Origin: an uncultured bacterium
GTDB taxonomy: Bacteria; Hydrogenedentota; Hydrogenedentia; Hydrogenedentales; CAILVY01
DNA length: 64,000 nt
Assembly: GCA_937951485.1 (NCBI GenBank)
Contig: CALEDJ010000011.1
Location: 1-64,000 of the forward strand
Direction: 5' to 3'
This document shows, piece after piece, positions 1 through 64,000 of this stretch (positions are counted from its first letter, which is position 1; every line of letters begins with the position of its first letter). Made by a program: the position numbers and the translations under genes. Under the pieces are notes generated by a model. The model searched no databases. It was not told the origin of the DNA and saw nothing but the letters and a program-made list of their open reading frames with translations.

Positions 1-272
1 GTATATGGCGAAACCTGAGGCATGTTTGTGCTCCCTCTCCCCGTGGGAGAGGGTGTATATGGCGAAACCTGAGGCATGTTTGTGCTCCCTCTCCCCGTGG
101 GAGAGGGTGTATATGGCGAAACCTGCGGCATGTTTGTGCTCCCTCTCCCTCCGGGAGAGGGTGTATATGGCGAAACCTGAGGCATGTTTGTGCTCCCTCT
201 CCCCGTGGGAGAGGGTGTATATGGCGAAACCTGAGGCATGTTTGTGCTCCCTCTCCCTACGGGAGAGGGGTG
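1..272. repeat. 54-bp palindromic tandem repeat array (5 copies, cut by window edge)
   Basis: Five direct copies begin at 1, 55, 109, 163 and 217, so the period is exactly 54 bp. Each copy holds a hairpin of the form ccctctcc-n-ggagaggg. The loop bases vary between copies (ccgt, ctcc, ctac), and the stem is kept. Because 54 is a multiple of three, one frame stays open through the array and gives an 18-residue repeated peptide. That is better read as a by-product of the period than as a gene. The left end lies outside the window. The same unit, inverted, is found at 47.76-48.12 kb. Confidence 0.9.
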
Positions 273-498
273 GGGTGAGGGGAAAGGGTATCATAATAGA
301 AGGCTTTTCCCGGCAATCAGAATATTTTGGACAGCACTGAAAAATCCTTGATATTTCCTGCTCTTGAACGCAAAAATCGTCCATTGTGCAAATGCCTCAT
401 CGGCTGTTCATTTGCACCCGTGCCGGGACTGGGAGTACACTCTGCCCCATCCAGGAAATCATGAAATGACAGGCCGTTGCGCCCTGCTGGGAATTTGA
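273..498. other. Intergenic flank shared with the 48.2-kb repeat
   Basis: No gene is seen here. The stretch after the array (ggggtggggtgaggggaaag) and a 21-bp block at 319-339 (agaatattttggacagcactg) recur with the same orientation and order at 48.12-48.20 kb. A third block, near 370-396 and ending gcaaatgcc, also recurs there at 48.29-48.31 kb. The shared material is therefore a composite repeat larger than the palindromes alone. Confidence 0.7.
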
Positions 499-3400
499 AT
501 GATGACGCCAAGATGCCACCAATCCTTGAACGGCGAATGGACGCTGATATTGGACCCCGCCGATGTCGGCGTGAAGGAGGGGTGGTTCGCCGCGCCTTCG
601 GGCGCGGAGGCCCTGCGGGTGCGCGTGCCCAGCGTGTGGGACCGCTGGGTCCCCGATTATGACGGCGTCGGCTGGTATTTCCACGAGTTCAGCATAGATT
701 CCGCCTGGTTGCAGCATCATGTGGACCTTTGTTTTGAGGCGGTGGATTACTACGCCGAGGTGTGGCTGAACGGCGTGCGCCTTGGCGACCACGAGGGCGG
801 TTATACGCCCTTCGCTTTCTTTGTCACCCCCCATCTGCGCCCGGAAAAGAACCTGCTGGCCGTACGTGTGATTGATCCCCACGGTCCGGAGGGATTCGGC
901 GATTTCCGCCCCAAGGAAATTCCCATGGCCAAGGAGGGCGGCTACTGGTCCTTTGCCGGCATCTGGGGCGATGTCTCCCTCGAATGCAAGCCGCGCACGC
1001 ACATCGAGGATATCTTCATTCTTCCGGATATCCGACGCAAGCGCATCACCGTGCAGACGACCGCATCGCAGGGGGGCATGTTGCGACTGCGTATTGACGG
1101 CACGCCGTTTGCCGCCGAGGGAACGCCCGGCGCGTTGTCGCTGGATTTCCCGGACTTTGAACTGTGGTCGCCCGCCAATCCGAAACGCTACACCCTGATT
1201 GCCGAATTGCATGCGGACGACGGACTCGTGGACAGCGTTTCCGTGCGCTTCGGGATGCGCGAATTCACGGTGAAGGACCGTCGTTTCTGTCTCAACAACC
1301 GCCCGATATTCATCAAAGCCGCGTTGTTCCAGCCGGACTATCCCCGGACGCTGGCCGCGCCGGAATCGATCGAGATGGCGCGCCGCGAAATTGAACTGGC
1401 GAAGGAGGCGGGGTTCAACATGCTGCGGTTGCACATAAAGACGGCGCCGCGCATCACGCTGGACCTCGCCGACGAGTTGGGCATGCTGATCTACGCAGAG
1501 CCGCCCATCGGCTGGATTAAAGACTCCGAATTCATGAAGGCGCGCTGCGAAAACGAGGTGCGCGAAATGATCCTCCGCGATCGCAATCATCCATCCGTGG
1601 TGATTTGGGGCATGCTGAATGAGACCGGGAACGCGGGCTATGTCACCGGGGGCGGCGCGCAACTGATCAAAGAAGACCTCGCCCGGCTGGCGCGTTCACT
1701 TGATCCCACACGGGTCATCATTGATGACAGCGGCGGCGTCAATGCCTCGCGTGAACCGTCGCGCATGATGCGCCCCTATCGCGGGGAATTGGAACCATAT
1801 GATGATTTGCACATCTACCAGCGCGCGCCGGTGGATTACGACATTGAAAGTTATTACCGGCGCAACGGCGACCCCGACAGACTTTATTTCCTTTCCGAAT
1901 TCGGCTTTGGCGGCCCGGAAGACCTGGACGATGTCATCGCGGAGTATGGCGATGAAAAAAACCTGTTGAAAGACGCGCGTTTTCTCGCCGCGATGCGCGA
2001 CGCCGGAAAACAGGGATTCCTGGAACGCGGCCTCGATCGCATCTTCGGCGATTTCGCCGGTTTTCTCTCCGCCGCGCGTGAATTGCAGTGCGACGCTGCG
2101 CGCTTTCAGATAGACGCCATCCGGGCCAACCCCAAAGCGGCGGGCTATTGCTACACACAACTGAGCGATGCGGGCCATGAATTCTGCGCAGGCGTACTCG
2201 ACAGGTGGCGCCGGCCCAAACCTGTGTTCGAGGTGATGAAGCGGGTGCAAAGCCCTCTGCGCCCGATCATTCAAATCATGCAGACCAACCTGACGCCCCG
2301 ACAGGAAGTTCCTGTTACCATCCTTCTTGCCAATGAAGTGCGCCTGGAAGGTCGGGCTGTGCTCTCGCTTCAGGTGGTTGGACCAACCAACCAGGTGTTG
2401 TGGAAAAAACGGCGCGAAGTCAAAGTCCCGCGCCATGGCAAGGAACTGTGGTCCGGCGCGGTGGGGGCATCTGGTTCGGCCGGCACACACCATTTCGTGG
2501 TGCGGCTGATCCAGGGCGCGCAGGTGATTGCGGAGAGCACGACGGAATTATATGTGTTTGAACCGGTTGCGCCCACGGATGTAGGCATAAACGTGTTGGA
2601 CCCGAAAAATGAGTGGCAGCCCCGTTGTCATCGCTTCGCCAAAGCCGAAAGCATTCTCGCGCCGATTCATGTGATCCCCCCGCTTGCCAATACCATCCGC
2701 GCCTACCCTGACAACGAACTGATGCAGATACTCGCCCAGGTCAAGGGGGGCGCGGTGGCGCTGTTCTTCAGTCCGCCCGACGATTGGAACGATCTGGCCG
2801 ACCAGATTGACCCATCCCTGCGCGCCACGCCCAAAGATGCCGTGGGGGGCTTTCTTCCGGCCTGCCATTACGTCAAGATGCATCCGGTCTTTGACGCCCT
2901 GCCCACACGCTGTCTGATGCGGCAGCCCTATAAAAACATTGCCCCGGCCAAGACCTTTATCGAAACCGGCGATGAGGACATCTGCGGCACATTCGACACC
3001 ACGCCCATCGCAGCCGGTCACTACATGACGGGAGAGACGCGATGGTGGGGCAGCGATATTCTGGTGCGGCGTCATGGTGCGGGCCGCATCGTGATGACCC
3101 ATCTGCGCGTATTGGAGCATCTTGGCCAGGACCCGGCGGCAGACCGGCTGTTTGTGAATCTGCTGAATCACTTTGGACGGCGTTCCATGCCCGGCGGCGC
3201 GCCGCTTGCCCCCCATCAAAGGGCTGTGGAGTGGTTGCGCGCCGAACGCACCCAGCGCACCCGCCGCTGGATGGTGATCGGCGAGTTTCCGAATTGGGGT
3301 GGAAAAGGACACTCGACGGCATATCCTCCGGAACAAACCATTGATTTCAGCGCGGTTTATCCCGGTTGGTACAAGGCCATCGGATGGAAGCAATGGTTCA

Positions 3401-3768
3401 CGCGCGCGGAAGACAATCACAAATTGGATTTGCAGGATGCCTTCTCGCCGGTCTTCGAGTATTATCCCCGTTTCGACCATGCCACCGCGTATGCGTATGC
3501 GGAATTCACCTGCGATCGGCGACAGGGAGCGCTCATGAAAATCGGGGCGCAGAACGCCATGAAGGTCTGGCTGAACGGATCACTGGTGCATGAAAGCGAC
3601 TGCCAGGTTCCCCACGATCGGTTCGGCGCGGAAAACGCCCCCTGTTATATCAAACAGGGCCGCAACACCGTGCTCGTGAAATGTTCCAAGATTCCCGGGC
3701 CGTTCCGGTTTTCCATTGATTTCGAGGCGATCGGCAAGGACCCGCTGCAAATTGTCTGGTGGAAATAG
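499..3768 (+). CDS. Glycoside hydrolase family 2 protein (beta-galactosidase/glucuronidase-like)
   Basis: The 1089-residue product has GH2 order. A jelly-roll sugar-binding domain spans about residues 10-190 (motifs LNGEW and AEVWLNG). An immunoglobulin-like domain follows to about 280, then a TIM barrel to about 600. The likely acid/base is Glu375 in GMLNETGN and the likely nucleophile is Glu467 in FLSEFGFGG, both in the expected places. The last 480 residues exceed a minimal GH2 enzyme and end in a second sugar-binding-like beta domain (MKVWLNGSLVHE). No signal peptide is visible, so the enzyme may be cytoplasmic. The substrate cannot be read from sequence. It converges on the HDOD gene with 17 nt between the stops. 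Confidence 0.9.
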   Translation: MMTPRCHQSLNGEWTLILDPADVGVKEGWFAAPSGAEALRVRVPSVWDRWVPDYDGVGWYFHEFSIDSAWLQHHVDLCFEAVDYYAEVWLNGVRLGDHEGGYTPFAFFVTPHLRPEKNLLAVRVIDPHGPEGFGDFRPKEIPMAKEGGYWSFAGIWGDVSLECKPRTHIEDIFILPDIRRKRITVQTTASQGGMLRLRIDGTPFAAEGTPGALSLDFPDFELWSPANPKRYTLIAELHADDGLVDSVSVRFGMREFTVKDRRFCLNNRPIFIKAALFQPDYPRTLAAPESIEMARREIELAKEAGFNMLRLHIKTAPRITLDLADELGMLIYAEPPIGWIKDSEFMKARCENEVREMILRDRNHPSVVIWGMLNETGNAGYVTGGGAQLIKEDLARLARSLDPTRVIIDDSGGVNASREPSRMMRPYRGELEPYDDLHIYQRAPVDYDIESYYRRNGDPDRLYFLSEFGFGGPEDLDDVIAEYGDEKNLLKDARFLAAMRDAGKQGFLERGLDRIFGDFAGFLSAARELQCDAARFQIDAIRANPKAAGYCYTQLSDAGHEFCAGVLDRWRRPKPVFEVMKRVQSPLRPIIQIMQTNLTPRQEVPVTILLANEVRLEGRAVLSLQVVGPTNQVLWKKRREVKVPRHGKELWSGAVGASGSAGTHHFVVRLIQGAQVIAESTTELYVFEPVAPTDVGINVLDPKNEWQPRCHRFAKAESILAPIHVIPPLANTIRAYPDNELMQILAQVKGGAVALFFSPPDDWNDLADQIDPSLRATPKDAVGGFLPACHYVKMHPVFDALPTRCLMRQPYKNIAPAKTFIETGDEDICGTFDTTPIAAGHYMTGETRWWGSDILVRRHGAGRIVMTHLRVLEHLGQDPAADRLFVNLLNHFGRRSMPGGAPLAPHQRAVEWLRAERTQRTRRWMVIGEFPNWGGKGHSTAYPPEQTIDFSAVYPGWYKAIGWKQWFTRAEDNHKLDLQDAFSPVFEYYPRFDHATAYAYAEFTCDRRQGALMKIGAQNAMKVWLNGSLVHESDCQVPHDRFGAENAPCYIKQGRNTVLVKCSKIPGPFRFSIDFEAIGKDPLQIVWWK

Positions 3769-3785
3769 GCCGCCCTGGTCGGAAA

Positions 3786-4673
3786 TTATCGCAGTGGCGT
3801 CTCTGATCCTCCGCCGCTTTTCTCCGCCTTTTCTCTATGCTTCTCCTGCATGGCCTGGAACTCGCCGAGCAGGGTTGCCGTAACCTTTTCGACCACCTGC
3901 GGCTTCAATTGGAGGTGTTCCGCCACCGTTGGACTGATCTGGTAATTCAACCCTTCGACCCCCAGACCCAGCCCGCACGCGAGGCAGATGGCGTCGGACG
4001 CGTGCACCAAATCGGGAACCAATGGATCGCCGGGGCTTTTGTCGGGATCATGGTGCCAACGCACTGCTGTGATAATGTTCTCCGGAAGTTGCCAATACTC
4101 CAAAAGCGCCGCGCCGGCTTCCGCATGGTCTATGCCGAGGACCCGTTGTTCCGCCACCTCGAAAGACACTTTCTGCTTGAAGGCCAGCCGCATGAGCGGT
4201 TCGCTGTCAATCTCCACAAAAGTGCCCAGCACGATCTTGCCGATATCGTGGAGCAGGCCGGCGGTAAAGGCGAAATGCGGCGCCTGGATTTTCAGTTCCC
4301 TCGTCAACTGCTCCGTCCCGATGGCTACGGCCATGAGGTGATCGACAAGGCGGCCCGTGGGCATGCCATAGCCTTGCAGGGGCTTGCGCGCCAGGGGGAA
4401 GACCGCCGACGCCAGGATGAGTTGCTGAATGCGCCATGTGCCGAACAACACCCCCGCTTCCCGCAAGGAACTGATTTGACGCGGTCCCGCGAAGTAGGCG
4501 GAATTCGCCAGGCGCAGCATGTCGGAAGTGAGCGTGGGGTCGAGTTCGACGGCCCGCATGATTTCCGCCATGCTGCTGTTGGGGTCTTGAATCAGGCGGA
4601 GCGCCTTCACCGCCGACACCGGAAGGGCGGGCACTTCGGATATGCTTTTCAGTATGGCTTCTCTCGGCGTCAT
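3786..4673 (-). CDS. HDOD domain protein
   Basis: This 295-residue protein is almost entirely one HDOD domain (HD-related output domain), a family found in bacterial signalling. The N-terminal motif LPVSAVKALRLIQDP and the helix ANSAYF are typical. Unlike many HDOD proteins it keeps an HD doublet (His142-Asp143 in LLHDIGK) and a later WHHDPD, so metal binding or hydrolysis remains possible. No receiver or GGDEF domain is attached. The cheD-like gene lies upstream on the same strand, and the gap between them is occupied by an IS66-like miniature element that may now separate the two transcriptionally. Confidence 0.88.
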   Translation of the reverse strand: MTPREAILKSISEVPALPVSAVKALRLIQDPNSSMAEIMRAVELDPTLTSDMLRLANSAYFAGPRQISSLREAGVLFGTWRIQQLILASAVFPLARKPLQGYGMPTGRLVDHLMAVAIGTEQLTRELKIQAPHFAFTAGLLHDIGKIVLGTFVEIDSEPLMRLAFKQKVSFEVAEQRVLGIDHAEAGAALLEYWQLPENIITAVRWHHDPDKSPGDPLVPDLVHASDAICLACGLGLGVEGLNYQISPTVAEHLQLKPQVVEKVTATLLGEFQAMQEKHREKAEKSGGGSETPLR

Positions 4674-4710
4674 GTCTATTCCTTTCTTGACAATTCTATC
4701 ACAAGCCCGT

Positions 4711-4865
4711 GTAACCGTTCACGGGGTCCAGAATGCGAAAACACTCGGAAAACCGCACTTTTCGGATCACAAGTCGTCGCATTTTGCCGCATTTTCGCGC
4801 CGTTCTCCCGCTGCAATTGCGAAAAACCTCGTGCTTTTTGGGGGTTCAACCCCGTGAACGGTTAC
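4711..4865. mobile_element. IS66-like miniature inverted-repeat element (155 bp)
   Basis: The ends are a perfect 17-bp inverted repeat, gtaaccgttcacggggt at 4711-4727 and its complement at 4849-4865. They are flanked directly by an 8-bp direct repeat, aagcccgt, at 4703-4710 and 4866-4873. Inverted repeats beginning GTAA with 8-bp target duplications are the known signature of the IS66 family. The interior encodes no transposase, so this is a non-autonomous derivative. The intact duplication implies a simple and fairly recent insertion. It sits 38 bp upstream of the HDOD start. Confidence 0.85.
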
Positions 4866-4925
4866 AAGCCCGTTGACTCACGAACAGGCGGCCGGCGCAA
4901 CGCCGCGCCGTGTCCGGAACGGCCG

Positions 4926-5405
4926 TTATTCCAACCTGTAATTTCCATGACATGTTCTGATCATGGTTGCACCCGTATCCAGGAGCAGCGACATGGTTCT
5001 GGCTATCGTGCCGCCCACATCTTCCGCCGCGATGGGAATGCCGTGTTCTTGCAGGATGCTTCTCAACGCGGCCAGATTGCGTTCGCCGGTGCAGAACAGT
5101 TTTGCGGCTTCGAGCAGACTGGCGGCGCCGGCCGCCTTGGCAATCAGCCGCGCCTTCTCTGCGCCCATGCCCAGCATTTCCTGAATCAACAGGGGGACGC
5201 CCGTATCCACGAACATGCAGGGGTGCTGTCCGGCGCGGTCCGGATCAATCTCTGAAAGCGGAAGCATGCAGTGAACAAGCCCTCCGATGCGCGGTTCGGG
5301 GTCATACAATGAAAGTCCGATGCACGAACCCAGAGAATGCGTAATGATGACATCCTCCGGGTTGTCGGAGACTTTCATCTCCAGTATGCCGATCGTATGC
5401 AGCAC
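4926..5405 (-). CDS. cheD: Chemoreceptor glutamine deamidase CheD
   Basis: The product is 159 residues from the GTG at 5405, which has ggaaagga about 6 nt upstream. The longer ATG frame from 5477 would overlap the preceding gene and adds residues unlike the family. With the GTG start the catalytic set is Thr22, Cys28 (HSLGSC) and His45 (GGLVHCMLP). This mirrors the Thr21/Cys27/His44 triad known for Thermotoga CheD. The GERN and AEDVGG motifs are also present. CheD deamidates glutamines in chemoreceptors. No receptor, CheA or CheC gene occurs in the window. Confidence 0.9.
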   Translation of the reverse strand: MLHTIGILEMKVSDNPEDVIITHSLGSCIGLSLYDPEPRIGGLVHCMLPLSEIDPDRAGQHPCMFVDTGVPLLIQEMLGMGAEKARLIAKAAGAASLLEAAKLFCTGERNLAALRSILQEHGIPIAAEDVGGTIARTMSLLLDTGATMIRTCHGNYRLE

Positions 5406-5451
5406 AAGGCATCCTTTCCAATTTCGGCTGCACCCGGGATCGCCGGTTCCG

Positions 5452-8400
5452 CTACATCGCGCTGTCCACCCGCACAAGAATACTGTTTTCCACGCCTGTA
5501 ATCACATCCCGCGCGCGAAGTTGGTAGCGGCCGGGGACTTCGTTGATCGCCAGCGGCATGTAGGCGGCCCCATCGCCGGTTTCACATGCGGTATTGCGCG
5601 AATAGTGCGGCAGCGGCGCGCCGTCGGCGTCCAGCAATTCCAGTCGGACCAGATGCCGGCCCGGCAGCGTGCCGTCCGTGCGAATGCTGAACGCCACGTT
5701 GAGGCGTCTGCCCGCGACCGCGCGTTCCGGGGCGACAATGTTTATTTCCCTGACCACGTAGGGCAACACAGAAAAGACTGCGATGTCGCCCGGGCGCAGG
5801 CGCACCGTGTTTCTTGCGGGACGCTTGAGAAGCGTCCCTTGGATCATGTCATACACATGGGCGTGCTTGGGGAACGGCAACGACCATTTAATTGCCCGAT
5901 CTTCCAAGGCGGGGTCGGCCAATAACGCCAGAATTTCCGCGTCCCCATACCGAAAACGCGCCACGTGACCGGGAAAAGGCGTCGTCGCATAGGGCGCCAA
6001 TGCAGTGCGGCAGCCCGCCTGGGTCAGCAGTTCCCGCAAGGCGCGAAGCCAATCGTCTTCTTTGATGGCGCCGGGTCTTGGAGGCGCGACGGTGTGGTTG
6101 AACAGACAGGTGAATCCCTTCGCATGCTCACGAAACAACCACAGCCGCGCCGGCGCATCGCCAAATCCTTCGCCCCGCGAGGTCGCGCCGTTTTCGCGAA
6201 TGCTCGCATCGGTATGAACGCGCGGCAGCGCGCCGGGGAAAAGGTTCAGTTCGTTGTCATCCAACGCCGCGCGGCGCAGCGTCATCGGGCGCGGCGCGCC
6301 GTCCCGCGTGATGCCGAACAATGCATCCAGCGGCGGGTTGCCCCAAGCAATGCCGTGGACATCGCAGCCGGCCGGGGGCATGTCGGCGATAACGCCCCCC
6401 CCCTCCTGTACGAACTGGCGGACAGCGACGGCTTCCGCTTCGTCCATGGCGCGGCTCATGGGCAGCACGAGCACCCGACGCCGGGCAAGCCCCCCGGCAA
6501 CGAGGCGATTGCGGTCAATAAAGTCATAGGAGAATCCAAGCGTGTCGAACCATGCAGCAAAGGCGGCTTCCGCCTCAATCACGCCTGTCCCGAATCGCGG
6601 ATCAACGTCGCTCAAGTGGCGGCTGGGTCGGCTGTCGAGGATGGCGATGTCTGCTTCCGGTCGCTCGGCGTTCAGGATCAGTGCGCCGATGCCCCGCTTC
6701 AGCGGTCGCACCGCTTCCGCCAGCGCAAGCAACCGCGTTTCCGGCTGTCCGTCCGGCGATAACAGGCCATGGAGGACACCGCCGTCGGTGTTGCCGTAGG
6801 GCTGCGCCAGCCACAGGGACGAGAAACGGCGCAGGGCGGTATGCCAGGGCGCCCAGCGGGCCAGGGCTTCGTTGCCCAGGGAAAAGACATCGCCGAACAC
6901 CAGGGCGTTTGCATGGCCGGGGTGTTGATAAGAACGGATTTTTTCGATTGTGGGCGAGGTTTGCATGCCAGGCATAGGCGCGACGGCGACAAAGTCCAGC
7001 GCCGTCAGCAGATCACCCCAGACATAGCCGTGGTATGGGTTGCCGTCCTCCAGCGCGCGAAAACCAACCCGGCCCTGCTGGTCCACGGCGCGCACCTGTT
7101 CCCGCGCGGCGGCATGAAAGCGCGTGAAGACCCCGTCCATATATGCGCGAAAATCCACGTAGGGAGCAAAACGGCCCGCCGTGCGGGCCGTCGCCGCGTC
7201 CAGCGGCCGGGCATCTCCCCAGGACAGTATCGTGGTTCCCCACGCTGCGCTCAATGCGGCGGGTTGCTTGTAGATTTGCCGCAATTCCGCGTGAAAATCC
7301 GCCAGACAGTGCTCGCATTGGCAAATGTTGGCGTTGCCCAGGCCCAGGCTGTTTCCCTCTCCCAGGGAATAGACGCCCGAACCGCCCGCCCAATACGTAA
7401 GCGCCTCTTCCTTGATCAGTGACATGCTCGCTGCGCGATAGGCGGGGTCGTTGAAACAGGGCTGACGGGTTTTGCCCACAGGCGGCGCAGGCAGGGCGAA
7501 GTCGGCGATTTCGGGGATAAAGCGCAAACCCGCCGCCGCCGCATGGACCATGGCCGCCTCGCTGCACGGCGCGACAAGCATGTCCAGAGCATGTTCCCTC
7601 AGCACCTCCATATACGCACGGGCATTGTACTCTTCCGGGGCCGTGATGAGCGCCGCCATGCGGAAATCGAGGTCCCGCAGCGGCAGCCGCACGGTAAACA
7701 GACGCCGCTCGCGATCAGACCCCGCCAGTTCCCATTCCGCGAAACGTCTGGGTGCGCCCTCCACGGCAAAGACCTCTACCTGGAGCACGGGCGCGAGCAA
7801 ATCCGCGAAGTTCAGATGCAGCATCGCCTCGCCGCCCCCGGAGAGTTCCTGCATTGATTCCGCGACCAGACGCCCGCGACCGCGGGCAAGGGGGAGGGGG
7901 TCCATGGCGCGCGCATAAACCGTGCATGTTCGGGATGCGCTGAAAATGGACCGCACCTCCACCTGCAGGTCGAGGATGTCGTTCGGCAGCAGGTAATTCT
8001 TGGAATAAGAGACCGATTGAAGTTCCGGCCATCCCGGAATCTGCACGTGGTCCGTCCGCCAGTCAATTACGCCCCTTCTGCCGGTCAGCCAGACATCCAC
8101 GAGGTAATGGCCCGCACCAATCAGCAAGTCCAGCGAATGGCTGACCGCCCCTTTGGGAACGGCTTCCATGCTCTCATAAGTGAGTTGCGTGTCGGAACCC
8201 GGACGGCGCAGTCGAACGGACAAGGTGCAGCGTTCGCCCAATGGTTCCGAAAAATGCACCATAAAGGGCCGGGTCGGCTGGCGCATGGCCGAGTCGCGCA
8301 TCTGCTGCACATACTCATCGGGGAACCCTGGCGGAATCTCTTCTGTTTCGGGGCCTTTCGGGGCAATGTCCTCGATGGCGGCGATGCACAAGACCGGATC

Positions 8401-9159
8401 GCGGCGCGCCGCCCACCGGACCACTTTGGCCGCCAGGCTGTAGCCGTTCTCCAGATATGCCCCATCCGCGTAAATGGGATTGAAGGGCATCCGCAGCAGC
8501 ATGTGGGTTTGCGGCGGGTCCCCCGGATATGCGATGTGCGCGACGCGTCCCTCGCCGTGCAGGGCCGCGCGCACGGCGCTACGGGTGGGTTCGTCCGGCG
8601 GCGCAATCACATCGAGCGCGCCGTCCGTCGCCGCCGGCGGCGCGTCGGCCCACGTCAAGCCGTCCAGGAATTCCGGCAACAGCCCGGGACTTCCCGGCCG
8701 CAGGTGCGCCAGCACAAGGCCGGTCCCCGAGGCGACGCGTTCGATAATGCGCTGTTGTACGGCGTCGGGCAACGCACCCAAATCACAATTGCCCGCCACA
8801 ATCACATCCAGGGCGCCATCCAGACGTTCCAACGCCCGCGCCTCGAACGCATCGGCGTCAGCCCCGAAAAGCGCATCCGTTTCCATCGGGAACTCCGGCG
8901 TCGGCGCATTCGCGCTCCATAGCGGGACGGTCGCAACCGTCACGTCCAGCCTGCGCGCCAGTTCCGTCGCATCGCGCAGGGTGCAGGCCGGGCCGATGAA
9001 CAGCGCCCGAATCGGCCCGCCCGACAGGGGTTTCCCCCATGCCATGATCGCCGGCGGCGCGTCCCGGCGCGGTTGCCTCGGCACCGACGCGCTGCCGCCC
9101 GCCCCCACGTCGCCCATCAGCAACGCCATCATGACCAGCGCCATGCTCAGTCGCTTCAT
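5452..9159 (-). CDS. Secreted GH42-like glycoside hydrolase
   Basis: The chosen ATG at 9159 (MKRLSMALVMMALL) gives a signal peptide and has ggagagg 6 nt upstream; an upstream ATG at 9192 adds 11 residues. The protein is 1235 residues. Its middle resembles GH42-type barrels: YSLGEGNSLG with Glu601 as a candidate catalytic acid, followed by a paired-cysteine stretch (CQCEHCLADFH) and AAWGTTILSWGDA. A later region (about 850-960, VLVLPMSRAMDEAEAVAV) looks like the beta-galactosidase trimerisation fold. The N-terminal 240 residues and the C-terminal beta domains are not assigned. It is presumably exported to act on glycans. The exact activity is unknown, and divergence from characterised GH42 is high. 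Confidence 0.75.
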   Translation of the reverse strand: MKRLSMALVMMALLMGDVGAGGSASVPRQPRRDAPPAIMAWGKPLSGGPIRALFIGPACTLRDATELARRLDVTVATVPLWSANAPTPEFPMETDALFGADADAFEARALERLDGALDVIVAGNCDLGALPDAVQQRIIERVASGTGLVLAHLRPGSPGLLPEFLDGLTWADAPPAATDGALDVIAPPDEPTRSAVRAALHGEGRVAHIAYPGDPPQTHMLLRMPFNPIYADGAYLENGYSLAAKVVRWAARRDPVLCIAAIEDIAPKGPETEEIPPGFPDEYVQQMRDSAMRQPTRPFMVHFSEPLGERCTLSVRLRRPGSDTQLTYESMEAVPKGAVSHSLDLLIGAGHYLVDVWLTGRRGVIDWRTDHVQIPGWPELQSVSYSKNYLLPNDILDLQVEVRSIFSASRTCTVYARAMDPLPLARGRGRLVAESMQELSGGGEAMLHLNFADLLAPVLQVEVFAVEGAPRRFAEWELAGSDRERRLFTVRLPLRDLDFRMAALITAPEEYNARAYMEVLREHALDMLVAPCSEAAMVHAAAAGLRFIPEIADFALPAPPVGKTRQPCFNDPAYRAASMSLIKEEALTYWAGGSGVYSLGEGNSLGLGNANICQCEHCLADFHAELRQIYKQPAALSAAWGTTILSWGDARPLDAATARTAGRFAPYVDFRAYMDGVFTRFHAAAREQVRAVDQQGRVGFRALEDGNPYHGYVWGDLLTALDFVAVAPMPGMQTSPTIEKIRSYQHPGHANALVFGDVFSLGNEALARWAPWHTALRRFSSLWLAQPYGNTDGGVLHGLLSPDGQPETRLLALAEAVRPLKRGIGALILNAERPEADIAILDSRPSRHLSDVDPRFGTGVIEAEAAFAAWFDTLGFSYDFIDRNRLVAGGLARRRVLVLPMSRAMDEAEAVAVRQFVQEGGGVIADMPPAGCDVHGIAWGNPPLDALFGITRDGAPRPMTLRRAALDDNELNLFPGALPRVHTDASIRENGATSRGEGFGDAPARLWLFREHAKGFTCLFNHTVAPPRPGAIKEDDWLRALRELLTQAGCRTALAPYATTPFPGHVARFRYGDAEILALLADPALEDRAIKWSLPFPKHAHVYDMIQGTLLKRPARNTVRLRPGDIAVFSVLPYVVREINIVAPERAVAGRRLNVAFSIRTDGTLPGRHLVRLELLDADGAPLPHYSRNTACETGDGAAYMPLAINEVPGRYQLRARDVITGVENSILVRVDSAM

Positions 9160-9230
9160 CGTCCTCTCCGATTGCTTTGCCACAAAAAGCATAACAGAAA
9201 CCGATGCGGTATTCGGAGCGGCACGGCGTG

Positions 9231-9300
9231 AAGGAGTGCGGAATGCGGAATGCGGAGTGCGGAGTGCGGAATGGGGAATGCGGAATGCGGAGTGAGGAAT
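9231..9300. repeat. Heptanucleotide tandem repeat (about 10 units)
   Basis: Nine uninterrupted 7-bp units from 9238 to 9300 follow the pattern gcgga(a/g)t with small variations. A degenerate tenth unit (aaggagt) precedes them. The array fills the space between the stop of the MATE gene and the upstream region of the GH42-like gene on the same strand. Confidence 0.9.
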
Positions 9301-10698
9301 TCAGACTTCGCCGAGTTCGACTTTGGTGTGCGCCCAGTGTTCGGTGCGGAAGACGGCGAAGGTGAGTGCGAGGCGTGCGGCGTGGCTGATGAAGATGGCC
9401 ATCCAGATTTTCCGGGTGTCGAGGATGCCGAGGGCGAGGAAGCAGGCGCAGATGCCGAGGAGGATGACGATTTGGGTGAAGAACGCGATGTACATGGGGA
9501 TTTTGGTGTAGCCGGCGCCCTGGATGCCGCCGGTGAGGCCGAGGGTGGTCGCGAGCATGACGCCGGAGACGGCGAGGTAGCGGAGCAGGGAGACGCCGTA
9601 GGTGCGGAGCGGCTCGCCGACGGCGTTGAAGAGGCCGAGGAGTTCGGCGGGAAAGACCCAGAACATGACGCCGATGCAGGCGGCCCATCCGGCGCCCATG
9701 CAGGCGGCGACGGCGACGGCGGCCTTGCCGCGCTGGGGTCGGCCCGCGCCGATGTTCTGCCCCATCACGGTGCCCGCGGCAGCGCGCAGGCCGAAGGCGG
9801 TCCAGGCGACCAGCGAGAAGAGTTGGGCGTAGCAGATGGTGTAGGCGGCCTGGGCCGCCGCACTGTGTTCCAGTGTGCCGATGAATTTCAGCAGGAAAAC
9901 GCCGGCGACGTTGAGAAGCACGGCCTGGATGCCGGTCGGAATCCCAATCCGCGCGACCATGCGCAACACCGCGAAGTCGGGGACCAGCGTCAGGCGGTCC
10001 GGGGGCTGAATCAGTCTTCGGCGGCTGATGATAAGCCAGAGTGCAATCCCCACCCCCGCGCAAGGCGCCAGGACTGTCCCGAGAGCAGCGCCGGAAGCCC
10101 CCATCGCAGGGAAGGGTCCGATGCCGATAATCAACACGGCGCTGATGCCCATGTTCAGGAGGGTGCAGATCACGGCGAGTTTGAGCGGGGTGCGCGGGTC
10201 GCCCGACGCCTGAAACGCGCCGGTAATCATAAACATGAGAAAAAGCGGCGCGCCGCAGGAGAAGAGGATGCGCAGATAAGGCAGCGCATGGCGTTGCACC
10301 GGCGGCGCGGCGTGGACGAAATCCAGAAAGCGCGGCGCGGCATAATAGCCCAGCGGCGCAACCACCCCCACGAGTATCAGGATAGAAGACAGAAGGGTCT
10401 GATAAAAAATCCTGTTGATTGTCTCGCGGTCCTGGCGTCCCGCATAGCGCGCAATCATGACATTCATGCCGTGGAACAGCGACGCAATGAAGACCACCAC
10501 GACCAGAAAAACCTGCCAGGCCACCCCGATGGCGGCGTTCGCCGCATTGTCCGGCGACGGGACAAAATGCCCCACAAGGATGTGGTCCACCAGGGCGTGC
10601 GCGCCGTTCACCAAGTTCAGCAAGACCAGCGGCCAGGCCAGTTTCCATACTGACCGAAAAATACTGCCCGACACCAATTCCCTGTCAAATGTCTTCAT
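9301..10698 (-). CDS. MATE family efflux transporter
   Basis: The ATG at 10698 (MKTFDRELVSGSIFRSVWKL) starts a 465-residue protein of normal MATE length. The frame extends further upstream, but that part is not hydrophobic and crosses a likely promoter. About twelve membrane helices are visible. Features typical of MatE domains include PLVLLNLVNGAHALVDHI in the first helix and the internally duplicated layout of two six-helix halves. Such proteins export drugs or metabolites in exchange for Na+ or H+. The substrate is unknown. Confidence 0.9.
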   Translation of the reverse strand: MKTFDRELVSGSIFRSVWKLAWPLVLLNLVNGAHALVDHILVGHFVPSPDNAANAAIGVAWQVFLVVVVFIASLFHGMNVMIARYAGRQDRETINRIFYQTLLSSILILVGVVAPLGYYAAPRFLDFVHAAPPVQRHALPYLRILFSCGAPLFLMFMITGAFQASGDPRTPLKLAVICTLLNMGISAVLIIGIGPFPAMGASGAALGTVLAPCAGVGIALWLIISRRRLIQPPDRLTLVPDFAVLRMVARIGIPTGIQAVLLNVAGVFLLKFIGTLEHSAAAQAAYTICYAQLFSLVAWTAFGLRAAAGTVMGQNIGAGRPQRGKAAVAVAACMGAGWAACIGVMFWVFPAELLGLFNAVGEPLRTYGVSLLRYLAVSGVMLATTLGLTGGIQGAGYTKIPMYIAFFTQIVILLGICACFLALGILDTRKIWMAIFISHAARLALTFAVFRTEHWAHTKVELGEV

Positions 10699-10774
10699 GA
10701 ATACCCCGCCGCCGCAGCGGCGCGCGGCTGCGGCGCAACAGAAACCAAAAATCGCCCGGCCGGGCGCGCGGGAT

Positions 10775-10805
10775 ACTATAGCATCGCGTTCCCCTGAAAT
10801 GACAA
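10775..10805 (-). promoter_or_regulatory. Candidate promoter of the MATE gene
   Basis: Read on the minus strand, an extended -10 (TGC TATAGT, 10775-10783) lies 19 nt from a TTGTCA -35 (10800-10805). Transcription would start near 10768, leaving a 70-nt leader that contains a gcccggccgggc palindrome. Confidence 0.5.
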
Positions 10806-10836
10806 CCGGTCGAGATACAGGCATTTTTGATCCCTG

Positions 10837-10959
10837 TTGCACCGCTCCTGCGGTGCAACGCCCTGTTCCGGCACTCCGCGCCAGGGCCTGCGGAACACGG
10901 GTCCGAAGCGCGGCGCGGGATCGCCGCAGCGGTGCGTGACCCCGCTGGAGCGGTGTCAC
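10837..10959. repeat. Cluster of intergenic palindromes
   Basis: Two hairpins bound this stretch. One is ttgcaccgc/gcggtgcaa (10837-10845 with 10850-10858, perfect 9 bp). The other is gtgaccccgct/agcggtgtcac (10936-10946 with 10949-10959, one mismatch). No T-run follows either arm, so they look like dispersed palindromic repeats rather than terminators. Confidence 0.7.
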
Positions 10960-10970
10960 GAGGCAGTGGT

Positions 10971-11026
10971 CAAACCGATTGATCTGATCAAACCGATTGG
11001 ACCGATCGGTCGGATGCTCCTACCCG
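10971..11026. repeat. Degenerate 9-bp repeats (ccgat type)
   Basis: The stretch reads as successive nonamers, for example ccgattgat, ctgatcaaa, ccgattgga, ccgatcggt. It belongs to a class of period-9 intergenic arrays that recurs through the window. Confidence 0.65.
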
Positions 11027-11091
11027 ATATCTCGGGCTGACAAGCCAATTTTTGGCCTCTTTCGCCGGCTTTCAGGGGCGTTTCAACGCCG

Positions 11092-11120
11092 TTGACATCC
11101 AGCCGGCATCAACATATAAT
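11092..11120 (+). promoter_or_regulatory. Consensus sigma-70 promoter
   Basis: TTGACA at 11092-11097 and TATAAT at 11115-11120 are separated by exactly 17 bp, an ideal housekeeping promoter. Transcription should begin near 11127, at the base of the structured RNA described next. Confidence 0.88.
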
Positions 11121-11126
11121 AAGCCC

Positions 11127-11350
11127 GACAGTTAAGGTTCTTACCCGGCAATAGGTTGGGGAAGTGCAAGGACTTAGGTCGGATGCTCAACACACGCCCC
11201 CGAATAAGGGCGATATCGGATAGTATCGGCATGTGTAACGCTGAAACGAAAGGCGCAAACCCCCTTCGGAATTGCGACGCTTTATATTCGATGTGTTAGT
11301 CGTGTGTTAGTCGTCTGTTCCATCCTTCCCCATGCGGCGCCTCTGTCGGG
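11127..11350 (+). ncRNA. ssrS: Probable 6S RNA
   Basis: The transcript expected from the consensus promoter folds into a long interrupted rod. Its closing helix is cccgacag/ctgtcggg (11124-11131 with 11343-11350). Next come an internal bubble, tggggaag/cttcccca (11157-11164 with 11325-11332), another bubble, and aacacacg/cgtgtgtt (11189-11196 with 11301-11308). Small inner hairpins include gccc/gggc (11196-11211). A bubble inside a long rod is the 6S design, and the 3' part tgcggcgcctctgtcgg resembles the E. coli 6S 3' end. 6S genes next to rny occur in other bacteria (from memory). At about 224 nt it is somewhat long. The alternative is a structured rny leader. Confidence 0.6.
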
Positions 11351-11389
11351 ATAAGTGCATAAAATCCCATAGGGATGGAGGTACGATGC

Positions 11390-12955
11390 ATGTTATCTTG
11401 GCCACTGGTCCTCGTGGGGATCGTGGCGGCATTTCTCTTGGGCGGAATTCTCACCTTTGTTGTCATTCACATTCGAGTCAACAATATGGTGGGGCGCGCA
11501 AAGCGCGACTGCGCCCAGGCATTATCCGATGCGGAACGAGAAGCCGCCACCCTTATCAAGGACGCAAAAACACATATCAAAGAACTGGAAATTGATCTTC
11601 GCGCCAAATTGGAACAGGAAGGCCGTGAACTTCGGCGTGAGATTGCGGCGACCGAAAAACGGATTCTAGCCAAAGAGGAGACACTGGACAAACGGGCGCA
11701 GGCCTTGGACAAGTCCGCCTTGGAGTTGAACACGCAGGAGCGGGAATTGGTAAGGCGGGAGAAGGCGCTGGACAAGGAGCGGGACCGTATCGCCGCGATT
11801 CAGGCGGAGCAGACCCGGAAACTGGAAGCGATTGCCGGCCTGACGGCGGAACAGGCCCGCAAGGAACTGTTTCTCCAGTTGGAGAACGAAGTGAAACGGG
11901 ATTGTGCTCTGCAATTGAAACGCGCCGAAGAGGAATTGCGGGAGGCTTCGGAAAAGAAAGCCAAATGGATTATCGGAGAGGCGATTCAGCGGTGCGCGGC
12001 GGACCACGTCGCCGAGACCACCGTGTCCGTGGTGAATTTGCCCAACGACGACATGAAGGGCCGGATTATCGGGCGCGAAGGGCGGAACATCCGCGCACTG
12101 GAGAATGCCACCGGAGTCAATGTGATTATTGACGATACGCCTGAGGCAGTGATCCTCTCCGGTTTTGATCCGATTCGGCGCCAAGTGGCGCGGCTTTCGC
12201 TGGAACGGCTGATTCAGGACGGGCGCATCCATCCCGCGCGCATCGAAGAGATGGTCGAAAAAGTGTCCGAGGAAATGACCCAGACCATCAAAGAGCGAGG
12301 TGAACAGGCCTGCCTGGAGGCGGATGTCCACGGTCTGCACCCGGAACTCGTCAAGTTGTTGGGACGGCTGAGTTTCCGCACGTCCTACGGACAGAACGTG
12401 CTGCAACACTCCCTGGAAGTGAGCCACCTCTGTGCGGTCATGGCCTCGGAACTTGGGGTCAATGTGCAGGAAGCCCGCCGGGCCGGCCTGATCCATGACG
12501 TGGGCAAGGCGCTCACCCATGAGGTGGAAGGGTCGCATGCGGTGCTCGGCCATGATCTGACCAAGCGCTACGGCGAAAACGATACGATTGCCAACGCGGT
12601 CGGCGCGCACCACGGCGAAATGCCCATGAACAGCCTGATCGCCGTGTTGGTGCAGGCGGCGGATGCGCTGTCGGCGGCGCGCCCCGGCGCGCGCAGCGAA
12701 ACGCTGCAGAACTACATCAAGCGTCTGGAACAATTGGAGAAGGTGGCGGACGAGTTTCCGGGCGTCGAAAAAGCCTATGCCATTCAGGCGGGCCGCGAAG
12801 TGCGCGTCGTGGTGGAACCGGATCGTATCAGCGATGGCGAGGCCTATCAATTGGCCCGCGATGTCGCACGGAAGATCGAAGCGGAATTGACCTATCCCGG
12901 CCAGATCCGGGTTACCGTGGTGCGTGAAACCCGCGCGGTGGAAATGGCGAAGTAG
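11390..12955 (+). CDS. rny: Ribonuclease Y
   Basis: The ATG at 11390 has a clean ggaggt 7 nt upstream; an earlier in-frame ATG at 11375 lies before that site. The product is 521 residues, the usual RNase Y length. It has an N-terminal membrane helix ([20 protein letters not shown]), a coiled coil to about residue 190, a KH domain ([15 protein letters not shown]) and an HD domain with His369-Asp370 in [10 protein letters not shown]. RNase Y is a membrane-tethered endonuclease that starts mRNA decay. The ymdB-like gene follows, a common neighbour. Confidence 0.97.
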
Positions 12956-13009
12956 CCGTCGGACAATACCGGGAATCCGGCTGTCATCGGGGTGGATTTC
13001 CGCCCAAGT

Positions 13010-13129
13010 ATGGACGAAATGAAGAGAATGGACCACATGGACGGGAAGGAAAGGGGAAGGTTGGCAGCCAACCAATAACCCCTTGCGCACCACCGCTCAT
13101 GACGTCCATATCGTCCATTGTATCCATAG
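13010..13129. repeat. Paired 9-bp repeats (atggac block, gtccat block)
   Basis: Units of the type atggacNNN run from 13010 to 13054 (five units). Units of the type (c)gtccatNN run from 13103 to 13129 (three units). The core of the second block is the reverse complement of the first, so the two can form an imperfect stem. Between them lies a short hairpin ggttggc/gccaacc. The rest of 12956-13198 shows no gene. Confidence 0.75.
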
Positions 13130-13198
13130 GGTTCTGCAGCGACCACAGCCCGTGAATCATCACCATCCATGGCATGCGGGGCAAGCGGAAGGGGAGGT

Positions 13199-13981
13199 AT
13201 GAGAATCCTGTATATCGGCGATATTGTCGGGAGGCCGGGCCGGCACTGTGTGGCCCGGCAACTGCCGCGTCTGCGCGAGGAAAACGGAGTTGACTTTGTC
13301 ATCGCGAATGCGGAAAATGCGGCGGGCGGCATGGGCGCCACGCCGGAATCGCTGCGGGAATTGCAGGCACTGGGTATTCACGCGTTCACGATGGGGAATC
13401 ATATCTGGCGCAAGGACGAACTGATTTCCGCGCTGGATGCGCTTCCCGACGTGGTGCGGCCGGCCAATTATCCCGCAGGCGCGCCGGGGCGCGGCACGGC
13501 GCTGGTAACACTGCCCGACGGACGCGTCGTCGGCGTGCTGAATCTGCTGGGGCGGGTCTTCATGGCGCCGTTGGATTGTCCCTTCGCCGCAGCGGACCGG
13601 GAAATCGCCGCGCTGCGCGCGCATACACCTGTCATTGTGACGGATATGCATGCGGAGGCCACCTCTGAAAAGGTGGCGATGGGATGGCATCTTGACGGAC
13701 GCTGCACGGCGGTGGTGGGCAGCCACACCCATGTGCAAACCGCCGACGAGTGGGTGTTGCCGCAAGGGACGGCGTACATTTCGGATGTCGGCATGTGCGG
13801 TCCGATGTATTCCGTGATCGGCGTGCGCAGTGACCGGGTGCTGGAACGGTTCCGCACCGGAATGCCCAGGAAATTTGAGGTCGCCAAAGGGCCGGCCATT
13901 TTCTGCGCCGTGCTGATTGACGCCGACGAGGCGACAGGCAAGGCGCGTGAAATCCGGCGCATTCTGATTCGAGACGCATGA
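13199..13981 (+). CDS. ymdB: TIGR00282/YmdB-type metallophosphoesterase
   Basis: The ATG at 13199 gives the canonical N terminus MRILYIGDIVGRPGR; the longer frame from 13169 adds ten unrelated residues. The 260-residue length is standard. Metal-binding motifs of the family are all present: GDIVG, NAENAAGG, GNHIWR, DMHAEATSEK and GSHTHVQTAD. YmdB-type enzymes hydrolyse cyclic nucleotides such as 2',3'-cAMP in vitro and affect RNase Y-dependent regulation in Bacillus. Its place directly after rny fits that partnership. Confidence 0.95.
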   Translation: MRILYIGDIVGRPGRHCVARQLPRLREENGVDFVIANAENAAGGMGATPESLRELQALGIHAFTMGNHIWRKDELISALDALPDVVRPANYPAGAPGRGTALVTLPDGRVVGVLNLLGRVFMAPLDCPFAAADREIAALRAHTPVIVTDMHAEATSEKVAMGWHLDGRCTAVVGSHTHVQTADEWVLPQGTAYISDVGMCGPMYSVIGVRSDRVLERFRTGMPRKFEVAKGPAIFCAVLIDADEATGKAREIRRILIRDA

Positions 13982-14024
13982 ACATCGCGCCGGGCGCGAC
14001 GAGGCAATAAAGACATATCGCGGC

Positions 14025-17000
14025 ATGTACTTCAAGCAGATAGAACTTTTCGGGTTCAAATCCTTCGCGGATCGCACCCAACTTGCGCTGGACCCCGGGA
14101 TTACGGCAATCGTCGGGCCGAACGGCTGTGGCAAAAGCAACATCCTTGATGCGTTGCGCTGGGCGCTGGGCGAGCAAAGCGCCAAGGCCCTGCGCGGCGC
14201 CCACATGCAGGATGTCATCTTCAACGGCAGCGAACACCGTCCGGCCATGGGCATGGCGGAGGTCACGCTGGTTTTTGACAACGCCGATTCCGCACTGCCG
14301 GTGGATTATTCGGAGGTGCAGGTGTCGCGGCGTGTTTATCGTTCCGGCGAAAGCGAATATCTGTTGAACAAAACCCCCTGCCGCCTGCGCGATATCCAGG
14401 AATTGTTCATGGACACCGGCATCGGCACCAACGCCTATTCGTTGATCGGGCAGGGAAAAATTGACCTGGTGCTGAGTTCCAAACCCGAAGACCGACGTTT
14501 TCTCTTTGAAGAGGCGGCAGGCATCATCAAGTACAAGAACCGCAAGCGGGTCGCCATGCGCAAACTGGAGTCCGCCGACCAGAACCTGCTTCGACTCGGT
14601 GATATTATCGCGGAAGTCCAGCGACAGATGCGGTCGCTCAAGCGACAGGTAAATGCGGCCATCCGGCATCGTGAACTGACCGCTGCGCTGCGCGAACTGG
14701 AAATCCGCAACACCTGGCTGCGCTTCAACGAACTGAGCGGTCAAATCGCCGACCTGAAGATCCGCTTCGAGAAAGCCCGGAATACCTACGAGAGAAGCGC
14801 GGCGCAGGTCAGCCGCCTCGAAGCGGAGGAAGAAGCGTTGAACCTGCGCCGTATCGAGATCGAACGCGTGCTGACAGCCCGGCGCGAAAGCGCATACCAG
14901 GTGGACTCCGAAATGGAGAAGATCGAGGGACAAGTGGCATTGCTGCGCCAGGAAATTGAATTTTCCCGGCAACAGCAGGAGCAGGCGGCGCGCGAGGCGG
15001 AAGAATTCCGTGAGCGCGCCCGGAGCCTTCTCGAAGCCCAGGGGCTGACAGGCGAACAGAGCGCCGCGCTGGCCGCAAAGGTCGCCGCCGTGCGTGATGC
15101 GTTGACTGCGCGGCAGGAGGATTTCAACCGGGCCGCGCAGGCGGTCAGCACGGCGGATGCCGCGCTCGACGCAGCGCGCACGCGCGCGATGGAGACGGTC
15201 GCCGACCGCAACCGCGCCCAGACGGCATTGGAAACCATCGGGGTCGGCATCGCGAACCTCGATGCGCAACTGCAACAGATTGATGAACGCAAAGCCGCGC
15301 TGAATGCGCGGCATGAGGAAGTGGCCGCCCTGCTCGCAAGCGCACAGGAGGAATACGCCAAGGTCGAGGCCCGTCTTGCTCAGACCGTGGAAGCGCGGCA
15401 GGCCGCGCAGCAACAGCGCGCCGAAGCGGCGGACGCCATGCAGCGCCTCAACGAGGAATGGCAGGAACTGCGGGAAAAGCGCAGCAGTCTGGAGGCGCGA
15501 CTGAACTCTTTGCGCGAATTGCGCGACAGTTATGAGGGCTTTGCCGCAGGCGTGCGCGCTGTGATGTCGGCCAAGCAGCAGCAAGTCGCCGACATGGAAG
15601 GCATTATCGGCCCCATCGGCGATCTGATTGCGACGGAAAAGAACTTTGAGCAGGCCATCGAAGCGGCGCTGGGCGGCAACATCAACAATGTCGTGGTGGA
15701 ACAGGCCGAAGCCGCGAAGGCGGCCATCAACTTCCTCAAACAGAATCAGGCCGGTCGTGTGACGTTTCTGCCGCTGGACACGATCCGATCCAGCGCGCAC
15801 GATGACAGCGACGCGGTCAGCGGCATGATGGGCGTCGTCGGCAAGGCCATTGACTATGTCCAGTGCGAAGCGCGCATCCTTCCCGCGCTGCAATACCTGC
15901 TGTACAACACCGTCATCGTGGAGACGATTGATGATGCCATCCGAATCGCCCGCAGCGACCGCCGCTATCCGCGCCTGGTGACCCTCGAAGGCGAGGTGGT
16001 CACTGCCGCCGGCGCATTCACCGGCGGACGGACCAGGCATGAAAGCCGGGGACTGATCGGACGCAGCGCGGAAATCGAGGAATTGGAGGGACGCGTGGCG
16101 GAGACCGCGGAACATATCGCGGCTATCGGCGATGAAGGACAGAAGATCACTGAGCGCATCGGGCAATGCGCCGCCGCCATCAAGGCTGAGGAGGAAAAGG
16201 AACAGACCGCCCGCACCGACATGAATGAAGCAGAAGTGCGCATCGCGCGGCTCACAACGGAACTGGAAAGCCTTGCGCAATCCGTCCGCGAATCGGCGGA
16301 ACGCCGCGATGCCCTGTTGGAGCAACGGCGGGAACTGGAGACGCGGCGGCAAAACGTGCAGGAAAAAGCGGCTACCACTGCGGGCGATGACGAGATGGTC
16401 CAGCGGGAAATCGAAGCGGCGCAGGAGGCGGCTGCCGAAGCGCGCGCAGCGCTTTCCTCTGCTTCGGATGCGCTGACCGAACTGCGCGTCGAACTGGTCT
16501 CATTGACCCAAAGTCTTGAGGAAACGGAACGCAACAAGGCGCGAGAACAGCGCGAGCATGAGGAGGCCCTCCGGGAGGCGGTGCGTCGCGAAGAGCAGGT
16601 CGAAGCGCTACAACGCCGCGCAAAGGAACTGGAAGCGCAGACAGCGGAAAAACTGGAGCGCGCCAAGGCCCTGTCTGAATCCAAGGATGACGCGCATCAC
16701 AACGTTTTGGAAGCGCAGCAGCAGCAACAGCAGGTCTTGGGCGAAATCGAGCAACTGGGCAGAAAACTCAAGGAAATCCGCGCCAAAAACGCCGCCGACC
16801 AGAAGGAAGTGCATGCCCTGGAACTGGAATTGTCGCACAAAGAGGATCAAGTGGCGTTTTTTCAGGAACGCATCGCCGCCGAATATGGGCTGGCCCTCGC
16901 GTCGCTCACCGAACAGGAGGTCGGCTCCGACGACTACGACGAAAACGAACGGGAACATCTTGTTGAGGAATATCGGAAGCAACTGCAACGCATGGGCGTG

Positions 17001-17612
17001 GTCAATCTCATGGCCATCGAAGAATATGAAGCGCTCGAAAAGCGCTGCAAGTTCCTTGTGGCCCAGGATGAGGACCTGCGCAAAGCCCGCGATATTCTGC
17101 TTTCGGTCATTGCCCGCATTGACGGCACCATCAAAGACATGTTTCTTGACACCTTCCGCACCATTGAAGAAAATTTCAAGCACTATTTCCGGCAACTCTT
17201 CAACGGGGGCCAGGCGCGCATTTATCTGCTGGACGCCGATGATCCCCTGGAAAGCGGCATCGAGATCGAAGCGCGCCCGCCGGGCAAGAAGCCACAGGCC
17301 ATTTCGCTGTTGTCCGGCGGCGAACAGGCCCTGACGGCAATCGCCCTCCTTTTCGGCATTTTCGGCGCGAAACCCAGCCCGTTCTGCGTGCTTGACGAAG
17401 TGGATGCGCCGCTTGACGACGCGAACATCGGCCGTTTCCTCTCCGTGGTCGAGGAATTCGCCGCCAAGAGCCAATTCATCATCATTACACACAACAAACA
17501 GACCATGTCGCAGGCGACGGCGCTCTTCGGTGTAACCCAGCAGGAACGGGGCGTCTCGCAGATTGTTTCCGTGCGCATCGAAGATGTCAAGGAAACCGCA
17601 GGCGTTTCATGA
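14025..17612 (+). CDS. smc: Chromosome segregation protein SMC
   Basis: The product is a full-length SMC of 1195 residues. The N-terminal ATPase half has Walker A GPNGCGKS at residues 31-38. Long coiled coils flank a hinge at roughly 500-650 (GFAAGVRAVMS, EGIIGPIGDL). The C-terminal half has the ABC signature LLSGGEQ at 1095-1101 and Walker B FCVLDE ending at Glu1125. SMC forms the condensin ring with ScpA and ScpB, whose genes are not here. The next gene overlaps its stop by 4 nt. Confidence 0.98.
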   Translation: MYFKQIELFGFKSFADRTQLALDPGITAIVGPNGCGKSNILDALRWALGEQSAKALRGAHMQDVIFNGSEHRPAMGMAEVTLVFDNADSALPVDYSEVQVSRRVYRSGESEYLLNKTPCRLRDIQELFMDTGIGTNAYSLIGQGKIDLVLSSKPEDRRFLFEEAAGIIKYKNRKRVAMRKLESADQNLLRLGDIIAEVQRQMRSLKRQVNAAIRHRELTAALRELEIRNTWLRFNELSGQIADLKIRFEKARNTYERSAAQVSRLEAEEEALNLRRIEIERVLTARRESAYQVDSEMEKIEGQVALLRQEIEFSRQQQEQAAREAEEFRERARSLLEAQGLTGEQSAALAAKVAAVRDALTARQEDFNRAAQAVSTADAALDAARTRAMETVADRNRAQTALETIGVGIANLDAQLQQIDERKAALNARHEEVAALLASAQEEYAKVEARLAQTVEARQAAQQQRAEAADAMQRLNEEWQELREKRSSLEARLNSLRELRDSYEGFAAGVRAVMSAKQQQVADMEGIIGPIGDLIATEKNFEQAIEAALGGNINNVVVEQAEAAKAAINFLKQNQAGRVTFLPLDTIRSSAHDDSDAVSGMMGVVGKAIDYVQCEARILPALQYLLYNTVIVETIDDAIRIARSDRRYPRLVTLEGEVVTAAGAFTGGRTRHESRGLIGRSAEIEELEGRVAETAEHIAAIGDEGQKITERIGQCAAAIKAEEEKEQTARTDMNEAEVRIARLTTELESLAQSVRESAERRDALLEQRRELETRRQNVQEKAATTAGDDEMVQREIEAAQEAAAEARAALSSASDALTELRVELVSLTQSLEETERNKAREQREHEEALREAVRREEQVEALQRRAKELEAQTAEKLERAKALSESKDDAHHNVLEAQQQQQQVLGEIEQLGRKLKEIRAKNAADQKEVHALELELSHKEDQVAFFQERIAAEYGLALASLTEQEVGSDDYDENEREHLVEEYRKQLQRMGVVNLMAIEEYEALEKRCKFLVAQDEDLRKARDILLSVIARIDGTIKDMFLDTFRTIEENFKHYFRQLFNGGQARIYLLDADDPLESGIEIEARPPGKKPQAISLLSGGEQALTAIALLFGIFGAKPSPFCVLDEVDAPLDDANIGRFLSVVEEFAAKSQFIIITHNKQTMSQATALFGVTQQERGVSQIVSVRIEDVKETAGVS

Positions 17613-18745
17613 GGGTGCTGCACCTATTCAGCAACAGCAAATGGACCGGACCCGCCGAACCCGCGCTGAATCTCTGCGTGGCCCTGCGGACACGGGGGGT
17701 GCAGGCCGATTTCGCGTGCGCCCCCGGTTCCGAGTCCGTCATCAACAAGGTGGTGGAAACGGCGCGTGATCGCGGGATGGAGCCGATCCTGCGTTTTCAT
17801 CTTTCCAAGCACCGCAATCCCCTCTGGAACGCGTTGGACCGTATCGCCTTGCGCGCATTCCTGAATACGAACACATACGACCTCATCCATTGTCATCTGG
17901 ACAACGACCACCGCATCGCCGCCGGTATCGCCGCCCGCTGCGGCATCCCGCTGGTGCGGTCCAGTTACGAAGGACTGGGCTTTCCTGCGGGACGGGGCCG
18001 CCGGCGCCTCCTGCAGCGCGCCGCCGCCATCATCGAGCCGTCGCGCTGCGCGCTTGAACATGACGCGGCCACTTTCGGCATACCCCCCGACCGCCTGCAC
18101 CTCGTGCCGGGAGCGGTGGACACCGTCCGCTTTGACCCCCGCCGGGAAACCCCCGACGCGCGGCGCTGGCTGCGCCTGCCGACCGATGCCTTCGTCATAG
18201 GCATCGTCGCCCGCATGCAGCCACATCGGCATTACGAGGACCTTTTCGCCGCATTCCGCCGCCTGCTGGACAGCGCGCCGCAGGCGCATCTGGTCGTGGT
18301 AGGCCGGGGGTCCAAACAGGACCGCGTGGGGTGGCGTCCGGTGCGGGAACTGGGCATCGAGAAACATGTGCATTTCCCAGGCTTCATAGACGGCGAGAAC
18401 TATGTCGGCATGTTGCGCGCATTTGATGTCGGCGTTTTTCTCGTGCCGGGCAGCGATGGCACCTGCCGCGCCGCGCGCGAAATCATGGCAATGGGCAAGC
18501 CGATGGTGGTGGCGAGTCGCGGCATGCTCCCGGAAATTGTTACCCACGATGAAAATGGACTGATCTTTGATGGGTCGGCCGCTGCGCTGCATGACTGTCT
18601 GTTGCGTCTCATGCAGGACCGCGCACGTCGGATGGAGATGGGCCGTGCCGCGCGTCGGACCGCCGAGACGCGCTACTCGCTGGAAATGCAGAGCCGGAGC
18701 GTATTGATGATTTATGAGCAGGTGCTGCGCTACCCACGACGGTGA
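17609..18745 (+). CDS. GT4-type glycosyltransferase
   Basis: The start overlaps the smc stop as ATGA, which suggests translational coupling. The 378-residue protein has a GT-B layout. Its N terminus, MRVLHLFSNSKWTGPAEPAL, is typical of family 4, followed by LVRSSYEGLGFPAGRGRRR and the nucleotide-sugar domain GIVARMQPHRHYEDLFAAF. The usual E-x7-E motif is altered: VPGSDGTCRAAREIMAMGKP has Asp where the first Glu is common. It probably transfers a hexose in envelope or lipid glycan synthesis. Acceptor and donor are unknown. Confidence 0.85.
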   Translation: MRVLHLFSNSKWTGPAEPALNLCVALRTRGVQADFACAPGSESVINKVVETARDRGMEPILRFHLSKHRNPLWNALDRIALRAFLNTNTYDLIHCHLDNDHRIAAGIAARCGIPLVRSSYEGLGFPAGRGRRRLLQRAAAIIEPSRCALEHDAATFGIPPDRLHLVPGAVDTVRFDPRRETPDARRWLRLPTDAFVIGIVARMQPHRHYEDLFAAFRRLLDSAPQAHLVVVGRGSKQDRVGWRPVRELGIEKHVHFPGFIDGENYVGMLRAFDVGVFLVPGSDGTCRAAREIMAMGKPMVVASRGMLPEIVTHDENGLIFDGSAAALHDCLLRLMQDRARRMEMGRAARRTAETRYSLEMQSRSVLMIYEQVLRYPRR

Positions 18746-18752
18746 GGGCCGC

Positions 18753-18942
18753 AAAGACAGCAAGGACAAAAAGGACAGCGAGAACGACAAGGACAAGAAG
18801 GGACCGTTCTGTAGTATTGTGTTCTTATGGGGCGGGCGCATCAATGCGAAGTCCGGCATTTCTCTTCGCCGGCTTCCCTTTTTGTCCCGTCCGCCCCGTC
18901 CGCCCCGTCCGCCCTGTCCGACCGCTCCGACCCATCCGACAG
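18753..18942. repeat. Paired 9-bp repeats (aaggac block, gtccgc block)
   Basis: Five nonamers of type aaggacNNN occupy 18753-18797. After a spacer of about 90 bp, six nonamers of type gtccgcccc occupy 18889-18942. Both blocks hold strict 9-bp spacing while the variable bases drift. They fill nearly all of the space between the convergent glycosyltransferase and homocysteine methyltransferase genes. Confidence 0.85.
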
Positions 18943-18963
18943 ATAACGGCGCGCCCGCCCGAC

Positions 18964-19854
18964 TCAATGCAGGTGCTTGTTGACTTCAGCGCGGATGGCG
19001 CAAATGTGCTCCGGGGTGGTGCCGCAGCATCCGCCGACGATGTTCGCGCCTGCCTCGATCAGCCTGGGAACAAACCCTGCCATGAATTCGGGGGTTTCCG
19101 GATAGACAATGCCGTTTTCGCTTTGCACGGGCTGACCCGCATTGGGATTGACGAGAATGGGAGCCTCTGGGGCTGCTTCGCGCAAGGCCCGCACGACGGC
19201 TACCATGTCCTCGGATCCGAAACTGCAGTTTGCACCCAGGCCGTCCGCGCCGGCTTCCAGACATGCCGCCGCCATCTCTGCCGGCGTCACCCCCATCATC
19301 GTCCGGGGCGTGCCGCCCGCCGTGGAGGCATAGGTGAAACTGCAGATGATCTCCAGCGCCGTATTCTCCTTCACGGCGCGGATGGCCGTGCACGCTTCGT
19401 CAATGGCGGAGAAGGTCTCCACGATGCAGGCGTCCGCGCCGCCGCGTTCCAGCGCCTGCGCCTGCTCTTTGAACGCCTCGTACAATGCGTCCTCCGAAAT
19501 TTCCCCCGTGATGAGGAATTTTCCCGACGGGCCGATGGACGCGAGGACATGCATGTCCGGCCCGGCAGCCTCGCGCGAGAGGCGCGCCGCCGCCTCGTTC
19601 AGTTCCGCCGCGCGGTCACCCAGGCCGAAGGCGTCCAGTTTGCAGCGCGTGCCGCCGAAACTGTTGGTGCTGATGATGTCGCTGCCCGCGTTGATGTAAT
19701 CCTCCGCGATGCGCCGCACCACGTCCGGATGATCCACGTTCCACAGTTCCGGGCATTCCCCCGCCTGCATGCCCGCCGCAATCAGCAGTGTGCCCCAGCC
19801 GCCATCCGCCACAAGGACCTTTTTCTCCCGAAGCGTTTCCGTGATTGAAACCAT
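18964..19854 (-). CDS. Homocysteine S-methyltransferase family protein
   Basis: The ATG at 19854 (MVSITETLREKKVLVADGGW) is preferred over 19905, whose extra 17 residues look non-coding. The 296-residue protein is a single Hcy-binding barrel with the zinc ligands Cys210 (GANCSFG), Cys276 and Cys277 (GGCCGTTPEH). These match the triad of betaine-homocysteine methyltransferase and of the MetH N-terminal module. It should accept a methyl group onto homocysteine to form methionine. The corrinoid protein and URO-D methyltransferase genes immediately upstream on the same strand suggest the methyl group arrives via methyl-cobalamin, not betaine or folate. Confidence 0.88.
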   Translation of the reverse strand: MVSITETLREKKVLVADGGWGTLLIAAGMQAGECPELWNVDHPDVVRRIAEDYINAGSDIISTNSFGGTRCKLDAFGLGDRAAELNEAAARLSREAAGPDMHVLASIGPSGKFLITGEISEDALYEAFKEQAQALERGGADACIVETFSAIDEACTAIRAVKENTALEIICSFTYASTAGGTPRTMMGVTPAEMAAACLEAGADGLGANCSFGSEDMVAVVRALREAAPEAPILVNPNAGQPVQSENGIVYPETPEFMAGFVPRLIEAGANIVGGCCGTTPEHICAIRAEVNKHLH

Positions 19855-19975
19855 GTCGTTGTTCCCACGTTCTGTTGGCGGACCCATTCCGCGCAGCAAT
19901 GACAACGCGCCTGGTCCGTTTCCGGAGCAGGCGCATACGATATACGGGCCAAGGCGCCGCGCAGGGGGCGCGGCG

Positions 19976-20656
19976 TCAATTGTTGCAGATTTTTTCGTCG
20001 AGGTACTCGATGATGCCCTGGGGATCGGGGGCGTATGCGTCCGCGCCGATCTTGTCGCAGAACTCCTGGGTCAGCGGGGCGCCGCCCACGCAGACAATCG
20101 TGGCCGGAACTTTTTCGCGGATCAACTTGACCGTCTTGTCCATGTTGACCATCGTTGTGGTCAGGAGGGCACTCAGACCGACGACGGCACCGGGGTTCTT
20201 TTCCAGTTCCGCGAGGAATTTCTCCGGCGGAGTATCCACGCCAAGATCAATCACCTTCCATCCCGCGCCTTCGAGCATCATCCGCACCAGATTCTTGCCG
20301 ATGTCGTGCAGATCGCCCTGAACCGTGCCGATGATGAAAGTGCCCTTGTGTTTGGCCGCGCCGGAGTCAAAGGCCGGTTTCAATTGTTCCATGCCCGCAT
20401 TCATGGCTTTCGCCGCCATCAGCAGGTCCGGCACGAAGACTTCATTCTTGCTGAACTTCTTGCCCACCACGCTCATGCCAGCCATCAGCCCGCATGTGAG
20501 CACGATATTCGGGTCCATGCCCCCCGCCAGCGCCTGGGCGGTCAGTTCCTTTACGCCATCCAGCCCTTTCATGTCCGGCGGATACGGTGCGTTCTTGTCC
20601 ACCTTGCCCCGTTCCACGCACATTGCGATGCGGTCCACGATTTCCATGTCTGACAT
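19976..20656 (-). CDS. Corrinoid protein (methyltransferase cobalamin-binding subunit)
   Basis: The 226-residue protein has the two-part build of MtmC/MtbC/MtaC-type corrinoid proteins. A helical cap contains VGKKFSKNEVFVPDLLMAAK. A Rossmann cobalamin domain follows, with the base-off ligand motif Asp115-x-His117-x-x-Gly120 (GDLHDIGKNLV). It shuttles a methyl group between a substrate methyltransferase and an acceptor enzyme. Here the partners are presumably the URO-D protein 33 nt upstream and the homocysteine methyltransferase downstream. The N-terminal 25 residues (KVDKNAPYPPDM) differ from common family members. Confidence 0.93.
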   Translation of the reverse strand: MSDMEIVDRIAMCVERGKVDKNAPYPPDMKGLDGVKELTAQALAGGMDPNIVLTCGLMAGMSVVGKKFSKNEVFVPDLLMAAKAMNAGMEQLKPAFDSGAAKHKGTFIIGTVQGDLHDIGKNLVRMMLEGAGWKVIDLGVDTPPEKFLAELEKNPGAVVGLSALLTTTMVNMDKTVKLIREKVPATIVCVGGAPLTQEFCDKIGADAYAPDPQGIIEYLDEKICNN

Positions 20657-20689
20657 AAGCGTTTCTCCTCTGAAAGTTCGTAGAATATA

Positions 20690-21766
20690 CTACGAATAGG
20701 TTCCCAATTCCAAACCCCGCTCCACAAAGTAGCGATAACTCTCGTAAGACACCTGATCCGGGATCGAGTGATCCGAATGCAGGGCGTAACCATAGTTCCC
20801 CTTCACGATCGGAATCTTCTCGGTCAATTCGCGGTCTATCGCGCTTTTGTCATTGTTATACAAGACACGCACATCCAGCCCGCCCATGAACGACAGCCGG
20901 TCGCCGAAATCGCGGTAGAGTTGCAGCAGGTCCATGCCGGCCTTTACTTCGATCACCTGGAGGCAGTCCATCCCAGCCTCAATCAAGCCCGGCACGAGTG
21001 GCGCCACATAACCGCAGGAATGCACGATCACCGGCAACCCCTTGCTTTTCGCGTAGCGCATGGTGGCGAAGTGACCGGGCTGTATCATCTCCCGGTACAT
21101 TGCGGGCGACATGAACGGCCGGTTCTTGAACCCCATGTCCTCGTAAAACCACAGGCCGTCCGGCAATCCTTCCTCGGAAAAGAGGATTTCCATCAGGTCA
21201 ATGGTCAGCCGGGCGTAGGTGTTCACCATATCTTTAACCCAGTCGGGGTCCGTGGCCATGCCCACGAGCATGTGCTCATGCCCGCACACCGGAGGCATCA
21301 ATTCAAAGACGCCGGAACCGGCCCATACGAAAAAGCGGTTTTTTTCCGCCGCTTCACGTCGCGCCGACCGGTATCCGTCGAAATTGATACGCGCCCGGTC
21401 CGCCGTCAAAAATGGCTTGATATGCTCCTCCCAGCCGGCGCGGTCCTTCACCAGAAAATCCACATGTTCCGGCGTCGTGTCGTGTTGCTTGTGACGTCGC
21501 AGCACCGCGCCGTTGCCGTCCCGCGTCAGAACCGTTTCCTCGGTCTCCTCGATGATCTCCGGCGCCATGTCGTGGCGCGCTGCGGTATTGAATGCCCACA
21601 TCATTTGCAGATCAAAGCCGAAGTGGTCTTCGAGGCTCATTCCAGGCGTGAGATGGCCTTCACGCGTCCAGCGGCTCAGCGTATCAGCCCAGAAGTGCTC
21701 GTAAAGACCGATCCGGTCCACCGGCTTGCGCGCCAGGATATTGCGCATCCGTTCCTGTCCGGTCAT
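20690..21766 (-). CDS. URO-D family corrinoid methyltransferase
   Basis: The ATG at 21766 (MTGQERMRNILARKPVDRIG) is the best family start; a TTG at 21775 with gggag upstream is an alternative. The 358-residue barrel belongs to the uroporphyrinogen decarboxylase superfamily but sits beside a corrinoid protein, so methyl transfer is more likely than haem synthesis. His249-x-Cys251 in VIVHSCG matches the zinc-binding H-x-C of MtaA/CmuA-type enzymes. The methyl donor is unknown. It is the first gene of a probable three-gene operon, and a candidate promoter lies at 21843-21872. Confidence 0.85.
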   Translation of the reverse strand: MTGQERMRNILARKPVDRIGLYEHFWADTLSRWTREGHLTPGMSLEDHFGFDLQMMWAFNTAARHDMAPEIIEETEETVLTRDGNGAVLRRHKQHDTTPEHVDFLVKDRAGWEEHIKPFLTADRARINFDGYRSARREAAEKNRFFVWAGSGVFELMPPVCGHEHMLVGMATDPDWVKDMVNTYARLTIDLMEILFSEEGLPDGLWFYEDMGFKNRPFMSPAMYREMIQPGHFATMRYAKSKGLPVIVHSCGYVAPLVPGLIEAGMDCLQVIEVKAGMDLLQLYRDFGDRLSFMGGLDVRVLYNNDKSAIDRELTEKIPIVKGNYGYALHSDHSIPDQVSYESYRYFVERGLELGTYS

Positions 21767-21842
21767 GGCCGTCAAAATACCATTCTCCCCATCGAGCCAC
21801 ACATTGCATATGCTTCGCTGTTTCACCGGCCCAACCGGGGCA

Positions 21843-21872
21843 ATCTTAGTAAACCCATTGAAAATGAGTCAA
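21843..21872 (-). promoter_or_regulatory. Candidate promoter of the methyltransferase operon
   Basis: On the minus strand, TTGACT (21867-21872) and TAAGAT (21843-21848) are 18 bp apart. Transcription would start about 70 nt before the URO-D ATG. The remaining intergenic sequence up to 22042 holds a ggatgc/gcatcc hairpin near 21921 and no gene. Confidence 0.45.
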
Positions 21873-22042
21873 ATAATGCATACATCAAGGCATTCTCGAT
21901 ATCTGTTTCCTGCCCTCTGCGCGGATGCTTCGCATCCGAAGTGTCAAAAAATTGCGATGGAACGACAGGCGGGAATATCCATGTCAGAACTGACACCGCA
22001 GAAGCCTGGACGCGACGGAGCAAAAAGACGGTCGAGCACCTT

Positions 22043-23302
22043 TCAAGGAGTTTCCGGGGAAGGCCGGGTGGGCGGCGCTATGGCAAGGGCGGCGCGGTGT
22101 TTTCCGTACTCAAGCAGTCCCCATTGCAGCATAAGACCGCCAATAATGAGCAGCGGCGTGTAATGAAACGGCATGGCGATGCCGTAGCGGCCGACGAGGT
22201 AGCCGAAAATGCTGCTGCCGACGAATCCGCCGACCCCGACCGCGCCTTCATTTATCGTCAACCGGCGATGTTTGTGCGCGGGATCCGCAAGGCTGTAATA
22301 GGCGCTGGAGAAGAAGGCGACCCCCAGATTGGCGCCCACGACGATGAAACATAATCCCATGACAGCCAGGCTGCGGGTGCTTCCGAGCACCCAGAACGCG
22401 CCCGCAGACAGCACTTGAGACCAGAACAGCACCTGAAAGCGATGTCGCCATGCGTGGGTTCTGCCGAGCACGACGAATGCCGCCCCCGTCGCGAAGGACA
22501 TCGCCCCGGCGATGAACGAGAACTTTGTCGCCGGGCCGTAGGCCAGAAACGGGATGGAATCCGTCTCGAAAAGAAGACGCAACATCCCCGTTGACACGAG
22601 TTCCTCCACACGTTTGGGATACACCGACCGCGTCACGGCGATAAGCATGTTCGCGATGAATGTGGCGCACCAACCGCAATAAAGATACGCCTCGCTGGCC
22701 CGGTCATGGTCTGCGCGCGCCGCGAGTTGCTCTGCCGATGCCGTCCCGAAATACGACTTCTCGTGCGGCAGGCTCTTGATGAGCGCCAGGCATACAAGAC
22801 ACAGCAGCACCAGGATCACGAAGGGCCATCGAAAGTCGGCGTCAAACAGCGGTCCCGCGAAGAACGGGCTTACCGCAAAACCGAAACTCCAGGAAAGATT
22901 GAACCAGGCCATGTGGCGCGTGCGTTGCACCGGGTCGGGATCGGACCCGACCCAGGAATGCAACGCAGGCCAGGCAAGCGCCAGACCCCCATGCGCCACG
23001 CTGCTCACGACCAGGCAGGGAATCGGGGTGTTGAAAAACGGCATCAGCCCGATGCCAATCGTGTACACGGCCACACCAAGAAACGCCCAATTCAACCCGT
23101 TCCTTGCGCGGGTTACCATGCCCGCCGACACAATGCAGCAGACGGCGTAGGCTGCGCTGTGCGCCGCGCCAAAGGCCCCCGACATCGCTGCGCCGCCCCC
23201 CAGCCGCTGATAGAGAAAAAAGGGAATGGCCGTGATGCCCACCATGACTGCGAAATCAAGCAGGAAACCCACGAAGCAGATTTTGTAATGCGGTTTGAAC
23301 AT
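22043..23302 (-). CDS. MFS transporter
   Basis: The ATG at 23302 (MFKPHYKICFVGFLLDFAVM) starts a 419-residue protein with about twelve membrane helices in two halves. The cytoplasmic loop between halves is charged (LIKSLPHEKSYFGTASAEQ). A frame extending to 23365 adds 21 residues that would overlap a candidate promoter. Motifs place it in the major facilitator superfamily, but the substrate is unknown. It lies just upstream of the methyltransferase operon on the same strand, 276 nt away, so a role in importing the methylated substrate is possible but unproven. Confidence 0.85.
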   Translation of the reverse strand: MFKPHYKICFVGFLLDFAVMVGITAIPFFLYQRLGGGAAMSGAFGAAHSAAYAVCCIVSAGMVTRARNGLNWAFLGVAVYTIGIGLMPFFNTPIPCLVVSSVAHGGLALAWPALHSWVGSDPDPVQRTRHMAWFNLSWSFGFAVSPFFAGPLFDADFRWPFVILVLLCLVCLALIKSLPHEKSYFGTASAEQLAARADHDRASEAYLYCGWCATFIANMLIAVTRSVYPKRVEELVSTGMLRLLFETDSIPFLAYGPATKFSFIAGAMSFATGAAFVVLGRTHAWRHRFQVLFWSQVLSAGAFWVLGSTRSLAVMGLCFIVVGANLGVAFFSSAYYSLADPAHKHRRLTINEGAVGVGGFVGSSIFGYLVGRYGIAMPFHYTPLLIIGGLMLQWGLLEYGKHRAALAIAPPTRPSPETP

Positions 23303-23311
23303 CGGCGCGAG

Positions 23312-23340
23312 AGTGTAGGCTTTTCCCCGTGTCAAGTCAA
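23312..23340 (-). promoter_or_regulatory. Candidate promoter giving a near-leaderless MFS mRNA
   Basis: TTGACT (23335-23340) and TACACT (23312-23317) are 17 bp apart on the minus strand. The -10 ends only 9 nt before the ATG at 23302, so the transcript would have almost no leader. No Shine-Dalgarno is seen, which agrees with this. Confidence 0.45.
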
Positions 23341-23409
23341 ATCCATTTTTCCAGAATTTGCCCAATAATTCGTATTCAAAGACGGGGAGCCGACAGGGGA
23401 ATTATTTTC

Positions 23410-23439
23410 TTGAATAAATGGAGAATTATGCGCTAAAAT
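23410..23439 (+). promoter_or_regulatory. Candidate promoter of the B-box/TPR gene
   Basis: TTGAAT (23410-23415) and TAAAAT (23434-23439) are 18 bp apart in an AT-rich patch. The start codon is 68 nt downstream, with gagaggagg before it. Confidence 0.45.
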
Positions 23440-23507
23440 GATGGTCAGGAGTTCATGCAGTATCTTGGGCGGCGTGGCGTGGGGGTGGATGAGAGGAGGC
23501 AATCATC

Positions 23508-24452
23508 ATGCGATGCCCCAAGCATCTTCGAAGCGAAGTGGTTGGATATTGCCACGTGTGCGGGGCCTTCGGTTGCGCCGCGTGCTTGAACGAGTATGAA
23601 GGCGCGTTCTATTGCCACCGACATTTCGAGCCGATCGAGGAAAAGATCAAAAGGGAGAAGCGGCGTGAGCAATCGCGGCTGCGCATGGAACGTCCGCTCC
23701 TGGTGGTGTGCCGCCGCGACGGGCACATGGCGCGCGGCACCTGCGTTACGCTGAATCCGCATGGCGAAGGATTTCATCTGGAGCAGGTGGACGCCAAGGG
23801 CGATCCATCGGGCAAGACGGTGTATATCCCCTTTGAAACCACCAAGGTCATCTTCTATGTGAAGAGTTTCGACGGGAACTTCGCTGAAATGTCCAACACG
23901 CTGGAGTGGCAAAGCAAGGGCGACCCGATGGTGGTTGTCTTTGAAGACGGTGAATTGCTCCGGGGCATCACCGCCCACGGGTATCGGCGCGATGATCCAC
24001 GCTTTTACCTGTTGCCCGAGGAAAAGGACACCAATTGTCTGCGCATGCTGATTGAACGCGCGGCCACGCATGCCATTTACAGTCAGGATGAATACCGTCA
24101 CCGATGCCACCGGGAATTGGAGCATTACCTGGAATTGCGGCAGAATCCCAATGTCGCGCGTGACGAGATCATCGGCGATTTCTATTTCGAACACCACGAC
24201 TACCAGCGCGCTCTCAAGTATTATCGCAGCGCCCGCGCAGAGCGCGGCGAGACCCCCGCGTTGAGCAAAAAACTCATTTCCACCAAGTACAATCTGGGCA
24301 TTCGCCATCTGAAAATCGCCGAATATGACCGCGCCCTGGAGTACATGGAACTGGTGCTCAAGGCCGACCCGGACAATGAGCGCGCCCGCAAAAAGGTGAG
24401 ACAGTTGCGCGATATCCTCGACCGCGTCCGTCCAAAAGCCGTAGCGCGGTGA
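23508..24452 (+). CDS. B-box-like zinc finger protein with C-terminal TPR
   Basis: The 314-residue protein opens with a compact Cys/His cluster: CPKH, then CHVCGAFGCAAC and FYCHRHF. This is the ligand pattern of B-box-type zinc fingers. A charged linker leads to a duplicated beta module (about 65-175) containing VVVFEDGELLRGITAHGY and YLLPEEKDTNCLRMLI. Similar modules accompany bacterial signalling proteins; the family name (DUF6982?) is from memory and uncertain. The C-terminal 100 residues form two or three TPR-like helical pairs (DYQRALKYYRSARAE, EYDRALEYMELVLKADP). It is probably a cytoplasmic adaptor. The start has a strong gaggagg site. Confidence 0.7.
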   Translation: MRCPKHLRSEVVGYCHVCGAFGCAACLNEYEGAFYCHRHFEPIEEKIKREKRREQSRLRMERPLLVVCRRDGHMARGTCVTLNPHGEGFHLEQVDAKGDPSGKTVYIPFETTKVIFYVKSFDGNFAEMSNTLEWQSKGDPMVVVFEDGELLRGITAHGYRRDDPRFYLLPEEKDTNCLRMLIERAATHAIYSQDEYRHRCHRELEHYLELRQNPNVARDEIIGDFYFEHHDYQRALKYYRSARAERGETPALSKKLISTKYNLGIRHLKIAEYDRALEYMELVLKADPDNERARKKVRQLRDILDRVRPKAVAR

Positions 24453-24552
24453 TGAGGTGGGTGGCGAGCAGCGAGTGGCGGCGTTGGCACGGATTCAGGG
24501 GGAAAGGCACTGTGTAAGCCGCTTTTCTCAGCAGGAGCGCGTCGCATCCCCG

Positions 24553-24590
24553 GAATTTCAGAAGGGACTGCGAATTTCAGAAAGGACTGC
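24553..24590. repeat. 19-bp tandem duplication carrying two Shine-Dalgarno-like sites
   Basis: Copies at 24553-24571 and 24572-24590 (gaatttcagaagggactgc and its one-mismatch twin) each contain an agaaggga/agaaagga site. The second lies 8 nt before the TTG start of the dGTPase gene. Confidence 0.8.
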
Positions 24591-24593
24591 GTA

Positions 24594-25625
24594 TTGGGAC
24601 CAAAGTGCATTCGGAAAATGCTTGAAGCGCGGGAGTGGGAGACACTCCGGCCCGAAGCCGCGCACGCCTCAGCCTCCAAGGGCCGGATCACTCACGAAGA
24701 CGAGGACCCCTATCGCACTGTTTTTCAGCGCGACCGCGACCGCATCCTGCACACCAAAGCATTCCGACGTCTCAAACGCAAAACGCAGGTCTTTCTCGCG
24801 CCGGTGGGCGACCACTACCGCACCCGGCTCACGCACACCCTCGAAGTGGCACAAATCGCGCGCAGCGTGGCCCGTGCGCTCTTTCTTAATGAGGACCTGA
24901 CGGAAGCCATCGCGCTCGGGCACGACCTCGGTCATACCCCCTTCGGGCACGCCGGGGAAACCGTCCTGAACGAGGTTTGCCCCGGCGGATTTCTCCATTC
25001 GGAACAGAGCCTGCGCGTGGTCGAAAAACTGGAGCGGCGCAGCGGCGGCCGGGGACTGAACCTCACCCACGAAGTGCGGGACGGCATCCGGCACCATTCC
25101 GCCGGCAAGGCCATCCTCCAGGGCAAGATGGTGGAGCAACCGGAAACCCTGGAAGGGCGCATCGTCAGCGTCTGTGACGCGATCGCCTATGTCAATCATG
25201 ACATCGAAGATGCCATCCGTGCGCAGATCATCACCCTGAACGACCTGCCGCAGGACGCCATCCGGGTCCTTGGCGAACGGGGTTCGGACCGCATAGACCG
25301 CATGGTGGTCGGTCTCATCGAGGGCAGCGCCGACAGCGAAATTCGTTTCCTTCCCAATATCCTGGAGGCGCTGAATACGCTGCGCGATTATCTGTACGCC
25401 CATCTATATCCATGCCCCGCCATCGAACGCGAGATCGCAAAAGCGCGCCGCATGCTGCGCACCCTCTTTGAGTATCTCCTTGAACATCCCACCGAGGAAA
25501 TCCTCGCGGGCGACCCCGAAGATTCCCTGGTTCAGCGCACGGTGGACTTCGTTGCCGGCATGACCGACGATTATGCCCTTCAACTCTACGAACGCCTGCT
25601 CCTTCCCGCCCCTTGGAAACGGTGA
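24594..25625 (+). CDS. dgt: Deoxyguanosinetriphosphate triphosphohydrolase-like protein
   Basis: The TTG at 24594 has agaaagga 8 nt upstream and yields CIRKMLEAREWETL, which fits the family N terminus; an ATG at 24618 is possible. The product is 343 residues. HD-domain ligands are intact: TRLTHTLEV, GHDLGHTPFGHAGE, and a later SVCDAIAYVNHDIEDA. The family hydrolyses dNTPs to deoxynucleosides and triphosphate. This is the shorter type, often called dGTPase-like. The gene stands alone between a B-box protein gene and a convergent glycosyltransferase pair. Confidence 0.92.
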   Translation: MGPKCIRKMLEAREWETLRPEAAHASASKGRITHEDEDPYRTVFQRDRDRILHTKAFRRLKRKTQVFLAPVGDHYRTRLTHTLEVAQIARSVARALFLNEDLTEAIALGHDLGHTPFGHAGETVLNEVCPGGFLHSEQSLRVVEKLERRSGGRGLNLTHEVRDGIRHHSAGKAILQGKMVEQPETLEGRIVSVCDAIAYVNHDIEDAIRAQIITLNDLPQDAIRVLGERGSDRIDRMVVGLIEGSADSEIRFLPNILEALNTLRDYLYAHLYPCPAIEREIAKARRMLRTLFEYLLEHPTEEILAGDPEDSLVQRTVDFVAGMTDDYALQLYERLLLPAPWKR

Positions 25626-25637
25626 CATACTATGGCG

Positions 25638-26768
25638 CTAAGCCGTATCAAAGTGCACCGGTTGCCCCTGTTCCGCCGCCCGGCGGTATGCGTCCAGCGT
25701 CAGGCGGGCGGTGCGCTCCCAAGTGAACAGCGCCGCGCGCGCCATGCCCTTGTCCCGCAGCGACTGGCGCAGCGCCGCATCCTCCATCAGGCGGCGCATT
25801 GCCGCCGCGATGTCTTCAATATGTTCCGGATGGACCAGGAGGGCCGCGTCGCCCGTCAATTCCGGCAGGCTTGACCTGTCGGATGTGATGACCGGCACGC
25901 CGCACGCCATCGCTTCCAGCACCGGCAGGCCGAAGCCCTCCAGCAGCGTCGGCCAGACAAACGCCACCGCGGCGCTTATCACGGCGGGCAAGTCCGTTTG
26001 TGGCAGAAATCCGACGAGATGGATGCAATCCCGCCGGGGACACTCCGCGATGGCGGCATCCAATGCCCCGGTTTTCCAGCCGCGCCGCCCGGCAATCACC
26101 AAATCGGGACCGCCGTGCGCCGTGGCCTGCGCCCACGCCGCGATGATGCGCGGGAGATTCTTGCGCGGCTCCAGGGTGCCGACATAGAGGAAATAAGCAC
26201 CTGGCAGACCATGCCTGCGGCGCGCGGCATCCTGCGCGGCGGCGTCCATGGGACGGAACATCGCTCCAACGCCCAGGGGAATCACGTCAATGCAGTCATG
26301 CGGCACATGCAGCCATTCCTCCACATCCGCCGCCGTGGCCTGCGAATCCACGATGACCCGCCGCGCCCCGCGCAGTCCGCGTGCCACGAAAAGGCGGTAA
26401 TACCAGGCGCGGTCCCGGCGGAACCACGCCGGCTCGCGGAAAAAACTGCAATCGTGCACCGTCACCACCAGGCCCTCCGGCGCGATGGCCGGCCCGATAT
26501 TCGCGGGATAATGCACCACCGACGCGCTGGTTTCCCGCGCAATGCGGCGAATTGCCGCGTGATCGGTCCACAAACGGCGCAACGCGCCCCCGGAAATGGG
26601 CAGCACGCGGACATGCGGTCCGGCGGGCGGATGCTCAACGCCCTCCGGCCACAGCACATCGAAATGAAAATCCGCTTCCGGGGCCGCCAGCGCGCGGGCG
26701 AGTTCGCCCGCATATCGGCCCGTGCCGCTGCGATTGCCCGCCTGCAATGCGTTCAGGAGCGCCCGCAT
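25638..26768 (-). CDS. GT4 glycosyltransferase (second of a coupled pair)
   Basis: The ATG at 26768 shares one base with the upstream gene's stop (TGATG), so the two are translationally coupled. The longer frame to 26996 lies inside that gene and is rejected. The product is 376 residues with a GT-B fold: MRALLNALQAGNRSGTGRYA at the N terminus, TLEPRKNLPRIIAAWAQA, and the E-x7-E motif in LLEGFGLPVLEAMACG. Similar enzymes transfer mannose or related sugars in polysaccharide synthesis. Acceptor unknown. Confidence 0.9.
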   Translation of the reverse strand: MRALLNALQAGNRSGTGRYAGELARALAAPEADFHFDVLWPEGVEHPPAGPHVRVLPISGGALRRLWTDHAAIRRIARETSASVVHYPANIGPAIAPEGLVVTVHDCSFFREPAWFRRDRAWYYRLFVARGLRGARRVIVDSQATAADVEEWLHVPHDCIDVIPLGVGAMFRPMDAAAQDAARRRHGLPGAYFLYVGTLEPRKNLPRIIAAWAQATAHGGPDLVIAGRRGWKTGALDAAIAECPRRDCIHLVGFLPQTDLPAVISAAVAFVWPTLLEGFGLPVLEAMACGVPVITSDRSSLPELTGDAALLVHPEHIEDIAAAMRRLMEDAALRQSLRDKGMARAALFTWERTARLTLDAYRRAAEQGQPVHFDTA

Positions 26769-27910
26769 CAGCCCAGCCTCCGGTACAGCGACAGCACCGT
26801 CTGCGCGGATCGCCGCCAGGAGAACGCCGCCGCGCGCGCGCGGCCTTTTTCCACCAGCGCGGCGGCCAGCGCCGCATCCCCGGCCACGCGCCGCATCGCG
26901 TCCGCGATGGCATCCGTGTCTTCCGGGTCCGCATGGACCGCCGCATCGCCCGTCACCTCCGGCAACGAACCCCGCTCCGAGCATATCACCGGGCAACCGC
27001 AGGCCATCGCTTCGAGCACCGGCAACCCGAAGCCTTCATAGCGGCTTGGAAACATGAAAGCCGACGCCGCGCTGTAAAACGCCGGCAGGTCGCCGGAAGC
27101 GACATAGCCCGGACGTATCACCCGTCCCGCCGTGAGGAGGGGCGCCGCAAGCGCCTCGATCTCCTCCGCGTTCCAACCCGTTTCGCCGACCAGCACCAGC
27201 GCGTGCGGCATGTCGCGCGACGCCATCGCAAACGCGCGCAGGATGCCGTCCACATTCTTGCGCGGCTCCAGCGTGCCGACAAACAGAAAGAACGGCGGCC
27301 GCACACCATATGTCTTTTCCAGCAGCGCCTCCGCTTTGTCCCGTTCCATCGGAACGAAATCATCATCCACCGCGCCGTGCGCCACCGTCACCCGGTCCTC
27401 GGCGACATGCAGCAGTTCCACGATGTCGCGCCGCGACGCCTCCGAACAGGTCAGTACCGCGTCCGCCGCGCGCGCGAATCGCCCCACATGCCGCGAAAAC
27501 GGCCCGACAATCTTGGGACTGCACAGTTCGGGATAGCGCAGAAACGACAGGTCATAGACCGTCAGGACGCGCCGCGCGCTGCGCACCGGCGGCAGGAAAT
27601 AATTCGTCGCATGGAAGACATCCACCCCGCCCAGCAGCGCATCCACGCGCGGGCGCCCCAACAGATTCCACGACTGATAAAGCAGCCGGGTGGGCAATCC
27701 GATGCGGCGGTGTCCCGCCAACAGCGAAAACGGCGCTTCCGACGCCGCGCCCCCCGCCACCCGCGCATCCGGCCGCTGCAAGCCGGACGAAAACGCACGA
27801 AACGTCATGTCCGACGCTTCCAGCAGCAGGTGCTTCAGCAGCCAGTACACATAACTGCCCACCCCCGTCCGCGTCGCCGTCAAGGGCGTTATCTCAATGC
27901 CGATGCGCAT
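26768..27910 (-). CDS. GT4 glycosyltransferase (first of a coupled pair)
   Basis: The ATG at 27910 (MRIGIEITPLTATRTGVGSY) gives 380 residues; ggaaaa lies 7 nt upstream. It shares layout with its downstream partner, including TLEPRKNVDGILRAFAMA and the E-x7-E motif in SRYEGFGLPVLEAMACG. The pair probably arose by duplication. It is expected to work on the cytoplasmic face of the membrane in capsule, O-antigen or exopolysaccharide building. No flippase or polymerase gene accompanies it here. Confidence 0.9.
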   Translation of the reverse strand: MRIGIEITPLTATRTGVGSYVYWLLKHLLLEASDMTFRAFSSGLQRPDARVAGGAASEAPFSLLAGHRRIGLPTRLLYQSWNLLGRPRVDALLGGVDVFHATNYFLPPVRSARRVLTVYDLSFLRYPELCSPKIVGPFSRHVGRFARAADAVLTCSEASRRDIVELLHVAEDRVTVAHGAVDDDFVPMERDKAEALLEKTYGVRPPFFLFVGTLEPRKNVDGILRAFAMASRDMPHALVLVGETGWNAEEIEALAAPLLTAGRVIRPGYVASGDLPAFYSAASAFMFPSRYEGFGLPVLEAMACGCPVICSERGSLPEVTGDAAVHADPEDTDAIADAMRRVAGDAALAAALVEKGRARAAAFSWRRSAQTVLSLYRRLG

Positions 27911-28275
27911 TTGCCGTTTTCCATTACCGGCTTTATGTATGGGAAAAAAGAGCGCCGGGTTCTTACGCGCCCAAACCATGAAGCATCATATCGAATTGGG
28001 TGCACCAAACCAAGGAGCGCTGCCAATGCCTGTTTGGCGGGATGATTGCTGTCGTTGGTCTTTAATACGGGTGGACAAATCCCGGTCATGCCACCTTCCA
28101 GACCGAGGGTGCCATGGAAATAAGTTTCGCGCCTTCTGCATCTCATGCGGCCAAAAAACCTTCATGTATGACCACAAAAGGCGCATAAGGCACAAAACAG
28201 GGAGATTGACGCTGTCATGTATGCTTTGAGATATGCACGCGTGAGGGGGTGGAGTATTCGGTGTGTGTTTCCATT
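27911..28275. other. 365-bp intergenic region with one candidate promoter
   Basis: On the minus strand TTGGTT (28009-28014) and TATGAT (27986-27991) are 17 bp apart and could drive the glycosyltransferase pair. Short open frames exist here, but none has a family match I recognise or a good ribosome site. No further structure was seen. Confidence 0.4.
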
Positions 28276-29604
28276 CTATCGGCATGTGGCGGCGTATGCC
28301 GCCGCCTCGCGCATGATGCCCAGCGCGCGCACGATCGCCCCGGTTTCCTCAAAGCCATAGGACAGGCGGAACTGGCGGCGGCCCGCGGCCACCAGTGCGC
28401 CACGCGGATGCACGCAGTGTTCACCGGGGATGTAGATGACGCGGGGATGCGGGTTTTGCGCGGGGCCGTCTATCGCCGGGTCTCCGGTGGTGCGGGTCAA
28501 ATAGCGGAAGAAGGGGGACTGCTCGTGCGTCTCCACATCGCGCAGTCCAAGATAATAATAGAAGCCCGCCTGTCCGCCGGAGATGCTTTCGAGGTGCGGC
28601 CCCAGGCAGTCCTGGATTGCGCGCCCCACCGCCCGCGCCTTGTCGCGGTATCCGGTATTCACGCGGGTGATTTGCCCCGCGATGTGTTCGTCCAGCAGCA
28701 GGCTGGCCGCCTCCTGCATGATGAGCGGCGCGCTGAATCCGACATCGCTGGTCTTCTGCACCATCGCGCGCAGAAAGGGTCCCGGGGCGCCGGCCATGTA
28801 TCCGATGCGCAGGGCTGGCGCGAGAATCTTCGATAGGGTGCCGATTTCATACACCACGCCCATGTCATCGCCCCGGAGCGCCGATTCGGGCGCTTCGACT
28901 GCCGGATCGTGGATGAGCAGTTCATAGGCCTGGTCGAAGAAGATGGGGATGAGGCGGTGCTGTTCACGCGACAATCGGGCCGCCAACGCCGCCAGCGCGT
29001 GTCGTCGCGCATTGCTCAGGATGGAACACGTGGGATTGTTCACCGTCACGAAATAGAAGAACGACACCCTGTTGACGGCATCGTCCATCCCGAGCAATTG
29101 CCGTTCCAGCGCGTCCGGGTTCAGGCCGTCGGAGTCCTCCGGCACGGCCAGAATCTCGAAGCCCTTGCGCTCCAGCGTGTTGGTGTAGATGTAGTACATG
29201 GGATCGCCGGTGACGACCAAGCCCGGTGCCAGCACATCCGCAATGGCTTCCAGGAGGCTCGTCGCGCCGCTCGGCCCGATGATGATTTCGCGTCGCGCCA
29301 GCGTCGCCTCGTCCAGTCTTCCGTCATAGCGTCGCAACAAAAACCGTCGGATGGACGCGATCAGGTTGGGCGACCCCTGCGGCCCGCCATAATTGAACGC
29401 CTGCCGGTATTGGGTGCGCTGCGCCGCCACCGTCCGCATCGCTTCGAGAATCTGCGCTTCCGGTATCGTCGCCTCGTTGACATAGCCCACGCCGAGGTTG
29501 ATGTCCACGCCGTCGCGAAAATCCGTCGCAAAATCGGCCATCATCCGGTTCACCGGAGCGGGCCGCGTCGAGGCCGCACCATATCGGGAAAGACGCATCT
29601 CCAT
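28276..29604 (-). CDS. PLP-dependent aminotransferase class I/II
   Basis: The 442-residue protein has fold-type I aminotransferase landmarks: NYGGPQGSPNL near the N terminus, PSGATSLLEA, NNP (189-191), Asp224 and Tyr227 in FFDQAYELL, the PLP lysine Lys259 in EIGTLSKILAPALRIGYM, and the phosphate-binding Arg266 in the same motif. It resembles the aminotransferase half of MocR proteins and 2-aminoadipate/aromatic transaminases, without a GntR domain. The substrate is not evident from sequence or neighbours. A second ATG two codons in is possible. Confidence 0.87.
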   Translation of the reverse strand: MEMRLSRYGAASTRPAPVNRMMADFATDFRDGVDINLGVGYVNEATIPEAQILEAMRTVAAQRTQYRQAFNYGGPQGSPNLIASIRRFLLRRYDGRLDEATLARREIIIGPSGATSLLEAIADVLAPGLVVTGDPMYYIYTNTLERKGFEILAVPEDSDGLNPDALERQLLGMDDAVNRVSFFYFVTVNNPTCSILSNARRHALAALAARLSREQHRLIPIFFDQAYELLIHDPAVEAPESALRGDDMGVVYEIGTLSKILAPALRIGYMAGAPGPFLRAMVQKTSDVGFSAPLIMQEAASLLLDEHIAGQITRVNTGYRDKARAVGRAIQDCLGPHLESISGGQAGFYYYLGLRDVETHEQSPFFRYLTRTTGDPAIDGPAQNPHPRVIYIPGEHCVHPRGALVAAGRRQFRLSYGFEETGAIVRALGIMREAAAYAATCR

Positions 29605-29827
29605 GACAAGAATAATCCCATAACATCATCAACGACGCCATTGTAGGCGGCAGCCTTGGAAAAAGGCAACGGCGCGGCGCCGCTTTGTGTGACGGCATGT
29701 CCATCTTGTCCATTCCGCCTTGGTCCTGTCCTCCGCTTGCATGGCGGGCTAAGATGGGGTAGAGTAATACCGAACGGTAGGTAAGACTGCCGGTGAATGC
29801 GGTCCAACTCAAGGAGAGGGAAAAGCC
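29605..29827. other. Divergent intergenic region
   Basis: A short period-9 stretch (atgtccatc, ttgtccatt) sits at 29697-29714. A Shine-Dalgarno (aaggagaggg) precedes the acyl-CoA-binding protein gene. No convincing promoter pair was found. Confidence 0.4.
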
Positions 29828-30100
29828 ATGTCAGAAGATTTGAAAGCGCGTTTTGATGTTGCCAAGCAGGAAGTGACCCAACTCTCACAAGCCCCGGATG
29901 CGCAGACGCAGTTGCGCCTTTATGGGCTTTACAAACAGAGCACCGTCGGTAATTGCACCGGTTCGCGTCCGGGCATGCTCGACTTCGCAGGCCGCGCCAA
30001 GTACGACGCATGGAAGGCGTTGGAAGGCATGAGCCAGGAAGACGCAATGCAGAAATACATCGAACTGGTCGAAGAATTGAAGGCGGCGGACAAGAAATAG
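29828..30100 (+). CDS. Acyl-CoA-binding protein (ACBP)
   Basis: The 90-residue product covers a complete ACBP four-helix bundle. The signature stretch LYGLYKQSTVGNCTGSRPGM and the run AKYDAWKALEGMS carry the conserved tyrosine and lysine ligand positions (YGLYK, KYDAW) seen in eukaryotic ACBP. A strong aaggagaggg site lies 6-7 nt before the ATG. ACBP binds long-chain acyl-CoA esters in the cytosol. The family is mainly eukaryotic and patchy in bacteria. It is a single-gene unit with no lipid genes nearby. Confidence 0.95.
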   Translation: MSEDLKARFDVAKQEVTQLSQAPDAQTQLRLYGLYKQSTVGNCTGSRPGMLDFAGRAKYDAWKALEGMSQEDAMQKYIELVEELKAADKK

Positions 30101-30139
30101 GGGAAATGCCGCAGGGCCGCCCGTGGACCTGTTTGGAGT

Positions 30140-30239
30140 ACAGGCTTCAGCCTGTTGTGAGTCGGGCGGGCCGCCCGCGGCTCCAGGCGGGATATTGGCG
30201 AACATCAGGGAACCAGCCTGCCATTGAGGCTGGTTCCCT
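30140..30239. repeat. Three consecutive palindromes downstream of the ACBP gene
   Basis: They are acaggcttcagcctgt (30140-30155), a gggcggg/ccgccc palindrome near 30164-30178, and a strong hairpin agggaaccagcct/aggctggttccct (30207-30219 with 30227-30239, 13 bp, 7-nt loop). None is followed by a T-run. They could still end transcription or stabilise the ACBP mRNA. Confidence 0.65.
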
Positions 30240-30264
30240 GCCTTCTGAGCGAAGCCCACTCTGC

Positions 30265-30309
30265 GTCCTTGTTATCCTTGTTGTCTTTGCTGTCCTTGCT
30301 GTCCTTATG
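30265..30309. repeat. 9-bp repeats (gtccttgct type)
   Basis: Five consecutive nonamers (gtccttgtt, atccttgtt, gtctttgct, gtccttgct, gtccttatg) end 37 nt before the next ATG. This is the complement of the aaggacNNN arrays elsewhere. Confidence 0.85.
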
Positions 30310-30346
30310 TGGTATGCTTTTCCGATTTCCGCAAAAGGAACGCACA

Positions 30347-31501
30347 ATGCGCACGTCTCTCGAACGATTCAATGACTGTATGCAATATCGGTCCAGCGAC
30401 CGCCGGCCGAATCATGAATTGGGTGTGTGGCCGCAGACGGCGCAGCGCTGGCGCGACGAAAATCCGGAGGCCGTGCGGGATTTCACCTGGGACTGGTTTG
30501 TGGATGAACCCGCCCTGGATTTCGACCGCCGCGAATACATTCCCATCAACTACGGGATGATTCCGCCCTTCGAGCCGGAAGTAATCGAGGAGACTCCCGA
30601 ATACATCGTCGCCCGGGACCGGCTGGGCATTGTCACGCGGGCGCTGAAGGCCGGCACGGTCAACGGGTGCCGGATGAGCATGGATCAGCACCTGTCGCAT
30701 CCCGTGGCCTGTCTGGAGGACTTCCAGGACATCAAGCGCCGTCTGGTCCCCGCGTTGCCGGAACGCTATCCGCCTGACCTTGACGCGATGATCGCCCGCT
30801 GGAAAACCCGCGATTATCCGCTCACGCTCGGTCAGAATGGCGCGGCGAACGGTTTCTACTGGCGCGCGCGGGAATTCATGGGCACGGAGGCGCTGTCCTT
30901 CGCATTCTTTGAGCAGCCCGAACTGGTGCATGAAATCATGGAGTGCTATTGTGAACTCATCATCGAAACCAGCCGTCCCGTGCTCGAAAAGATCACCGTG
31001 GATTGCTTCGTCCTGAACGAAGACTTCGCCATGAAATCCGGACCGCTCCTGGGACCGGACCTTTACCGCGAATTCATATTGCCACGACTCAAACGCATGG
31101 TGGACTTCTTCCGCGGCCAGGGGGTTCGCCATTTCGCGGTGGATTCCGACGGCGATCCCGCCCCGCTGATTCCGCTCATGATGGATGCGGGGGTGGACGT
31201 CATCTGGCCCATTGAACGCGCCGCCGGCGTCAGCCCGGTGATGTGGCGCAAGCGTTTCGGTAAGGAACTGCGCCTGTGGGGCGGGGTGGACAAGCGCGAA
31301 CTCGCCAAAGGCCCTGAAGCCATCCGCACCCATCTGCGCGAATTCATCCCTCTTATCGAAGAGGGCGGCTTCATCCCTACCGTGGACCACACCGTCCCGC
31401 CCGACGTTTCCTGGGATAACTTCCGCTACTACATGGACTGCAAGATGGCGTTGCTGGCAGGCGACTTCGGGAAACTGCAGCGAAATTCAAAGGCGCTTTG
31501 A
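30347..31501 (+). CDS. URO-D superfamily protein, second paralogue
   Basis: The ATG at 30347 (MRTSLERFNDCMQYRSSDRR) has aaaggaa 7 nt upstream. The frame open to 30224 runs through repeats and is not used. The 384-residue barrel resembles uroporphyrinogen decarboxylase-like methyltransferases (DRRPNHELGVWPQTAQRW, ETSRPVLEKITVDCFVLNED). At the position of the zinc H-x-C motif of the first paralogue it reads FAVDSDGDPAPLIPL, with acidic residues instead. No corrinoid protein gene is adjacent. Function is unknown, and classical haem URO-D activity seems unlikely. Confidence 0.8.
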   Translation: MRTSLERFNDCMQYRSSDRRPNHELGVWPQTAQRWRDENPEAVRDFTWDWFVDEPALDFDRREYIPINYGMIPPFEPEVIEETPEYIVARDRLGIVTRALKAGTVNGCRMSMDQHLSHPVACLEDFQDIKRRLVPALPERYPPDLDAMIARWKTRDYPLTLGQNGAANGFYWRAREFMGTEALSFAFFEQPELVHEIMECYCELIIETSRPVLEKITVDCFVLNEDFAMKSGPLLGPDLYREFILPRLKRMVDFFRGQGVRHFAVDSDGDPAPLIPLMMDAGVDVIWPIERAAGVSPVMWRKRFGKELRLWGGVDKRELAKGPEAIRTHLREFIPLIEEGGFIPTVDHTVPPDVSWDNFRYYMDCKMALLAGDFGKLQRNSKAL

Positions 31502-31571
31502 CATGCCCGTGAAATGGGCCGTATCATACCGATTCTTGTCCGGGTGAATCGCCGCTTTCCTTGGGATCAGC

Positions 31572-32330
31572 ATGGGACGGGTCACAGCCATTGCCAACCA
31601 GAAGGGCGGGGTCGGAAAGACGACGACCGCCGTGAACCTTGCCGCCTGCCTGGCGGCGGGGGGGCGATCGGTATTGCTGGCGGACTTTGACCCGCAGGGC
31701 AACGCGACCCAGGGCTTGGGGGTAAACAAAAACACCCTGGAAAACACCGTTTACGATGCGCTGGTCAACGGCGTCGCGATGGAGGAGGTGGTGCTGCCGA
31801 CAGAGGTGGATATGCTGCGGCTGGCGCCGTCCAACCGCGACCTGGTCGGCGCGGAAGTGGAACTGGTCGGGGTCGAACGGCGGGAATATGTCCTCCGGGA
31901 TCGCTTGGCGGCCGTGCGGGATGCCTATAATCGAATCATCATTGACTGCCCGCCGTCGCTGAGCCTGCTGACGTTGAATGCGTTGGTGGCGGCGGACGAT
32001 GTCATCATCCCGCTCCAATGCGAGTACTATGCATTGGAGGGGCTGAGCGAACTGTTGCAGACCGTGATCCTGGTGCGTGACAAACTGAATCCCTCGCTGC
32101 GCGTATTGGGCGTATTGCTGACAATGCACCAGCACACGAACCTGTCGCGACAGGTGATGGAGGATGTGCGGGGCTATCTCGGCGGCAAGGTCTTTGACAC
32201 GGTGATCCCGCGCAATGTGACGTTGAGCGAAGCGCCGAGTTTCGGGAAACCGGTAATCCTGTATGATCTGAAATCGCCCGGGGCACAGGCATACATGGCC
32301 CTGGCGCGGGAGGTGATATCGCGTGGTTAA
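31572..32330 (+). CDS. parA: Chromosome partitioning ATPase ParA (Soj)
   Basis: The 252-residue protein has the deviant Walker A KGGVGKTT at residues 11-18 and a switch region ADFDPQGNATQGLG. IIDCPPSLSLLTLNAL follows, and the C-terminal part is typical (VLLTMHQHTNLSRQVMEDV). It lacks the N-terminal DNA-binding extension of plasmid ParA, so it is the chromosomal type. It binds DNA non-specifically and positions ParB-parS complexes. parB overlaps its end by 8 nt, and serS follows further on. Confidence 0.97.
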   Translation: MGRVTAIANQKGGVGKTTTAVNLAACLAAGGRSVLLADFDPQGNATQGLGVNKNTLENTVYDALVNGVAMEEVVLPTEVDMLRLAPSNRDLVGAEVELVGVERREYVLRDRLAAVRDAYNRIIIDCPPSLSLLTLNALVAADDVIIPLQCEYYALEGLSELLQTVILVRDKLNPSLRVLGVLLTMHQHTNLSRQVMEDVRGYLGGKVFDTVIPRNVTLSEAPSFGKPVILYDLKSPGAQAYMALAREVISRG

Positions 32331-33240
32331 AACAAAGAAGAAAGGCTTGGGCAAGGGCCTGAGCGCATTGATCGGCGATAACGCTGCCGCCCTGCCACCC
32401 GCGTCCGCATTGAACGGCGCAACCGTCGGCCCTGCGGCTGAAACCGTGGGGACCCCGGACGGATCGCAACTCATCTTCCTCAACCCGGCGGAAATCCTTC
32501 CCAATCCACGCCAGCCGAGACGGGGCTTCGATGAGGTCGCATTAGAGGAACTGGCGGCATCCATCCGCCGCGACGGCGTGCAGGAACCGGTCATTGTGCG
32601 CCGCACCGCAGCGGGCTACGAACTGGTCAGCGGCGAGCGCCGCGTGCGCGCCTGTATTCTGGCTGACCTGCCGCAGATTCCCGCCATCTGCCGCGATGTC
32701 TCCGACCGCGACATGCTCAAACTGGGACTAATCGAAAACATCCAGCGTGAAGATCTGAACCCGATCGAACTGGCGGGGGCGTACCAGGCATTGATTGACG
32801 AGTTCAAGTGGACGCAAGAGGAACTGGCGATGGAGGTGGGCAAGAACCGCGCCACCGTCACCAACACGCTGCGCCTGCTGCATCTGCCGGACGTGCTCCA
32901 GCAGCAGGTGGCCGACGGCTCGTTGAGCATGGGGCACGCCAAGGCGCTGTTGTCCATTTCATCGCCGGCAGCGCAACTGGCCGCCGCACGCAAAATCGTC
33001 AAGCAGGGCTTGTCTGTGCGGCAGGCGGAGAAACTCGCTGCGGAAACCTCGCCGAAACCGAAGAAAACTGCACCCAAAGACCCGAATATCGCCGCCATTG
33101 AAGACGATTTGCGGCGGAGCCTGGGCGCAAAAGTGCGTATCAAGTCGCAGCAGGGCGGCAAAGGCCGCATCGAGATTGAATACTTCGATCTCGACGAACT
33201 CGACCGTTTGTTGGATTTGCTGCGGGTGCGCCGCAGTTGA
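32323..33240 (+). CDS. parB: Chromosome partitioning protein ParB (Spo0J)
   Basis: A GTG start at 32323 has gggaggtg upstream and gives [20 protein letters not shown], the classic ParB N terminus that stimulates ParA. The 305-residue protein has the CTP-binding motif GERRVRA, the [13 protein letters not shown] helix, a helix-turn-helix ([20 protein letters not shown]) and a C-terminal dimer segment. It spreads from parS sites as a CTP-dependent clamp. No tgtttcacgtgaaaca-like parS was noticed in the window. Confidence 0.97.
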
Positions 33241-33264
33241 AGAGAGCGAGAACGACCTCCTGCA

Positions 33265-33362
33265 AAGGACAGCAAGGATGCAAGGAACACAAAGGACGCA
33301 AGGGACATAAAGGCGGCAAGGCGGGTAAGGTCGCAAACGGCGGCAAGGACAACAAGGACGGC
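33265..33362. repeat. 9-bp repeats between parB and serS (about 11 units)
   Basis: Units such as aaggacagc, aaggaacac, aaaggacgc, aagggacat and aaggacaac run from 33265 to 33362, with one 8-bp unit at 33274. The period of three codons keeps a frame open ahead of serS, which gives a false lysine/glycine-rich N-terminal extension. Confidence 0.88.
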
Positions 33363-33428
33363 GCAAACAGTAGTGGCGAAAAAAAGCATGGGAAACGTCA
33401 AGCGCGAGAAGGGCACGTAGAACTTCGT

Positions 33429-34703
33429 ATGCTGGACATCAAACTCTTGAGAGAACAACCGGATGTGGTGCGCGAGGCGCTGGCGCGCCGGGGCGCGCTG
33501 ATAGACCTCGAGGCCATTCTGGCCATTGACGCGCGCCGCCGGAAACTGCTCTATGAAGTGGAGCAGTTGCGCGCGGAGCAGAACCGCGCTTCCGGGGAAA
33601 TCGCCGCGCGCAAGCGCGCGGGGGACAGCGCGGACGATGCGATTGCCGCAATGAAACAGGTCAGCGATCAAATCAAGAGGCTGGAGGAGCAGGTGCGCGA
33701 TGCGGAGGCGGAGTTTTCCGCGGCGACGCTCACGCTGCCGAACATTCCCGATGCCAGTGTGCCGATTGGCAAGGACGAATCCGCGAACCGGGTCGAACGC
33801 CACTGGGGCGTTCCGCCGACGTTTTCTTTTGAACCCAAAGATCATGTGGCGCTGGGCGAAGCGCTCGGCATTCTTGATTTCGAGCGCGCCGCGAAACTTG
33901 CCCGGGCGCGCTTTGTGTTGTCCCGCGGAGCCGGCGCGCAACTCGAACGCGCGCTGATCAGTTTCATGCTCGATGTCCACACGCGCGAACACGGTTACAC
34001 CGAGGTGCTGCCGCCGTTTCTGGTCAATTCCGACTGCATGCGCGGCACCGGGCAACTGCCCAAGTTCGCCGACGACCTCTTCCGCGTGGCGGATGCCGAC
34101 TTGTGGCTCATCTCCACGGCGGAAGTGCCGGTGACCAATATTTTCCGGGATGAAATTCTGCGCGACGAGGCCCTGCCCATCCGCTACGCCGCCTATACGC
34201 CGTGCTTCCGCAGCGAAGCAGGCTCCTACGGCAAGGACACGCGCGGCATGATCCGCGTACACCAGTTCAACAAGGTCGAACTGGTGCAGTTCACACGGCC
34301 CGAGGAATCCTGGGACGCGCTGGAGCAACTTACCGCAAACGCGGAGGCCATCCTGCAAAAACTGGGACTGGCCTATCGCGTCGTCACGCTGTGCACGGGC
34401 GATCTCGGTTTCTCCGCCGCGAAAACCTGCGACCTCGAAGTATGGATGCCCGGTCAGAACGCCTATCGCGAGATCAGTTCCTGCTCGAACTTCACCGATT
34501 TTCAGGCGCGCCGCGCCAACATCCGCTTCAAGCGCGGCAAGAAACCGGAGTTTGTGCACACCCTGAACGGATCGGGGCTGGCGGTCGGGCGGACCGTGGT
34601 CGCTATCCTCGAAAACTATCAGCAGGAAGACGGCACCGTGACGATCCCGGAGGTGTTGCGGTCCTATATGGGCGGCCTTGAGCGCATCGGGGAAGGGTCA
34701 TGA
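33429..34703 (+). CDS. serS: Seryl-tRNA synthetase
   Basis: The ATG at 33429 ([20 protein letters not shown]) is the conserved family start and gives the standard 424 residues. The N-terminal antiparallel coiled coil (about 30-100) binds the tRNA-Ser long arm. Class II motif 2 ([20 protein letters not shown]) and motif 3 ([17 protein letters not shown]) are intact. It charges tRNA-Ser, and also tRNA-Sec where that exists. The sir2 gene begins within its stop (ATGA). Confidence 0.98.
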
Positions 34704-35446
34704 AGGATATTTATGCGGAAGCGGCGGACAGGATTCGCAATGCGCAGTGCGTGATTGCCGTGACCGGGGCCGGCGCATCGGTCGAGAGCGGCATTCCCGA
34801 TTTCCGCAGCCCCGGCGGGCTGTGGACGAAGTATCCGCCCTTTGAATATGCCACGATCGAGGCGTTTCATGAAGACCCCGACAAGGTATGGGTCATGTTC
34901 TACGAACTGGGCGAAACCCTGATGAAGGCTGAGCCGAACCCGGCGCACTATGCCCTGGCGCGTCTTGAGGAGAAAGGTTTTTTAACGGCGATCATCACGC
35001 AGAACATTGACGCGCTGCATCAACGCGCCGGCAGCAGTACCGTCATCGAATATCACGGCAACGCCGATACCCTGGCCTGCTCGGCGTGTTTCCGCAAACG
35101 GCGCATGGACATCTCCCACCGCGACCATGGCGCGCCCAGATGCGAATGCGGGGGGTATATGAAACCCGACGTGGTGCTATTCGGAGAGATCATTCCGCCG
35201 CAGGCGCTGCTGCAATCCGAGACCCTCGCGCGCACCTGCGATGCGCTCATCATCGTGGGCACTTCGGCCCAGGTCTATCCCGCCGCCGGGCTGCCCTATA
35301 CCGCCAAGGATTGCGGCGCCTACATCATTGAGTGTAACGTCCAGCCCACCGATTTCACGCGCGCCATCACCGATGCATTTCTCCAAGGCCCCGCCGGTAA
35401 AACCCTCCCGCGTCTCGCGGATATGGTCATCGGCGACGCAGCCTGA
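34700..35446 (+). CDS. SIR2 family NAD-dependent protein deacylase (sirtuin)
   Basis: The 248-residue protein has all sirtuin landmarks: [20 protein letters not shown] for NAD binding, TQNIDALH, the catalytic His in EYHGN, four zinc cysteines (CSACF and RCECGG), and [13 protein letters not shown]. It removes acyl groups from lysines with NAD+. The start overlaps the serS stop by 4 nt, so the two are probably co-translated. Confidence 0.95.
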
Positions 35447-35514
35447 CCCTGACCCATGAAGACGCCCTCTCTGGATTGCGTGATATTCTCTACATGTCAC
35501 GTATGTGCCAACCG

Positions 35515-35523
35515 TGCTATAAT
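35515..35523 (+). promoter_or_regulatory. Extended -10 promoter of the VapBC-like module
   Basis: TGC TATAAT lies 28 nt before the antitoxin ATG. No good -35 is seen, as expected for an extended -10. The same nine bases precede mtlD. Confidence 0.5.
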
Positions 35524-35551
35524 CATAATGCAGCATACGGAGAACAAGCAA

Positions 35552-35785
35552 ATGTCATATGAAGGACATGTAAAGAACGGCGTCGTCATCCTTGATGAGC
35601 CAGCGCCGCTGAAGGACGGGACAAAGGTTCGGGTCGAAATTGTGACATAAGGCAAACCGCAACGATCAACCGAACAAAAACCCTTGGCTGAACGTCTGGC
35701 GATGGTGATTGGCAAAGCCGAAAACCTGCCTTCGGACTCGTCGGAAAACCACGACGATTATCTTCGAGAAGAACACTGTGGATGA
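35552..35785 (+). pseudogene. VapB-like antitoxin with an in-frame stop
   Basis: From the ATG at 35552 (ggaga 9 nt upstream) the first 32 codons encode MSYEGHVKNGVVILDEPAPL and onward, like AF2212/DUF104-type antitoxins. A TAA at 35648-35650 ends the frame. The same frame then continues without a gap for 44 codons (PLAERLAMVIGKAENLPSDS), exactly the C-terminal part expected of such antitoxins. It stops at 35783-35785, overlapping the toxin ATG at 35782. A single change such as GAA to TAA would explain it. Internal TTG (35684) or ATG (35702) codons could restart the C-terminal, toxin-binding part. Confidence 0.8.
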
Positions 35786-36186
35786 GGGAAATCTTTGGTG
35801 ACACGTCTTTCTATCAAGCCTTGATCAATCCGCGCGATGCATGGCATGCCAAAGCCGTAGATTTCAGCCGTGGCTGCGATGGCGACAGCGTCACCACCCA
35901 GTATGTGCTCGTGGAACCTGGGGCGCTCATGGCTCGGTCGCATATGCGGCCTTTCTTCATTGAACTCATAGATCGGTTAGGTGCCGATCCAGCCACATGC
36001 ATCGCGCCGGCTTCGTCTGAACTTTTCGAGTCCGGTTTTTCCTTATTCGCCCGACGCACCGACAAGGAATGGTCTTTGACGGACACTATCTCGTCCGCAA
36101 TGATAGCGCAGCGCGGCATCAAAGAGGTTGTTGGCACGGATCGCCACTTTGAGCAAGCGGGATTCCGGTTGCTCCTGAGGCGGTGA
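35782..36186 (+). CDS. PIN-domain toxin, VapC family
   Basis: The 134-residue PIN domain keeps the four acidic metal ligands: Asp7 (FGDTSFYQALINPRD), Glu45 (YVLVEPGAL), Asp101 (EWSLTDTIS) and Asp120 (VGTDRHFEQAGF). It is therefore predicted to be an active Mg2+-dependent ribonuclease, typically cutting tRNA or rRNA. Its start overlaps the antitoxin frame as ATGA. An intact toxin beside an interrupted antitoxin is unusual and is discussed in the findings. Confidence 0.9.
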   Translation: MREIFGDTSFYQALINPRDAWHAKAVDFSRGCDGDSVTTQYVLVEPGALMARSHMRPFFIELIDRLGADPATCIAPASSELFESGFSLFARRTDKEWSLTDTISSAMIAQRGIKEVVGTDRHFEQAGFRLLLRR

Positions 36187-36233
36187 AACGCCGTTTCCGG
36201 AAGATTTTCTTCCGGGTTTCGTCGTTACTTTCC

Positions 36234-36980
36234 TTAATCGCTGACAGCCTGCTTCAACAATGCTTCGGTGCGCGCGAAGATTTCCGCTGGGCTGCCTTCG
36301 GCGGAGACGGTGATCAGCAATCCCTTGGCGTCGTAGTATTGCGCGAGGGGCGCGGTGCTTTCCTCGTAGGCCTGAAGCCGGACGCGGATGGATTCCGGGC
36401 GATCGTCCTCGCGCTGGAACAGTGCGCCGCCGCACTTGTCACAGACGCCGTCCTGTTTGGGCGGGTTGAAAATCACGTGGGCCGTGGCCTGGCACTGCCT
36501 GCATGTACGCCGTCCGCTCAGGCGCTGCACCACGATCTCCGTCGGCAGCGTGTAATTCAGCACGCCGTCGAGTTTCAGGCCGAGGTCCGCCAGCATTTCA
36601 TCCAATGCTTCGGCCTGTTGGACCGTCCTGGGGAATCCATCGAGCAGGAAGCCGTAGCCGCTGGCGAGGCATGCGGCGCGCTCGCGCACCATGGCGATGA
36701 CGGTGTCGTCGGACACCAGTTTGCCGGCTTTCATGGCGGCCATGGCGTCCTGCATGGCGGGGCTGAGCGCGCCGGCGTCGGCGGCTTTGGCTGCGCGGAA
36801 CACATCTCCGGTGGACAATTGCACCGCGCCGAGTTTCTCGCTGAGAAACTCCGCCTGAGTGCCCTTGCCCACGCCGGGCGCGCCAAGCAGCACCAGATGA
36901 TAGGGCCGCGCCGGTTTGGGCTCCATGCTCACGCATTCTTTGCCGTACAGCCATGCCTGTAAAACGCCTTGATTCGCCAT
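36234..36980 (-). CDS. adk: Adenylate kinase (zinc-type LID)
   Basis: The ATG at 36980 has aaggaaggag 8 nt upstream and gives 248 residues, including a roughly 25-residue N-terminal extension; a second ATG 18 codons in is closer to the usual start. The P-loop GAPGVGKGT is at 33-41, followed by LSTGDVFRAA and FLLDGFPRTVQQAEAL. The LID carries CRQCQ and CDKCGG, a four-cysteine zinc site like that of Gram-positive enzymes. It interconverts ATP, ADP and AMP. A promoter with an adjacent leader hairpin lies upstream. Confidence 0.96.
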   Translation of the reverse strand: MANQGVLQAWLYGKECVSMEPKPARPYHLVLLGAPGVGKGTQAEFLSEKLGAVQLSTGDVFRAAKAADAGALSPAMQDAMAAMKAGKLVSDDTVIAMVRERAACLASGYGFLLDGFPRTVQQAEALDEMLADLGLKLDGVLNYTLPTEIVVQRLSGRRTCRQCQATAHVIFNPPKQDGVCDKCGGALFQREDDRPESIRVRLQAYEESTAPLAQYYDAKGLLITVSAEGSPAEIFARTEALLKQAVSD

Positions 36981-37061
36981 GATGCTGCTCCTTCCTTGGC
37001 AGTGATGATGGTTGACCCCGCGCAAACGCAGCCGCCCGCCTTGAAATGCGGAACGCCCGCA

Positions 37062-37107
37062 CCGCTTTCCGCCGCAATGAATTATGGGGCGGAAGCGGAG
37101 TATAGCA
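37062..37107 (-). promoter_or_regulatory. adk promoter with hairpin at the mRNA start
   Basis: On the minus strand TGC TATACT (37099-37107) is an extended -10. A hairpin ccgctttccgcc/ggcggaagcgg (37062-37073 with 37088-37098, one bulge) begins right at the expected start site near 37092. It could protect the 5' end or act as the terminator of the prepilin gene read-through. Confidence 0.45.
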
Positions 37108-37117
37108 CATTCCGTGG

Positions 37118-38104
37118 CTATTGACCGAAACCGATGGCCCCGATGACGTTGGCGACGCCTGCATTCACCGGCGCGCGGCTGCCGCCGCTGCCGTAGGGAT
37201 TCTCTGCAATATACCGGATGAACTCCACATGCCCGTCCATGTAGAGCACGTTGGATCCGCCCGGAATATGATTGAACCCCTCGACACGATCGGAAACGTG
37301 ATCGAACATGATGAAAATGGAACTCTGCGCTTTGGCCGAGGCCGCGGGATTGTTGATATCGGTGATCATGAAACGCTCGATGCCTTCGCGCAGACGATAC
37401 ACCGTATTGCCGCCGCCGTTGCCGCAGCCGGGGCACATATCGCCGATGTCGCCGTCTTTGTCCGCCTGTTCCGCAAGCAGGGATACGTTCAACAGCGCGG
37501 GCACGAACAGTTTAAGGGCCAGATAACCCACCTGGTCCGGGCAGATCGGCAGATACACAAACGAGCCCAGTGAGAAATCATGGTGGGAATCAGTGCTTTC
37601 CACTTTGTCGAAGACCCAGCCCAGGTAGGCATAACTCTCATCCACGGCGCGCAACCCTTGTTTCGTATCGGCGCACGGCAGTCCGAAATTTGTCCCGATC
37701 AGTCCGGGCGTTTCAAGGCTGCGGGGGCTGTCTGTCGAGTCCGACGGACAGAATACGATCTTCGGGTCGGTGAGATACTCGGGGTAAACCGCGCGCACGT
37801 TGGGACCCGCCGCCAAAAACGCATCCTCCACGCCTGCGGGCGGCAATGCCGGATTGGTGCAGTCCACCAGCGCCACAAGGCCTTCCGCCAGCATTGGCGG
37901 ATAGCGTTCGCCGCGTGATTCGTTCGCGTACATCTTGAAGATCACGCCCCATTGCTTCAGGTTATTCTGGCAACTGGCCCGCCGCGCCGCCTCGCGCGCA
38001 CGCGCCAGGGCCGGAAGCAATATTGCCGCAAGAATTCCGATAATGGCGATCACCACCAGCAACTCGATTAACGTGAACCCTTTCGCTTTTTTTCGCGCCG
38101 CCAT
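37118..38104 (-). CDS. DUF1559-type prepilin-like protein
   Basis: The ATG at 38104 with aggagg upstream gives 328 residues. The type IV prepilin leader is clear: cleavage after Gly9 in KKAKG, then [20 protein letters not shown] with Phe10 and Glu14. The C terminus carries the H-X9-DG motif (NHIPGG, then [11 protein letters not shown]). This architecture is expanded in Planctomycetota and related phyla. These proteins are thought to be surface or pseudopilin-like, with unknown individual roles. It is a single gene with no pilus assembly genes nearby. Confidence 0.92.
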
Positions 38105-38317
38105 TGCAGCCTCCTGAACTTGTTGCAGCGCGGCGTAAGCCGCGCACCGGACCATCTCCCCCGAAGGGAAGGCCCATACTTCATTCAACACATTGTCGTT
38201 AAGACCAATGAAGCGCGCTGATGGTTTCCGGGCATCTCTTTTCCCGACATTTGTGTCAGGGATATTCCCAGGTTTCCGGACGGATACACTCGCCTTGTGT
38301 ACCGGCCGGTGCCCGGA

Positions 38318-38326
38318 TGTTATACT
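38318..38326 (+). promoter_or_regulatory. Extended -10 promoter of the PfkB kinase gene
   Basis: TGT TATACT (38318-38326) lies 28 nt before the ATG at 38355, which leaves a leader of about 22 nt. Confidence 0.45.
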
Positions 38327-38354
38327 CGACCTCAACCGGGGGATTGAAGACAGA

Positions 38355-39236
38355 ATGACCACGAGACACTACGATTTGCTGATTCTTGGAGCGCTTTCCA
38401 AGGACATCATCGTCACGCCGGAGGGCATCGAGCACTCTGTCGGCGGCGCAGTGGTCTATTCCGCTGTTGCGGCGCGCCGCATCGGGGCCAATCTGCTCGC
38501 GATTACCAAACTGCACCCCGACGACAACACGGCGCTCGACGTGTTTGCGCGCCATGACGTGCCGCACATGGCCCGCGAATCCCGGTGTACAACCTCCATC
38601 CGGAACACCTATCACACGCCCGACCGCGACCGGCGCACCTGCGAGGCGATCGCGATGGCGGACCCTTTTACGCCGGGCGACATCCCGCCGGATATTACGG
38701 CGGATGTCTATTACCTCGGCGGGTTGATGAAAGGCGAATTCCCGGAATCGTTCGTGCTGGACATCGCCGGGCGCGGCAGGGTCGCCATTGACGCCCAGGG
38801 CTTCATGCGGGTCAATGAAAACGGTCCCATGGTCTTTCGCGATTGGGTGAGAAAAAAGGAAGTGATCTCCGCCGTGCATTATCTGAAGACAGACGCCGCC
38901 GAGGCGGAAATCCTGACCGGCGAAACCGACCGCATCCGCGCCGCCGAAATCCTCGCTTCATGGGGCGCAAAGGAGGTCATGCTCACCCATAGCGCCGAGG
39001 TGCTGGTGTGTGTGGATGGCGAAATCCGGGCCGCGCCCTTCACCGCGCGCAACCTATCCGGACGCACCGGACGCGGCGACACCTGCTTCGCCTCTTACTG
39101 CTTCTGGCGGCAACGCCACACGCCGCAGGAAGCCTGCCGCTTCGCGGCGGCCCTGACTTCCCTGAAGATGGAGCGCCCCGGTCCCTTCACCGGAACCCTC
39201 CAGGATGTGGAACGCGCCCTCGCGGATCGATATTGA
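38355..39236 (+). CDS. PfkB family carbohydrate/nucleoside kinase
   Basis: The ATG at 38355 ([20 protein letters not shown]) gives 293 residues; the frame open to 38193 is upstream of the promoter. The ribokinase signature 2 is present ([16 protein letters not shown], catalytic Asp in GRGD), together with the N-terminal sugar-binding [15 protein letters not shown]. It phosphorylates a sugar or nucleoside with ATP; the specificity is not clear. Members of this length and sequence type are often annotated as sugar kinases with no known substrate. Confidence 0.87.
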
Positions 39237-39362
39237 CTGTTTCAGAGAGGGACTGTCCGTGTATGGACTGGACAAGCCTGTTGTGCAAATGCCCATGACC
39301 GCGCATTTAAGGACATAATCTGTTACCATGAAACCATGGCATAAACGGATGGGAGCAAAAGG

Positions 39363-40469
39363 ATGCTGAATCGGCGGCAGTTTCTGGGTGGGGCGATTGC
39401 TTTGGGTGCGGCGGCAATGGGGCGCGCGGCAAGCGGGGCCGAGGATGCGCCTGTTGATCCCGCAACCCAGGTCGCGGATACGTTGCCGGAGCCTGCGCCG
39501 TCACATCTGCCGCGCTGGCGCGGCTTCAATCTGCTGGAGAAATTCATGATGCCGCGCAATGAGCGCTTTCTGGAAAGCGACTTTGCGTGGATGGCGGAAC
39601 TGGGCTTCAACTTCGCGCGGCTGCCGATGGATTATCGGTGCTGGACGGAACCGGATGACTGGACGCGTCTGCGCGAGGAGACGCTCAAGGAGATTGACGA
39701 GGCGGTGGCCTTGGGCCGCAAGCACCGCATTCATGTCTGCCTGAACTTTCACCGCGCGCCAGGGCACACGGTGGCCAGTCCTCCGGAGGCGCGCAGCGTG
39801 TGGGAGGATGAGGAAGCGCGGCGAGTCTGCGCGTTGCATTGGGCGGCTTTTGCGGAACGGTATGCGGGTGTTCCCAACGCGGAGGTCAGTTTCAACCTCT
39901 TCAACGAACCAATGATCATTCCGGCGGATCGCCACCGCGCGGCGGTGGCGCAGGTGGTCGAGGCTATCCGTAACCATGATGAAAAGCGGCTGATAATCTG
40001 CGACGGGCGGGTGTGGGGCAAGGCGCCGCCGGAGGAGTTGCTGGACTTGGGCGTGGCCGGTTCCACGCGCGGCTATGAGCCGCACGCCATTACGCACTAC
40101 CAGGCGAGTTGGGCCGGCCAGTGGGAGGGGCACCCCGTGCCGACCTACCCCTGGAAGGACAAAAACGTGACGTGGGACAGGCAGGCGCTGCGCGAGCGTT
40201 GCATCGCGCCGTGGAAGGCGCTCGAAGAACGGGGTATGGGAGTGCACGTCGGCGAGTTCGGCGCGTACAACAAGACGCCCCATGCGGTGGTGCTGGCCTG
40301 GATGCGGGACTGTCTGGAATTGTGGCGCGAGGCGGGATGGGGCTGGGCGCTCTGGAATTTCCGGGGTGCGTTCGGCATACTCGATAGCGAACGCGCGGAC
40401 GTGGCTTACGAGGACTGGCGTGGGCATCGCCTGGACCGGGCGATGCTGGCACTTTTGCAGGCGCATTGA
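39363..40469 (+). CDS. Tat-exported GH5-like glycoside hydrolase
   Basis: The 368-residue protein starts with a Tat-type signal (MLNRRQFLGGAIALGAAAMG), so it is exported folded. A GH5 barrel follows: RWRGFNLLEKF, the acid/base Glu182 in SFNLFNEPMI, His/Tyr in ITHYQASW, and the nucleophile Glu298 in VHVGEFGAYN. Relatives cleave beta-1,4-glucans or mannans. Substrate unknown. The next gene starts 38 nt downstream on the same strand and also encodes an envelope-directed protein. Confidence 0.9.
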   Translation: MLNRRQFLGGAIALGAAAMGRAASGAEDAPVDPATQVADTLPEPAPSHLPRWRGFNLLEKFMMPRNERFLESDFAWMAELGFNFARLPMDYRCWTEPDDWTRLREETLKEIDEAVALGRKHRIHVCLNFHRAPGHTVASPPEARSVWEDEEARRVCALHWAAFAERYAGVPNAEVSFNLFNEPMIIPADRHRAAVAQVVEAIRNHDEKRLIICDGRVWGKAPPEELLDLGVAGSTRGYEPHAITHYQASWAGQWEGHPVPTYPWKDKNVTWDRQALRERCIAPWKALEERGMGVHVGEFGAYNKTPHAVVLAWMRDCLELWREAGWGWALWNFRGAFGILDSERADVAYEDWRGHRLDRAMLALLQAH

Positions 40470-40506
40470 TTGCCGCAGCCGCGCGGCAACCATGGGAAGT
40501 CAACGG

Positions 40507-42552
40507 ATGAGAATGGGGTATGCGTCCAAACGACGCGCAAGTTCCGCCCCGCTGATGCTGACTTTTGTTATCGGTATTGGCGTGGGATTTTCGCTGGGCT
40601 ACGCCGTATTCGCGGCGCTGCAATGGGATTTCTCCGGGAAAGAACATGTTGTGCAGGTCCCTGCGCCGCCGCCGGAACCAGCGCCTGCGCCTGTCCCCAT
40701 CCCGGAGCCGGTGGAAGGGGTGGCAACGCCGCCCGAATCCGTCATAGCCGGACCGGAGCAGCATCTTTTCGTGGCAATTTCGGGTATGGCGCTGGATGAT
40801 TCGGTGCGGGAATTGCTCGCCGAGCATACGCCGGGTGGCGTGGTGCTTCATCGCGAGAACTTCAGCGATGAAGCCCAGGCGCGCACACTGGTTGAAGATA
40901 TTCGAGACGTCGCGTTGTCGGGCAAGCGGCGCGCCGCGCCGATTATTTTGTGGGCATGGGAGGCGTCCGCGGAAAAGGAGTCATTTCCCGAAGGAGACCT
41001 CGCGGTCGCGATTGCGGCGTGCGTGGGCAGCCGGGACGCCGCTGCCGCCAGGAGCGCAGGGAAAGCCTTCGCGAACCGCCTCGCAGCCATCGGTGTGGAT
41101 GCTGTGCTTGGCCCCAGTCTGGATGTCTTTCCAGAGGGCGCAGCGGATACCGGCGAGAAGACACGCACTTTCGGGGATTCCCCTGCCCTGGTGACGAAAC
41201 TGGGCATTGCCTTCGCCGACGGGCTTCTGGAAGGCGGCGTGACCCCGGTTTTCCGGCATTACCCCGGTTTTGGCGCAGCCAAGCGGGTTGAAGGACGGCT
41301 CATCATCGAACAGACCGAGGTGCGCGAATTGGCGGAGTTGATGTTTCCTTTCGCCGAGGCTGTCGCCCATAAGGCCCCGGCGATCTTCGTCGGTCATATT
41401 GCGACCCCGGCGCTGGACCGGGACCACCCGACGCGTCCCGCATCGTTATCGCCTGTGTTGGTGCAGCGGGTGCTGCGCGGGCAATGGGCCTATGAAGGCG
41501 TGATTCTCGCCGATAATCTCTCCCGTTTGCCGGAAGCGCCGGAAAGGCCGCTGGAAGCGCTGCTGGTCGAGTGCATCGCCGCAGGATGCGACGCCGCCGT
41601 GGTGGGCGCGGTCAATGCGGAACAGATGGCATCGTTGCGACAGGCGCTGGAAGCGGCAGTAGACGAAGGGGGCGTGCTCTCGCCGGAACGCCTCGCCGTA
41701 TCCCGTGCGCGACTGGACCTTTGGGCCGCCAGAATCGCCGCCATGAAGCCCCAAGCCGCCACGGCTGCCGACTCCCCGCCGCAAGCGCCGGTGCCGGAAG
41801 TTCCAGCGATAGAACCGCTGCGGACCGCAGACACACCAGTGGACGAGGCACCGGCGGTCGAGAAGACATCTTTGGCGGAGGAACCCGTAGAGCAGAAAGC
41901 GTCTCGGGCGGAGCAAGCCCCCGAGAAAATTCCCGCAGTAGTTGTGGAAGCAAGCCCTGCGTCCCTCGCGGAGACGAGACCGCAGGTTGCTGCCGAGACG
42001 AAGCCACAGGCGGTCCCGCCGGCCGGGCCCGTTGCCGCACCGCCGGGGACCCGCGCCGTTCGGCATCTTATCGGCCGGGGCGAAACCCTGCACGGCATTG
42101 CGCGGCGATATAATGTTCGCGTGGAAGACCTGAAGGCATGGAATGCGCTGCAAAATGATGCGATTCAATTCGGACGCAGCCTGACCGTCCATGTGCCGGA
42201 CCCCGATGCTGCTGGGACGCAATCACGGCCCATCCAGGAAAAGGCGTTCCCACCCACAGCGCTTCCGCTTCCAGTGGAGGACGTACGCGACGCCGAGCAG
42301 GAAGAGTCATCGCCGGCCTCCCGTGCGGCGGATGCGAAGGCGGTTGAAGAAGAAATGACAACACCGCTGAGCGCTCCAGGGCCGGTGGAATCGGAGGATT
42401 TCCAGTATCACGTGGTGGGGCGTGGCGATACCCTGAGAAAAATCGCGGCACAATATCGCACGAGCGAAGCGAAGATCATTGACCTTAACAACATTGAGAA
42501 TCCCAATATTCTCCGTCTTGGCACGCGGTTGAAGGTGCCCAAGGCGCCGTGA
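40507..42552 (+). CDS. Membrane-anchored GH3-like domain protein with two LysM repeats
   Basis: The ATG at 40507 follows gggaag by 7 nt and gives 681 residues. A signal anchor spans about 12-38. A proline-rich linker leads to a GH3/NagZ-like barrel (about 85-390). LysM domains lie at 517-565 and 632-681 (RGETLHGIARRYNV, RGDTLRKIAAQYRT). In the barrel the NagZ Lys-His pair region reads RHYPGFG and the nucleophile position is Asp336 (LADNLS). The D-x-H dyad that supplies the acid/base in NagZ is replaced by Val261-Glu-Gly-Arg. It may bind peptidoglycan without normal hydrolysis. Confidence 0.82.
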   Translation: MRMGYASKRRASSAPLMLTFVIGIGVGFSLGYAVFAALQWDFSGKEHVVQVPAPPPEPAPAPVPIPEPVEGVATPPESVIAGPEQHLFVAISGMALDDSVRELLAEHTPGGVVLHRENFSDEAQARTLVEDIRDVALSGKRRAAPIILWAWEASAEKESFPEGDLAVAIAACVGSRDAAAARSAGKAFANRLAAIGVDAVLGPSLDVFPEGAADTGEKTRTFGDSPALVTKLGIAFADGLLEGGVTPVFRHYPGFGAAKRVEGRLIIEQTEVRELAELMFPFAEAVAHKAPAIFVGHIATPALDRDHPTRPASLSPVLVQRVLRGQWAYEGVILADNLSRLPEAPERPLEALLVECIAAGCDAAVVGAVNAEQMASLRQALEAAVDEGGVLSPERLAVSRARLDLWAARIAAMKPQAATAADSPPQAPVPEVPAIEPLRTADTPVDEAPAVEKTSLAEEPVEQKASRAEQAPEKIPAVVVEASPASLAETRPQVAAETKPQAVPPAGPVAAPPGTRAVRHLIGRGETLHGIARRYNVRVEDLKAWNALQNDAIQFGRSLTVHVPDPDAAGTQSRPIQEKAFPPTALPLPVEDVRDAEQEESSPASRAADAKAVEEEMTTPLSAPGPVESEDFQYHVVGRGDTLRKIAAQYRTSEAKIIDLNNIENPNILRLGTRLKVPKAP

Positions 42553-42569
42553 CACGCAGCCGGAGCGGC

Positions 42570-43415
42570 CTATGGCCGGCCCCTGCGGGGACCGCCGCCC
42601 ATTCGTCCGCCGAACGCCATCCCGCCGGGTTGGAAAAAGGGGCTTTGGAGGGTTCGCTGTATGGCGTTGTAGAATTCGCGCTGGCTTGCCCGGTCGGTAA
42701 TCCCGAATTCTGTTGCAACGTCGCGCAGCATTTGCCGCCGGTGGTCCTCGACCAGCCGCGCAATTTCTGCGGCGGCGGTCCGCATTTCCTCCCGAAGCGC
42801 TTCGCGTTGCTCCTCCGTTTCGGCGCGCATCTGCTCTTGGCGCAAATCATACATATAGCGCGCGTACTCCGACATGGCATACAGACGTTCCTGGGAGGCG
42901 GGGTCGCTTGTCTGCTGGAGGGCATTGTTCAGAAAATCGTCCACCCGCTCGAAATAGCGCGTGGCGAATTCCTCGCGGCGCCGCCGAAATTCACGCCATC
43001 GCTCCTCATCCCTCTCGGCGTTTTCCCCCTCCGAAGCATCCCGCCGGTCGCCCCACGGCGGCCTTCGACGCGCGGGCCGCTCTTCCTCCTCTCCCTCCGT
43101 CCAATCTTCTTCCAGCGTTCCCCAGAGTGCAGCCGTTTCTGGGGCTGTTGCGCCGCCGCCGGTTTCCAGCGCCGCCAGCCGTTCATAGAGTCCGTTTATC
43201 TGGTCGGCGCAAGCCTCGTTTTCGCGCTCCAGCCGCGCGATGCGCGCCTGGAGCGGGGCGGCCTCGCTTTGCGCCTGATACAGTTCCTGCCGGGCCGCAT
43301 CACGCTGTCGCGCCAATTCCACCATCTCCGGCGCAATGCGCCACTGCATCAGCGCCAGTCCCGCCGCTGCGCCGAGAACCAGACTCACAATGGATAACAC
43401 CATGTATCGCATCAT
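42570..43415 (-). CDS. Membrane-anchored coiled-coil protein, unknown
   Basis: I do not recognise the family. The 281 residues show an N-terminal membrane helix (MVLSIVSLVLGAAAGLALM), a coiled coil at about 30-85 and an acidic then Arg-rich linker (EEDWTEGEEEERPARRR). A charged helical region follows, and the tail is Gly/Arg-rich (GGMAFGGRMGGGPRRGRP). It probably faces the periplasm. It converges with the GH3-LysM gene, with 17 nt between the stops. Confidence 0.7.
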   Translation of the reverse strand: MMRYMVLSIVSLVLGAAAGLALMQWRIAPEMVELARQRDAARQELYQAQSEAAPLQARIARLERENEACADQINGLYERLAALETGGGATAPETAALWGTLEEDWTEGEEEERPARRRPPWGDRRDASEGENAERDEERWREFRRRREEFATRYFERVDDFLNNALQQTSDPASQERLYAMSEYARYMYDLRQEQMRAETEEQREALREEMRTAAAEIARLVEDHRRQMLRDVATEFGITDRASQREFYNAIQRTLQSPFFQPGGMAFGGRMGGGPRRGRP

Positions 43416-43711
43416 GCCCGATGAAACCCCCCAGGGTTGAAAAAGTTCCCGATGGGTGATGCCTCCAACGTCTCCGATTCGTCCGGCGCGCCTGACCCTG
43501 CCGTTTTTTACGGAGCGCCTTTTGCGCTATTATAAAACGTTACATTTCAGCGGAGTGGTGTGCAACTGGGAATGTTGTGTTCTTTCTACATCCCCCGGCG
43601 CTTCGCGCCACCCCCTTCCAAGGGGGATCTAAAAGGCCATATGGTGCCCCCGCGATCTATGCCATTCCGGTAAAATAGTACCAAACAACATATTGTCCAA
43701 GGAAAAACCTT
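43416..43711. repeat. Intergenic region with a palindromic repeat
   Basis: A double palindrome sits at 43591-43628: ggcg-cttcg-cgcc, then ccccctt-cc-aaggggg. Otherwise the region holds only the ribosome site of the TPR gene (aaggaaaaa). Similar cccccttccaaggggg palindromes are common dispersed repeats in bacteria. Confidence 0.6.
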
Positions 43712-45004
43712 ATGAACAAGACACTGCAAATCGCTGTCATGGCCATTGCGGTGGCGGCGGTCGTCGCAGCAACGGTTCAGACGATGCGGCTGCACCGACT
43801 CCAACAGCAAATGGCTGCGGTCCGCCCCGCCGCATCAGAGGGATTGGATTCGGCGGGCAGCGGGGGGTTTTTCGGGGGCGTGAGTGGGGCGGCCGGGCTG
43901 GAGACCGCGCAAGATGCCGCCACAGAAACATGCAGCGGTGATCTCGAATCTGAGGTCGAGCGGGATGAGGCGTCATCAGCCGCCAACGGCGAAGGTGACA
44001 TTATGGAACGCCTGGTCAATGAGGCCATCGAGGCGCTGATGCGCCAACCGGGCGATGCCCCTTCTGAGGCGGGAGCGCAAAGCGACGGCGACCGCGCCGC
44101 CGGCAATGGGAAACGTGGCGGCGAAGCCCCGGACGCCCGTGTGGCCAAAAGAGACCAAAAGCGAAAGGAAGAGGAGGAAGACGCGAGACGGCGGGGTGTG
44201 TCCGCCAGGGCGACGGAACTGTCGCGAAAGTTGCTGCAGGAAGCGCGGGACGCCATCAAAGCAGGCGATCATGACCTTGCGGCGCGCCTGCTGGCGGAAA
44301 GCATCGCCTCCGACCCCGGCAACAAGCAGGCGTATCAGGCGCTGGCGCAGATGCAGCGGAGCCTTGGCCTGTCCGCCGAGGAGATTCAGACTTATCAGGA
44401 CTGGATCAAGGCGATGCCGAACGATGCGCTGCCGCACTACTTGCTGGCGGGAACCTATCACCGCCTGGGCATGGACGCGGACGCCTATCAGGCGTTGAAT
44501 ACATTCCGCGACCTGAGCGGCGGCAATCTCTCGGCTTATCCAATGACCGCCGGCATGCTGCGGCAACTGGGCCTGCGCGACGAGGAAGGACGGACACTCG
44601 CGGACTGGGCAAGCGTCGCGCCGCAATCGCCGGAGGCGCGCCAGGCGCTGGCCGATTACTACCGGCGCGCCGGCGACCTGCAACAGGCCGCCGCGCAATA
44701 CCAGGCCGTTACGGCGCTCGCTCCCGGCAACGTCAGCGCCTTCACGCAACTGGGCAACATCTATTCGCAAATGGGATTGCATGGCGACGCACAGGCGCAA
44801 TACCTCGCGGCGCTGGAACTGCGCCCGGACAGCCTGAATATCCGGCAGCACCTGGCAAATTCCTACCGGGTTTCCGGCAATCCGCAACAAGCAATTGACA
44901 TCTACCAAAGCATCATTGATCTCAGTCCCGACTCGCGCGAAGCGATGAACGCCCTCCGCGCCATCCAGCGCATCGAACGACAACTCAGCCGTCCCCCGGG
45001 ATGA
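43712..45004 (+). CDS. Membrane-anchored TPR protein
   Basis: The 430-residue protein has an N-terminal membrane segment (LQIAVMAIAVAAVVAATVQ), a low-complexity linker and a charged stretch (KRDQKRKEEEEDARRRG). From about residue 165 to the end there is a TPR superhelix. Repeats are easy to see: AGDHDLAARLLAESIASDPG, GDLQQAAAQYQAVTALAPGN, GLHGDAQAQYLAALELRPDS, GNPQQAIDIYQSIIDLSPDS. It should act as a protein-binding scaffold, probably outside the cytoplasm. No partner is evident. Confidence 0.85.
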   Translation: MNKTLQIAVMAIAVAAVVAATVQTMRLHRLQQQMAAVRPAASEGLDSAGSGGFFGGVSGAAGLETAQDAATETCSGDLESEVERDEASSAANGEGDIMERLVNEAIEALMRQPGDAPSEAGAQSDGDRAAGNGKRGGEAPDARVAKRDQKRKEEEEDARRRGVSARATELSRKLLQEARDAIKAGDHDLAARLLAESIASDPGNKQAYQALAQMQRSLGLSAEEIQTYQDWIKAMPNDALPHYLLAGTYHRLGMDADAYQALNTFRDLSGGNLSAYPMTAGMLRQLGLRDEEGRTLADWASVAPQSPEARQALADYYRRAGDLQQAAAQYQAVTALAPGNVSAFTQLGNIYSQMGLHGDAQAQYLAALELRPDSLNIRQHLANSYRVSGNPQQAIDIYQSIIDLSPDSREAMNALRAIQRIERQLSRPPG

Positions 45005-45077
45005 ATTCCTGACCATTGTGGCCGGTCTCCCGCGGGGAAAATGGTGCCTGTCCCCATTTTCCATAATGCGCTTTCCG
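45005..45077. repeat. Partial copy of the ttgtggccggtctcc repeat
   Basis: ttgtggccggtctcc at 45016-45030 matches the start of the two 26-bp repeats at 54106 and 54143. Confidence 0.55.
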
Positions 45078-46226
45078 TCAAAGCACTTTGTTCAGCAGTG
45101 GCGCCCGGTGGATCAGATTGGCGATGAAGAAGCAGGAGGCCACGGCAACGGGGGCTACGCTCAGGAAGATCATCGCGGGCGGAATGGGCCAATTTTGCGC
45201 GAGGCGCGTGATGACGACCACAACAAAGGGGTGGATGATATAGGCCGCGTAGGCGCTTTGGGCGAGCAGTCGGGTAAGCGCGGAGGCGATGTCCCATCTG
45301 GCGCGGAACAGCGCGAGGAGTTTCATGCTGATTCCCACGCAGAGGAACGGCTCCCAGAGCGCGTAGAACAACGCCTGCGGCGTAAACCCGCCGAGGAAGG
45401 CATCGGTTGCGCCGCTCGATGCGCCGCCAACTACAAGAATGACGGGCAACGCGACGATAAGCGCCACGGCGATGCGGAACCACAGGGCAATTTGCGCCGG
45501 ATCAATCTGGTCAAACCACCCTGCGCGATACGCCTGGATGCCGAAGATGAAGAAGGCGATGTAGAGCGGAAAATAGCCGATCTGCAAACCAATAAGTTCC
45601 GTTCCGACGGGATAGGCCAGCCGCACGAAAAATGTCACGACGCCGATGCTCAGAATGAATCCGAGAATGCGCCGATTGTTCGGGGGTGGCAGCGCCGTCA
45701 AGGATCGCCCGAGGCGTTGCCGCCATGCGACGACGCCTGCGTAAATGCCGGTGAAAATCAGCAGTGACAATACAAACCAGAGCGGCCCCCAACCGACGCA
45801 CTCCAGCGCCGACGCCGCCATGAACCGGAAATATCCCGGCTCGATGAGGTCCCTGAAGCGGCGCACGATGTACACGAGCGTCGGATTCAGGAGAAAGAAA
45901 TACATCACGAGCGGGATGCCGAGTCGAATCAGGCGGTCGCGCATGAAACGCGACAGGCCCTTTCTGTCCAGCGATGCGGGCGTGAAATAGGCCGCGACGA
46001 AGAAAAACAGACTCATGAAAAAGGACTGGTTGATCGCGACAAATATCGTCAGCATCACCGATGAAAGAGTATCTTCCGGTCGAGCAACGATGTAATACCA
46101 ACTGCCCGGCGCGCCGAATGCGATCGCCTGGTGATGGCAGATCACCAGCGCCGTCAGAAAAATGCGCAGATGGTCTACGTAATCCATCCGCGAAGAACCG
46201 GATTGCTCAGGGGCAGCGCTCTTCAT
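45078..46226 (-). CDS. Acyltransferase family 3 membrane protein (OafA/MdoC-like)
   Basis: The 382-residue protein has about ten membrane helices. The N-terminal stretch MDYVDHLRIFLTALVICHHQ with the paired histidines is typical of acyltransferase family 3. Members move acetyl, succinyl or other acyl groups onto surface glycans or small molecules. The 42-nt gap to the upstream epimerase gene suggests one transcript, so modification of a carbohydrate is a reasonable guess. The start could be the second Met at residue 14. Confidence 0.87.
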   Translation of the reverse strand: MKSAAPEQSGSSRMDYVDHLRIFLTALVICHHQAIAFGAPGSWYYIVARPEDTLSSVMLTIFVAINQSFFMSLFFFVAAYFTPASLDRKGLSRFMRDRLIRLGIPLVMYFFLLNPTLVYIVRRFRDLIEPGYFRFMAASALECVGWGPLWFVLSLLIFTGIYAGVVAWRQRLGRSLTALPPPNNRRILGFILSIGVVTFFVRLAYPVGTELIGLQIGYFPLYIAFFIFGIQAYRAGWFDQIDPAQIALWFRIAVALIVALPVILVVGGASSGATDAFLGGFTPQALFYALWEPFLCVGISMKLLALFRARWDIASALTRLLAQSAYAAYIIHPFVVVVITRLAQNWPIPPAMIFLSVAPVAVASCFFIANLIHRAPLLNKVL

Positions 46227-46268
46227 GGAGAGGCACCCATCATTTTTTTGCAGGCACGGGAGCCGTCG

Positions 46269-47390
46269 CTATTCTGTCAGAAAACGGTACACCGTGGTCT
46301 GCGTGTATTTTTCGCCGGGCCGAAGCACGGGCGAAGGAAACGCGGGGTTGTTGGGGGAATCGGGGAAGACCTGCGCCTCCAGGCAAAAGCCCGCGTGTTT
46401 GGGATAGACGCGGCCGCCCTTGCCCTTGATGCTGCCGTCCAGAAAATTCCCGGTGTAGAATTGCAGCCCCGGCTCCGTGGTGTGCACTTCCATCACGCGG
46501 CCGGACGCCGCATCATGCACACGCGCGGCCAGCGCCAACGGGCCGCCGCCGCTGTCGAGCACATAATTGTGGTCGTAGCCCCCCTCGACCTGGTCAATGC
46601 GCGCGCCGATGCGGTGCGGCGCGGTGAAGTCCATCGGCGTATCCTTGACCGCGCGCAGTTCCCCCGTGGGAATGAGCGTCTCATCCACCGGCGTATAACG
46701 CGACGCGAAAATCTGCATCTCATGGTCCAGGATGGTTTCCGAACGCGCTGCGGCGAGATTGAAATATGCGTGTTGCGTCAGATTGACAATGGTCGGGCGG
46801 TCGGTTTCCGCCTCGTAATGAACCTCCAACGCATTGTCGTCTGTCAAGACGTAGGTTACCGTCGTGGTCAGCGTGCCGGGATACCCCTCGTCACCGTCGG
46901 GGCTGACATGACGCAGCCGCAGCGCCGGTGCGCCGTCGTGTGTGGTCGGTTCCGCCGTCCACACCGCCTTGTCGAAGCCCTTGATGCCGCCGTGCAGGTG
47001 GTTCGGACCGTTGTTCCGGGCCAGCACATACTCCACGCCATCCAGCACGAAACGCCCCCCTTTGATGCGGTTGGCATACCGGCCCACAATCGTCCCGAAA
47101 TACGGATGTTCCGCGAGGTAGCCATCCAGGGAATCGAAGCCCAGTGTAACATCCTCCAGTTTGCCGTCTTTGTCCGGAACCTCCAGTGACAGCACGATGC
47201 CGCCGAACGTCATGATCCGCGCTTTCATGCCGTGTTTGTTGACCAAGGTGTACGCATCCACCTGCACGCCATCCGGCGTTGTGCCGAACGCTTCCTTTGT
47301 GATATTCGCCATTGCTTTTCCTTCCTCCGCGGCCAGGTCTGCGCTCAGGCACAGCGCCGCCGCAACCATCGTCCATGCCAATGTCTTCAT
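46269..47390 (-). CDS. galM: Secreted aldose 1-epimerase
   Basis: The ATG at 47390 (MKTLAWTMVAAALCLSADLA) encodes a signal peptide and follows ggaaagggga. The 373-residue protein has galactose mutarotase motifs: RYANRIKGGRF, NHLHGGIKGFDK with a catalytic histidine, DGDEGYPG, TQHAYFNL, and the catalytic Glu in FCLEAQVFPDSPNN. It interconverts alpha and beta anomers. Export suggests it works in the periplasm on sugars released by the secreted glycosidases. Confidence 0.93.
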   Translation of the reverse strand: MKTLAWTMVAAALCLSADLAAEEGKAMANITKEAFGTTPDGVQVDAYTLVNKHGMKARIMTFGGIVLSLEVPDKDGKLEDVTLGFDSLDGYLAEHPYFGTIVGRYANRIKGGRFVLDGVEYVLARNNGPNHLHGGIKGFDKAVWTAEPTTHDGAPALRLRHVSPDGDEGYPGTLTTTVTYVLTDDNALEVHYEAETDRPTIVNLTQHAYFNLAAARSETILDHEMQIFASRYTPVDETLIPTGELRAVKDTPMDFTAPHRIGARIDQVEGGYDHNYVLDSGGGPLALAARVHDAASGRVMEVHTTEPGLQFYTGNFLDGSIKGKGGRVYPKHAGFCLEAQVFPDSPNNPAFPSPVLRPGEKYTQTTVYRFLTE

Positions 47391-47450
47391 GGCTGTCCCC
47401 TTTCCAGAATAGACACCCGCCGCGTCCGGACCTCCAGGCGCGTTCCGCAT

Positions 47451-47480
47451 AGTAAAGCACCCCCCGCCGTCCTTTTGCAA
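47451..47480 (-). promoter_or_regulatory. Candidate galM promoter
   Basis: On the minus strand TTGCAA (47475-47480) and TGC TTTACT (47451-47459) are 18 bp apart. The start site would be about 54 nt before the galM ATG. Confidence 0.4.
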
Positions 47481-47567
47481 CGCGCCCATCCGCGCCGGAA
47501 CATAACCGGCAGAGGATGTGCGGTGATGGTCGGGGGATACGGTGTTTCCCTTGGCGTCTTGGCGTTT

Positions 47568-48310
47568 CAGCGTTGTCCAAAACAGGTTATTTTTGTCAAG
47601 GAAATGAAAAGATATGGCCAGAACCCTTTGAAAATCCGGTGGAATCAAGATGGTGTGGCGGGCTTGTCCTATGCGTAAATCTCTCCTTGGCGATTCCTGA
47701 GATATCATTGTCTCCTCCTTTGCCAAGGTGTCCTATGTTGTTTTCCCTCACCCCACCCCTCTCCCGGAGGGAGAGGGCGCGACAGCATGCCCAAGGTTTC
47801 ACCATAAACACCCTCTCCCTGAGGGAAAGGGAGTCGTGGGCCATGAAGCCTCCCGTGGATAAATACCCGACCCCTCTCCCGGAGGGAGAGGGCGCGACAG
47901 CATGCCCAAGGTTTCACCATAAACACCGGGTCGCGCATCGCAGATTCGCGGCGCGCAGGCGCGACAGCATGCCCAAGGTTCCACCATAAACACCCTCTCC
48001 CTGAGGGAAAGGGAGTCGTGGGCCATGAAGCCTCCCGTGGATAAATACCCGACCCCTCTCCCGGAGGGAGAGGGCGCGACAGCATGCCCAAGGTTTGACC
48101 ATAAACACCCTCTCCCTCCGGGAGAGGGGTGGGGTGAGGGGAAAGGTTAATATGACAAAAGGATTTTCTCGGGACGCAGAATATTTTGGACAGCGCTGTT
48201 GGAGGCATTTGCGAAATAGGCTTTTTCACGGAACTTCAGAAAAATTTCCGTCGGAAACAGCGAGCGTTTTCGATCGCAGGGTCGCCAAAAATGCTCATTT
48301 CGCAAATGCC
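47568..48310. repeat. Composite palindromic repeat element
   Basis: From left to right it contains an inverted ttggaca-type block (cagcgttgtccaaaacagg, 47568-47586) and a start near 47741 of ccctcaccccacccctctcc. Next come four copies of a unit containing gacagcatgcccaaggtt (near 47781, 47896, 47963 and 48078), two of them followed by a 70-bp insert (gtgggccatgaagcctcccg). The inverted end is ggagaggggtggggtgaggg (48120-48140), then agaatattttggacagcgctg (48178-48198). Last is a 14-bp inverted pair, ggcatttgcgaaat/atttcgcaaatgcc (48204-48217 with 48297-48310). The repeated unit is the reverse complement of the array at positions 1-272. No gene is convincing here. Confidence 0.85.
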
Positions 48311-48326
48311 TGTGTTGGCGTTTATT

Positions 48327-49517
48327 TCATAGCATGGTGGAGATCAAGCCGATGATTACGCCGCCGAGGATGAGCCATATGGAATTGAGTTTGAAGCGGA
48401 GGAGCAGGACGGCGCTGGCGAGGGCGAGAAGAATGGACAGGGGATCGCGGAGGCTGTCGGCGCCGAGTTGGAGGGTGACGACGGCCATCAGGGCGAGGGA
48501 TGCGGCGTTGACGCCGTCGAGGAACGCGCCGGCCGGCGCGGAATTGCGCAGCCGGGGAATGATGGGCCCGCTGATGGCGACGAAGATGAAGGACGGCAGG
48601 AATATCCCGGCGGTGGCCACCGCCGCGCCTGGGATGCCCGCGAGCAGGAAGCCGATGAAGGTGGCGGTGGTGAAGAGCGGACCGGGCGTGACCTGGCCGA
48701 TGGCGACGGCGTCGAGCAGTTGGGCGCGCGTTATCCATTCCCATTGGTTGACCAGGCTGGATTCAATGAAGGCCAGCAACACGTAGCCGCTGCCGTAGAG
48801 TACGCTGCCGACTTTGAGAAAGAACAGGAACAGGGCGGTCAGGCTGAAGGGGCGCGCGTCCGAGACTGCGCCGATGCTCACGAAGACCATAACCGCAAAG
48901 GCCGCAAGCACTCCGGCCACAAGGATGGCAATCTCTTTGACGTGGCGGCGGGGGCCTTCGCTGATCGCGCACAGTATCGTCATGATCGCCCCAATCAGCA
49001 CCAGCACGGACACTTCCCCCGCCCCAAGCCACACGATGACTGCGCCGATTGCGGCCAGCGCGCCCAGGGTGCGCGTCTTGACCGCGGTTTTGCCCAGCCC
49101 CCACAGCGCCTGCGCGATGATGGCGATGACGACCGGCTTGACGCCGTAGAGGACGCCCTCCGCCTGCGGCAGGCTGCCGTAACGCAGGTAGATCCATGCG
49201 CACACGGCGACGATGAGCGATGCCGGAAGAATGAAGCAAACCCCCGCGGCAATCATCCCCAGGATGCCCGCGCGGCGATAGCCGATGTGGATGACCATTT
49301 CGGTCGAGTTGGGACCGGGGATCAGGTTGGTGACGCCCAGCAGATCGAGAAACTGCTCGCGGGTCAGCCAGCCCCGCCGCCGCACCACCTCGTCCTCGAA
49401 TATCGCGATATGCGCCGCCGGCCCGCCGAAGGCGGTGAACCCCAGGCGCACAAAGAGCGCGATGAGTTCCCACAGCCGCGTACGGAGGGCTGTAGCGTCA
49501 ATAGGCGGTTCTGCCAT
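48327..49517 (-). CDS. chrA: ChrA family chromate transporter
   Basis: The ATG at 49517 follows gggagg and gives 396 residues with two homologous CHR halves. Each half has the conserved glycine-rich start: LGFTAFGGPAAHIAIFEDEV in the first, and KVGSVLYGSGYVLLAFIESS in the second. GQVTPGPLFTTATFIGF is also typical. ChrA proteins export chromate by proton antiport. Many homologues have other, unknown anion substrates, and no chromate genes lie nearby. Confidence 0.93.
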   Translation of the reverse strand: MAEPPIDATALRTRLWELIALFVRLGFTAFGGPAAHIAIFEDEVVRRRGWLTREQFLDLLGVTNLIPGPNSTEMVIHIGYRRAGILGMIAAGVCFILPASLIVAVCAWIYLRYGSLPQAEGVLYGVKPVVIAIIAQALWGLGKTAVKTRTLGALAAIGAVIVWLGAGEVSVLVLIGAIMTILCAISEGPRRHVKEIAILVAGVLAAFAVMVFVSIGAVSDARPFSLTALFLFFLKVGSVLYGSGYVLLAFIESSLVNQWEWITRAQLLDAVAIGQVTPGPLFTTATFIGFLLAGIPGAAVATAGIFLPSFIFVAISGPIIPRLRNSAPAGAFLDGVNAASLALMAVVTLQLGADSLRDPLSILLALASAVLLLRFKLNSIWLILGGVIIGLISTML

Positions 49518-50043
49518 TTTGCCTCCCTGCAAAATCCCGGGCGATCGGCGCTATTCTATTGAAATACCCCCACAATCCTGAATAAATTCTGCTTGCTCGA
49601 TCCGCTGCAACCAAGTACAACCCAACACAAATAAGTTTACGTTTGATGCGGGATTGTAGCATGGCCGTCTCGTCCGTGGTGTTTGCTGACCACGGACGGG
49701 ACGCCCGTGCTGCGCCATTTATTACTTTCATTGTGTTCGGTTGTACCAAGATTGGCGCTTTCTGGATGCGATTGCGAAGATACGCTTTCGAGGTTTGCGC
49801 GCGGTCTGTTTGGGAAAACAGGCTGTTCGGATGTATAATTAAAGTGTGAAAACACGGGGGGATGATCTTGACATGGCATCCCCGATTTTCGGATGATTCC
49901 GGCATTCTTTGGGCGCGGCCGAAGGTCCACGGTCATTAATTCATGGGTGCATGTCATGCAGGTAATCGGACGCCGGCCGCGCCCGGCACATTATCCGGGG
50001 TCGAGCGAATCGCCGGAATGGGGCAATAGAGGCTGAACGGCAA
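49518..50043. other. 526-bp divergent intergenic region
   Basis: It contains a hairpin gtccgtggt/accacggac (49672-49680 with 49689-49697) leading into gggacgcccgtgc, a motif with a relative at 57810-57828. A candidate promoter lies upstream of trkA: TTGGGA at 49810-49815 and TATAAT at 49834-49839, 18 bp apart. No gene was recognised. Confidence 0.45.
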
Positions 50044-51390
50044 ATGAATATCTTTATCGCGGGGGGCGGGCGCGTGGGGTCACACTTGGCGAAACTGTTA
50101 TGCGCGGATCGCCAGAGCGTGACGGTCATCGAAGCCAACCCCGATGAAGCGGAAAAAATTGATTACGCACTCGATGTGAGCACGGTCGTGGGCGATGCGC
50201 GCTCGGTCATGCTGTTGCAGTCGCTGGGCGCGGGCGGGGCGGACCTGTTTGTCGCGGCGATGGGCAACGACGAGGTGAACCTCATCGCCGCCGCGACGGC
50301 GAAGGGTCTGGGGGCGAAGCAGGTGGCGGCGCGGGTGAACAACGCGATGTACGTCGAGTCGCAGGTGCTGTATGAATCGTTGCTCAGCGTGGATTATCTT
50401 CTCAGCCCCGATTCGCTCGCCGCGCTGGAAATCGCCAATTTCATCGAGCATCCGGGCGTGCTTGCGACCGAAGTATTCGGCCGGGGGCTGGTGCAGATGC
50501 GCCAAGTGCGCACGCTGGCCAACGCGAAAGCGGACGGCAAGGCGCTGAAAGACATCATGCCGCCGGGCAGCGGCGTGTTGCTGGGCCTGATCAACCGCAA
50601 CGGCGACAGCATTATCCCGCACGGCGACACCATTATCCAGGCGGGCGATCATGTGACCCTGATCGGTCACCGGGAAAGGATGGACGGTGTACAAAGACTG
50701 TTTCGGGGGCAGGAACCCAGGTCGGTGCGGGTGGCGATCATGGGGGGCGGGGCCATCGGGCTGCGCCTGGCACTCACCCTGGACGACAAAATCAAGACCG
50801 TGAAACTGTTCGAGCGGCGCGAAGAGCGGGCCGCTTATCTCGCCACGCAATTGAAGCGGACGAAGGTGGTCTGTCGCGACGGCACCTCGCGCGCCACGCT
50901 CGAGCAGGAGCATATTGACGATTTCGACGTGTTCGTCGCGGCGACGGGCGACGACGAGCGCAACATCATGGCGGGGGTGTTGGCGAAGGAGGTGGGCGCG
51001 AAGCGGGTCGCGGTGGTGGTGCATCAGCCGGACTTCGCACCGCTCGTGGAGCGGCTGGGCATTGACGCCGCCGTCACGCCGCGCAGTTCTATCGCCAACA
51101 GCGTGCTGCGCATCGTGCACCAGGGCCAGGTGACCGCGCTGGCGGTGCTGGGCGAAGGGCAGGTGGAGGTGTTGGAATTCACGGCGGAAGAGGGTGCGCC
51201 CATTGTGGGCGCGCCGCTCAAGGACTGCAAGTCGAAATTCCCGCGCGGCGCACTGGTCGCGACAATCCTCCGGGGGGAAAAGGTGATCGTGCCCAGCGGC
51301 GACGACGAAGTGCTGCCGGGTGATTCCGTGATCCTCATCGCCTCGTCCGAATCTCTGGAAGCCGCGCGAAAACTATTCCTGTCCAGATGA
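50044..51390 (+). CDS. trkA: Trk potassium transport regulator TrkA
   Basis: The 448-residue protein is two tandem RCK modules. Each has a Rossmann NAD-binding start (MNIFIAGGGRVGSHLAKLL; VRVAIMGGGAIGLRLALTL) and a C-terminal TrkA-C domain. It is the cytoplasmic, nucleotide-gated regulator of the TrkH channel. The trkH start overlaps its stop by 4 nt, so the two are made together. Confidence 0.97.
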   Translation: MNIFIAGGGRVGSHLAKLLCADRQSVTVIEANPDEAEKIDYALDVSTVVGDARSVMLLQSLGAGGADLFVAAMGNDEVNLIAAATAKGLGAKQVAARVNNAMYVESQVLYESLLSVDYLLSPDSLAALEIANFIEHPGVLATEVFGRGLVQMRQVRTLANAKADGKALKDIMPPGSGVLLGLINRNGDSIIPHGDTIIQAGDHVTLIGHRERMDGVQRLFRGQEPRSVRVAIMGGGAIGLRLALTLDDKIKTVKLFERREERAAYLATQLKRTKVVCRDGTSRATLEQEHIDDFDVFVAATGDDERNIMAGVLAKEVGAKRVAVVVHQPDFAPLVERLGIDAAVTPRSSIANSVLRIVHQGQVTALAVLGEGQVEVLEFTAEEGAPIVGAPLKDCKSKFPRGALVATILRGEKVIVPSGDDEVLPGDSVILIASSESLEAARKLFLSR

Positions 51391-52874
51391 ACTATCGAAT
51401 CGTCGCAAAATATCTCGGCCAATTCGCCGTCGCCGCCGGCGCGCTCATGCTGCTTCCCGCCGCGTGGGCCGTGTATTTCGGCGAATGGAACGCGTTGATT
51501 GCCCTGCTGCAAAGCGTTGTCGTAACCGGCCTCTTCGGCGGCGTGCTGTATCTCGGGGGACGTACCAGCAAAGCGCCGATGTACCAGCGGGAATCGCTGG
51601 CGCTGGTGGGGCTGAGTTGGCTCATGATCGCCGGCATCGGCGCGCTGCCCTACCTGTTGAGCGGCACGCTCGGCCCGATTGACGCCTACTTCGAGTCCAT
51701 GTCCGGCTTCACCACCACGGGGGCCAGCGTGCTCACGAACATTGAAGCCGTGGACAAGAGCATCTTGTTCTGGCGTTCTTTCACGCACTGGGTGGGAGGC
51801 ATGGGCATCATTCTGCTTTTCATCGCCGTGCTGCCTTATCTGGGGGCAGGCGGCAAGCAACTGTTCAAATCCGAGATTCCCGGCCCGGACCCGCGCGGCC
51901 TTTATCCCCGCATCAAAGACACCGCCTCCATGCTCTACAAAATTTACCTGACGCTCACTGCTGCGCAAACGGCATTGTTGATGGCGGCGGGAATGGATTT
52001 GTACGAAGCGCTCTGCCACACCTTCGGCACGCTTGCCACCGGCGGCTTCTCCACGCGCAACGCCAGTATTGCGGCTTTCGACAGCGTGGCCGTGGAACTG
52101 ATCATTATCATCTTCATGTCGCTTGCAGGCGTGAACTTCGTCCTCTATTTCGCCATGATTCGCGGGGACTGGCGCGCGCCTCTGCGCAGCACGGAATGCC
52201 GCGTGTACTATGCGTTGCTGGCGGCCGCCGCCCTCCTCATCACGATAAACCTTCTTACGGCAGGCGCGTCGTTTCCGACGGCGTCGGAGACGGAGAGTAT
52301 CCCATCTTACGCACCGTTCCATGCGCTGCGCGTGGCGGTGTTTCAAAGTGTTTCCATCATGACCACCACGGGGTACTGCACGGACAATTTCGATGTCTGG
52401 CCGCAATTCTCACGCATGCTGCTCCTCGTGCTGATGTTTGTCGGCGGCTGCGCCGGGTCCACGGGGGGCGGCATCAAGGTGGTCCGCATCATCGCGCTCT
52501 GCAAGATGGGCTATCACCGGCTCGAGCGCACGTTCCGCCCGAGAACCATGCGCGTGCTGCGTATGAACGACATCATCATTGACGACGAGATTCAGCGCAG
52601 TATCCTCGTTTTCTTTTTCATGTATCTCTTTATTTTCGCCGCAGGTTCCGTGTTCATGGCGTTTCTCGGCCTTCCCTTCCAGACCGCCGTGAGTGCCGTC
52701 GCGGCCACCCTGAACAACATTGGCCCCGGCCTGGAACTGGTGGGGGCGGTGAAAAACTACGCGTTCGTGCCGCCAGTCGGAAAAATTGTCCTCAGCCTCT
52801 TCATGGTCATGGGCCGCCTGGAGTTGTTGACGATCTGCGTGATGTTCGTGCCGGCTTTCTGGAAGCACGGATGA
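51387..52874 (+). CDS. trkH: Trk potassium uptake channel TrkH
   Basis: The 495-residue membrane protein has the four pore repeats of TrkH. Filter-like motifs are visible: MSGFTTTGASVLT, FGTLATGGFST, GCAGSTGGGIKVVR and LNNIGPGLELVG, each with a key glycine. It imports K+ under control of TrkA. The ATG lies within the trkA stop. Confidence 0.97.
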   Translation: MNYRIVAKYLGQFAVAAGALMLLPAAWAVYFGEWNALIALLQSVVVTGLFGGVLYLGGRTSKAPMYQRESLALVGLSWLMIAGIGALPYLLSGTLGPIDAYFESMSGFTTTGASVLTNIEAVDKSILFWRSFTHWVGGMGIILLFIAVLPYLGAGGKQLFKSEIPGPDPRGLYPRIKDTASMLYKIYLTLTAAQTALLMAAGMDLYEALCHTFGTLATGGFSTRNASIAAFDSVAVELIIIIFMSLAGVNFVLYFAMIRGDWRAPLRSTECRVYYALLAAAALLITINLLTAGASFPTASETESIPSYAPFHALRVAVFQSVSIMTTTGYCTDNFDVWPQFSRMLLLVLMFVGGCAGSTGGGIKVVRIIALCKMGYHRLERTFRPRTMRVLRMNDIIIDDEIQRSILVFFFMYLFIFAAGSVFMAFLGLPFQTAVSAVAATLNNIGPGLELVGAVKNYAFVPPVGKIVLSLFMVMGRLELLTICVMFVPAFWKHG

Positions 52875-52882
52875 TCGGGGAA

Positions 52883-53024
52883 AAGGACAGCAAAGACGAC
52901 AGGGTAATAGATAAAAATAACATAAAATATAAAAATGATATAATCGTAAAAAATACAACAAAGACAAAAAGAGATTCCCGGAAGCATTGTCCGCCCCGTC
53001 CGATTGGTCCGACTCGTCCAAGAT
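52883..53024. repeat. Paired 9-bp repeats with an AT-rich core
   Basis: Ten nonamers cover 52883-52972. They begin as aaggacagc and aaagacgac and drift into very AT-rich units (gataaaaat, tataaaaat, gtaaaaaat) while keeping the 9-bp phase. Four gtccgNNNN units follow at 52989-53024. The AT-rich core stands out in a GC-rich genome. Confidence 0.8.
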
Positions 53025-53117
53025 AATTGCATTCTGACTATTCGGCAGGTAGTCTATACCGACATGCGGCGGGGCGCGCCGCAAATGTAGACGCCAGCAA
53101 ATGAGGAGCATTGTTTT

Positions 53118-54077
53118 ATGAAGAACACAGTGAATCGGCGGCGTTTTCTTCAGGGGGCCGCAGGCGGCGGAGTGCTTCTGGCAAGCGCCGGGACATCGCA
53201 CCGGGCCATGGCGGAGGGAGTACCGGCGAAGCGATACCAGGAAGGTATCAGTCCGTGGCCGGTGGTCATCAACACGAGCACCATCCGCCCGACGCCGTTC
53301 TTGGATAAAATCCGTATCGCGGCGGAAACGGGCTGGGACGGCATCGAAGTCTGGGTGAATGAACTGGAGCGGTACGAGTCGGAGGGCGGCGACCTCAAGG
53401 CGCTGGGGCAGGAGATCAAGGATCGAGGCCTGTATGTCCCCAATGTGATCGGTCTGTGGGAGTCCATGCCCGCCACGTCGGAAGCCTTCGAGCATTCTTT
53501 GGAAGCGACGCGCAAGCGCATGCGCATGTCCGCCGATGTCGGCTCCATCTACGTTGCCGCGATTCCCTCGCCGGACCGCGCCGATTTTGACCTGAAATGG
53601 GGCGCGCACTGCTACCGGGAACTGCTGCGCATCGGCCGCGAAGACTACAACATCACCGTCGCTTTCGAGTTTGTAGGCTTCCTCGAGGGCGTGCACCGGC
53701 TCGGCCAGGCATGCGCGGTCGCCGTGGATGCGAACGATGCCGAAGCGTGCCTCATTGCGGATACGTTCCACCTGTTCCGGGGCGATTCCGGCTTCAACGG
53801 ACTCAAGCACCTCCGGGGCAGTTTCATTGCGAATTTCCATTGGAACGACGTGCCCGGCGACATCCCGCGCGAGGAACAGAAAGACGAGCACCGCATCTAT
53901 CCCGGCGACGGCATCCTTCCGCTGGGACAGGTGTTGCGTGACCTCAAGGCCATCGGATACGAGCGCGCGCTTTCATTGGAGACGTTCAACCGCGCCCATT
54001 GGGAACAGGACCCCAAAGTGGTGGCGGAAACGGGCCTGCGCAAGATGCGGGAATGCATCGCCGCGGCGGGGGTATAG
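53118..54077 (+). CDS. Tat-exported sugar phosphate isomerase/epimerase-like protein
   Basis: A Tat signal (NRRRFLQGAAGGGVLLASAG) begins this 319-residue protein. The rest is a xylose isomerase-like/AP endonuclease 2 barrel: INTSTIRPTPFLDKIRIAAE, WDGIEVWVNELERYE, FEFVGFLEG, IADTFHLFRG, NFHWNDVPGD and SLETFNRAHW. These supply the usual Glu, Asp and His metal ligands. Substrate unknown. Exported members are frequent in Planctomycetota and Hydrogenedentota-type genomes. Confidence 0.88.
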   Translation: MKNTVNRRRFLQGAAGGGVLLASAGTSHRAMAEGVPAKRYQEGISPWPVVINTSTIRPTPFLDKIRIAAETGWDGIEVWVNELERYESEGGDLKALGQEIKDRGLYVPNVIGLWESMPATSEAFEHSLEATRKRMRMSADVGSIYVAAIPSPDRADFDLKWGAHCYRELLRIGREDYNITVAFEFVGFLEGVHRLGQACAVAVDANDAEACLIADTFHLFRGDSGFNGLKHLRGSFIANFHWNDVPGDIPREEQKDEHRIYPGDGILPLGQVLRDLKAIGYERALSLETFNRAHWEQDPKVVAETGLRKMRECIAAAGV

Positions 54078-54105
54078 ACGTCATCGTTCGTCGCGGCCGG
54101 TCCGG

Positions 54106-54168
54106 TTGTGGCCGGTCTCCAGACCGCGCCAGGAAAACGTCGTTGTGGCCGGCCTCCACACCGCGCCA
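54106..54168. repeat. Two direct copies of a 26-bp repeat
   Basis: ttgtggccggtctccagacc and onward at 54106-54131 is repeated at 54143-54168 with two changes. Each copy is a weak palindrome. A partial copy is at 45016. Confidence 0.75.
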
Positions 54169-54218
54169 CGGCAACGACCGAAAGTCTCCAATGGGAGTCA
54201 GAAGGAAAAGTACCGGGC

Positions 54219-54803
54219 ATGGAAACCTTTGTTGACCGCGTCATCCGCCTCTTTGAGGCGATTCATCCGCTGGATTGCGTGTCGCGCGCGGGCTATGTGT
54301 TGCGGGGCGTCCCCGCCCCGGAATCCGTCGCGGCGCACAGCCATTTCGTGGCGCTGCTTACCCTGCTGTTCGTCGAGGAATATCCGGAGCAGTTCCAGCG
54401 CGACCGCGCGCTTGCGATGGCGCTGATTCACGACCTGTCCGAGGCGCGATTGATGGACATCCCCATGCCCAGCGCCGACAAGTATCTGAGCGAAGCGAAG
54501 AACGCGGCGGAACAGGCCATCATCGAAGAACTGCTCCAGGGATTTCCCGCAGCCTTCGCCGATCTGCACCGGGAATTCCTCGAAGCCAACAGCCCGGAGG
54601 CGCGGCTCCTGCGCGGGTTGGACAAGGCCCAGATGATGCTCAAGATTCTCTGCTACGAGCGCGAACACCGGGGGCGGCTCGCGGAGTTTTGGGACAATCC
54701 CAGAAATTTCGAGGACTATGGCGTCGCGCCGGTTTCCGCCCTCTTCGACGCCGTATGCGCCCGCGCGGGCAAACCCCGGCCGCGCGCGACGCCAACTCCC
54801 TGA
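54219..54803 (+). CDS. HD domain phosphohydrolase (YfbR/HDDC2-like)
   Basis: The ATG at 54219 (METFVDRVIRLFEAIHPLD) gives 194 residues; the frame open to 54108 runs through repeats. HD ligands are in place: ESVAAHSHFVALL, ALIHDLSEARLMDIPMPSAD and RGLDKAQMMLKILCYE. Relatives are 5'-deoxynucleotidases acting on dNMPs. It is a plausible nucleotide-pool enzyme; actual activity is not shown. Confidence 0.88.
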   Translation: METFVDRVIRLFEAIHPLDCVSRAGYVLRGVPAPESVAAHSHFVALLTLLFVEEYPEQFQRDRALAMALIHDLSEARLMDIPMPSADKYLSEAKNAAEQAIIEELLQGFPAAFADLHREFLEANSPEARLLRGLDKAQMMLKILCYEREHRGRLAEFWDNPRNFEDYGVAPVSALFDAVCARAGKPRPRATPTP

Positions 54804-54875
54804 GTCATGTTTGGGAATAGGCGCACCGCGCCGTGATGTTCTTCCGCCAGTGAATCAATGTGGGGAAATCGTGTT

Positions 54876-55166
54876 GTGGCAAAAAAGTATCAGAAATCTC
54901 TATGGACCATTTTGGTCTGTGACGGTGATTCGTGCCGGGAACACAAGTCGAAAAAAGTCGCCAAACGCCTCAAAGAGGCCGTGAAGACACATCAACTCGA
55001 GCAGAGCGTAGCCGTCCGCAAGGGCGATTGCATGAAACACTGCAAGCGCGGCCCCATCGTGCGCATCCAACCCGCCAATATCGAATATGAACGCGTCAAA
55101 CCCAAGGAAGCCGCCGCCATCCTCGATGCCCTCCTCGCCCAAATCCCCGAAGCCGCCGATGATTGA
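54876..55166 (+). CDS. Thioredoxin-like [2Fe-2S] ferredoxin
   Basis: The GTG at 54876 with gggga 9 nt upstream is the likely start (96 residues); an ATG at 54858 would add six. The cluster cysteines are in VCDGDSCREH and GDCMKHCKRGP, the C-x4-C ... C-x3-C spacing of thioredoxin-fold 2Fe-2S ferredoxins, also found as NuoE modules and in Shethna-type proteins. It should carry single electrons in the cytosol. Redox partners are not evident. Confidence 0.85.
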   Translation: MAKKYQKSLWTILVCDGDSCREHKSKKVAKRLKEAVKTHQLEQSVAVRKGDCMKHCKRGPIVRIQPANIEYERVKPKEAAAILDALLAQIPEAADD

Positions 55167-55228
55167 CTGTTGCGTTTTCGCATCCGACAAGCGCTTTCGC
55201 GGCAAACCGGAATCCCGAACAGGCATCA

Positions 55229-55237
55229 TGCTATAAT
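55229..55237 (+). promoter_or_regulatory. Extended -10 promoter of mtlD
   Basis: TGC TATAAT (55229-55237) lies 38 nt before the mtlD ATG. No good -35 is present. Identical in nine bases to the VapBC-module promoter. Confidence 0.5.
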
Positions 55238-55275
55238 TCGCCGGACGCAGGGGACCGGAAAGGGCTGAAACAACG

Positions 55276-56454
55276 ATGCGCAAAGCAGTGCATTTCGGCG
55301 CGGGTAATATCGGACGGGGATTTCTCGGTCAATTGTATTTTGAAAGCGGCTACGAGATCGTTTTTGTGGATGTGGTGGACGAGATCGTGACGGCATTGCG
55401 GCAGCGCCGCGAATACCCCATTCGCATCGTAGAGGATAAGGAAGAGACGATCCTGGTCCGGCGGGTGACCGCCGTTCATGGGACAGACCTGGAGGCGGTA
55501 GCCAGGGCGCTTGCCGAGGCCGACCTGGCCTCGACCGCCGTAGGGGTGAACGTTTTGCCGCATATCGCTCCGTCCCTCGCGCGCGGTATTGAGCGCCGTT
55601 TCCGGGACCATGCCGCCCCGCCACTGAACATCATCGTGTGTGAAAACCTGATCAATGCCGGGCCATATCTCCGGGACCGCGTGCTGGAACATCTGGACCC
55701 GGCGTATTTGCCTGATTTTCGCGAAAAAGTGGGCTTTGTCGAAGCCTCCATCGGGCGCATGGTACCCGTCATGACGGCGGCGCAGCGCGCCGACGACCCC
55801 CTCCTGGTCTGTGTCGAGCCGTATTGCGAATTGCCGGTGGACGCCAATGGCTTCAAGGGCCTGATTCCAGAATTGCAGCATATGAAGCCGCTGCCGAATT
55901 TCAGGGCTTATGTCGAGCGGAAACTGTTCGTGCACAATCTCAGCCATGCGGTAACGGCCTATCTCGGCTATCTGCGCGGCCATGAATATATCTGGCAGGC
56001 GATCCGCGACGACCGTGTGCGGGCGGAAGTGGACGCTGCGACGGCGGAGAGTTGCCGCGCCCTCGCCCGGAAACACGGCCTGGATCCGGTGGGCCTTGAC
56101 GCGCACCGCGCTGACCTTATCCGGCGCTACCACAACCGCGCGCTCGGCGACCAGGTCGCCCGTGTCGCCCGCGATCCTCTGCGCAAACTGGGGCCTGACG
56201 ACCGGCTGGCGGGATCGGCAAGGATGTGCATCGAGAACGGGGTGGAACCGGTTCATATCGGGTTTGCAGTCGCCGCCGCAATGCTGTACGATCCCCCCGA
56301 CGACCCCGCCGCACAGGCGTTGCAGCGTCTTCGCAAGACGCAGGGCGTGGAGGGGGTGCTCCACGAGGTCTGCCGTATCGCGCCGGATTCCCCCTTGGGG
56401 ACATTCGTCAAAATGGGGTTACAACGTCTTCAGAGAGAAGGCTGGAAAGCATAA
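55276..56454 (+). CDS. mtlD: Mannitol-1-phosphate 5-dehydrogenase
   Basis: The 392-residue protein starts with the NAD-binding motif FGAGNIGRGFLGQLYFESGY. It continues with the family pattern, including IVCENLINAG, EASIGRMVPVM, EPYCELPVDANGFKG and KLFVHNLSHAVTAYLGY. It oxidises mannitol-1-phosphate to fructose-6-phosphate with NAD+. No mannitol PTS is nearby, so the sugar alcohol source is unclear. The related tagaturonate/fructuronate reductases are the main alternative. The E2 gene starts 8 nt downstream. Confidence 0.88.
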   Translation: MRKAVHFGAGNIGRGFLGQLYFESGYEIVFVDVVDEIVTALRQRREYPIRIVEDKEETILVRRVTAVHGTDLEAVARALAEADLASTAVGVNVLPHIAPSLARGIERRFRDHAAPPLNIIVCENLINAGPYLRDRVLEHLDPAYLPDFREKVGFVEASIGRMVPVMTAAQRADDPLLVCVEPYCELPVDANGFKGLIPELQHMKPLPNFRAYVERKLFVHNLSHAVTAYLGYLRGHEYIWQAIRDDRVRAEVDAATAESCRALARKHGLDPVGLDAHRADLIRRYHNRALGDQVARVARDPLRKLGPDDRLAGSARMCIENGVEPVHIGFAVAAAMLYDPPDDPAAQALQRLRKTQGVEGVLHEVCRIAPDSPLGTFVKMGLQRLQREGWKA

Positions 56455-56462
56455 GGACCGCC

Positions 56463-57791
56463 ATGTACGAAGTGAAAATGCCCAAACTGGGTCAAACCGT
56501 CGAAGAAGCCGAAATTGTCCAGTGGTTGAAGCAGGAAGGCGACATCGTGAATGAAGGGGATGCCCTGTTCACGGTGCAGACGGACAAGGCGGAAATAGAA
56601 TACGAGTCGCCGGCATCCGGCATACTGCGCAAAATCCTTATCGGCGAAGGAATGGAAGTGCCGGTTTTGACCACGGTGGCGTTGATCGGCGCTGCGGATG
56701 AGGCGCTTCCGGACCTCGCGCAATATGGCGCCGCGCCAGCCGCCGCGTCGCTTCCAGCGGAAGCCGCCGCATCGGCATCCGCCCCGGCCGTCCAAGCCGC
56801 CCCTCTCCCATCTCCGGCGACAGCCCCGGCCGCAGGCGGCGTCGCGCCGGTATCGCCGCGCGCGCGCAAAATTGCGACGGAACGCGGCATTGACGCCGCG
56901 ACATTGCGCGGCAGCGGGGTCGGCGGCCGCGTGACGGCGGCCGATGTACTGTCGCACGCGGCCAAATCCGAGAATGTGCGCATCACGCCGACCGCACGCC
57001 GCATGGCGGCAAATGCCGGCATAGACATTACGGCTGTCCCGGGGACCGGCATCGGCGGCAAGATCACGAAAGAGGACATCAGCCGCGCCGCTGCGCAGCC
57101 TGCGGCCCCAGCCCCGGCCCCAGCGCCCGGCGGCGTGACCCGTGTGCCGCTCACCCCCATGCGGCGCATCATCGCCCAGCGTATGAGCGAAAGCAAATAC
57201 AGCGCGCCGCATTATTACATCACCATAGAAGTGGACATGGCCAAGTGCAAGAAATTCCGCGCCGGCTTGACGACATTCAAGGCATCGTTCAACGATCTGG
57301 TGCTCTACGCCACGGCGCGCGCGCTGCGCGAATTTCCGGCGGTCAACGCGCGCTGGGCGGGCGACGCGATTGAGCAGGTCGCCGACATCAACCTCGGCGT
57401 CGCGGTGGCGCTTCCGACGGGGCTTATCGTACCGGTCATCCGCCAGGCCCAGAACATGTCGCTCGAAGGCATCGCCGCCGCGGCAAAGGAACTCGCCACA
57501 AAAGCGCAGACCGGCAAACTGCTCCCCGACGACTACGCCGGAAACACGTTCACTGTATCCAATCTGGGTCCCTACGGCGTGGACCATTTCACCGCTATCA
57601 TCAACCAGCCCGACAGCGCCATCATCGCCATCGGCCAAATCAAGGACCGCGTTGTGGTCATTGACGGCGGCATCCATATCCGGCCGATCATGAAACTGAC
57701 CATCTCCAGTGATCACCGCGTGATTGACGGCGCGCTCGCGGCGCAGTTCATGGCCCGGCTCAGGGAAATCCTCGAAGCCGCGGAGTTTTGA
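56463..57791 (+). CDS. Dihydrolipoamide acyltransferase (E2) of a 2-oxoacid dehydrogenase
   Basis: The ATG at 56463 (MYEVKMPKLGQTVEEAEIVQ) gives 442 residues; the longer frame overlaps mtlD. A lipoyl domain has its lipoyl-lysine at Lys42 (TDKAEIE). Two peripheral-subunit-binding domains follow (about 131-165, SPRARKIATERGID; about 171-210, TPTARRMAANAGID), where one is usual. The catalytic domain ends with His418 and Asp422 in SDHRVIDGA. It transfers acyl groups to CoA. E3 follows downstream, but no E1 gene is in the window. Whether the complex is pyruvate, branched-chain or acetoin type is open. Confidence 0.92.
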   Translation: MYEVKMPKLGQTVEEAEIVQWLKQEGDIVNEGDALFTVQTDKAEIEYESPASGILRKILIGEGMEVPVLTTVALIGAADEALPDLAQYGAAPAAASLPAEAAASASAPAVQAAPLPSPATAPAAGGVAPVSPRARKIATERGIDAATLRGSGVGGRVTAADVLSHAAKSENVRITPTARRMAANAGIDITAVPGTGIGGKITKEDISRAAAQPAAPAPAPAPGGVTRVPLTPMRRIIAQRMSESKYSAPHYYITIEVDMAKCKKFRAGLTTFKASFNDLVLYATARALREFPAVNARWAGDAIEQVADINLGVAVALPTGLIVPVIRQAQNMSLEGIAAAAKELATKAQTGKLLPDDYAGNTFTVSNLGPYGVDHFTAIINQPDSAIIAIGQIKDRVVVIDGGIHIRPIMKLTISSDHRVIDGALAAQFMARLREILEAAEF

Positions 57792-57795
57792 TGGG

Positions 57796-57970
57796 CCTGG
57801 CAAGCATATCATGGGCGGGACGCCCATGCCAGGATAAAAGGCATCGGTGGGTCCCGCTTCGCTGCGCCCACCGCACAGGGTTTGCACCTCGGAGGGGTGC
57901 AGAACAATGGCACGCTGAAACGTGAACACCATGCCCGCTTCTTTGCATCCCGGAGGGGTGCAGAACAATG
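57796..57970. repeat. Hairpin and two 29-bp direct repeats before lpdA
   Basis: A nested hairpin at 57796-57833 (catgggcgggacgcccatg core) could end the E2 transcript. Two copies of tttgca(c/t)c(t/c)cggaggggtg and on through cagaacaatg follow at 57881-57909 and 57942-57970 (two mismatches). Each copy holds a strong ggagggg Shine-Dalgarno nine nt before an ATG. The ATG of the second copy is in frame with lpdA; that of the first meets a stop after three codons. Confidence 0.85.
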
Positions 57971-58018
57971 TCAGTCAAAAAAATGGCGAGATACAACAGA
58001 ATCACGGAGATTGAACTC

Positions 58019-59410
58019 ATGGCTGAATACGATGTTGCGGTGATCGGGGCTGGACCAGGCGGCTATGTTGCGGCGATCCGCTGTGCGCAGCGCGGCGCGA
58101 AGGTGGCGGTGATCGAGCGACGATACCTGGGTGGGGTCTGCCTGAACGTCGGCTGCATCCCCACGAAAACACTGATATACACCGCCGAACTCTACCGAAA
58201 AATGACCCACGCGGAGGACTACGGCCTGAAAATCAAGGACCTGCGCCTCGACATGCCCGCCTTGCTCCAGCGCAAGAACAAGGTTGTGGACATCAACACC
58301 GGCGGCATCGCGGCGTTGTTCAAGGCAAACGGCATCGAGCACATTCACGGCGAAGCGGTGGTCACCGCTCCGGGGCGCATCCGCGTCGGGAAGGAAGAAG
58401 TGGCCGCAAAGAAAATCATCGTCGCCACCGGTGGTCGTCCCGCGCAATTAAAAGGGCTGGAGTTCAACGGAAAAACCATTATCGGCAGCACCCGCGCCCT
58501 GGAACTGACCGAGGTCCCCAAGCGCATCGCCGTGATCGGCGCGGGCGCGCTCGGTGCGGAATTCGCCTGCATCTGGAATGCCTTCGGCGCGGAGGTCACC
58601 CTGATCGAGGCCATGCCCACGGTGCTGCCGAGGGAAGATGAGGAAATCACCAAGCGCATGGAATCCGTCTTCAAGAAACGCGGGATGGACGTGCGCGCCG
58701 GCACCAAGGTGGCCAAGGTCGAACACCGCGACAAGGGCGTGCGTCTGGAGTTGGAGGGCAAAAAAGACGGCAAGGTGGAGGTTGACATGGTGCTGGTGGC
58801 GGTGGGACTGGAGTGCAATTCCGAAGTGGTCACCCAGACACCTTCGCTGGGGATCAAAGTGGGACCGCGCGGCGGGATTCTGGTGAATGAACATCTGGAG
58901 ACTGACGCGCCGGGCATTTACGCCATTGGCGATGTCATTGACAAGACCTGGCTCGCCCACGGCGCGTCCGCCGAGGCGATTGTCGCGGCGACCAACGCCA
59001 CCGGCGGCAATCGGAAAATGGATTACCGTGTGGTGCCCGCGTGCAACTTCACTTCGCCGGAAGTCGCCAGCGTCGGGCTGACGGAAAAGAAGGCGCGTGA
59101 GCAGGGCTATGAGGTCAAAGTGGGACGCTTCATGTACGCGGGCAACGGCCGCGCGCACGCCATCGGCGAGACCGACGGCATGGTCAAGATTGTCGGCGAT
59201 GCGGCCACCGACGAGATTCTCGGCGTGCACATCATGAGCGCCGAGGCCGGGGAAATGATCGCCGCCGCCGCGCTGGCCATGTCCATGGAAGCGACTGTCG
59301 AGGAGATCGTTCATACCATCCACACCCATCCCACGCTCTCCGAAGCCATCCTGGAGGCGGCGGAGGATTACTACGACATGGGCATCCACACCCGGCCAAA
59401 GAAGAAATGA
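58019..59410 (+). CDS. lpdA: Dihydrolipoyl dehydrogenase (E3)
   Basis: The conserved start MAEYDVAVIGAGPGGYVAAI is the ATG at 58019, with cggaga 8 nt upstream. Translation could also begin at 57968 inside the 29-bp repeat and add 17 residues. The 463-residue flavoprotein has FAD-binding GAGPGG, the redox disulfide Cys41/Cys46 (GGVCLNVGCIPTK), NAD-binding VIGAGALGAEFACIW, and the active-site His-Glu in HTHPTLSEAILEA. It reoxidises dihydrolipoamide with NAD+ and is expected to serve the adjacent E2. Confidence 0.96.
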   Translation: MAEYDVAVIGAGPGGYVAAIRCAQRGAKVAVIERRYLGGVCLNVGCIPTKTLIYTAELYRKMTHAEDYGLKIKDLRLDMPALLQRKNKVVDINTGGIAALFKANGIEHIHGEAVVTAPGRIRVGKEEVAAKKIIVATGGRPAQLKGLEFNGKTIIGSTRALELTEVPKRIAVIGAGALGAEFACIWNAFGAEVTLIEAMPTVLPREDEEITKRMESVFKKRGMDVRAGTKVAKVEHRDKGVRLELEGKKDGKVEVDMVLVAVGLECNSEVVTQTPSLGIKVGPRGGILVNEHLETDAPGIYAIGDVIDKTWLAHGASAEAIVAATNATGGNRKMDYRVVPACNFTSPEVASVGLTEKKAREQGYEVKVGRFMYAGNGRAHAIGETDGMVKIVGDAATDEILGVHIMSAEAGEMIAAAALAMSMEATVEEIVHTIHTHPTLSEAILEAAEDYYDMGIHTRPKKK

Positions 59411-59552
59411 TAGCCGTTGCTGATGTGTTGTCAGCGCAGGCAACGCACTCGCGCAAGCCAGTCTCCCTGATTTGAGGGAAGACAGGCGATACGGGTTTCC
59501 TGTAGCCTATACTGATACTGACAGGACATGACGCGAAAGCGAAATCCTTGAA

Positions 59553-61814
59553 ATGAAACTTGTGCACACCAAACGCATCGAAGAGTTGTCATGCGTGGCG
59601 TTGCTGGCGGCGCTGCCGGCGGCAATTGTGCTGTATGGGGCGGTACGGGGCGACCTGCCCATGGCCGTGGAGAGCGTCTTCTTCGATCCCCCCTGGGAAG
59701 AGGCGCGCCCGGCGGGTTTTGCGGATACGGCCACGGCCTACGAACGGATTGAGGCGCACCGTCTCTACCCTTGGCAGCGTTTTCTGCATCATTCCGCGTC
59801 GCAAGGCGAATCCGTTCTGTGGAATCCCCAAGAAGGGTACGGCGCGCCGTTTTTCGCGCTGTGGCGCACCCGCGTGCTCTCTCCCTTCAGTCTGCCGTTG
59901 TATTGGTTCTCCATCGGGCGTGCGTTGTGGGTGTCCGTTTTTCTGAAACTTCTTGTGGCGGGCTGGTGTGCCTATTATGTGGGCCGCCGATTCGGTCTGC
60001 ACGCCGCCGGGGCCTTGTGCATGGCGGTCGCCTATCAACTGAGCGGGCCGGTATTCCTGTGGTCTTCCATGCCGATGTCGGACGTGATGCCGTGGTTCCC
60101 CCTGATGGTGATAAACGCGGAGCGCCTCATGCTTGGCCATGTGCATGCGTGGCCGGGCGCCGCAATCACCACTGCGTTGATGCTGCTGGGCGGTGACCCC
60201 GAAACCGTCTCGGCGGTGTTGCTGTTTATCCTCCTGTATCAGTTGGCGCGGCGTGTGCGCGACAGGGGTTGGACCCATCTGCGCAAAGCGCTCTTCGGAT
60301 TGGCTGTCGGCGGGGTGTTCGGCGTGGGGCTTTGCGCCGTACAGATTCTGCCGTTCATCGAATTCCTGCTTCACGGACGTCTGGACGCCGCCCTGCCCGA
60401 TATCATTGTCCGTCCCACGGACACGGCTGCGCTGGTCGCGCCCGACCTCATTCGCGCAGCGCGCGGCGATGCCGGACCGGCTGTCGCGCTGCTGCACGCG
60501 GGATTGGTGCAGGTGATGCTGATTCCCTTGTGGTTTGCGCTGCGTCCATTCGTGTTCAACGCATTGCGGCGCAGGCTGGAGGCGCTGTTTATGGCCTCGC
60601 TCGCGATGCTGGCCGTGCCGTTGATCGCTGGTCCGTGGTGGGCCATGCTTCCCGGATTGCGGCTCCTGCGCCCCGAGCATTTCCTGGTCACGCACGCCTT
60701 TTCGCTGGCGTTCATGGCGGCGGCCGCCGCTGAAGAATGGAATGAACTTAATCCGGAGGAGTGCAAGGCGACGCTCGTGCGCCTGCTGCTGCTGGTCCCG
60801 GCGGGGTGGGGAATGCTGTTTCTGTTGTCCGCTCTGCCGGTCATTTTCGGCACTGCTGCAACCAAGAGCCTCCTGTTCCACTGGGTGGCTCCGGCGTGCT
60901 TCGCCTTGGCAATCCTGATCGTGCTGGGCATCACGCTGCTGCGTCCCAGCCCCCGGGCCATGGGATATGTCCTCTCCGCCATGACCGCATGCGCATTGCT
61001 CATGGCGCATGCGCCCGCGCGTTCGCGCACGCCGCGGGACCACGTATTTCCTGAGACGCCGTTCGTCCGATCTTTGAAGGACATGGATGCACGGGTGACA
61101 GGAAGCCGATCGCTGGCGGACTGGCCGCTTGCGGGCAATGGGATCGCGCAGGCATTTACGCCGTCGGGCGTCTCTCTAAACCGACACGCCGCGTTTATCG
61201 CCCGCGCCAAAACGGACCCGCTGCTTCTGCGGCTTACCGGCGATCAGGCCGTGCTCTTGACAAAAGAAGATATCCAGGGCGCGTTCGCCTCCCTTCGACC
61301 GGTATTGAACATCCAGCAGGTTTTCCCGACCGGCGCGATTCTGTTCCGTGATTTGGAGGCGCAGCCCCGCGCACGCATGGTCTACGCAGGCCGCCGTGTA
61401 GAACACTTCGATCCCGCGCGTCTGCGCGAGGACGGCCCGCCGCTTCTGGAAAGCGTCACCCTGCCGGAACATGACAATGGCCCGGTGGCTCCCGTCGCCA
61501 TCCGGAAACCCGAATCCAACACCCGCATCGTGATCCAGGTCAGCGAGACGCGCCCCGGTGTGCTCATTCTCGCCGACGCGTGGTATCCGGGATGGCGCGC
61601 CTATGTAAACGGCCATCCGACGCCTGTTTTTCCCGTGGACGGTCTGTTTCGCGGCGTGGAACTCGGCAAAGGCGCGCATGAAGTCGTGCTTTCTTACGAA
61701 CCGGCCTCAAGAAGATGGGGCGGCTACATCAGCCTCGCCGCCGTTCTGGGTGTGCTTCTCGGCGCATACCGCGCCGCACAGCGCCGCAAAGAAGACTTGA
61801 ATGCCTTCTCCTAG
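59553..61814 (+). CDS. YfhO family membrane protein
   Basis: The 753-residue protein has about a dozen membrane helices, GT-C-like in layout, from MKLVHTKRIEELSCVALLAA onward. Early motifs (LWNPQEGYGAPFFALWRTRV, SMPMSDVMPWFPLMVINAER) and the C-terminal periplasmic beta domain (PGVLILADAWYPGWRAYVNG) are characteristic of YfhO. Bacillus YfhO glycosylates lipoteichoic acid; the role here is probably sugar transfer outside the membrane, but the acceptor is unknown. Confidence 0.85.
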   Translation: MKLVHTKRIEELSCVALLAALPAAIVLYGAVRGDLPMAVESVFFDPPWEEARPAGFADTATAYERIEAHRLYPWQRFLHHSASQGESVLWNPQEGYGAPFFALWRTRVLSPFSLPLYWFSIGRALWVSVFLKLLVAGWCAYYVGRRFGLHAAGALCMAVAYQLSGPVFLWSSMPMSDVMPWFPLMVINAERLMLGHVHAWPGAAITTALMLLGGDPETVSAVLLFILLYQLARRVRDRGWTHLRKALFGLAVGGVFGVGLCAVQILPFIEFLLHGRLDAALPDIIVRPTDTAALVAPDLIRAARGDAGPAVALLHAGLVQVMLIPLWFALRPFVFNALRRRLEALFMASLAMLAVPLIAGPWWAMLPGLRLLRPEHFLVTHAFSLAFMAAAAAEEWNELNPEECKATLVRLLLLVPAGWGMLFLLSALPVIFGTAATKSLLFHWVAPACFALAILIVLGITLLRPSPRAMGYVLSAMTACALLMAHAPARSRTPRDHVFPETPFVRSLKDMDARVTGSRSLADWPLAGNGIAQAFTPSGVSLNRHAAFIARAKTDPLLLRLTGDQAVLLTKEDIQGAFASLRPVLNIQQVFPTGAILFRDLEAQPRARMVYAGRRVEHFDPARLREDGPPLLESVTLPEHDNGPVAPVAIRKPESNTRIVIQVSETRPGVLILADAWYPGWRAYVNGHPTPVFPVDGLFRGVELGKGAHEVVLSYEPASRRWGGYISLAAVLGVLLGAYRAAQRRKEDLNAFS

Positions 61815-62201
61815 GCACTGCCCATCGAGGCGAAACGGGATGTATGATGGAATCCCATCTGGTGGTTTGTAGTCGGGTGCCTGCTGTGCGTGCTGCGCCC
61901 CTGGTATGTTATGCTGACAAAAGACGCTGGAAGCGCGGACAACGCGGCGTGAAGCCCTGGTCATAAAACCGCCCGTCGTATCATCCCCAGGCAACCCAGT
62001 ACGCAGAATACAGGCGTTGACTTGACGGAAAAGGGCCGATTAGACTGCGGGACAGAGAGAATGAGTGGGTTCGGTTGCATCTGCGGGAATAGGAAAGCGC
62101 TGCGAACGTGTACATACCCACAGTAAGAATAAACAACGGGCGCATCGCGAAGGGCATGCACGGCGGCGCTCCGGCGGTCGGGATACCATGACAGGAGTTC
62201 G
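61815..62201. other. 387-bp intergenic region with a candidate promoter
   Basis: TTGACT at 62017-62022 and TAGACT at 62041-62046 are 18 bp apart and could drive the lipoprotein gene, with a leader of about 150 nt. No gene or strong repeat was seen. Confidence 0.4.
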
Positions 62202-62879
62202 ATGGCGATGAAAATGTGGAGACACTGGCGAATCCATGCCGGGATGTTGACAATTATGCTGCCTTTGGCAGTGGTCGGCTGCGGTTCGGGAGAATCCCGG
62301 AAAGAAATCAGGGAAGTCCGGGATGCTGCGGCCGGCTCTCCAGCGGCGCCGGTGGGTATCAGCACCGCGGAACGCCTGGGATTGTCGCAGACTGAAGCGC
62401 ATCCGCCGACGATGGGGATGATGGGCATGGCGGGCAGCGAAGCGGCTGCGGCGTTCAAGTGGACAACGCCGGAAGGCTGGGAACGCGCGCCGGACCGCGC
62501 CATGCGGCTTGCGACTTATCTGTCGCATAATGGCACGGTGGAATGCGTGGTGAGCCTGCTTTCCGGCGGAGCCGGCGGCGTGGGGGCCAATCTGAACCGG
62601 TGGCGCGCACAGATGGGCCAGCCGCCGCTCAGCGACGATGCCATTGCCGAATTGCCCACGCTGAATATCCTGGGCCGGAAATCTCCGATGATTGACATCA
62701 GCGGCGATTACACAGGCATGTCGGGCGATTCCGTTCCGGGGCAACGCATGCTGGGGGCAGTGTGCCCGTTGCAGGACCAGGTGCTTTTCATAAAGATGGT
62801 GGGGCCGGAGGCGGCGGTGGCGGCGGAGGTTGATCATTTCCGCGCCTTCTGCAACTCCATCACGCCTGGAAATTCGTGA
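62202..62879 (+). CDS. Putative lipoprotein, unknown function
   Basis: The 225-residue protein has a signal peptide ending in the lipobox VVGC with Cys27, so it should be lipid-anchored. The mature part is mostly beta, with FKWTTPEGWERAPDRAMRLA and SPMIDISGDYTGMSG. It resembles uncharacterised lipoproteins of Planctomycetota and Hydrogenedentota but I cannot name a family. The initiator may be 62202 or the ATG at 62208, which is better spaced from caggag. The resB gene begins 4 nt after its stop, so a link to cytochrome c maturation is possible. Confidence 0.75.
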   Translation: MAMKMWRHWRIHAGMLTIMLPLAVVGCGSGESRKEIREVRDAAAGSPAAPVGISTAERLGLSQTEAHPPTMGMMGMAGSEAAAAFKWTTPEGWERAPDRAMRLATYLSHNGTVECVVSLLSGGAGGVGANLNRWRAQMGQPPLSDDAIAELPTLNILGRKSPMIDISGDYTGMSGDSVPGQRMLGAVCPLQDQVLFIKMVGPEAAVAAEVDHFRAFCNSITPGNS

Positions 62880-62883
62880 TCGT

Positions 62884-64000
62884 ATGGCCACGCCACTGAA
62901 AAAAACCCTGAATTTTCTCGCTTCCTACGGCTTCGGCGCTTCACTGCTGATACTGTTGCTGGCGCTGACCTTTCTTGGGACCCTGCAACAGACGCAGCAT
63001 GGCATCTATGAGGTCCAGAAGCGGTACTTCGAGTCCTTCGTCGTGGTGCATTGGCTGGGGCCTTTGCCCCTCCCGCTGCCGGGCGCCTACCTGTTGCTGG
63101 GACTGCTTTTTATCAACATCCTCCTGGGCGGCATTGTGCGCGCGCCCAAGAGTTGGCGGCGGCCGGGAATGCTTATCGCACACGGCGGCATCCTGTTCAT
63201 GGTCTTCGCGGGTTTCGTCACCTATCATTTCTCCACGAACGGCCACATGACTCTTTACGAGGGTGAGCAGTCAAACGAATATCAGAGTTTTTACGAATGG
63301 GAAATCATTATCGCGGAGATGGACGGGGAAGGCCGTGAGTTCGTGATTCCCGAACGTGACTTTGATCATCTTCGGGGCGGCCGGTCGGGCGTTTTCCATG
63401 TGGAGGCGCTTCCGTTCGAGTTGCAGGTGCGCGGATTTCAACGCAATTGCGCGCCGCGTGCGGCGCCCGATGGTCTGGGCGGTGCGGTGGACGGCGTGAT
63501 GCTCGCGGCGCTGCCGAAAGACCCCACGGCGGAGCGCAACATCGCCGGGGCCTACGCGACGGTGCTGCCCAAGGGCGGCGGCGCGCCGGTGGATGGCGTG
63601 CTCTGGGGCCTGGCGCGCGCGCCATGGACGGTGCAGGTTGGCGGGCGCACTTATGCGATAGACCTGCGCCACCGCCGGTGGCGCGTGCCCTTCACCATCA
63701 CTCTGGACCGGTTCGTTCGCGAGTTGCATCCGCGCACGGGCATTCCCGCAAGTTTCATGAGCATCGTCACCCTCACGCAGCATGGCGCGTCGCGCAAGGT
63801 CGAGATCAAGATGAATGAGCCGCTCCGGCACGAAGGCTACACCTTTTTCCAGGCGTCCTGGGGGCCGCAGAACGCCGGGCCGAATACTCCGCTCTTCTCC
63901 CAGTTCGCCGTGGTGAACAATCCCGCCGACCAGTGGCCGCTCTATTCCTGTATCGTAGTGACAATTGGATTGCTCATCCATTTCACGCAGCGTCTGTTGC
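62884..64000 (+). CDS. resB: Cytochrome c biogenesis protein ResB (partial)
   Basis: The frame opens at the ATG 62884 (MATPLKKTLNFLASYGFGAS) and runs off the window with no stop, giving at least 372 residues. The first three membrane helices (LLILLLALTFLGTLQQTQ; AYLLLGLLFINILLGGI; MLIAHGGILFMVFAGF), a large periplasmic domain and the motif MNEPLRHEGYTFFQASW are typical of ResB/Ccs1. A further helix begins near the end (YSCIVVTIGLLIHF). ResB works with ResC/CcsA to attach haem to apocytochrome c; resC is expected downstream. Confidence 0.92.
   Translation, partial: MATPLKKTLNFLASYGFGASLLILLLALTFLGTLQQTQHGIYEVQKRYFESFVVVHWLGPLPLPLPGAYLLLGLLFINILLGGIVRAPKSWRRPGMLIAHGGILFMVFAGFVTYHFSTNGHMTLYEGEQSNEYQSFYEWEIIIAEMDGEGREFVIPERDFDHLRGGRSGVFHVEALPFELQVRGFQRNCAPRAAPDGLGGAVDGVMLAALPKDPTAERNIAGAYATVLPKGGGAPVDGVLWGLARAPWTVQVGGRTYAIDLRHRRWRVPFTITLDRFVRELHPRTGIPASFMSIVTLTQHGASRKVEIKMNEPLRHEGYTFFQASWGPQNAGPNTPLFSQFAVVNNPADQWPLYSCIVVTIGLLIHFTQRLL

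Follow-up and report, generated by a model that had tools for sequence, protein, structure and literature searches.

A candidate split, folate-free, MetH-like methyl-transfer operon with a URO-D superfamily protein in an uncultured member of the Hydrogenedentota

The DNA that we have analyzed, hereafter the window, is a stretch of 64,000 nucleotides from an uncultured bacterium of the phylum Hydrogenedentota, and it harbors three minus-strand genes which encode, in this order, a URO-D superfamily protein, a free-standing corrinoid protein (CORR) and a homocysteine S-methyltransferase (HCY), with intergenic gaps of 33 nt and then 121 nt (Table 1). The first-pass annotation had described three adjacent genes with the motifs cited there, and both family matches and motif reading bear this out. 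For the URO-D gene, the ATG at 21766 is a more likely start than the GTG at 21826, as the alignments of relatives begin at the ATG. Family searches revealed no pterin-binding protein in the operon, nor is there an MttB-family (PF06253) gene within it. A GC-rich hairpin between CORR and HCY was considered as an attenuator and rejected, since it did not stand out clearly from shuffled sequence (z -1.86) and lacks a T-run. Upstream by 277 nt and on the same strand lies an MFS gene (22043-23365), once proposed to import the methylated substrate; we have dropped this proposal because conservation does not support it, the operons that we inspected in relatives having no such gene as a neighbor.

Table 1. 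Coordinates of the genes, motifs and promoter match at the operon, as positions in the window.
Feature	Coordinates	Strand	Basis or proposed role
URO-D superfamily protein, 358 aa	20690..21766	minus	PF01208; proposed methyl-donor:corrinoid methyltransferase (MT1)
CORR, free-standing corrinoid protein, 226 aa	19976..20656	minus	PF02607 + PF02310; proposed methyl carrier
HCY, homocysteine S-methyltransferase, 296 aa	18964..19854	minus	PF02574, MetH-type Zn barrel
H249-S-C251 (HxC) of URO-D protein, presumed Zn-site motif	21014..21022	minus	Family alignment; MtaA alignment
D332-H333 of URO-D protein	20768..20773	minus	Presumed third metal or substrate ligand; HemE alignment
D-L-H-D-I-G (D115-G120) of CORR, base-off/His-on cobalamin motif	20297..20314	minus	Read from sequence
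Cys210 codon of HCY, Zn ligand	19225..19227	minus	Alignment
Cys276-Cys277 codons of HCY (GGCCGT), Zn ligands	19024..19029	minus	Alignment
Sigma-70-like promoter match TTGACT-18-TAAGAT, 5' of URO-D gene	21843..21872	minus	9/12 to consensus; function not implied by match alone

The assignment of HCY as a homocysteine-binding zinc barrel held up well: PF02574 was its sole Pfam match (E 1.8e-69), and Cys210, Cys276 and Cys277, counted from the ATG at 19854, align with Cys255, Cys321 and Cys322 of the genome's own MetH and are kept in at least 97% of a 34-sequence alignment. HCY also scored higher with T. maritima MetH than with human BHMT (168 vs. 83 bits), and fell below the cut-off of the NCBIfam BHMT family NF005718 (252.8 vs. 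338). Likewise, the second gene does encode a base-off corrinoid protein with the D-x-H-x-x-G motif, which reads D115-L-H117-D-I-G120 directly in the sequence; its closest solved relative is 1y80 (175 bits), and no other free-standing PF02607 protein turned up in the genome.

The third protein had been described as a URO-D family member with an H-x-C motif. It matched PF01208 with an E value of 1.2e-13, and the AlphaFold2 model (mean pLDDT 96.4) yielded HemE (Z 28.6) and MtaA (4ay7/4ay8, Z 25.7-25.8) in a fold search; with the single sequence as query, phmmer gave no match in the PDB, and matches came from the alignment profile and from the fold search. The protein has 80 relatives at 59-78% identity. 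In 81 aligned family members, H249-S-C251, aligning with the H-x-C of MtaA, as well as D332 and H333, at a position that is His in HemE (4wsh alignment), are invariant. Thiol-methylating members of the URO-D family have His-Cys-Cys zinc sites (PMC10418091). The His-Cys-Cys site of the MtaA/MtbA type is absent here, with D332-H333 and no Cys at the third position, and matches to the NCBIfam MtaA/MtbA families were weak and below the cut-offs (34.6 vs. 244, 30.1 vs. 400 and 27.0 vs. 235.4 bits). Since the third presumed metal position carries D332-H333 in place of a second Cys, the donor may be a non-thiol compound, albeit this residue pair hints at it only weakly.

How often the three genes travel together was gauged in 68 Hydrogenedentota genomes, several of which are incomplete MAGs. 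CORR was found in 51 and HCY orthologues (54-77% identity) in 46 of the 68 genomes, with both in 40 (Fisher p 0.002, uncorrected for relatedness), while the URO-D orthologue was found in 30/68, CORR being present in 29 of these (p 0.0002, likewise uncorrected for relatedness). With regard to linkage, CORR and HCY lie on the same strand and within about 0.9 kb of each other in 19 of the 40 genomes having both; the URO-D gene usually adjoins CORR in this phylum (within 200 nt in 23, and linked in 24, of the 29 genomes having both), and all three genes are linked in 12 genomes. That two given genes of a 5-Mb genome are neighbors so often argues that the arrangement is not due to chance. Seven of the 19 CORR-HCY pairs occur in genomes without a URO-D orthologue, with MtaB instead in some. 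Several points count against a split unit: the presence of URO-D was not associated with that of HCY across the phylum (p 0.44, with the same lack of correction); 6 genomes have HCY but lack CORR and 11 have CORR but lack HCY, some of these assemblies being incomplete; and 121 nt separate CORR from HCY in the window.

The make-up of the operon differs among relatives. The order URO-D, CORR, HCY of the window recurs in two loci (L030, L031); two others have a second URO-D gene in front and MtaB, a member of the methanol:corrinoid methyltransferase family PF12176, behind (L251, L230). A further protein, designated ACT, consists of a Met_synt_B12 domain (PF02965) on its own, i.e., the activation domain of MetH, a module otherwise typical of MetH. 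ACT lies between CORR and HCY in UROD-CORR-ACT-HCY-MtaB (L034, L037), in CORR-ACT-HCY-MtaB without a URO-D orthologue (L245) and in CORR-ACT-HCY (L247). The remaining arrangements are CORR-HCY-MtaB (L246), CORR-DUF169-HCY (L242-L244) and HCY directly followed by RACE (L225, L248, L249). Thus, the constant core consists of CORR and HCY, while both the donor-side enzyme and the reactivase vary. A corrinoid hub that forms methionine would be expected to show such a pattern, which makes HCY hard to explain as an unrelated neighbor.

As to the rest of the source genome (4.55 Mb, 94% complete), the first-pass annotation had raised the matter of a separate MetH and of a corrinoid reactivase, and we found both. 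A complete MetH of 1206 aa on contig C29 unites the homocysteine, pterin, cap, B12 and activation domains in a single polypeptide, so that methionine can also be made from methyl-folate, which counts against the reading proposed below. For this reason, and given a long MetH frame in most genomes of the phylum, we rejected the notion that the operon replaces MetH, and with it folate-dependent methionine synthesis. The reactivase is a RACE on contig C23 that has the full RACo domain set and is unlinked to the operon; the RACEs adjoining HCY in relatives are of this type, being 45-47% identical to it vs. 34-35% to another RACE encoded in the acs cluster on contig C15. A stand-alone MetH activation-domain protein was not found in the source genome. 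Matches to PF01208 number 21, HemE included, with relatives up to about 40 by loose counts. PF00809 is found in three places, namely one strong match (presumably FolP), MetH and a gene of the acs cluster, and none of the three adjoins CORR or HCY.

We surmise, at a probability of roughly 0.6, that the operon encodes a split, folate-free, MetH-like unit transferring methyl groups from a donor to the corrinoid and on to homocysteine, a scheme that the conserved gene order in relatives supports. Support for such a split unit comes from families and motifs that fit the roles, from an HCY that is nearer to MetH than to BHMT and from the conserved linkage, and MtgBCDE offers a precedent, since one corrinoid protein has been proposed to serve both a demethylase and a homocysteine methyltransferase there (PMC12478193). 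What we have observed is which genes and motifs are present and how they are linked and co-occur; all of the chemistry, the way in which the methyl group moves and its source are inferred. The URO-D protein, as MT1, would demethylate a small donor, probably not a thiol, and pass the methyl group to Co(I) of CORR; HCY would use its zinc site of three Cys to activate homocysteine as the thiolate and react it with methyl-Co(III)-CORR, giving methionine and Co(I). Corrinoid that becomes oxidized would be re-reduced by the RACE from contig C23, a task that in some relatives may instead fall to the stand-alone MetH-type activation protein encoded beside CORR. CORR would then act as a hub to which relatives couple donor enzymes of the MtaB type and perhaps further ones of the URO-D family. 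Accordingly worded, the earlier idea of a split MetH-like unit with a URO-D enzyme in the place of the folate domain keeps its conserved gene order and its lack of a pterin module in the operon, but has to accommodate a genome that retains MetH. A wider version, in which the single CORR is the methyl hub of the cell, with many URO-D and MtaB-type enzymes demethylating methanol or methoxylated compounds and homocysteine receiving the methyl groups directly from CORR, so that methionine and SAM would derive from environmental methyl groups without folate, is one that we entertain as a tentative and somewhat doubtful extension.

Methyl groups on CORR might instead pass mainly to tetrahydrofolate via the AcsE-like methyltransferase on contig C15, feeding one-carbon metabolism or the Wood-Ljungdahl pathway as in methoxydotrophic acetogens, with HCY as a side outlet or as a reverse route for folate methyl groups. 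The acs cluster, with genes for AcsB, the large subunit of CFeSP, RACE, a pterin-binding methyltransferase and a FolD-like protein, is in keeping with this route, as is the usual place of a folate methyltransferase at the last step of URO-D/MtaB systems in bacteria (PMC10418091, PMC13222342). We nevertheless regard it as unlikely, as the pterin methyltransferase of the acs cluster has a corrinoid iron-sulfur protein and a RACE of its own next to it, and in the Hydrogenedentota loci examined it is HCY, and not a folate methyltransferase, that is linked to CORR.

Distinctly unlikely, in our estimation, is that HCY is a stand-alone enzyme using betaine, DMSP or S-methylmethionine directly, its neighborhood reflecting a shared methyl metabolism with no shared carrier. 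Bmt of P. inhibens, a related homocysteine enzyme of a split MetH, does use betaine or DMSP directly, forming methionine from both without cobalamin in vitro (PMC12366255), and HCY is not found beside CORR in many genomes of family f2. Against this stand the bit scores of HCY, about twice as high with MetH as with BHMT, the many genomes in which it is paired with CORR and with a corrinoid reactivase (ACT, RACE), and the associated presence of CORR and HCY described above, itself uncorrected for relatedness.

The reverse assignment, with the URO-D protein as an MtaA-like acceptor enzyme that moves the methyl group of methyl-CORR to a small thiol (or selenide) and with homocysteine/methionine as the other partner, possibly the methyl source, appears improbable to us. 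Methyl transfer from methionine to Co(I) is thermodynamically unfavorable, and in sister operons the place of URO-D is taken by MtaB, a donor-side enzyme. The MtaA-like fold and H-x-C motif and the weak NCBIfam matches do speak for this assignment, but the D332-H333 pair, invariant in all 81 sequences, departs from the His-Cys-Cys site of the thiol-methylating members.

Outside the phylum, the relatives of the URO-D protein (59-78% identity) are spread over many phyla and are mostly without an adjoining corrinoid gene, with none beside the orthologue in the other phyla sampled, indicating that the enzyme belongs to a wider family. A CORR match was present elsewhere in 49 of the 50 genomes searched, Hydrogenedentota included, part of these being only MetH or weak matches. 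In one Ruminiclostridium MAG (L051), the order is URO-D, CobT, RACE. The neighbors in other phyla sometimes include LacI/AraC regulators, glycoside hydrolases, ThuA and sugar-isomerase-like genes; we considered naming the donor from them and decided against it, as carbohydrate-related genes recur in few loci each, which is too weak a basis. Although these neighbors, found where no corrinoid gene adjoins, would suit a carbohydrate-related enzyme that is no methyltransferase and lies beside a corrinoid gene by chance in this phylum, we deem this very improbable in light of the invariant metal-site motif, the frequent linkage to CORR in Hydrogenedentota, the CORR matches (some only MetH or weak) in most of the other genomes searched and the linkage to CobT and RACE in L051.

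Among known systems, the closest to the proposed split unit is the split methionine synthase of Phaeobacter inhibens, or MtgBCDE of Ruegeria pomeroyi (PMC5764234, PMC12366255, PMC12478193), in which one corrinoid protein has been proposed to be common to betaine demethylation and methionine synthesis (PMC5764234, PMC12478193). Both sides share a separate PF02574 subunit, a separate cap + B12 corrinoid protein and a RamA/RACE-type reactivase; what sets the roseobacter system apart is its pterin subunit (MtgD, PGA1_c16040) and its betaine donor enzyme of the MttB family (PF06253), whereas in Hydrogenedentota the operon lacks a pterin subunit, the donor side comprises URO-D and MtaB, and a full MetH is kept in most genomes. 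Canonical MetH likewise has the homocysteine Zn barrel and the cap and B12 domains, with the activation domain as a separate protein in some of our relatives, but here the modules are three separate genes and the folate-binding (pterin) module is missing. The pairing of URO-D with a small corrinoid protein in one operon resembles the MT1 systems MtvABC, OdmABCD, MtoABC and CdmBCA (PMC13222342, PMC8630106); their second methyltransferase is pterin-binding, while the acceptor-side gene here is HCY, with no linked pterin MT2. Type 1 mlp clusters also combine H-x-C URO-D proteins and a corrinoid protein without a folate methyltransferase; they have two or three SCMT-like proteins (His-Cys-Cys) and a linked RACE (PMC10418091). 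In contrast to their Mlp2, Mlp3 and RACE, we find a single URO-D protein, whose third position is D-H, as well as HCY and an unlinked RACE. The MesA-MesC core methionine synthases are folate-independent as well, with methyl groups thought to come from corrinoid proteins (PMC7857596), but are MetE-type barrels, whereas HCY is a MetH-type PF02574 barrel with no match to the MetE C-terminal fold.

In the open-access literature that we searched, we found no description of a URO-D or MtaB protein coupled to a homocysteine methyltransferase. The question is directly testable because the operons of relatives supply a known kind of donor enzyme, namely MtaB with methanol. If true, the proposed unit would represent a MetH-barrel counterpart to the MetE-type core synthases, a route to methionine in which the unit itself needs no folate, and would tie homologues of URO-D and MtaB, two large and poorly understood groups of corrinoid enzymes, to methionine synthesis in an uncultured phylum.

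The whole source genome yielded 21 matches to the URO-D family but just one free-standing corrinoid protein (PF02607). Across the phylum, loose first-look counts gave a median of 17 URO-D candidates per genome in genomes with the free-standing corrinoid protein vs. 4 in those without it (p 0.0016, uncorrected for relatedness). A further URO-D-family protein encoded in the window has D-S-D at the H-x-C position, and shares with the operon URO-D protein a D-H-T-V-P motif near the C-terminus. Based on the gene content of the acs cluster on another contig, we also noticed that this genome has the Wood-Ljungdahl pathway in part.

Features located in the window, the source genome and relatives' loci
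Feature	Location	Strand	Genes
URO-D-family protein	window 30224-31501	+	ParA/ParB-like genes adjoin
acs cluster	L113 (G000:C15) 2713-11246		AcsB, CFeSP large subunit, corrinoid reactivase (RACE), pterin-binding methyltransferase, then FolD-like gene
Stand-alone MetH-activation-like protein	L037 4658-5368
Stand-alone MetH-activation-like protein	L034 9874-10584
Stand-alone MetH-activation-like protein	L042 3562-4266
URO-D orthologue locus (Ruminiclostridium MAG)	L051 2397-6517		URO-D orthologue, then CobT, then RACE

At the C-terminal end of the stand-alone MetH-activation-like proteins is a C-x2-C-x4-C motif, which does not vary among the six sequences aligned and is a possible Fe-S or metal site. 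In three genomes of family f5 (L242-L244), a gene lies between those for the corrinoid protein and the homocysteine S-methyltransferase, where other relatives carry the activation protein; in L242 it encodes a DUF169 protein (PF02596), with the L243 and L244 counterparts appearing alike, and a function for DUF169 in corrinoid methyl transfer is possible.

Outside Hydrogenedentota, the gene order at L051 ties the operon-type URO-D family to corrinoid. Since URO-D orthologues at other such loci neighbor GH116 (L035), ThuA/Gfo-Idh (L096), and LacI and AraC regulators, these neighbors suggest a methylated substrate of carbohydrate origin.
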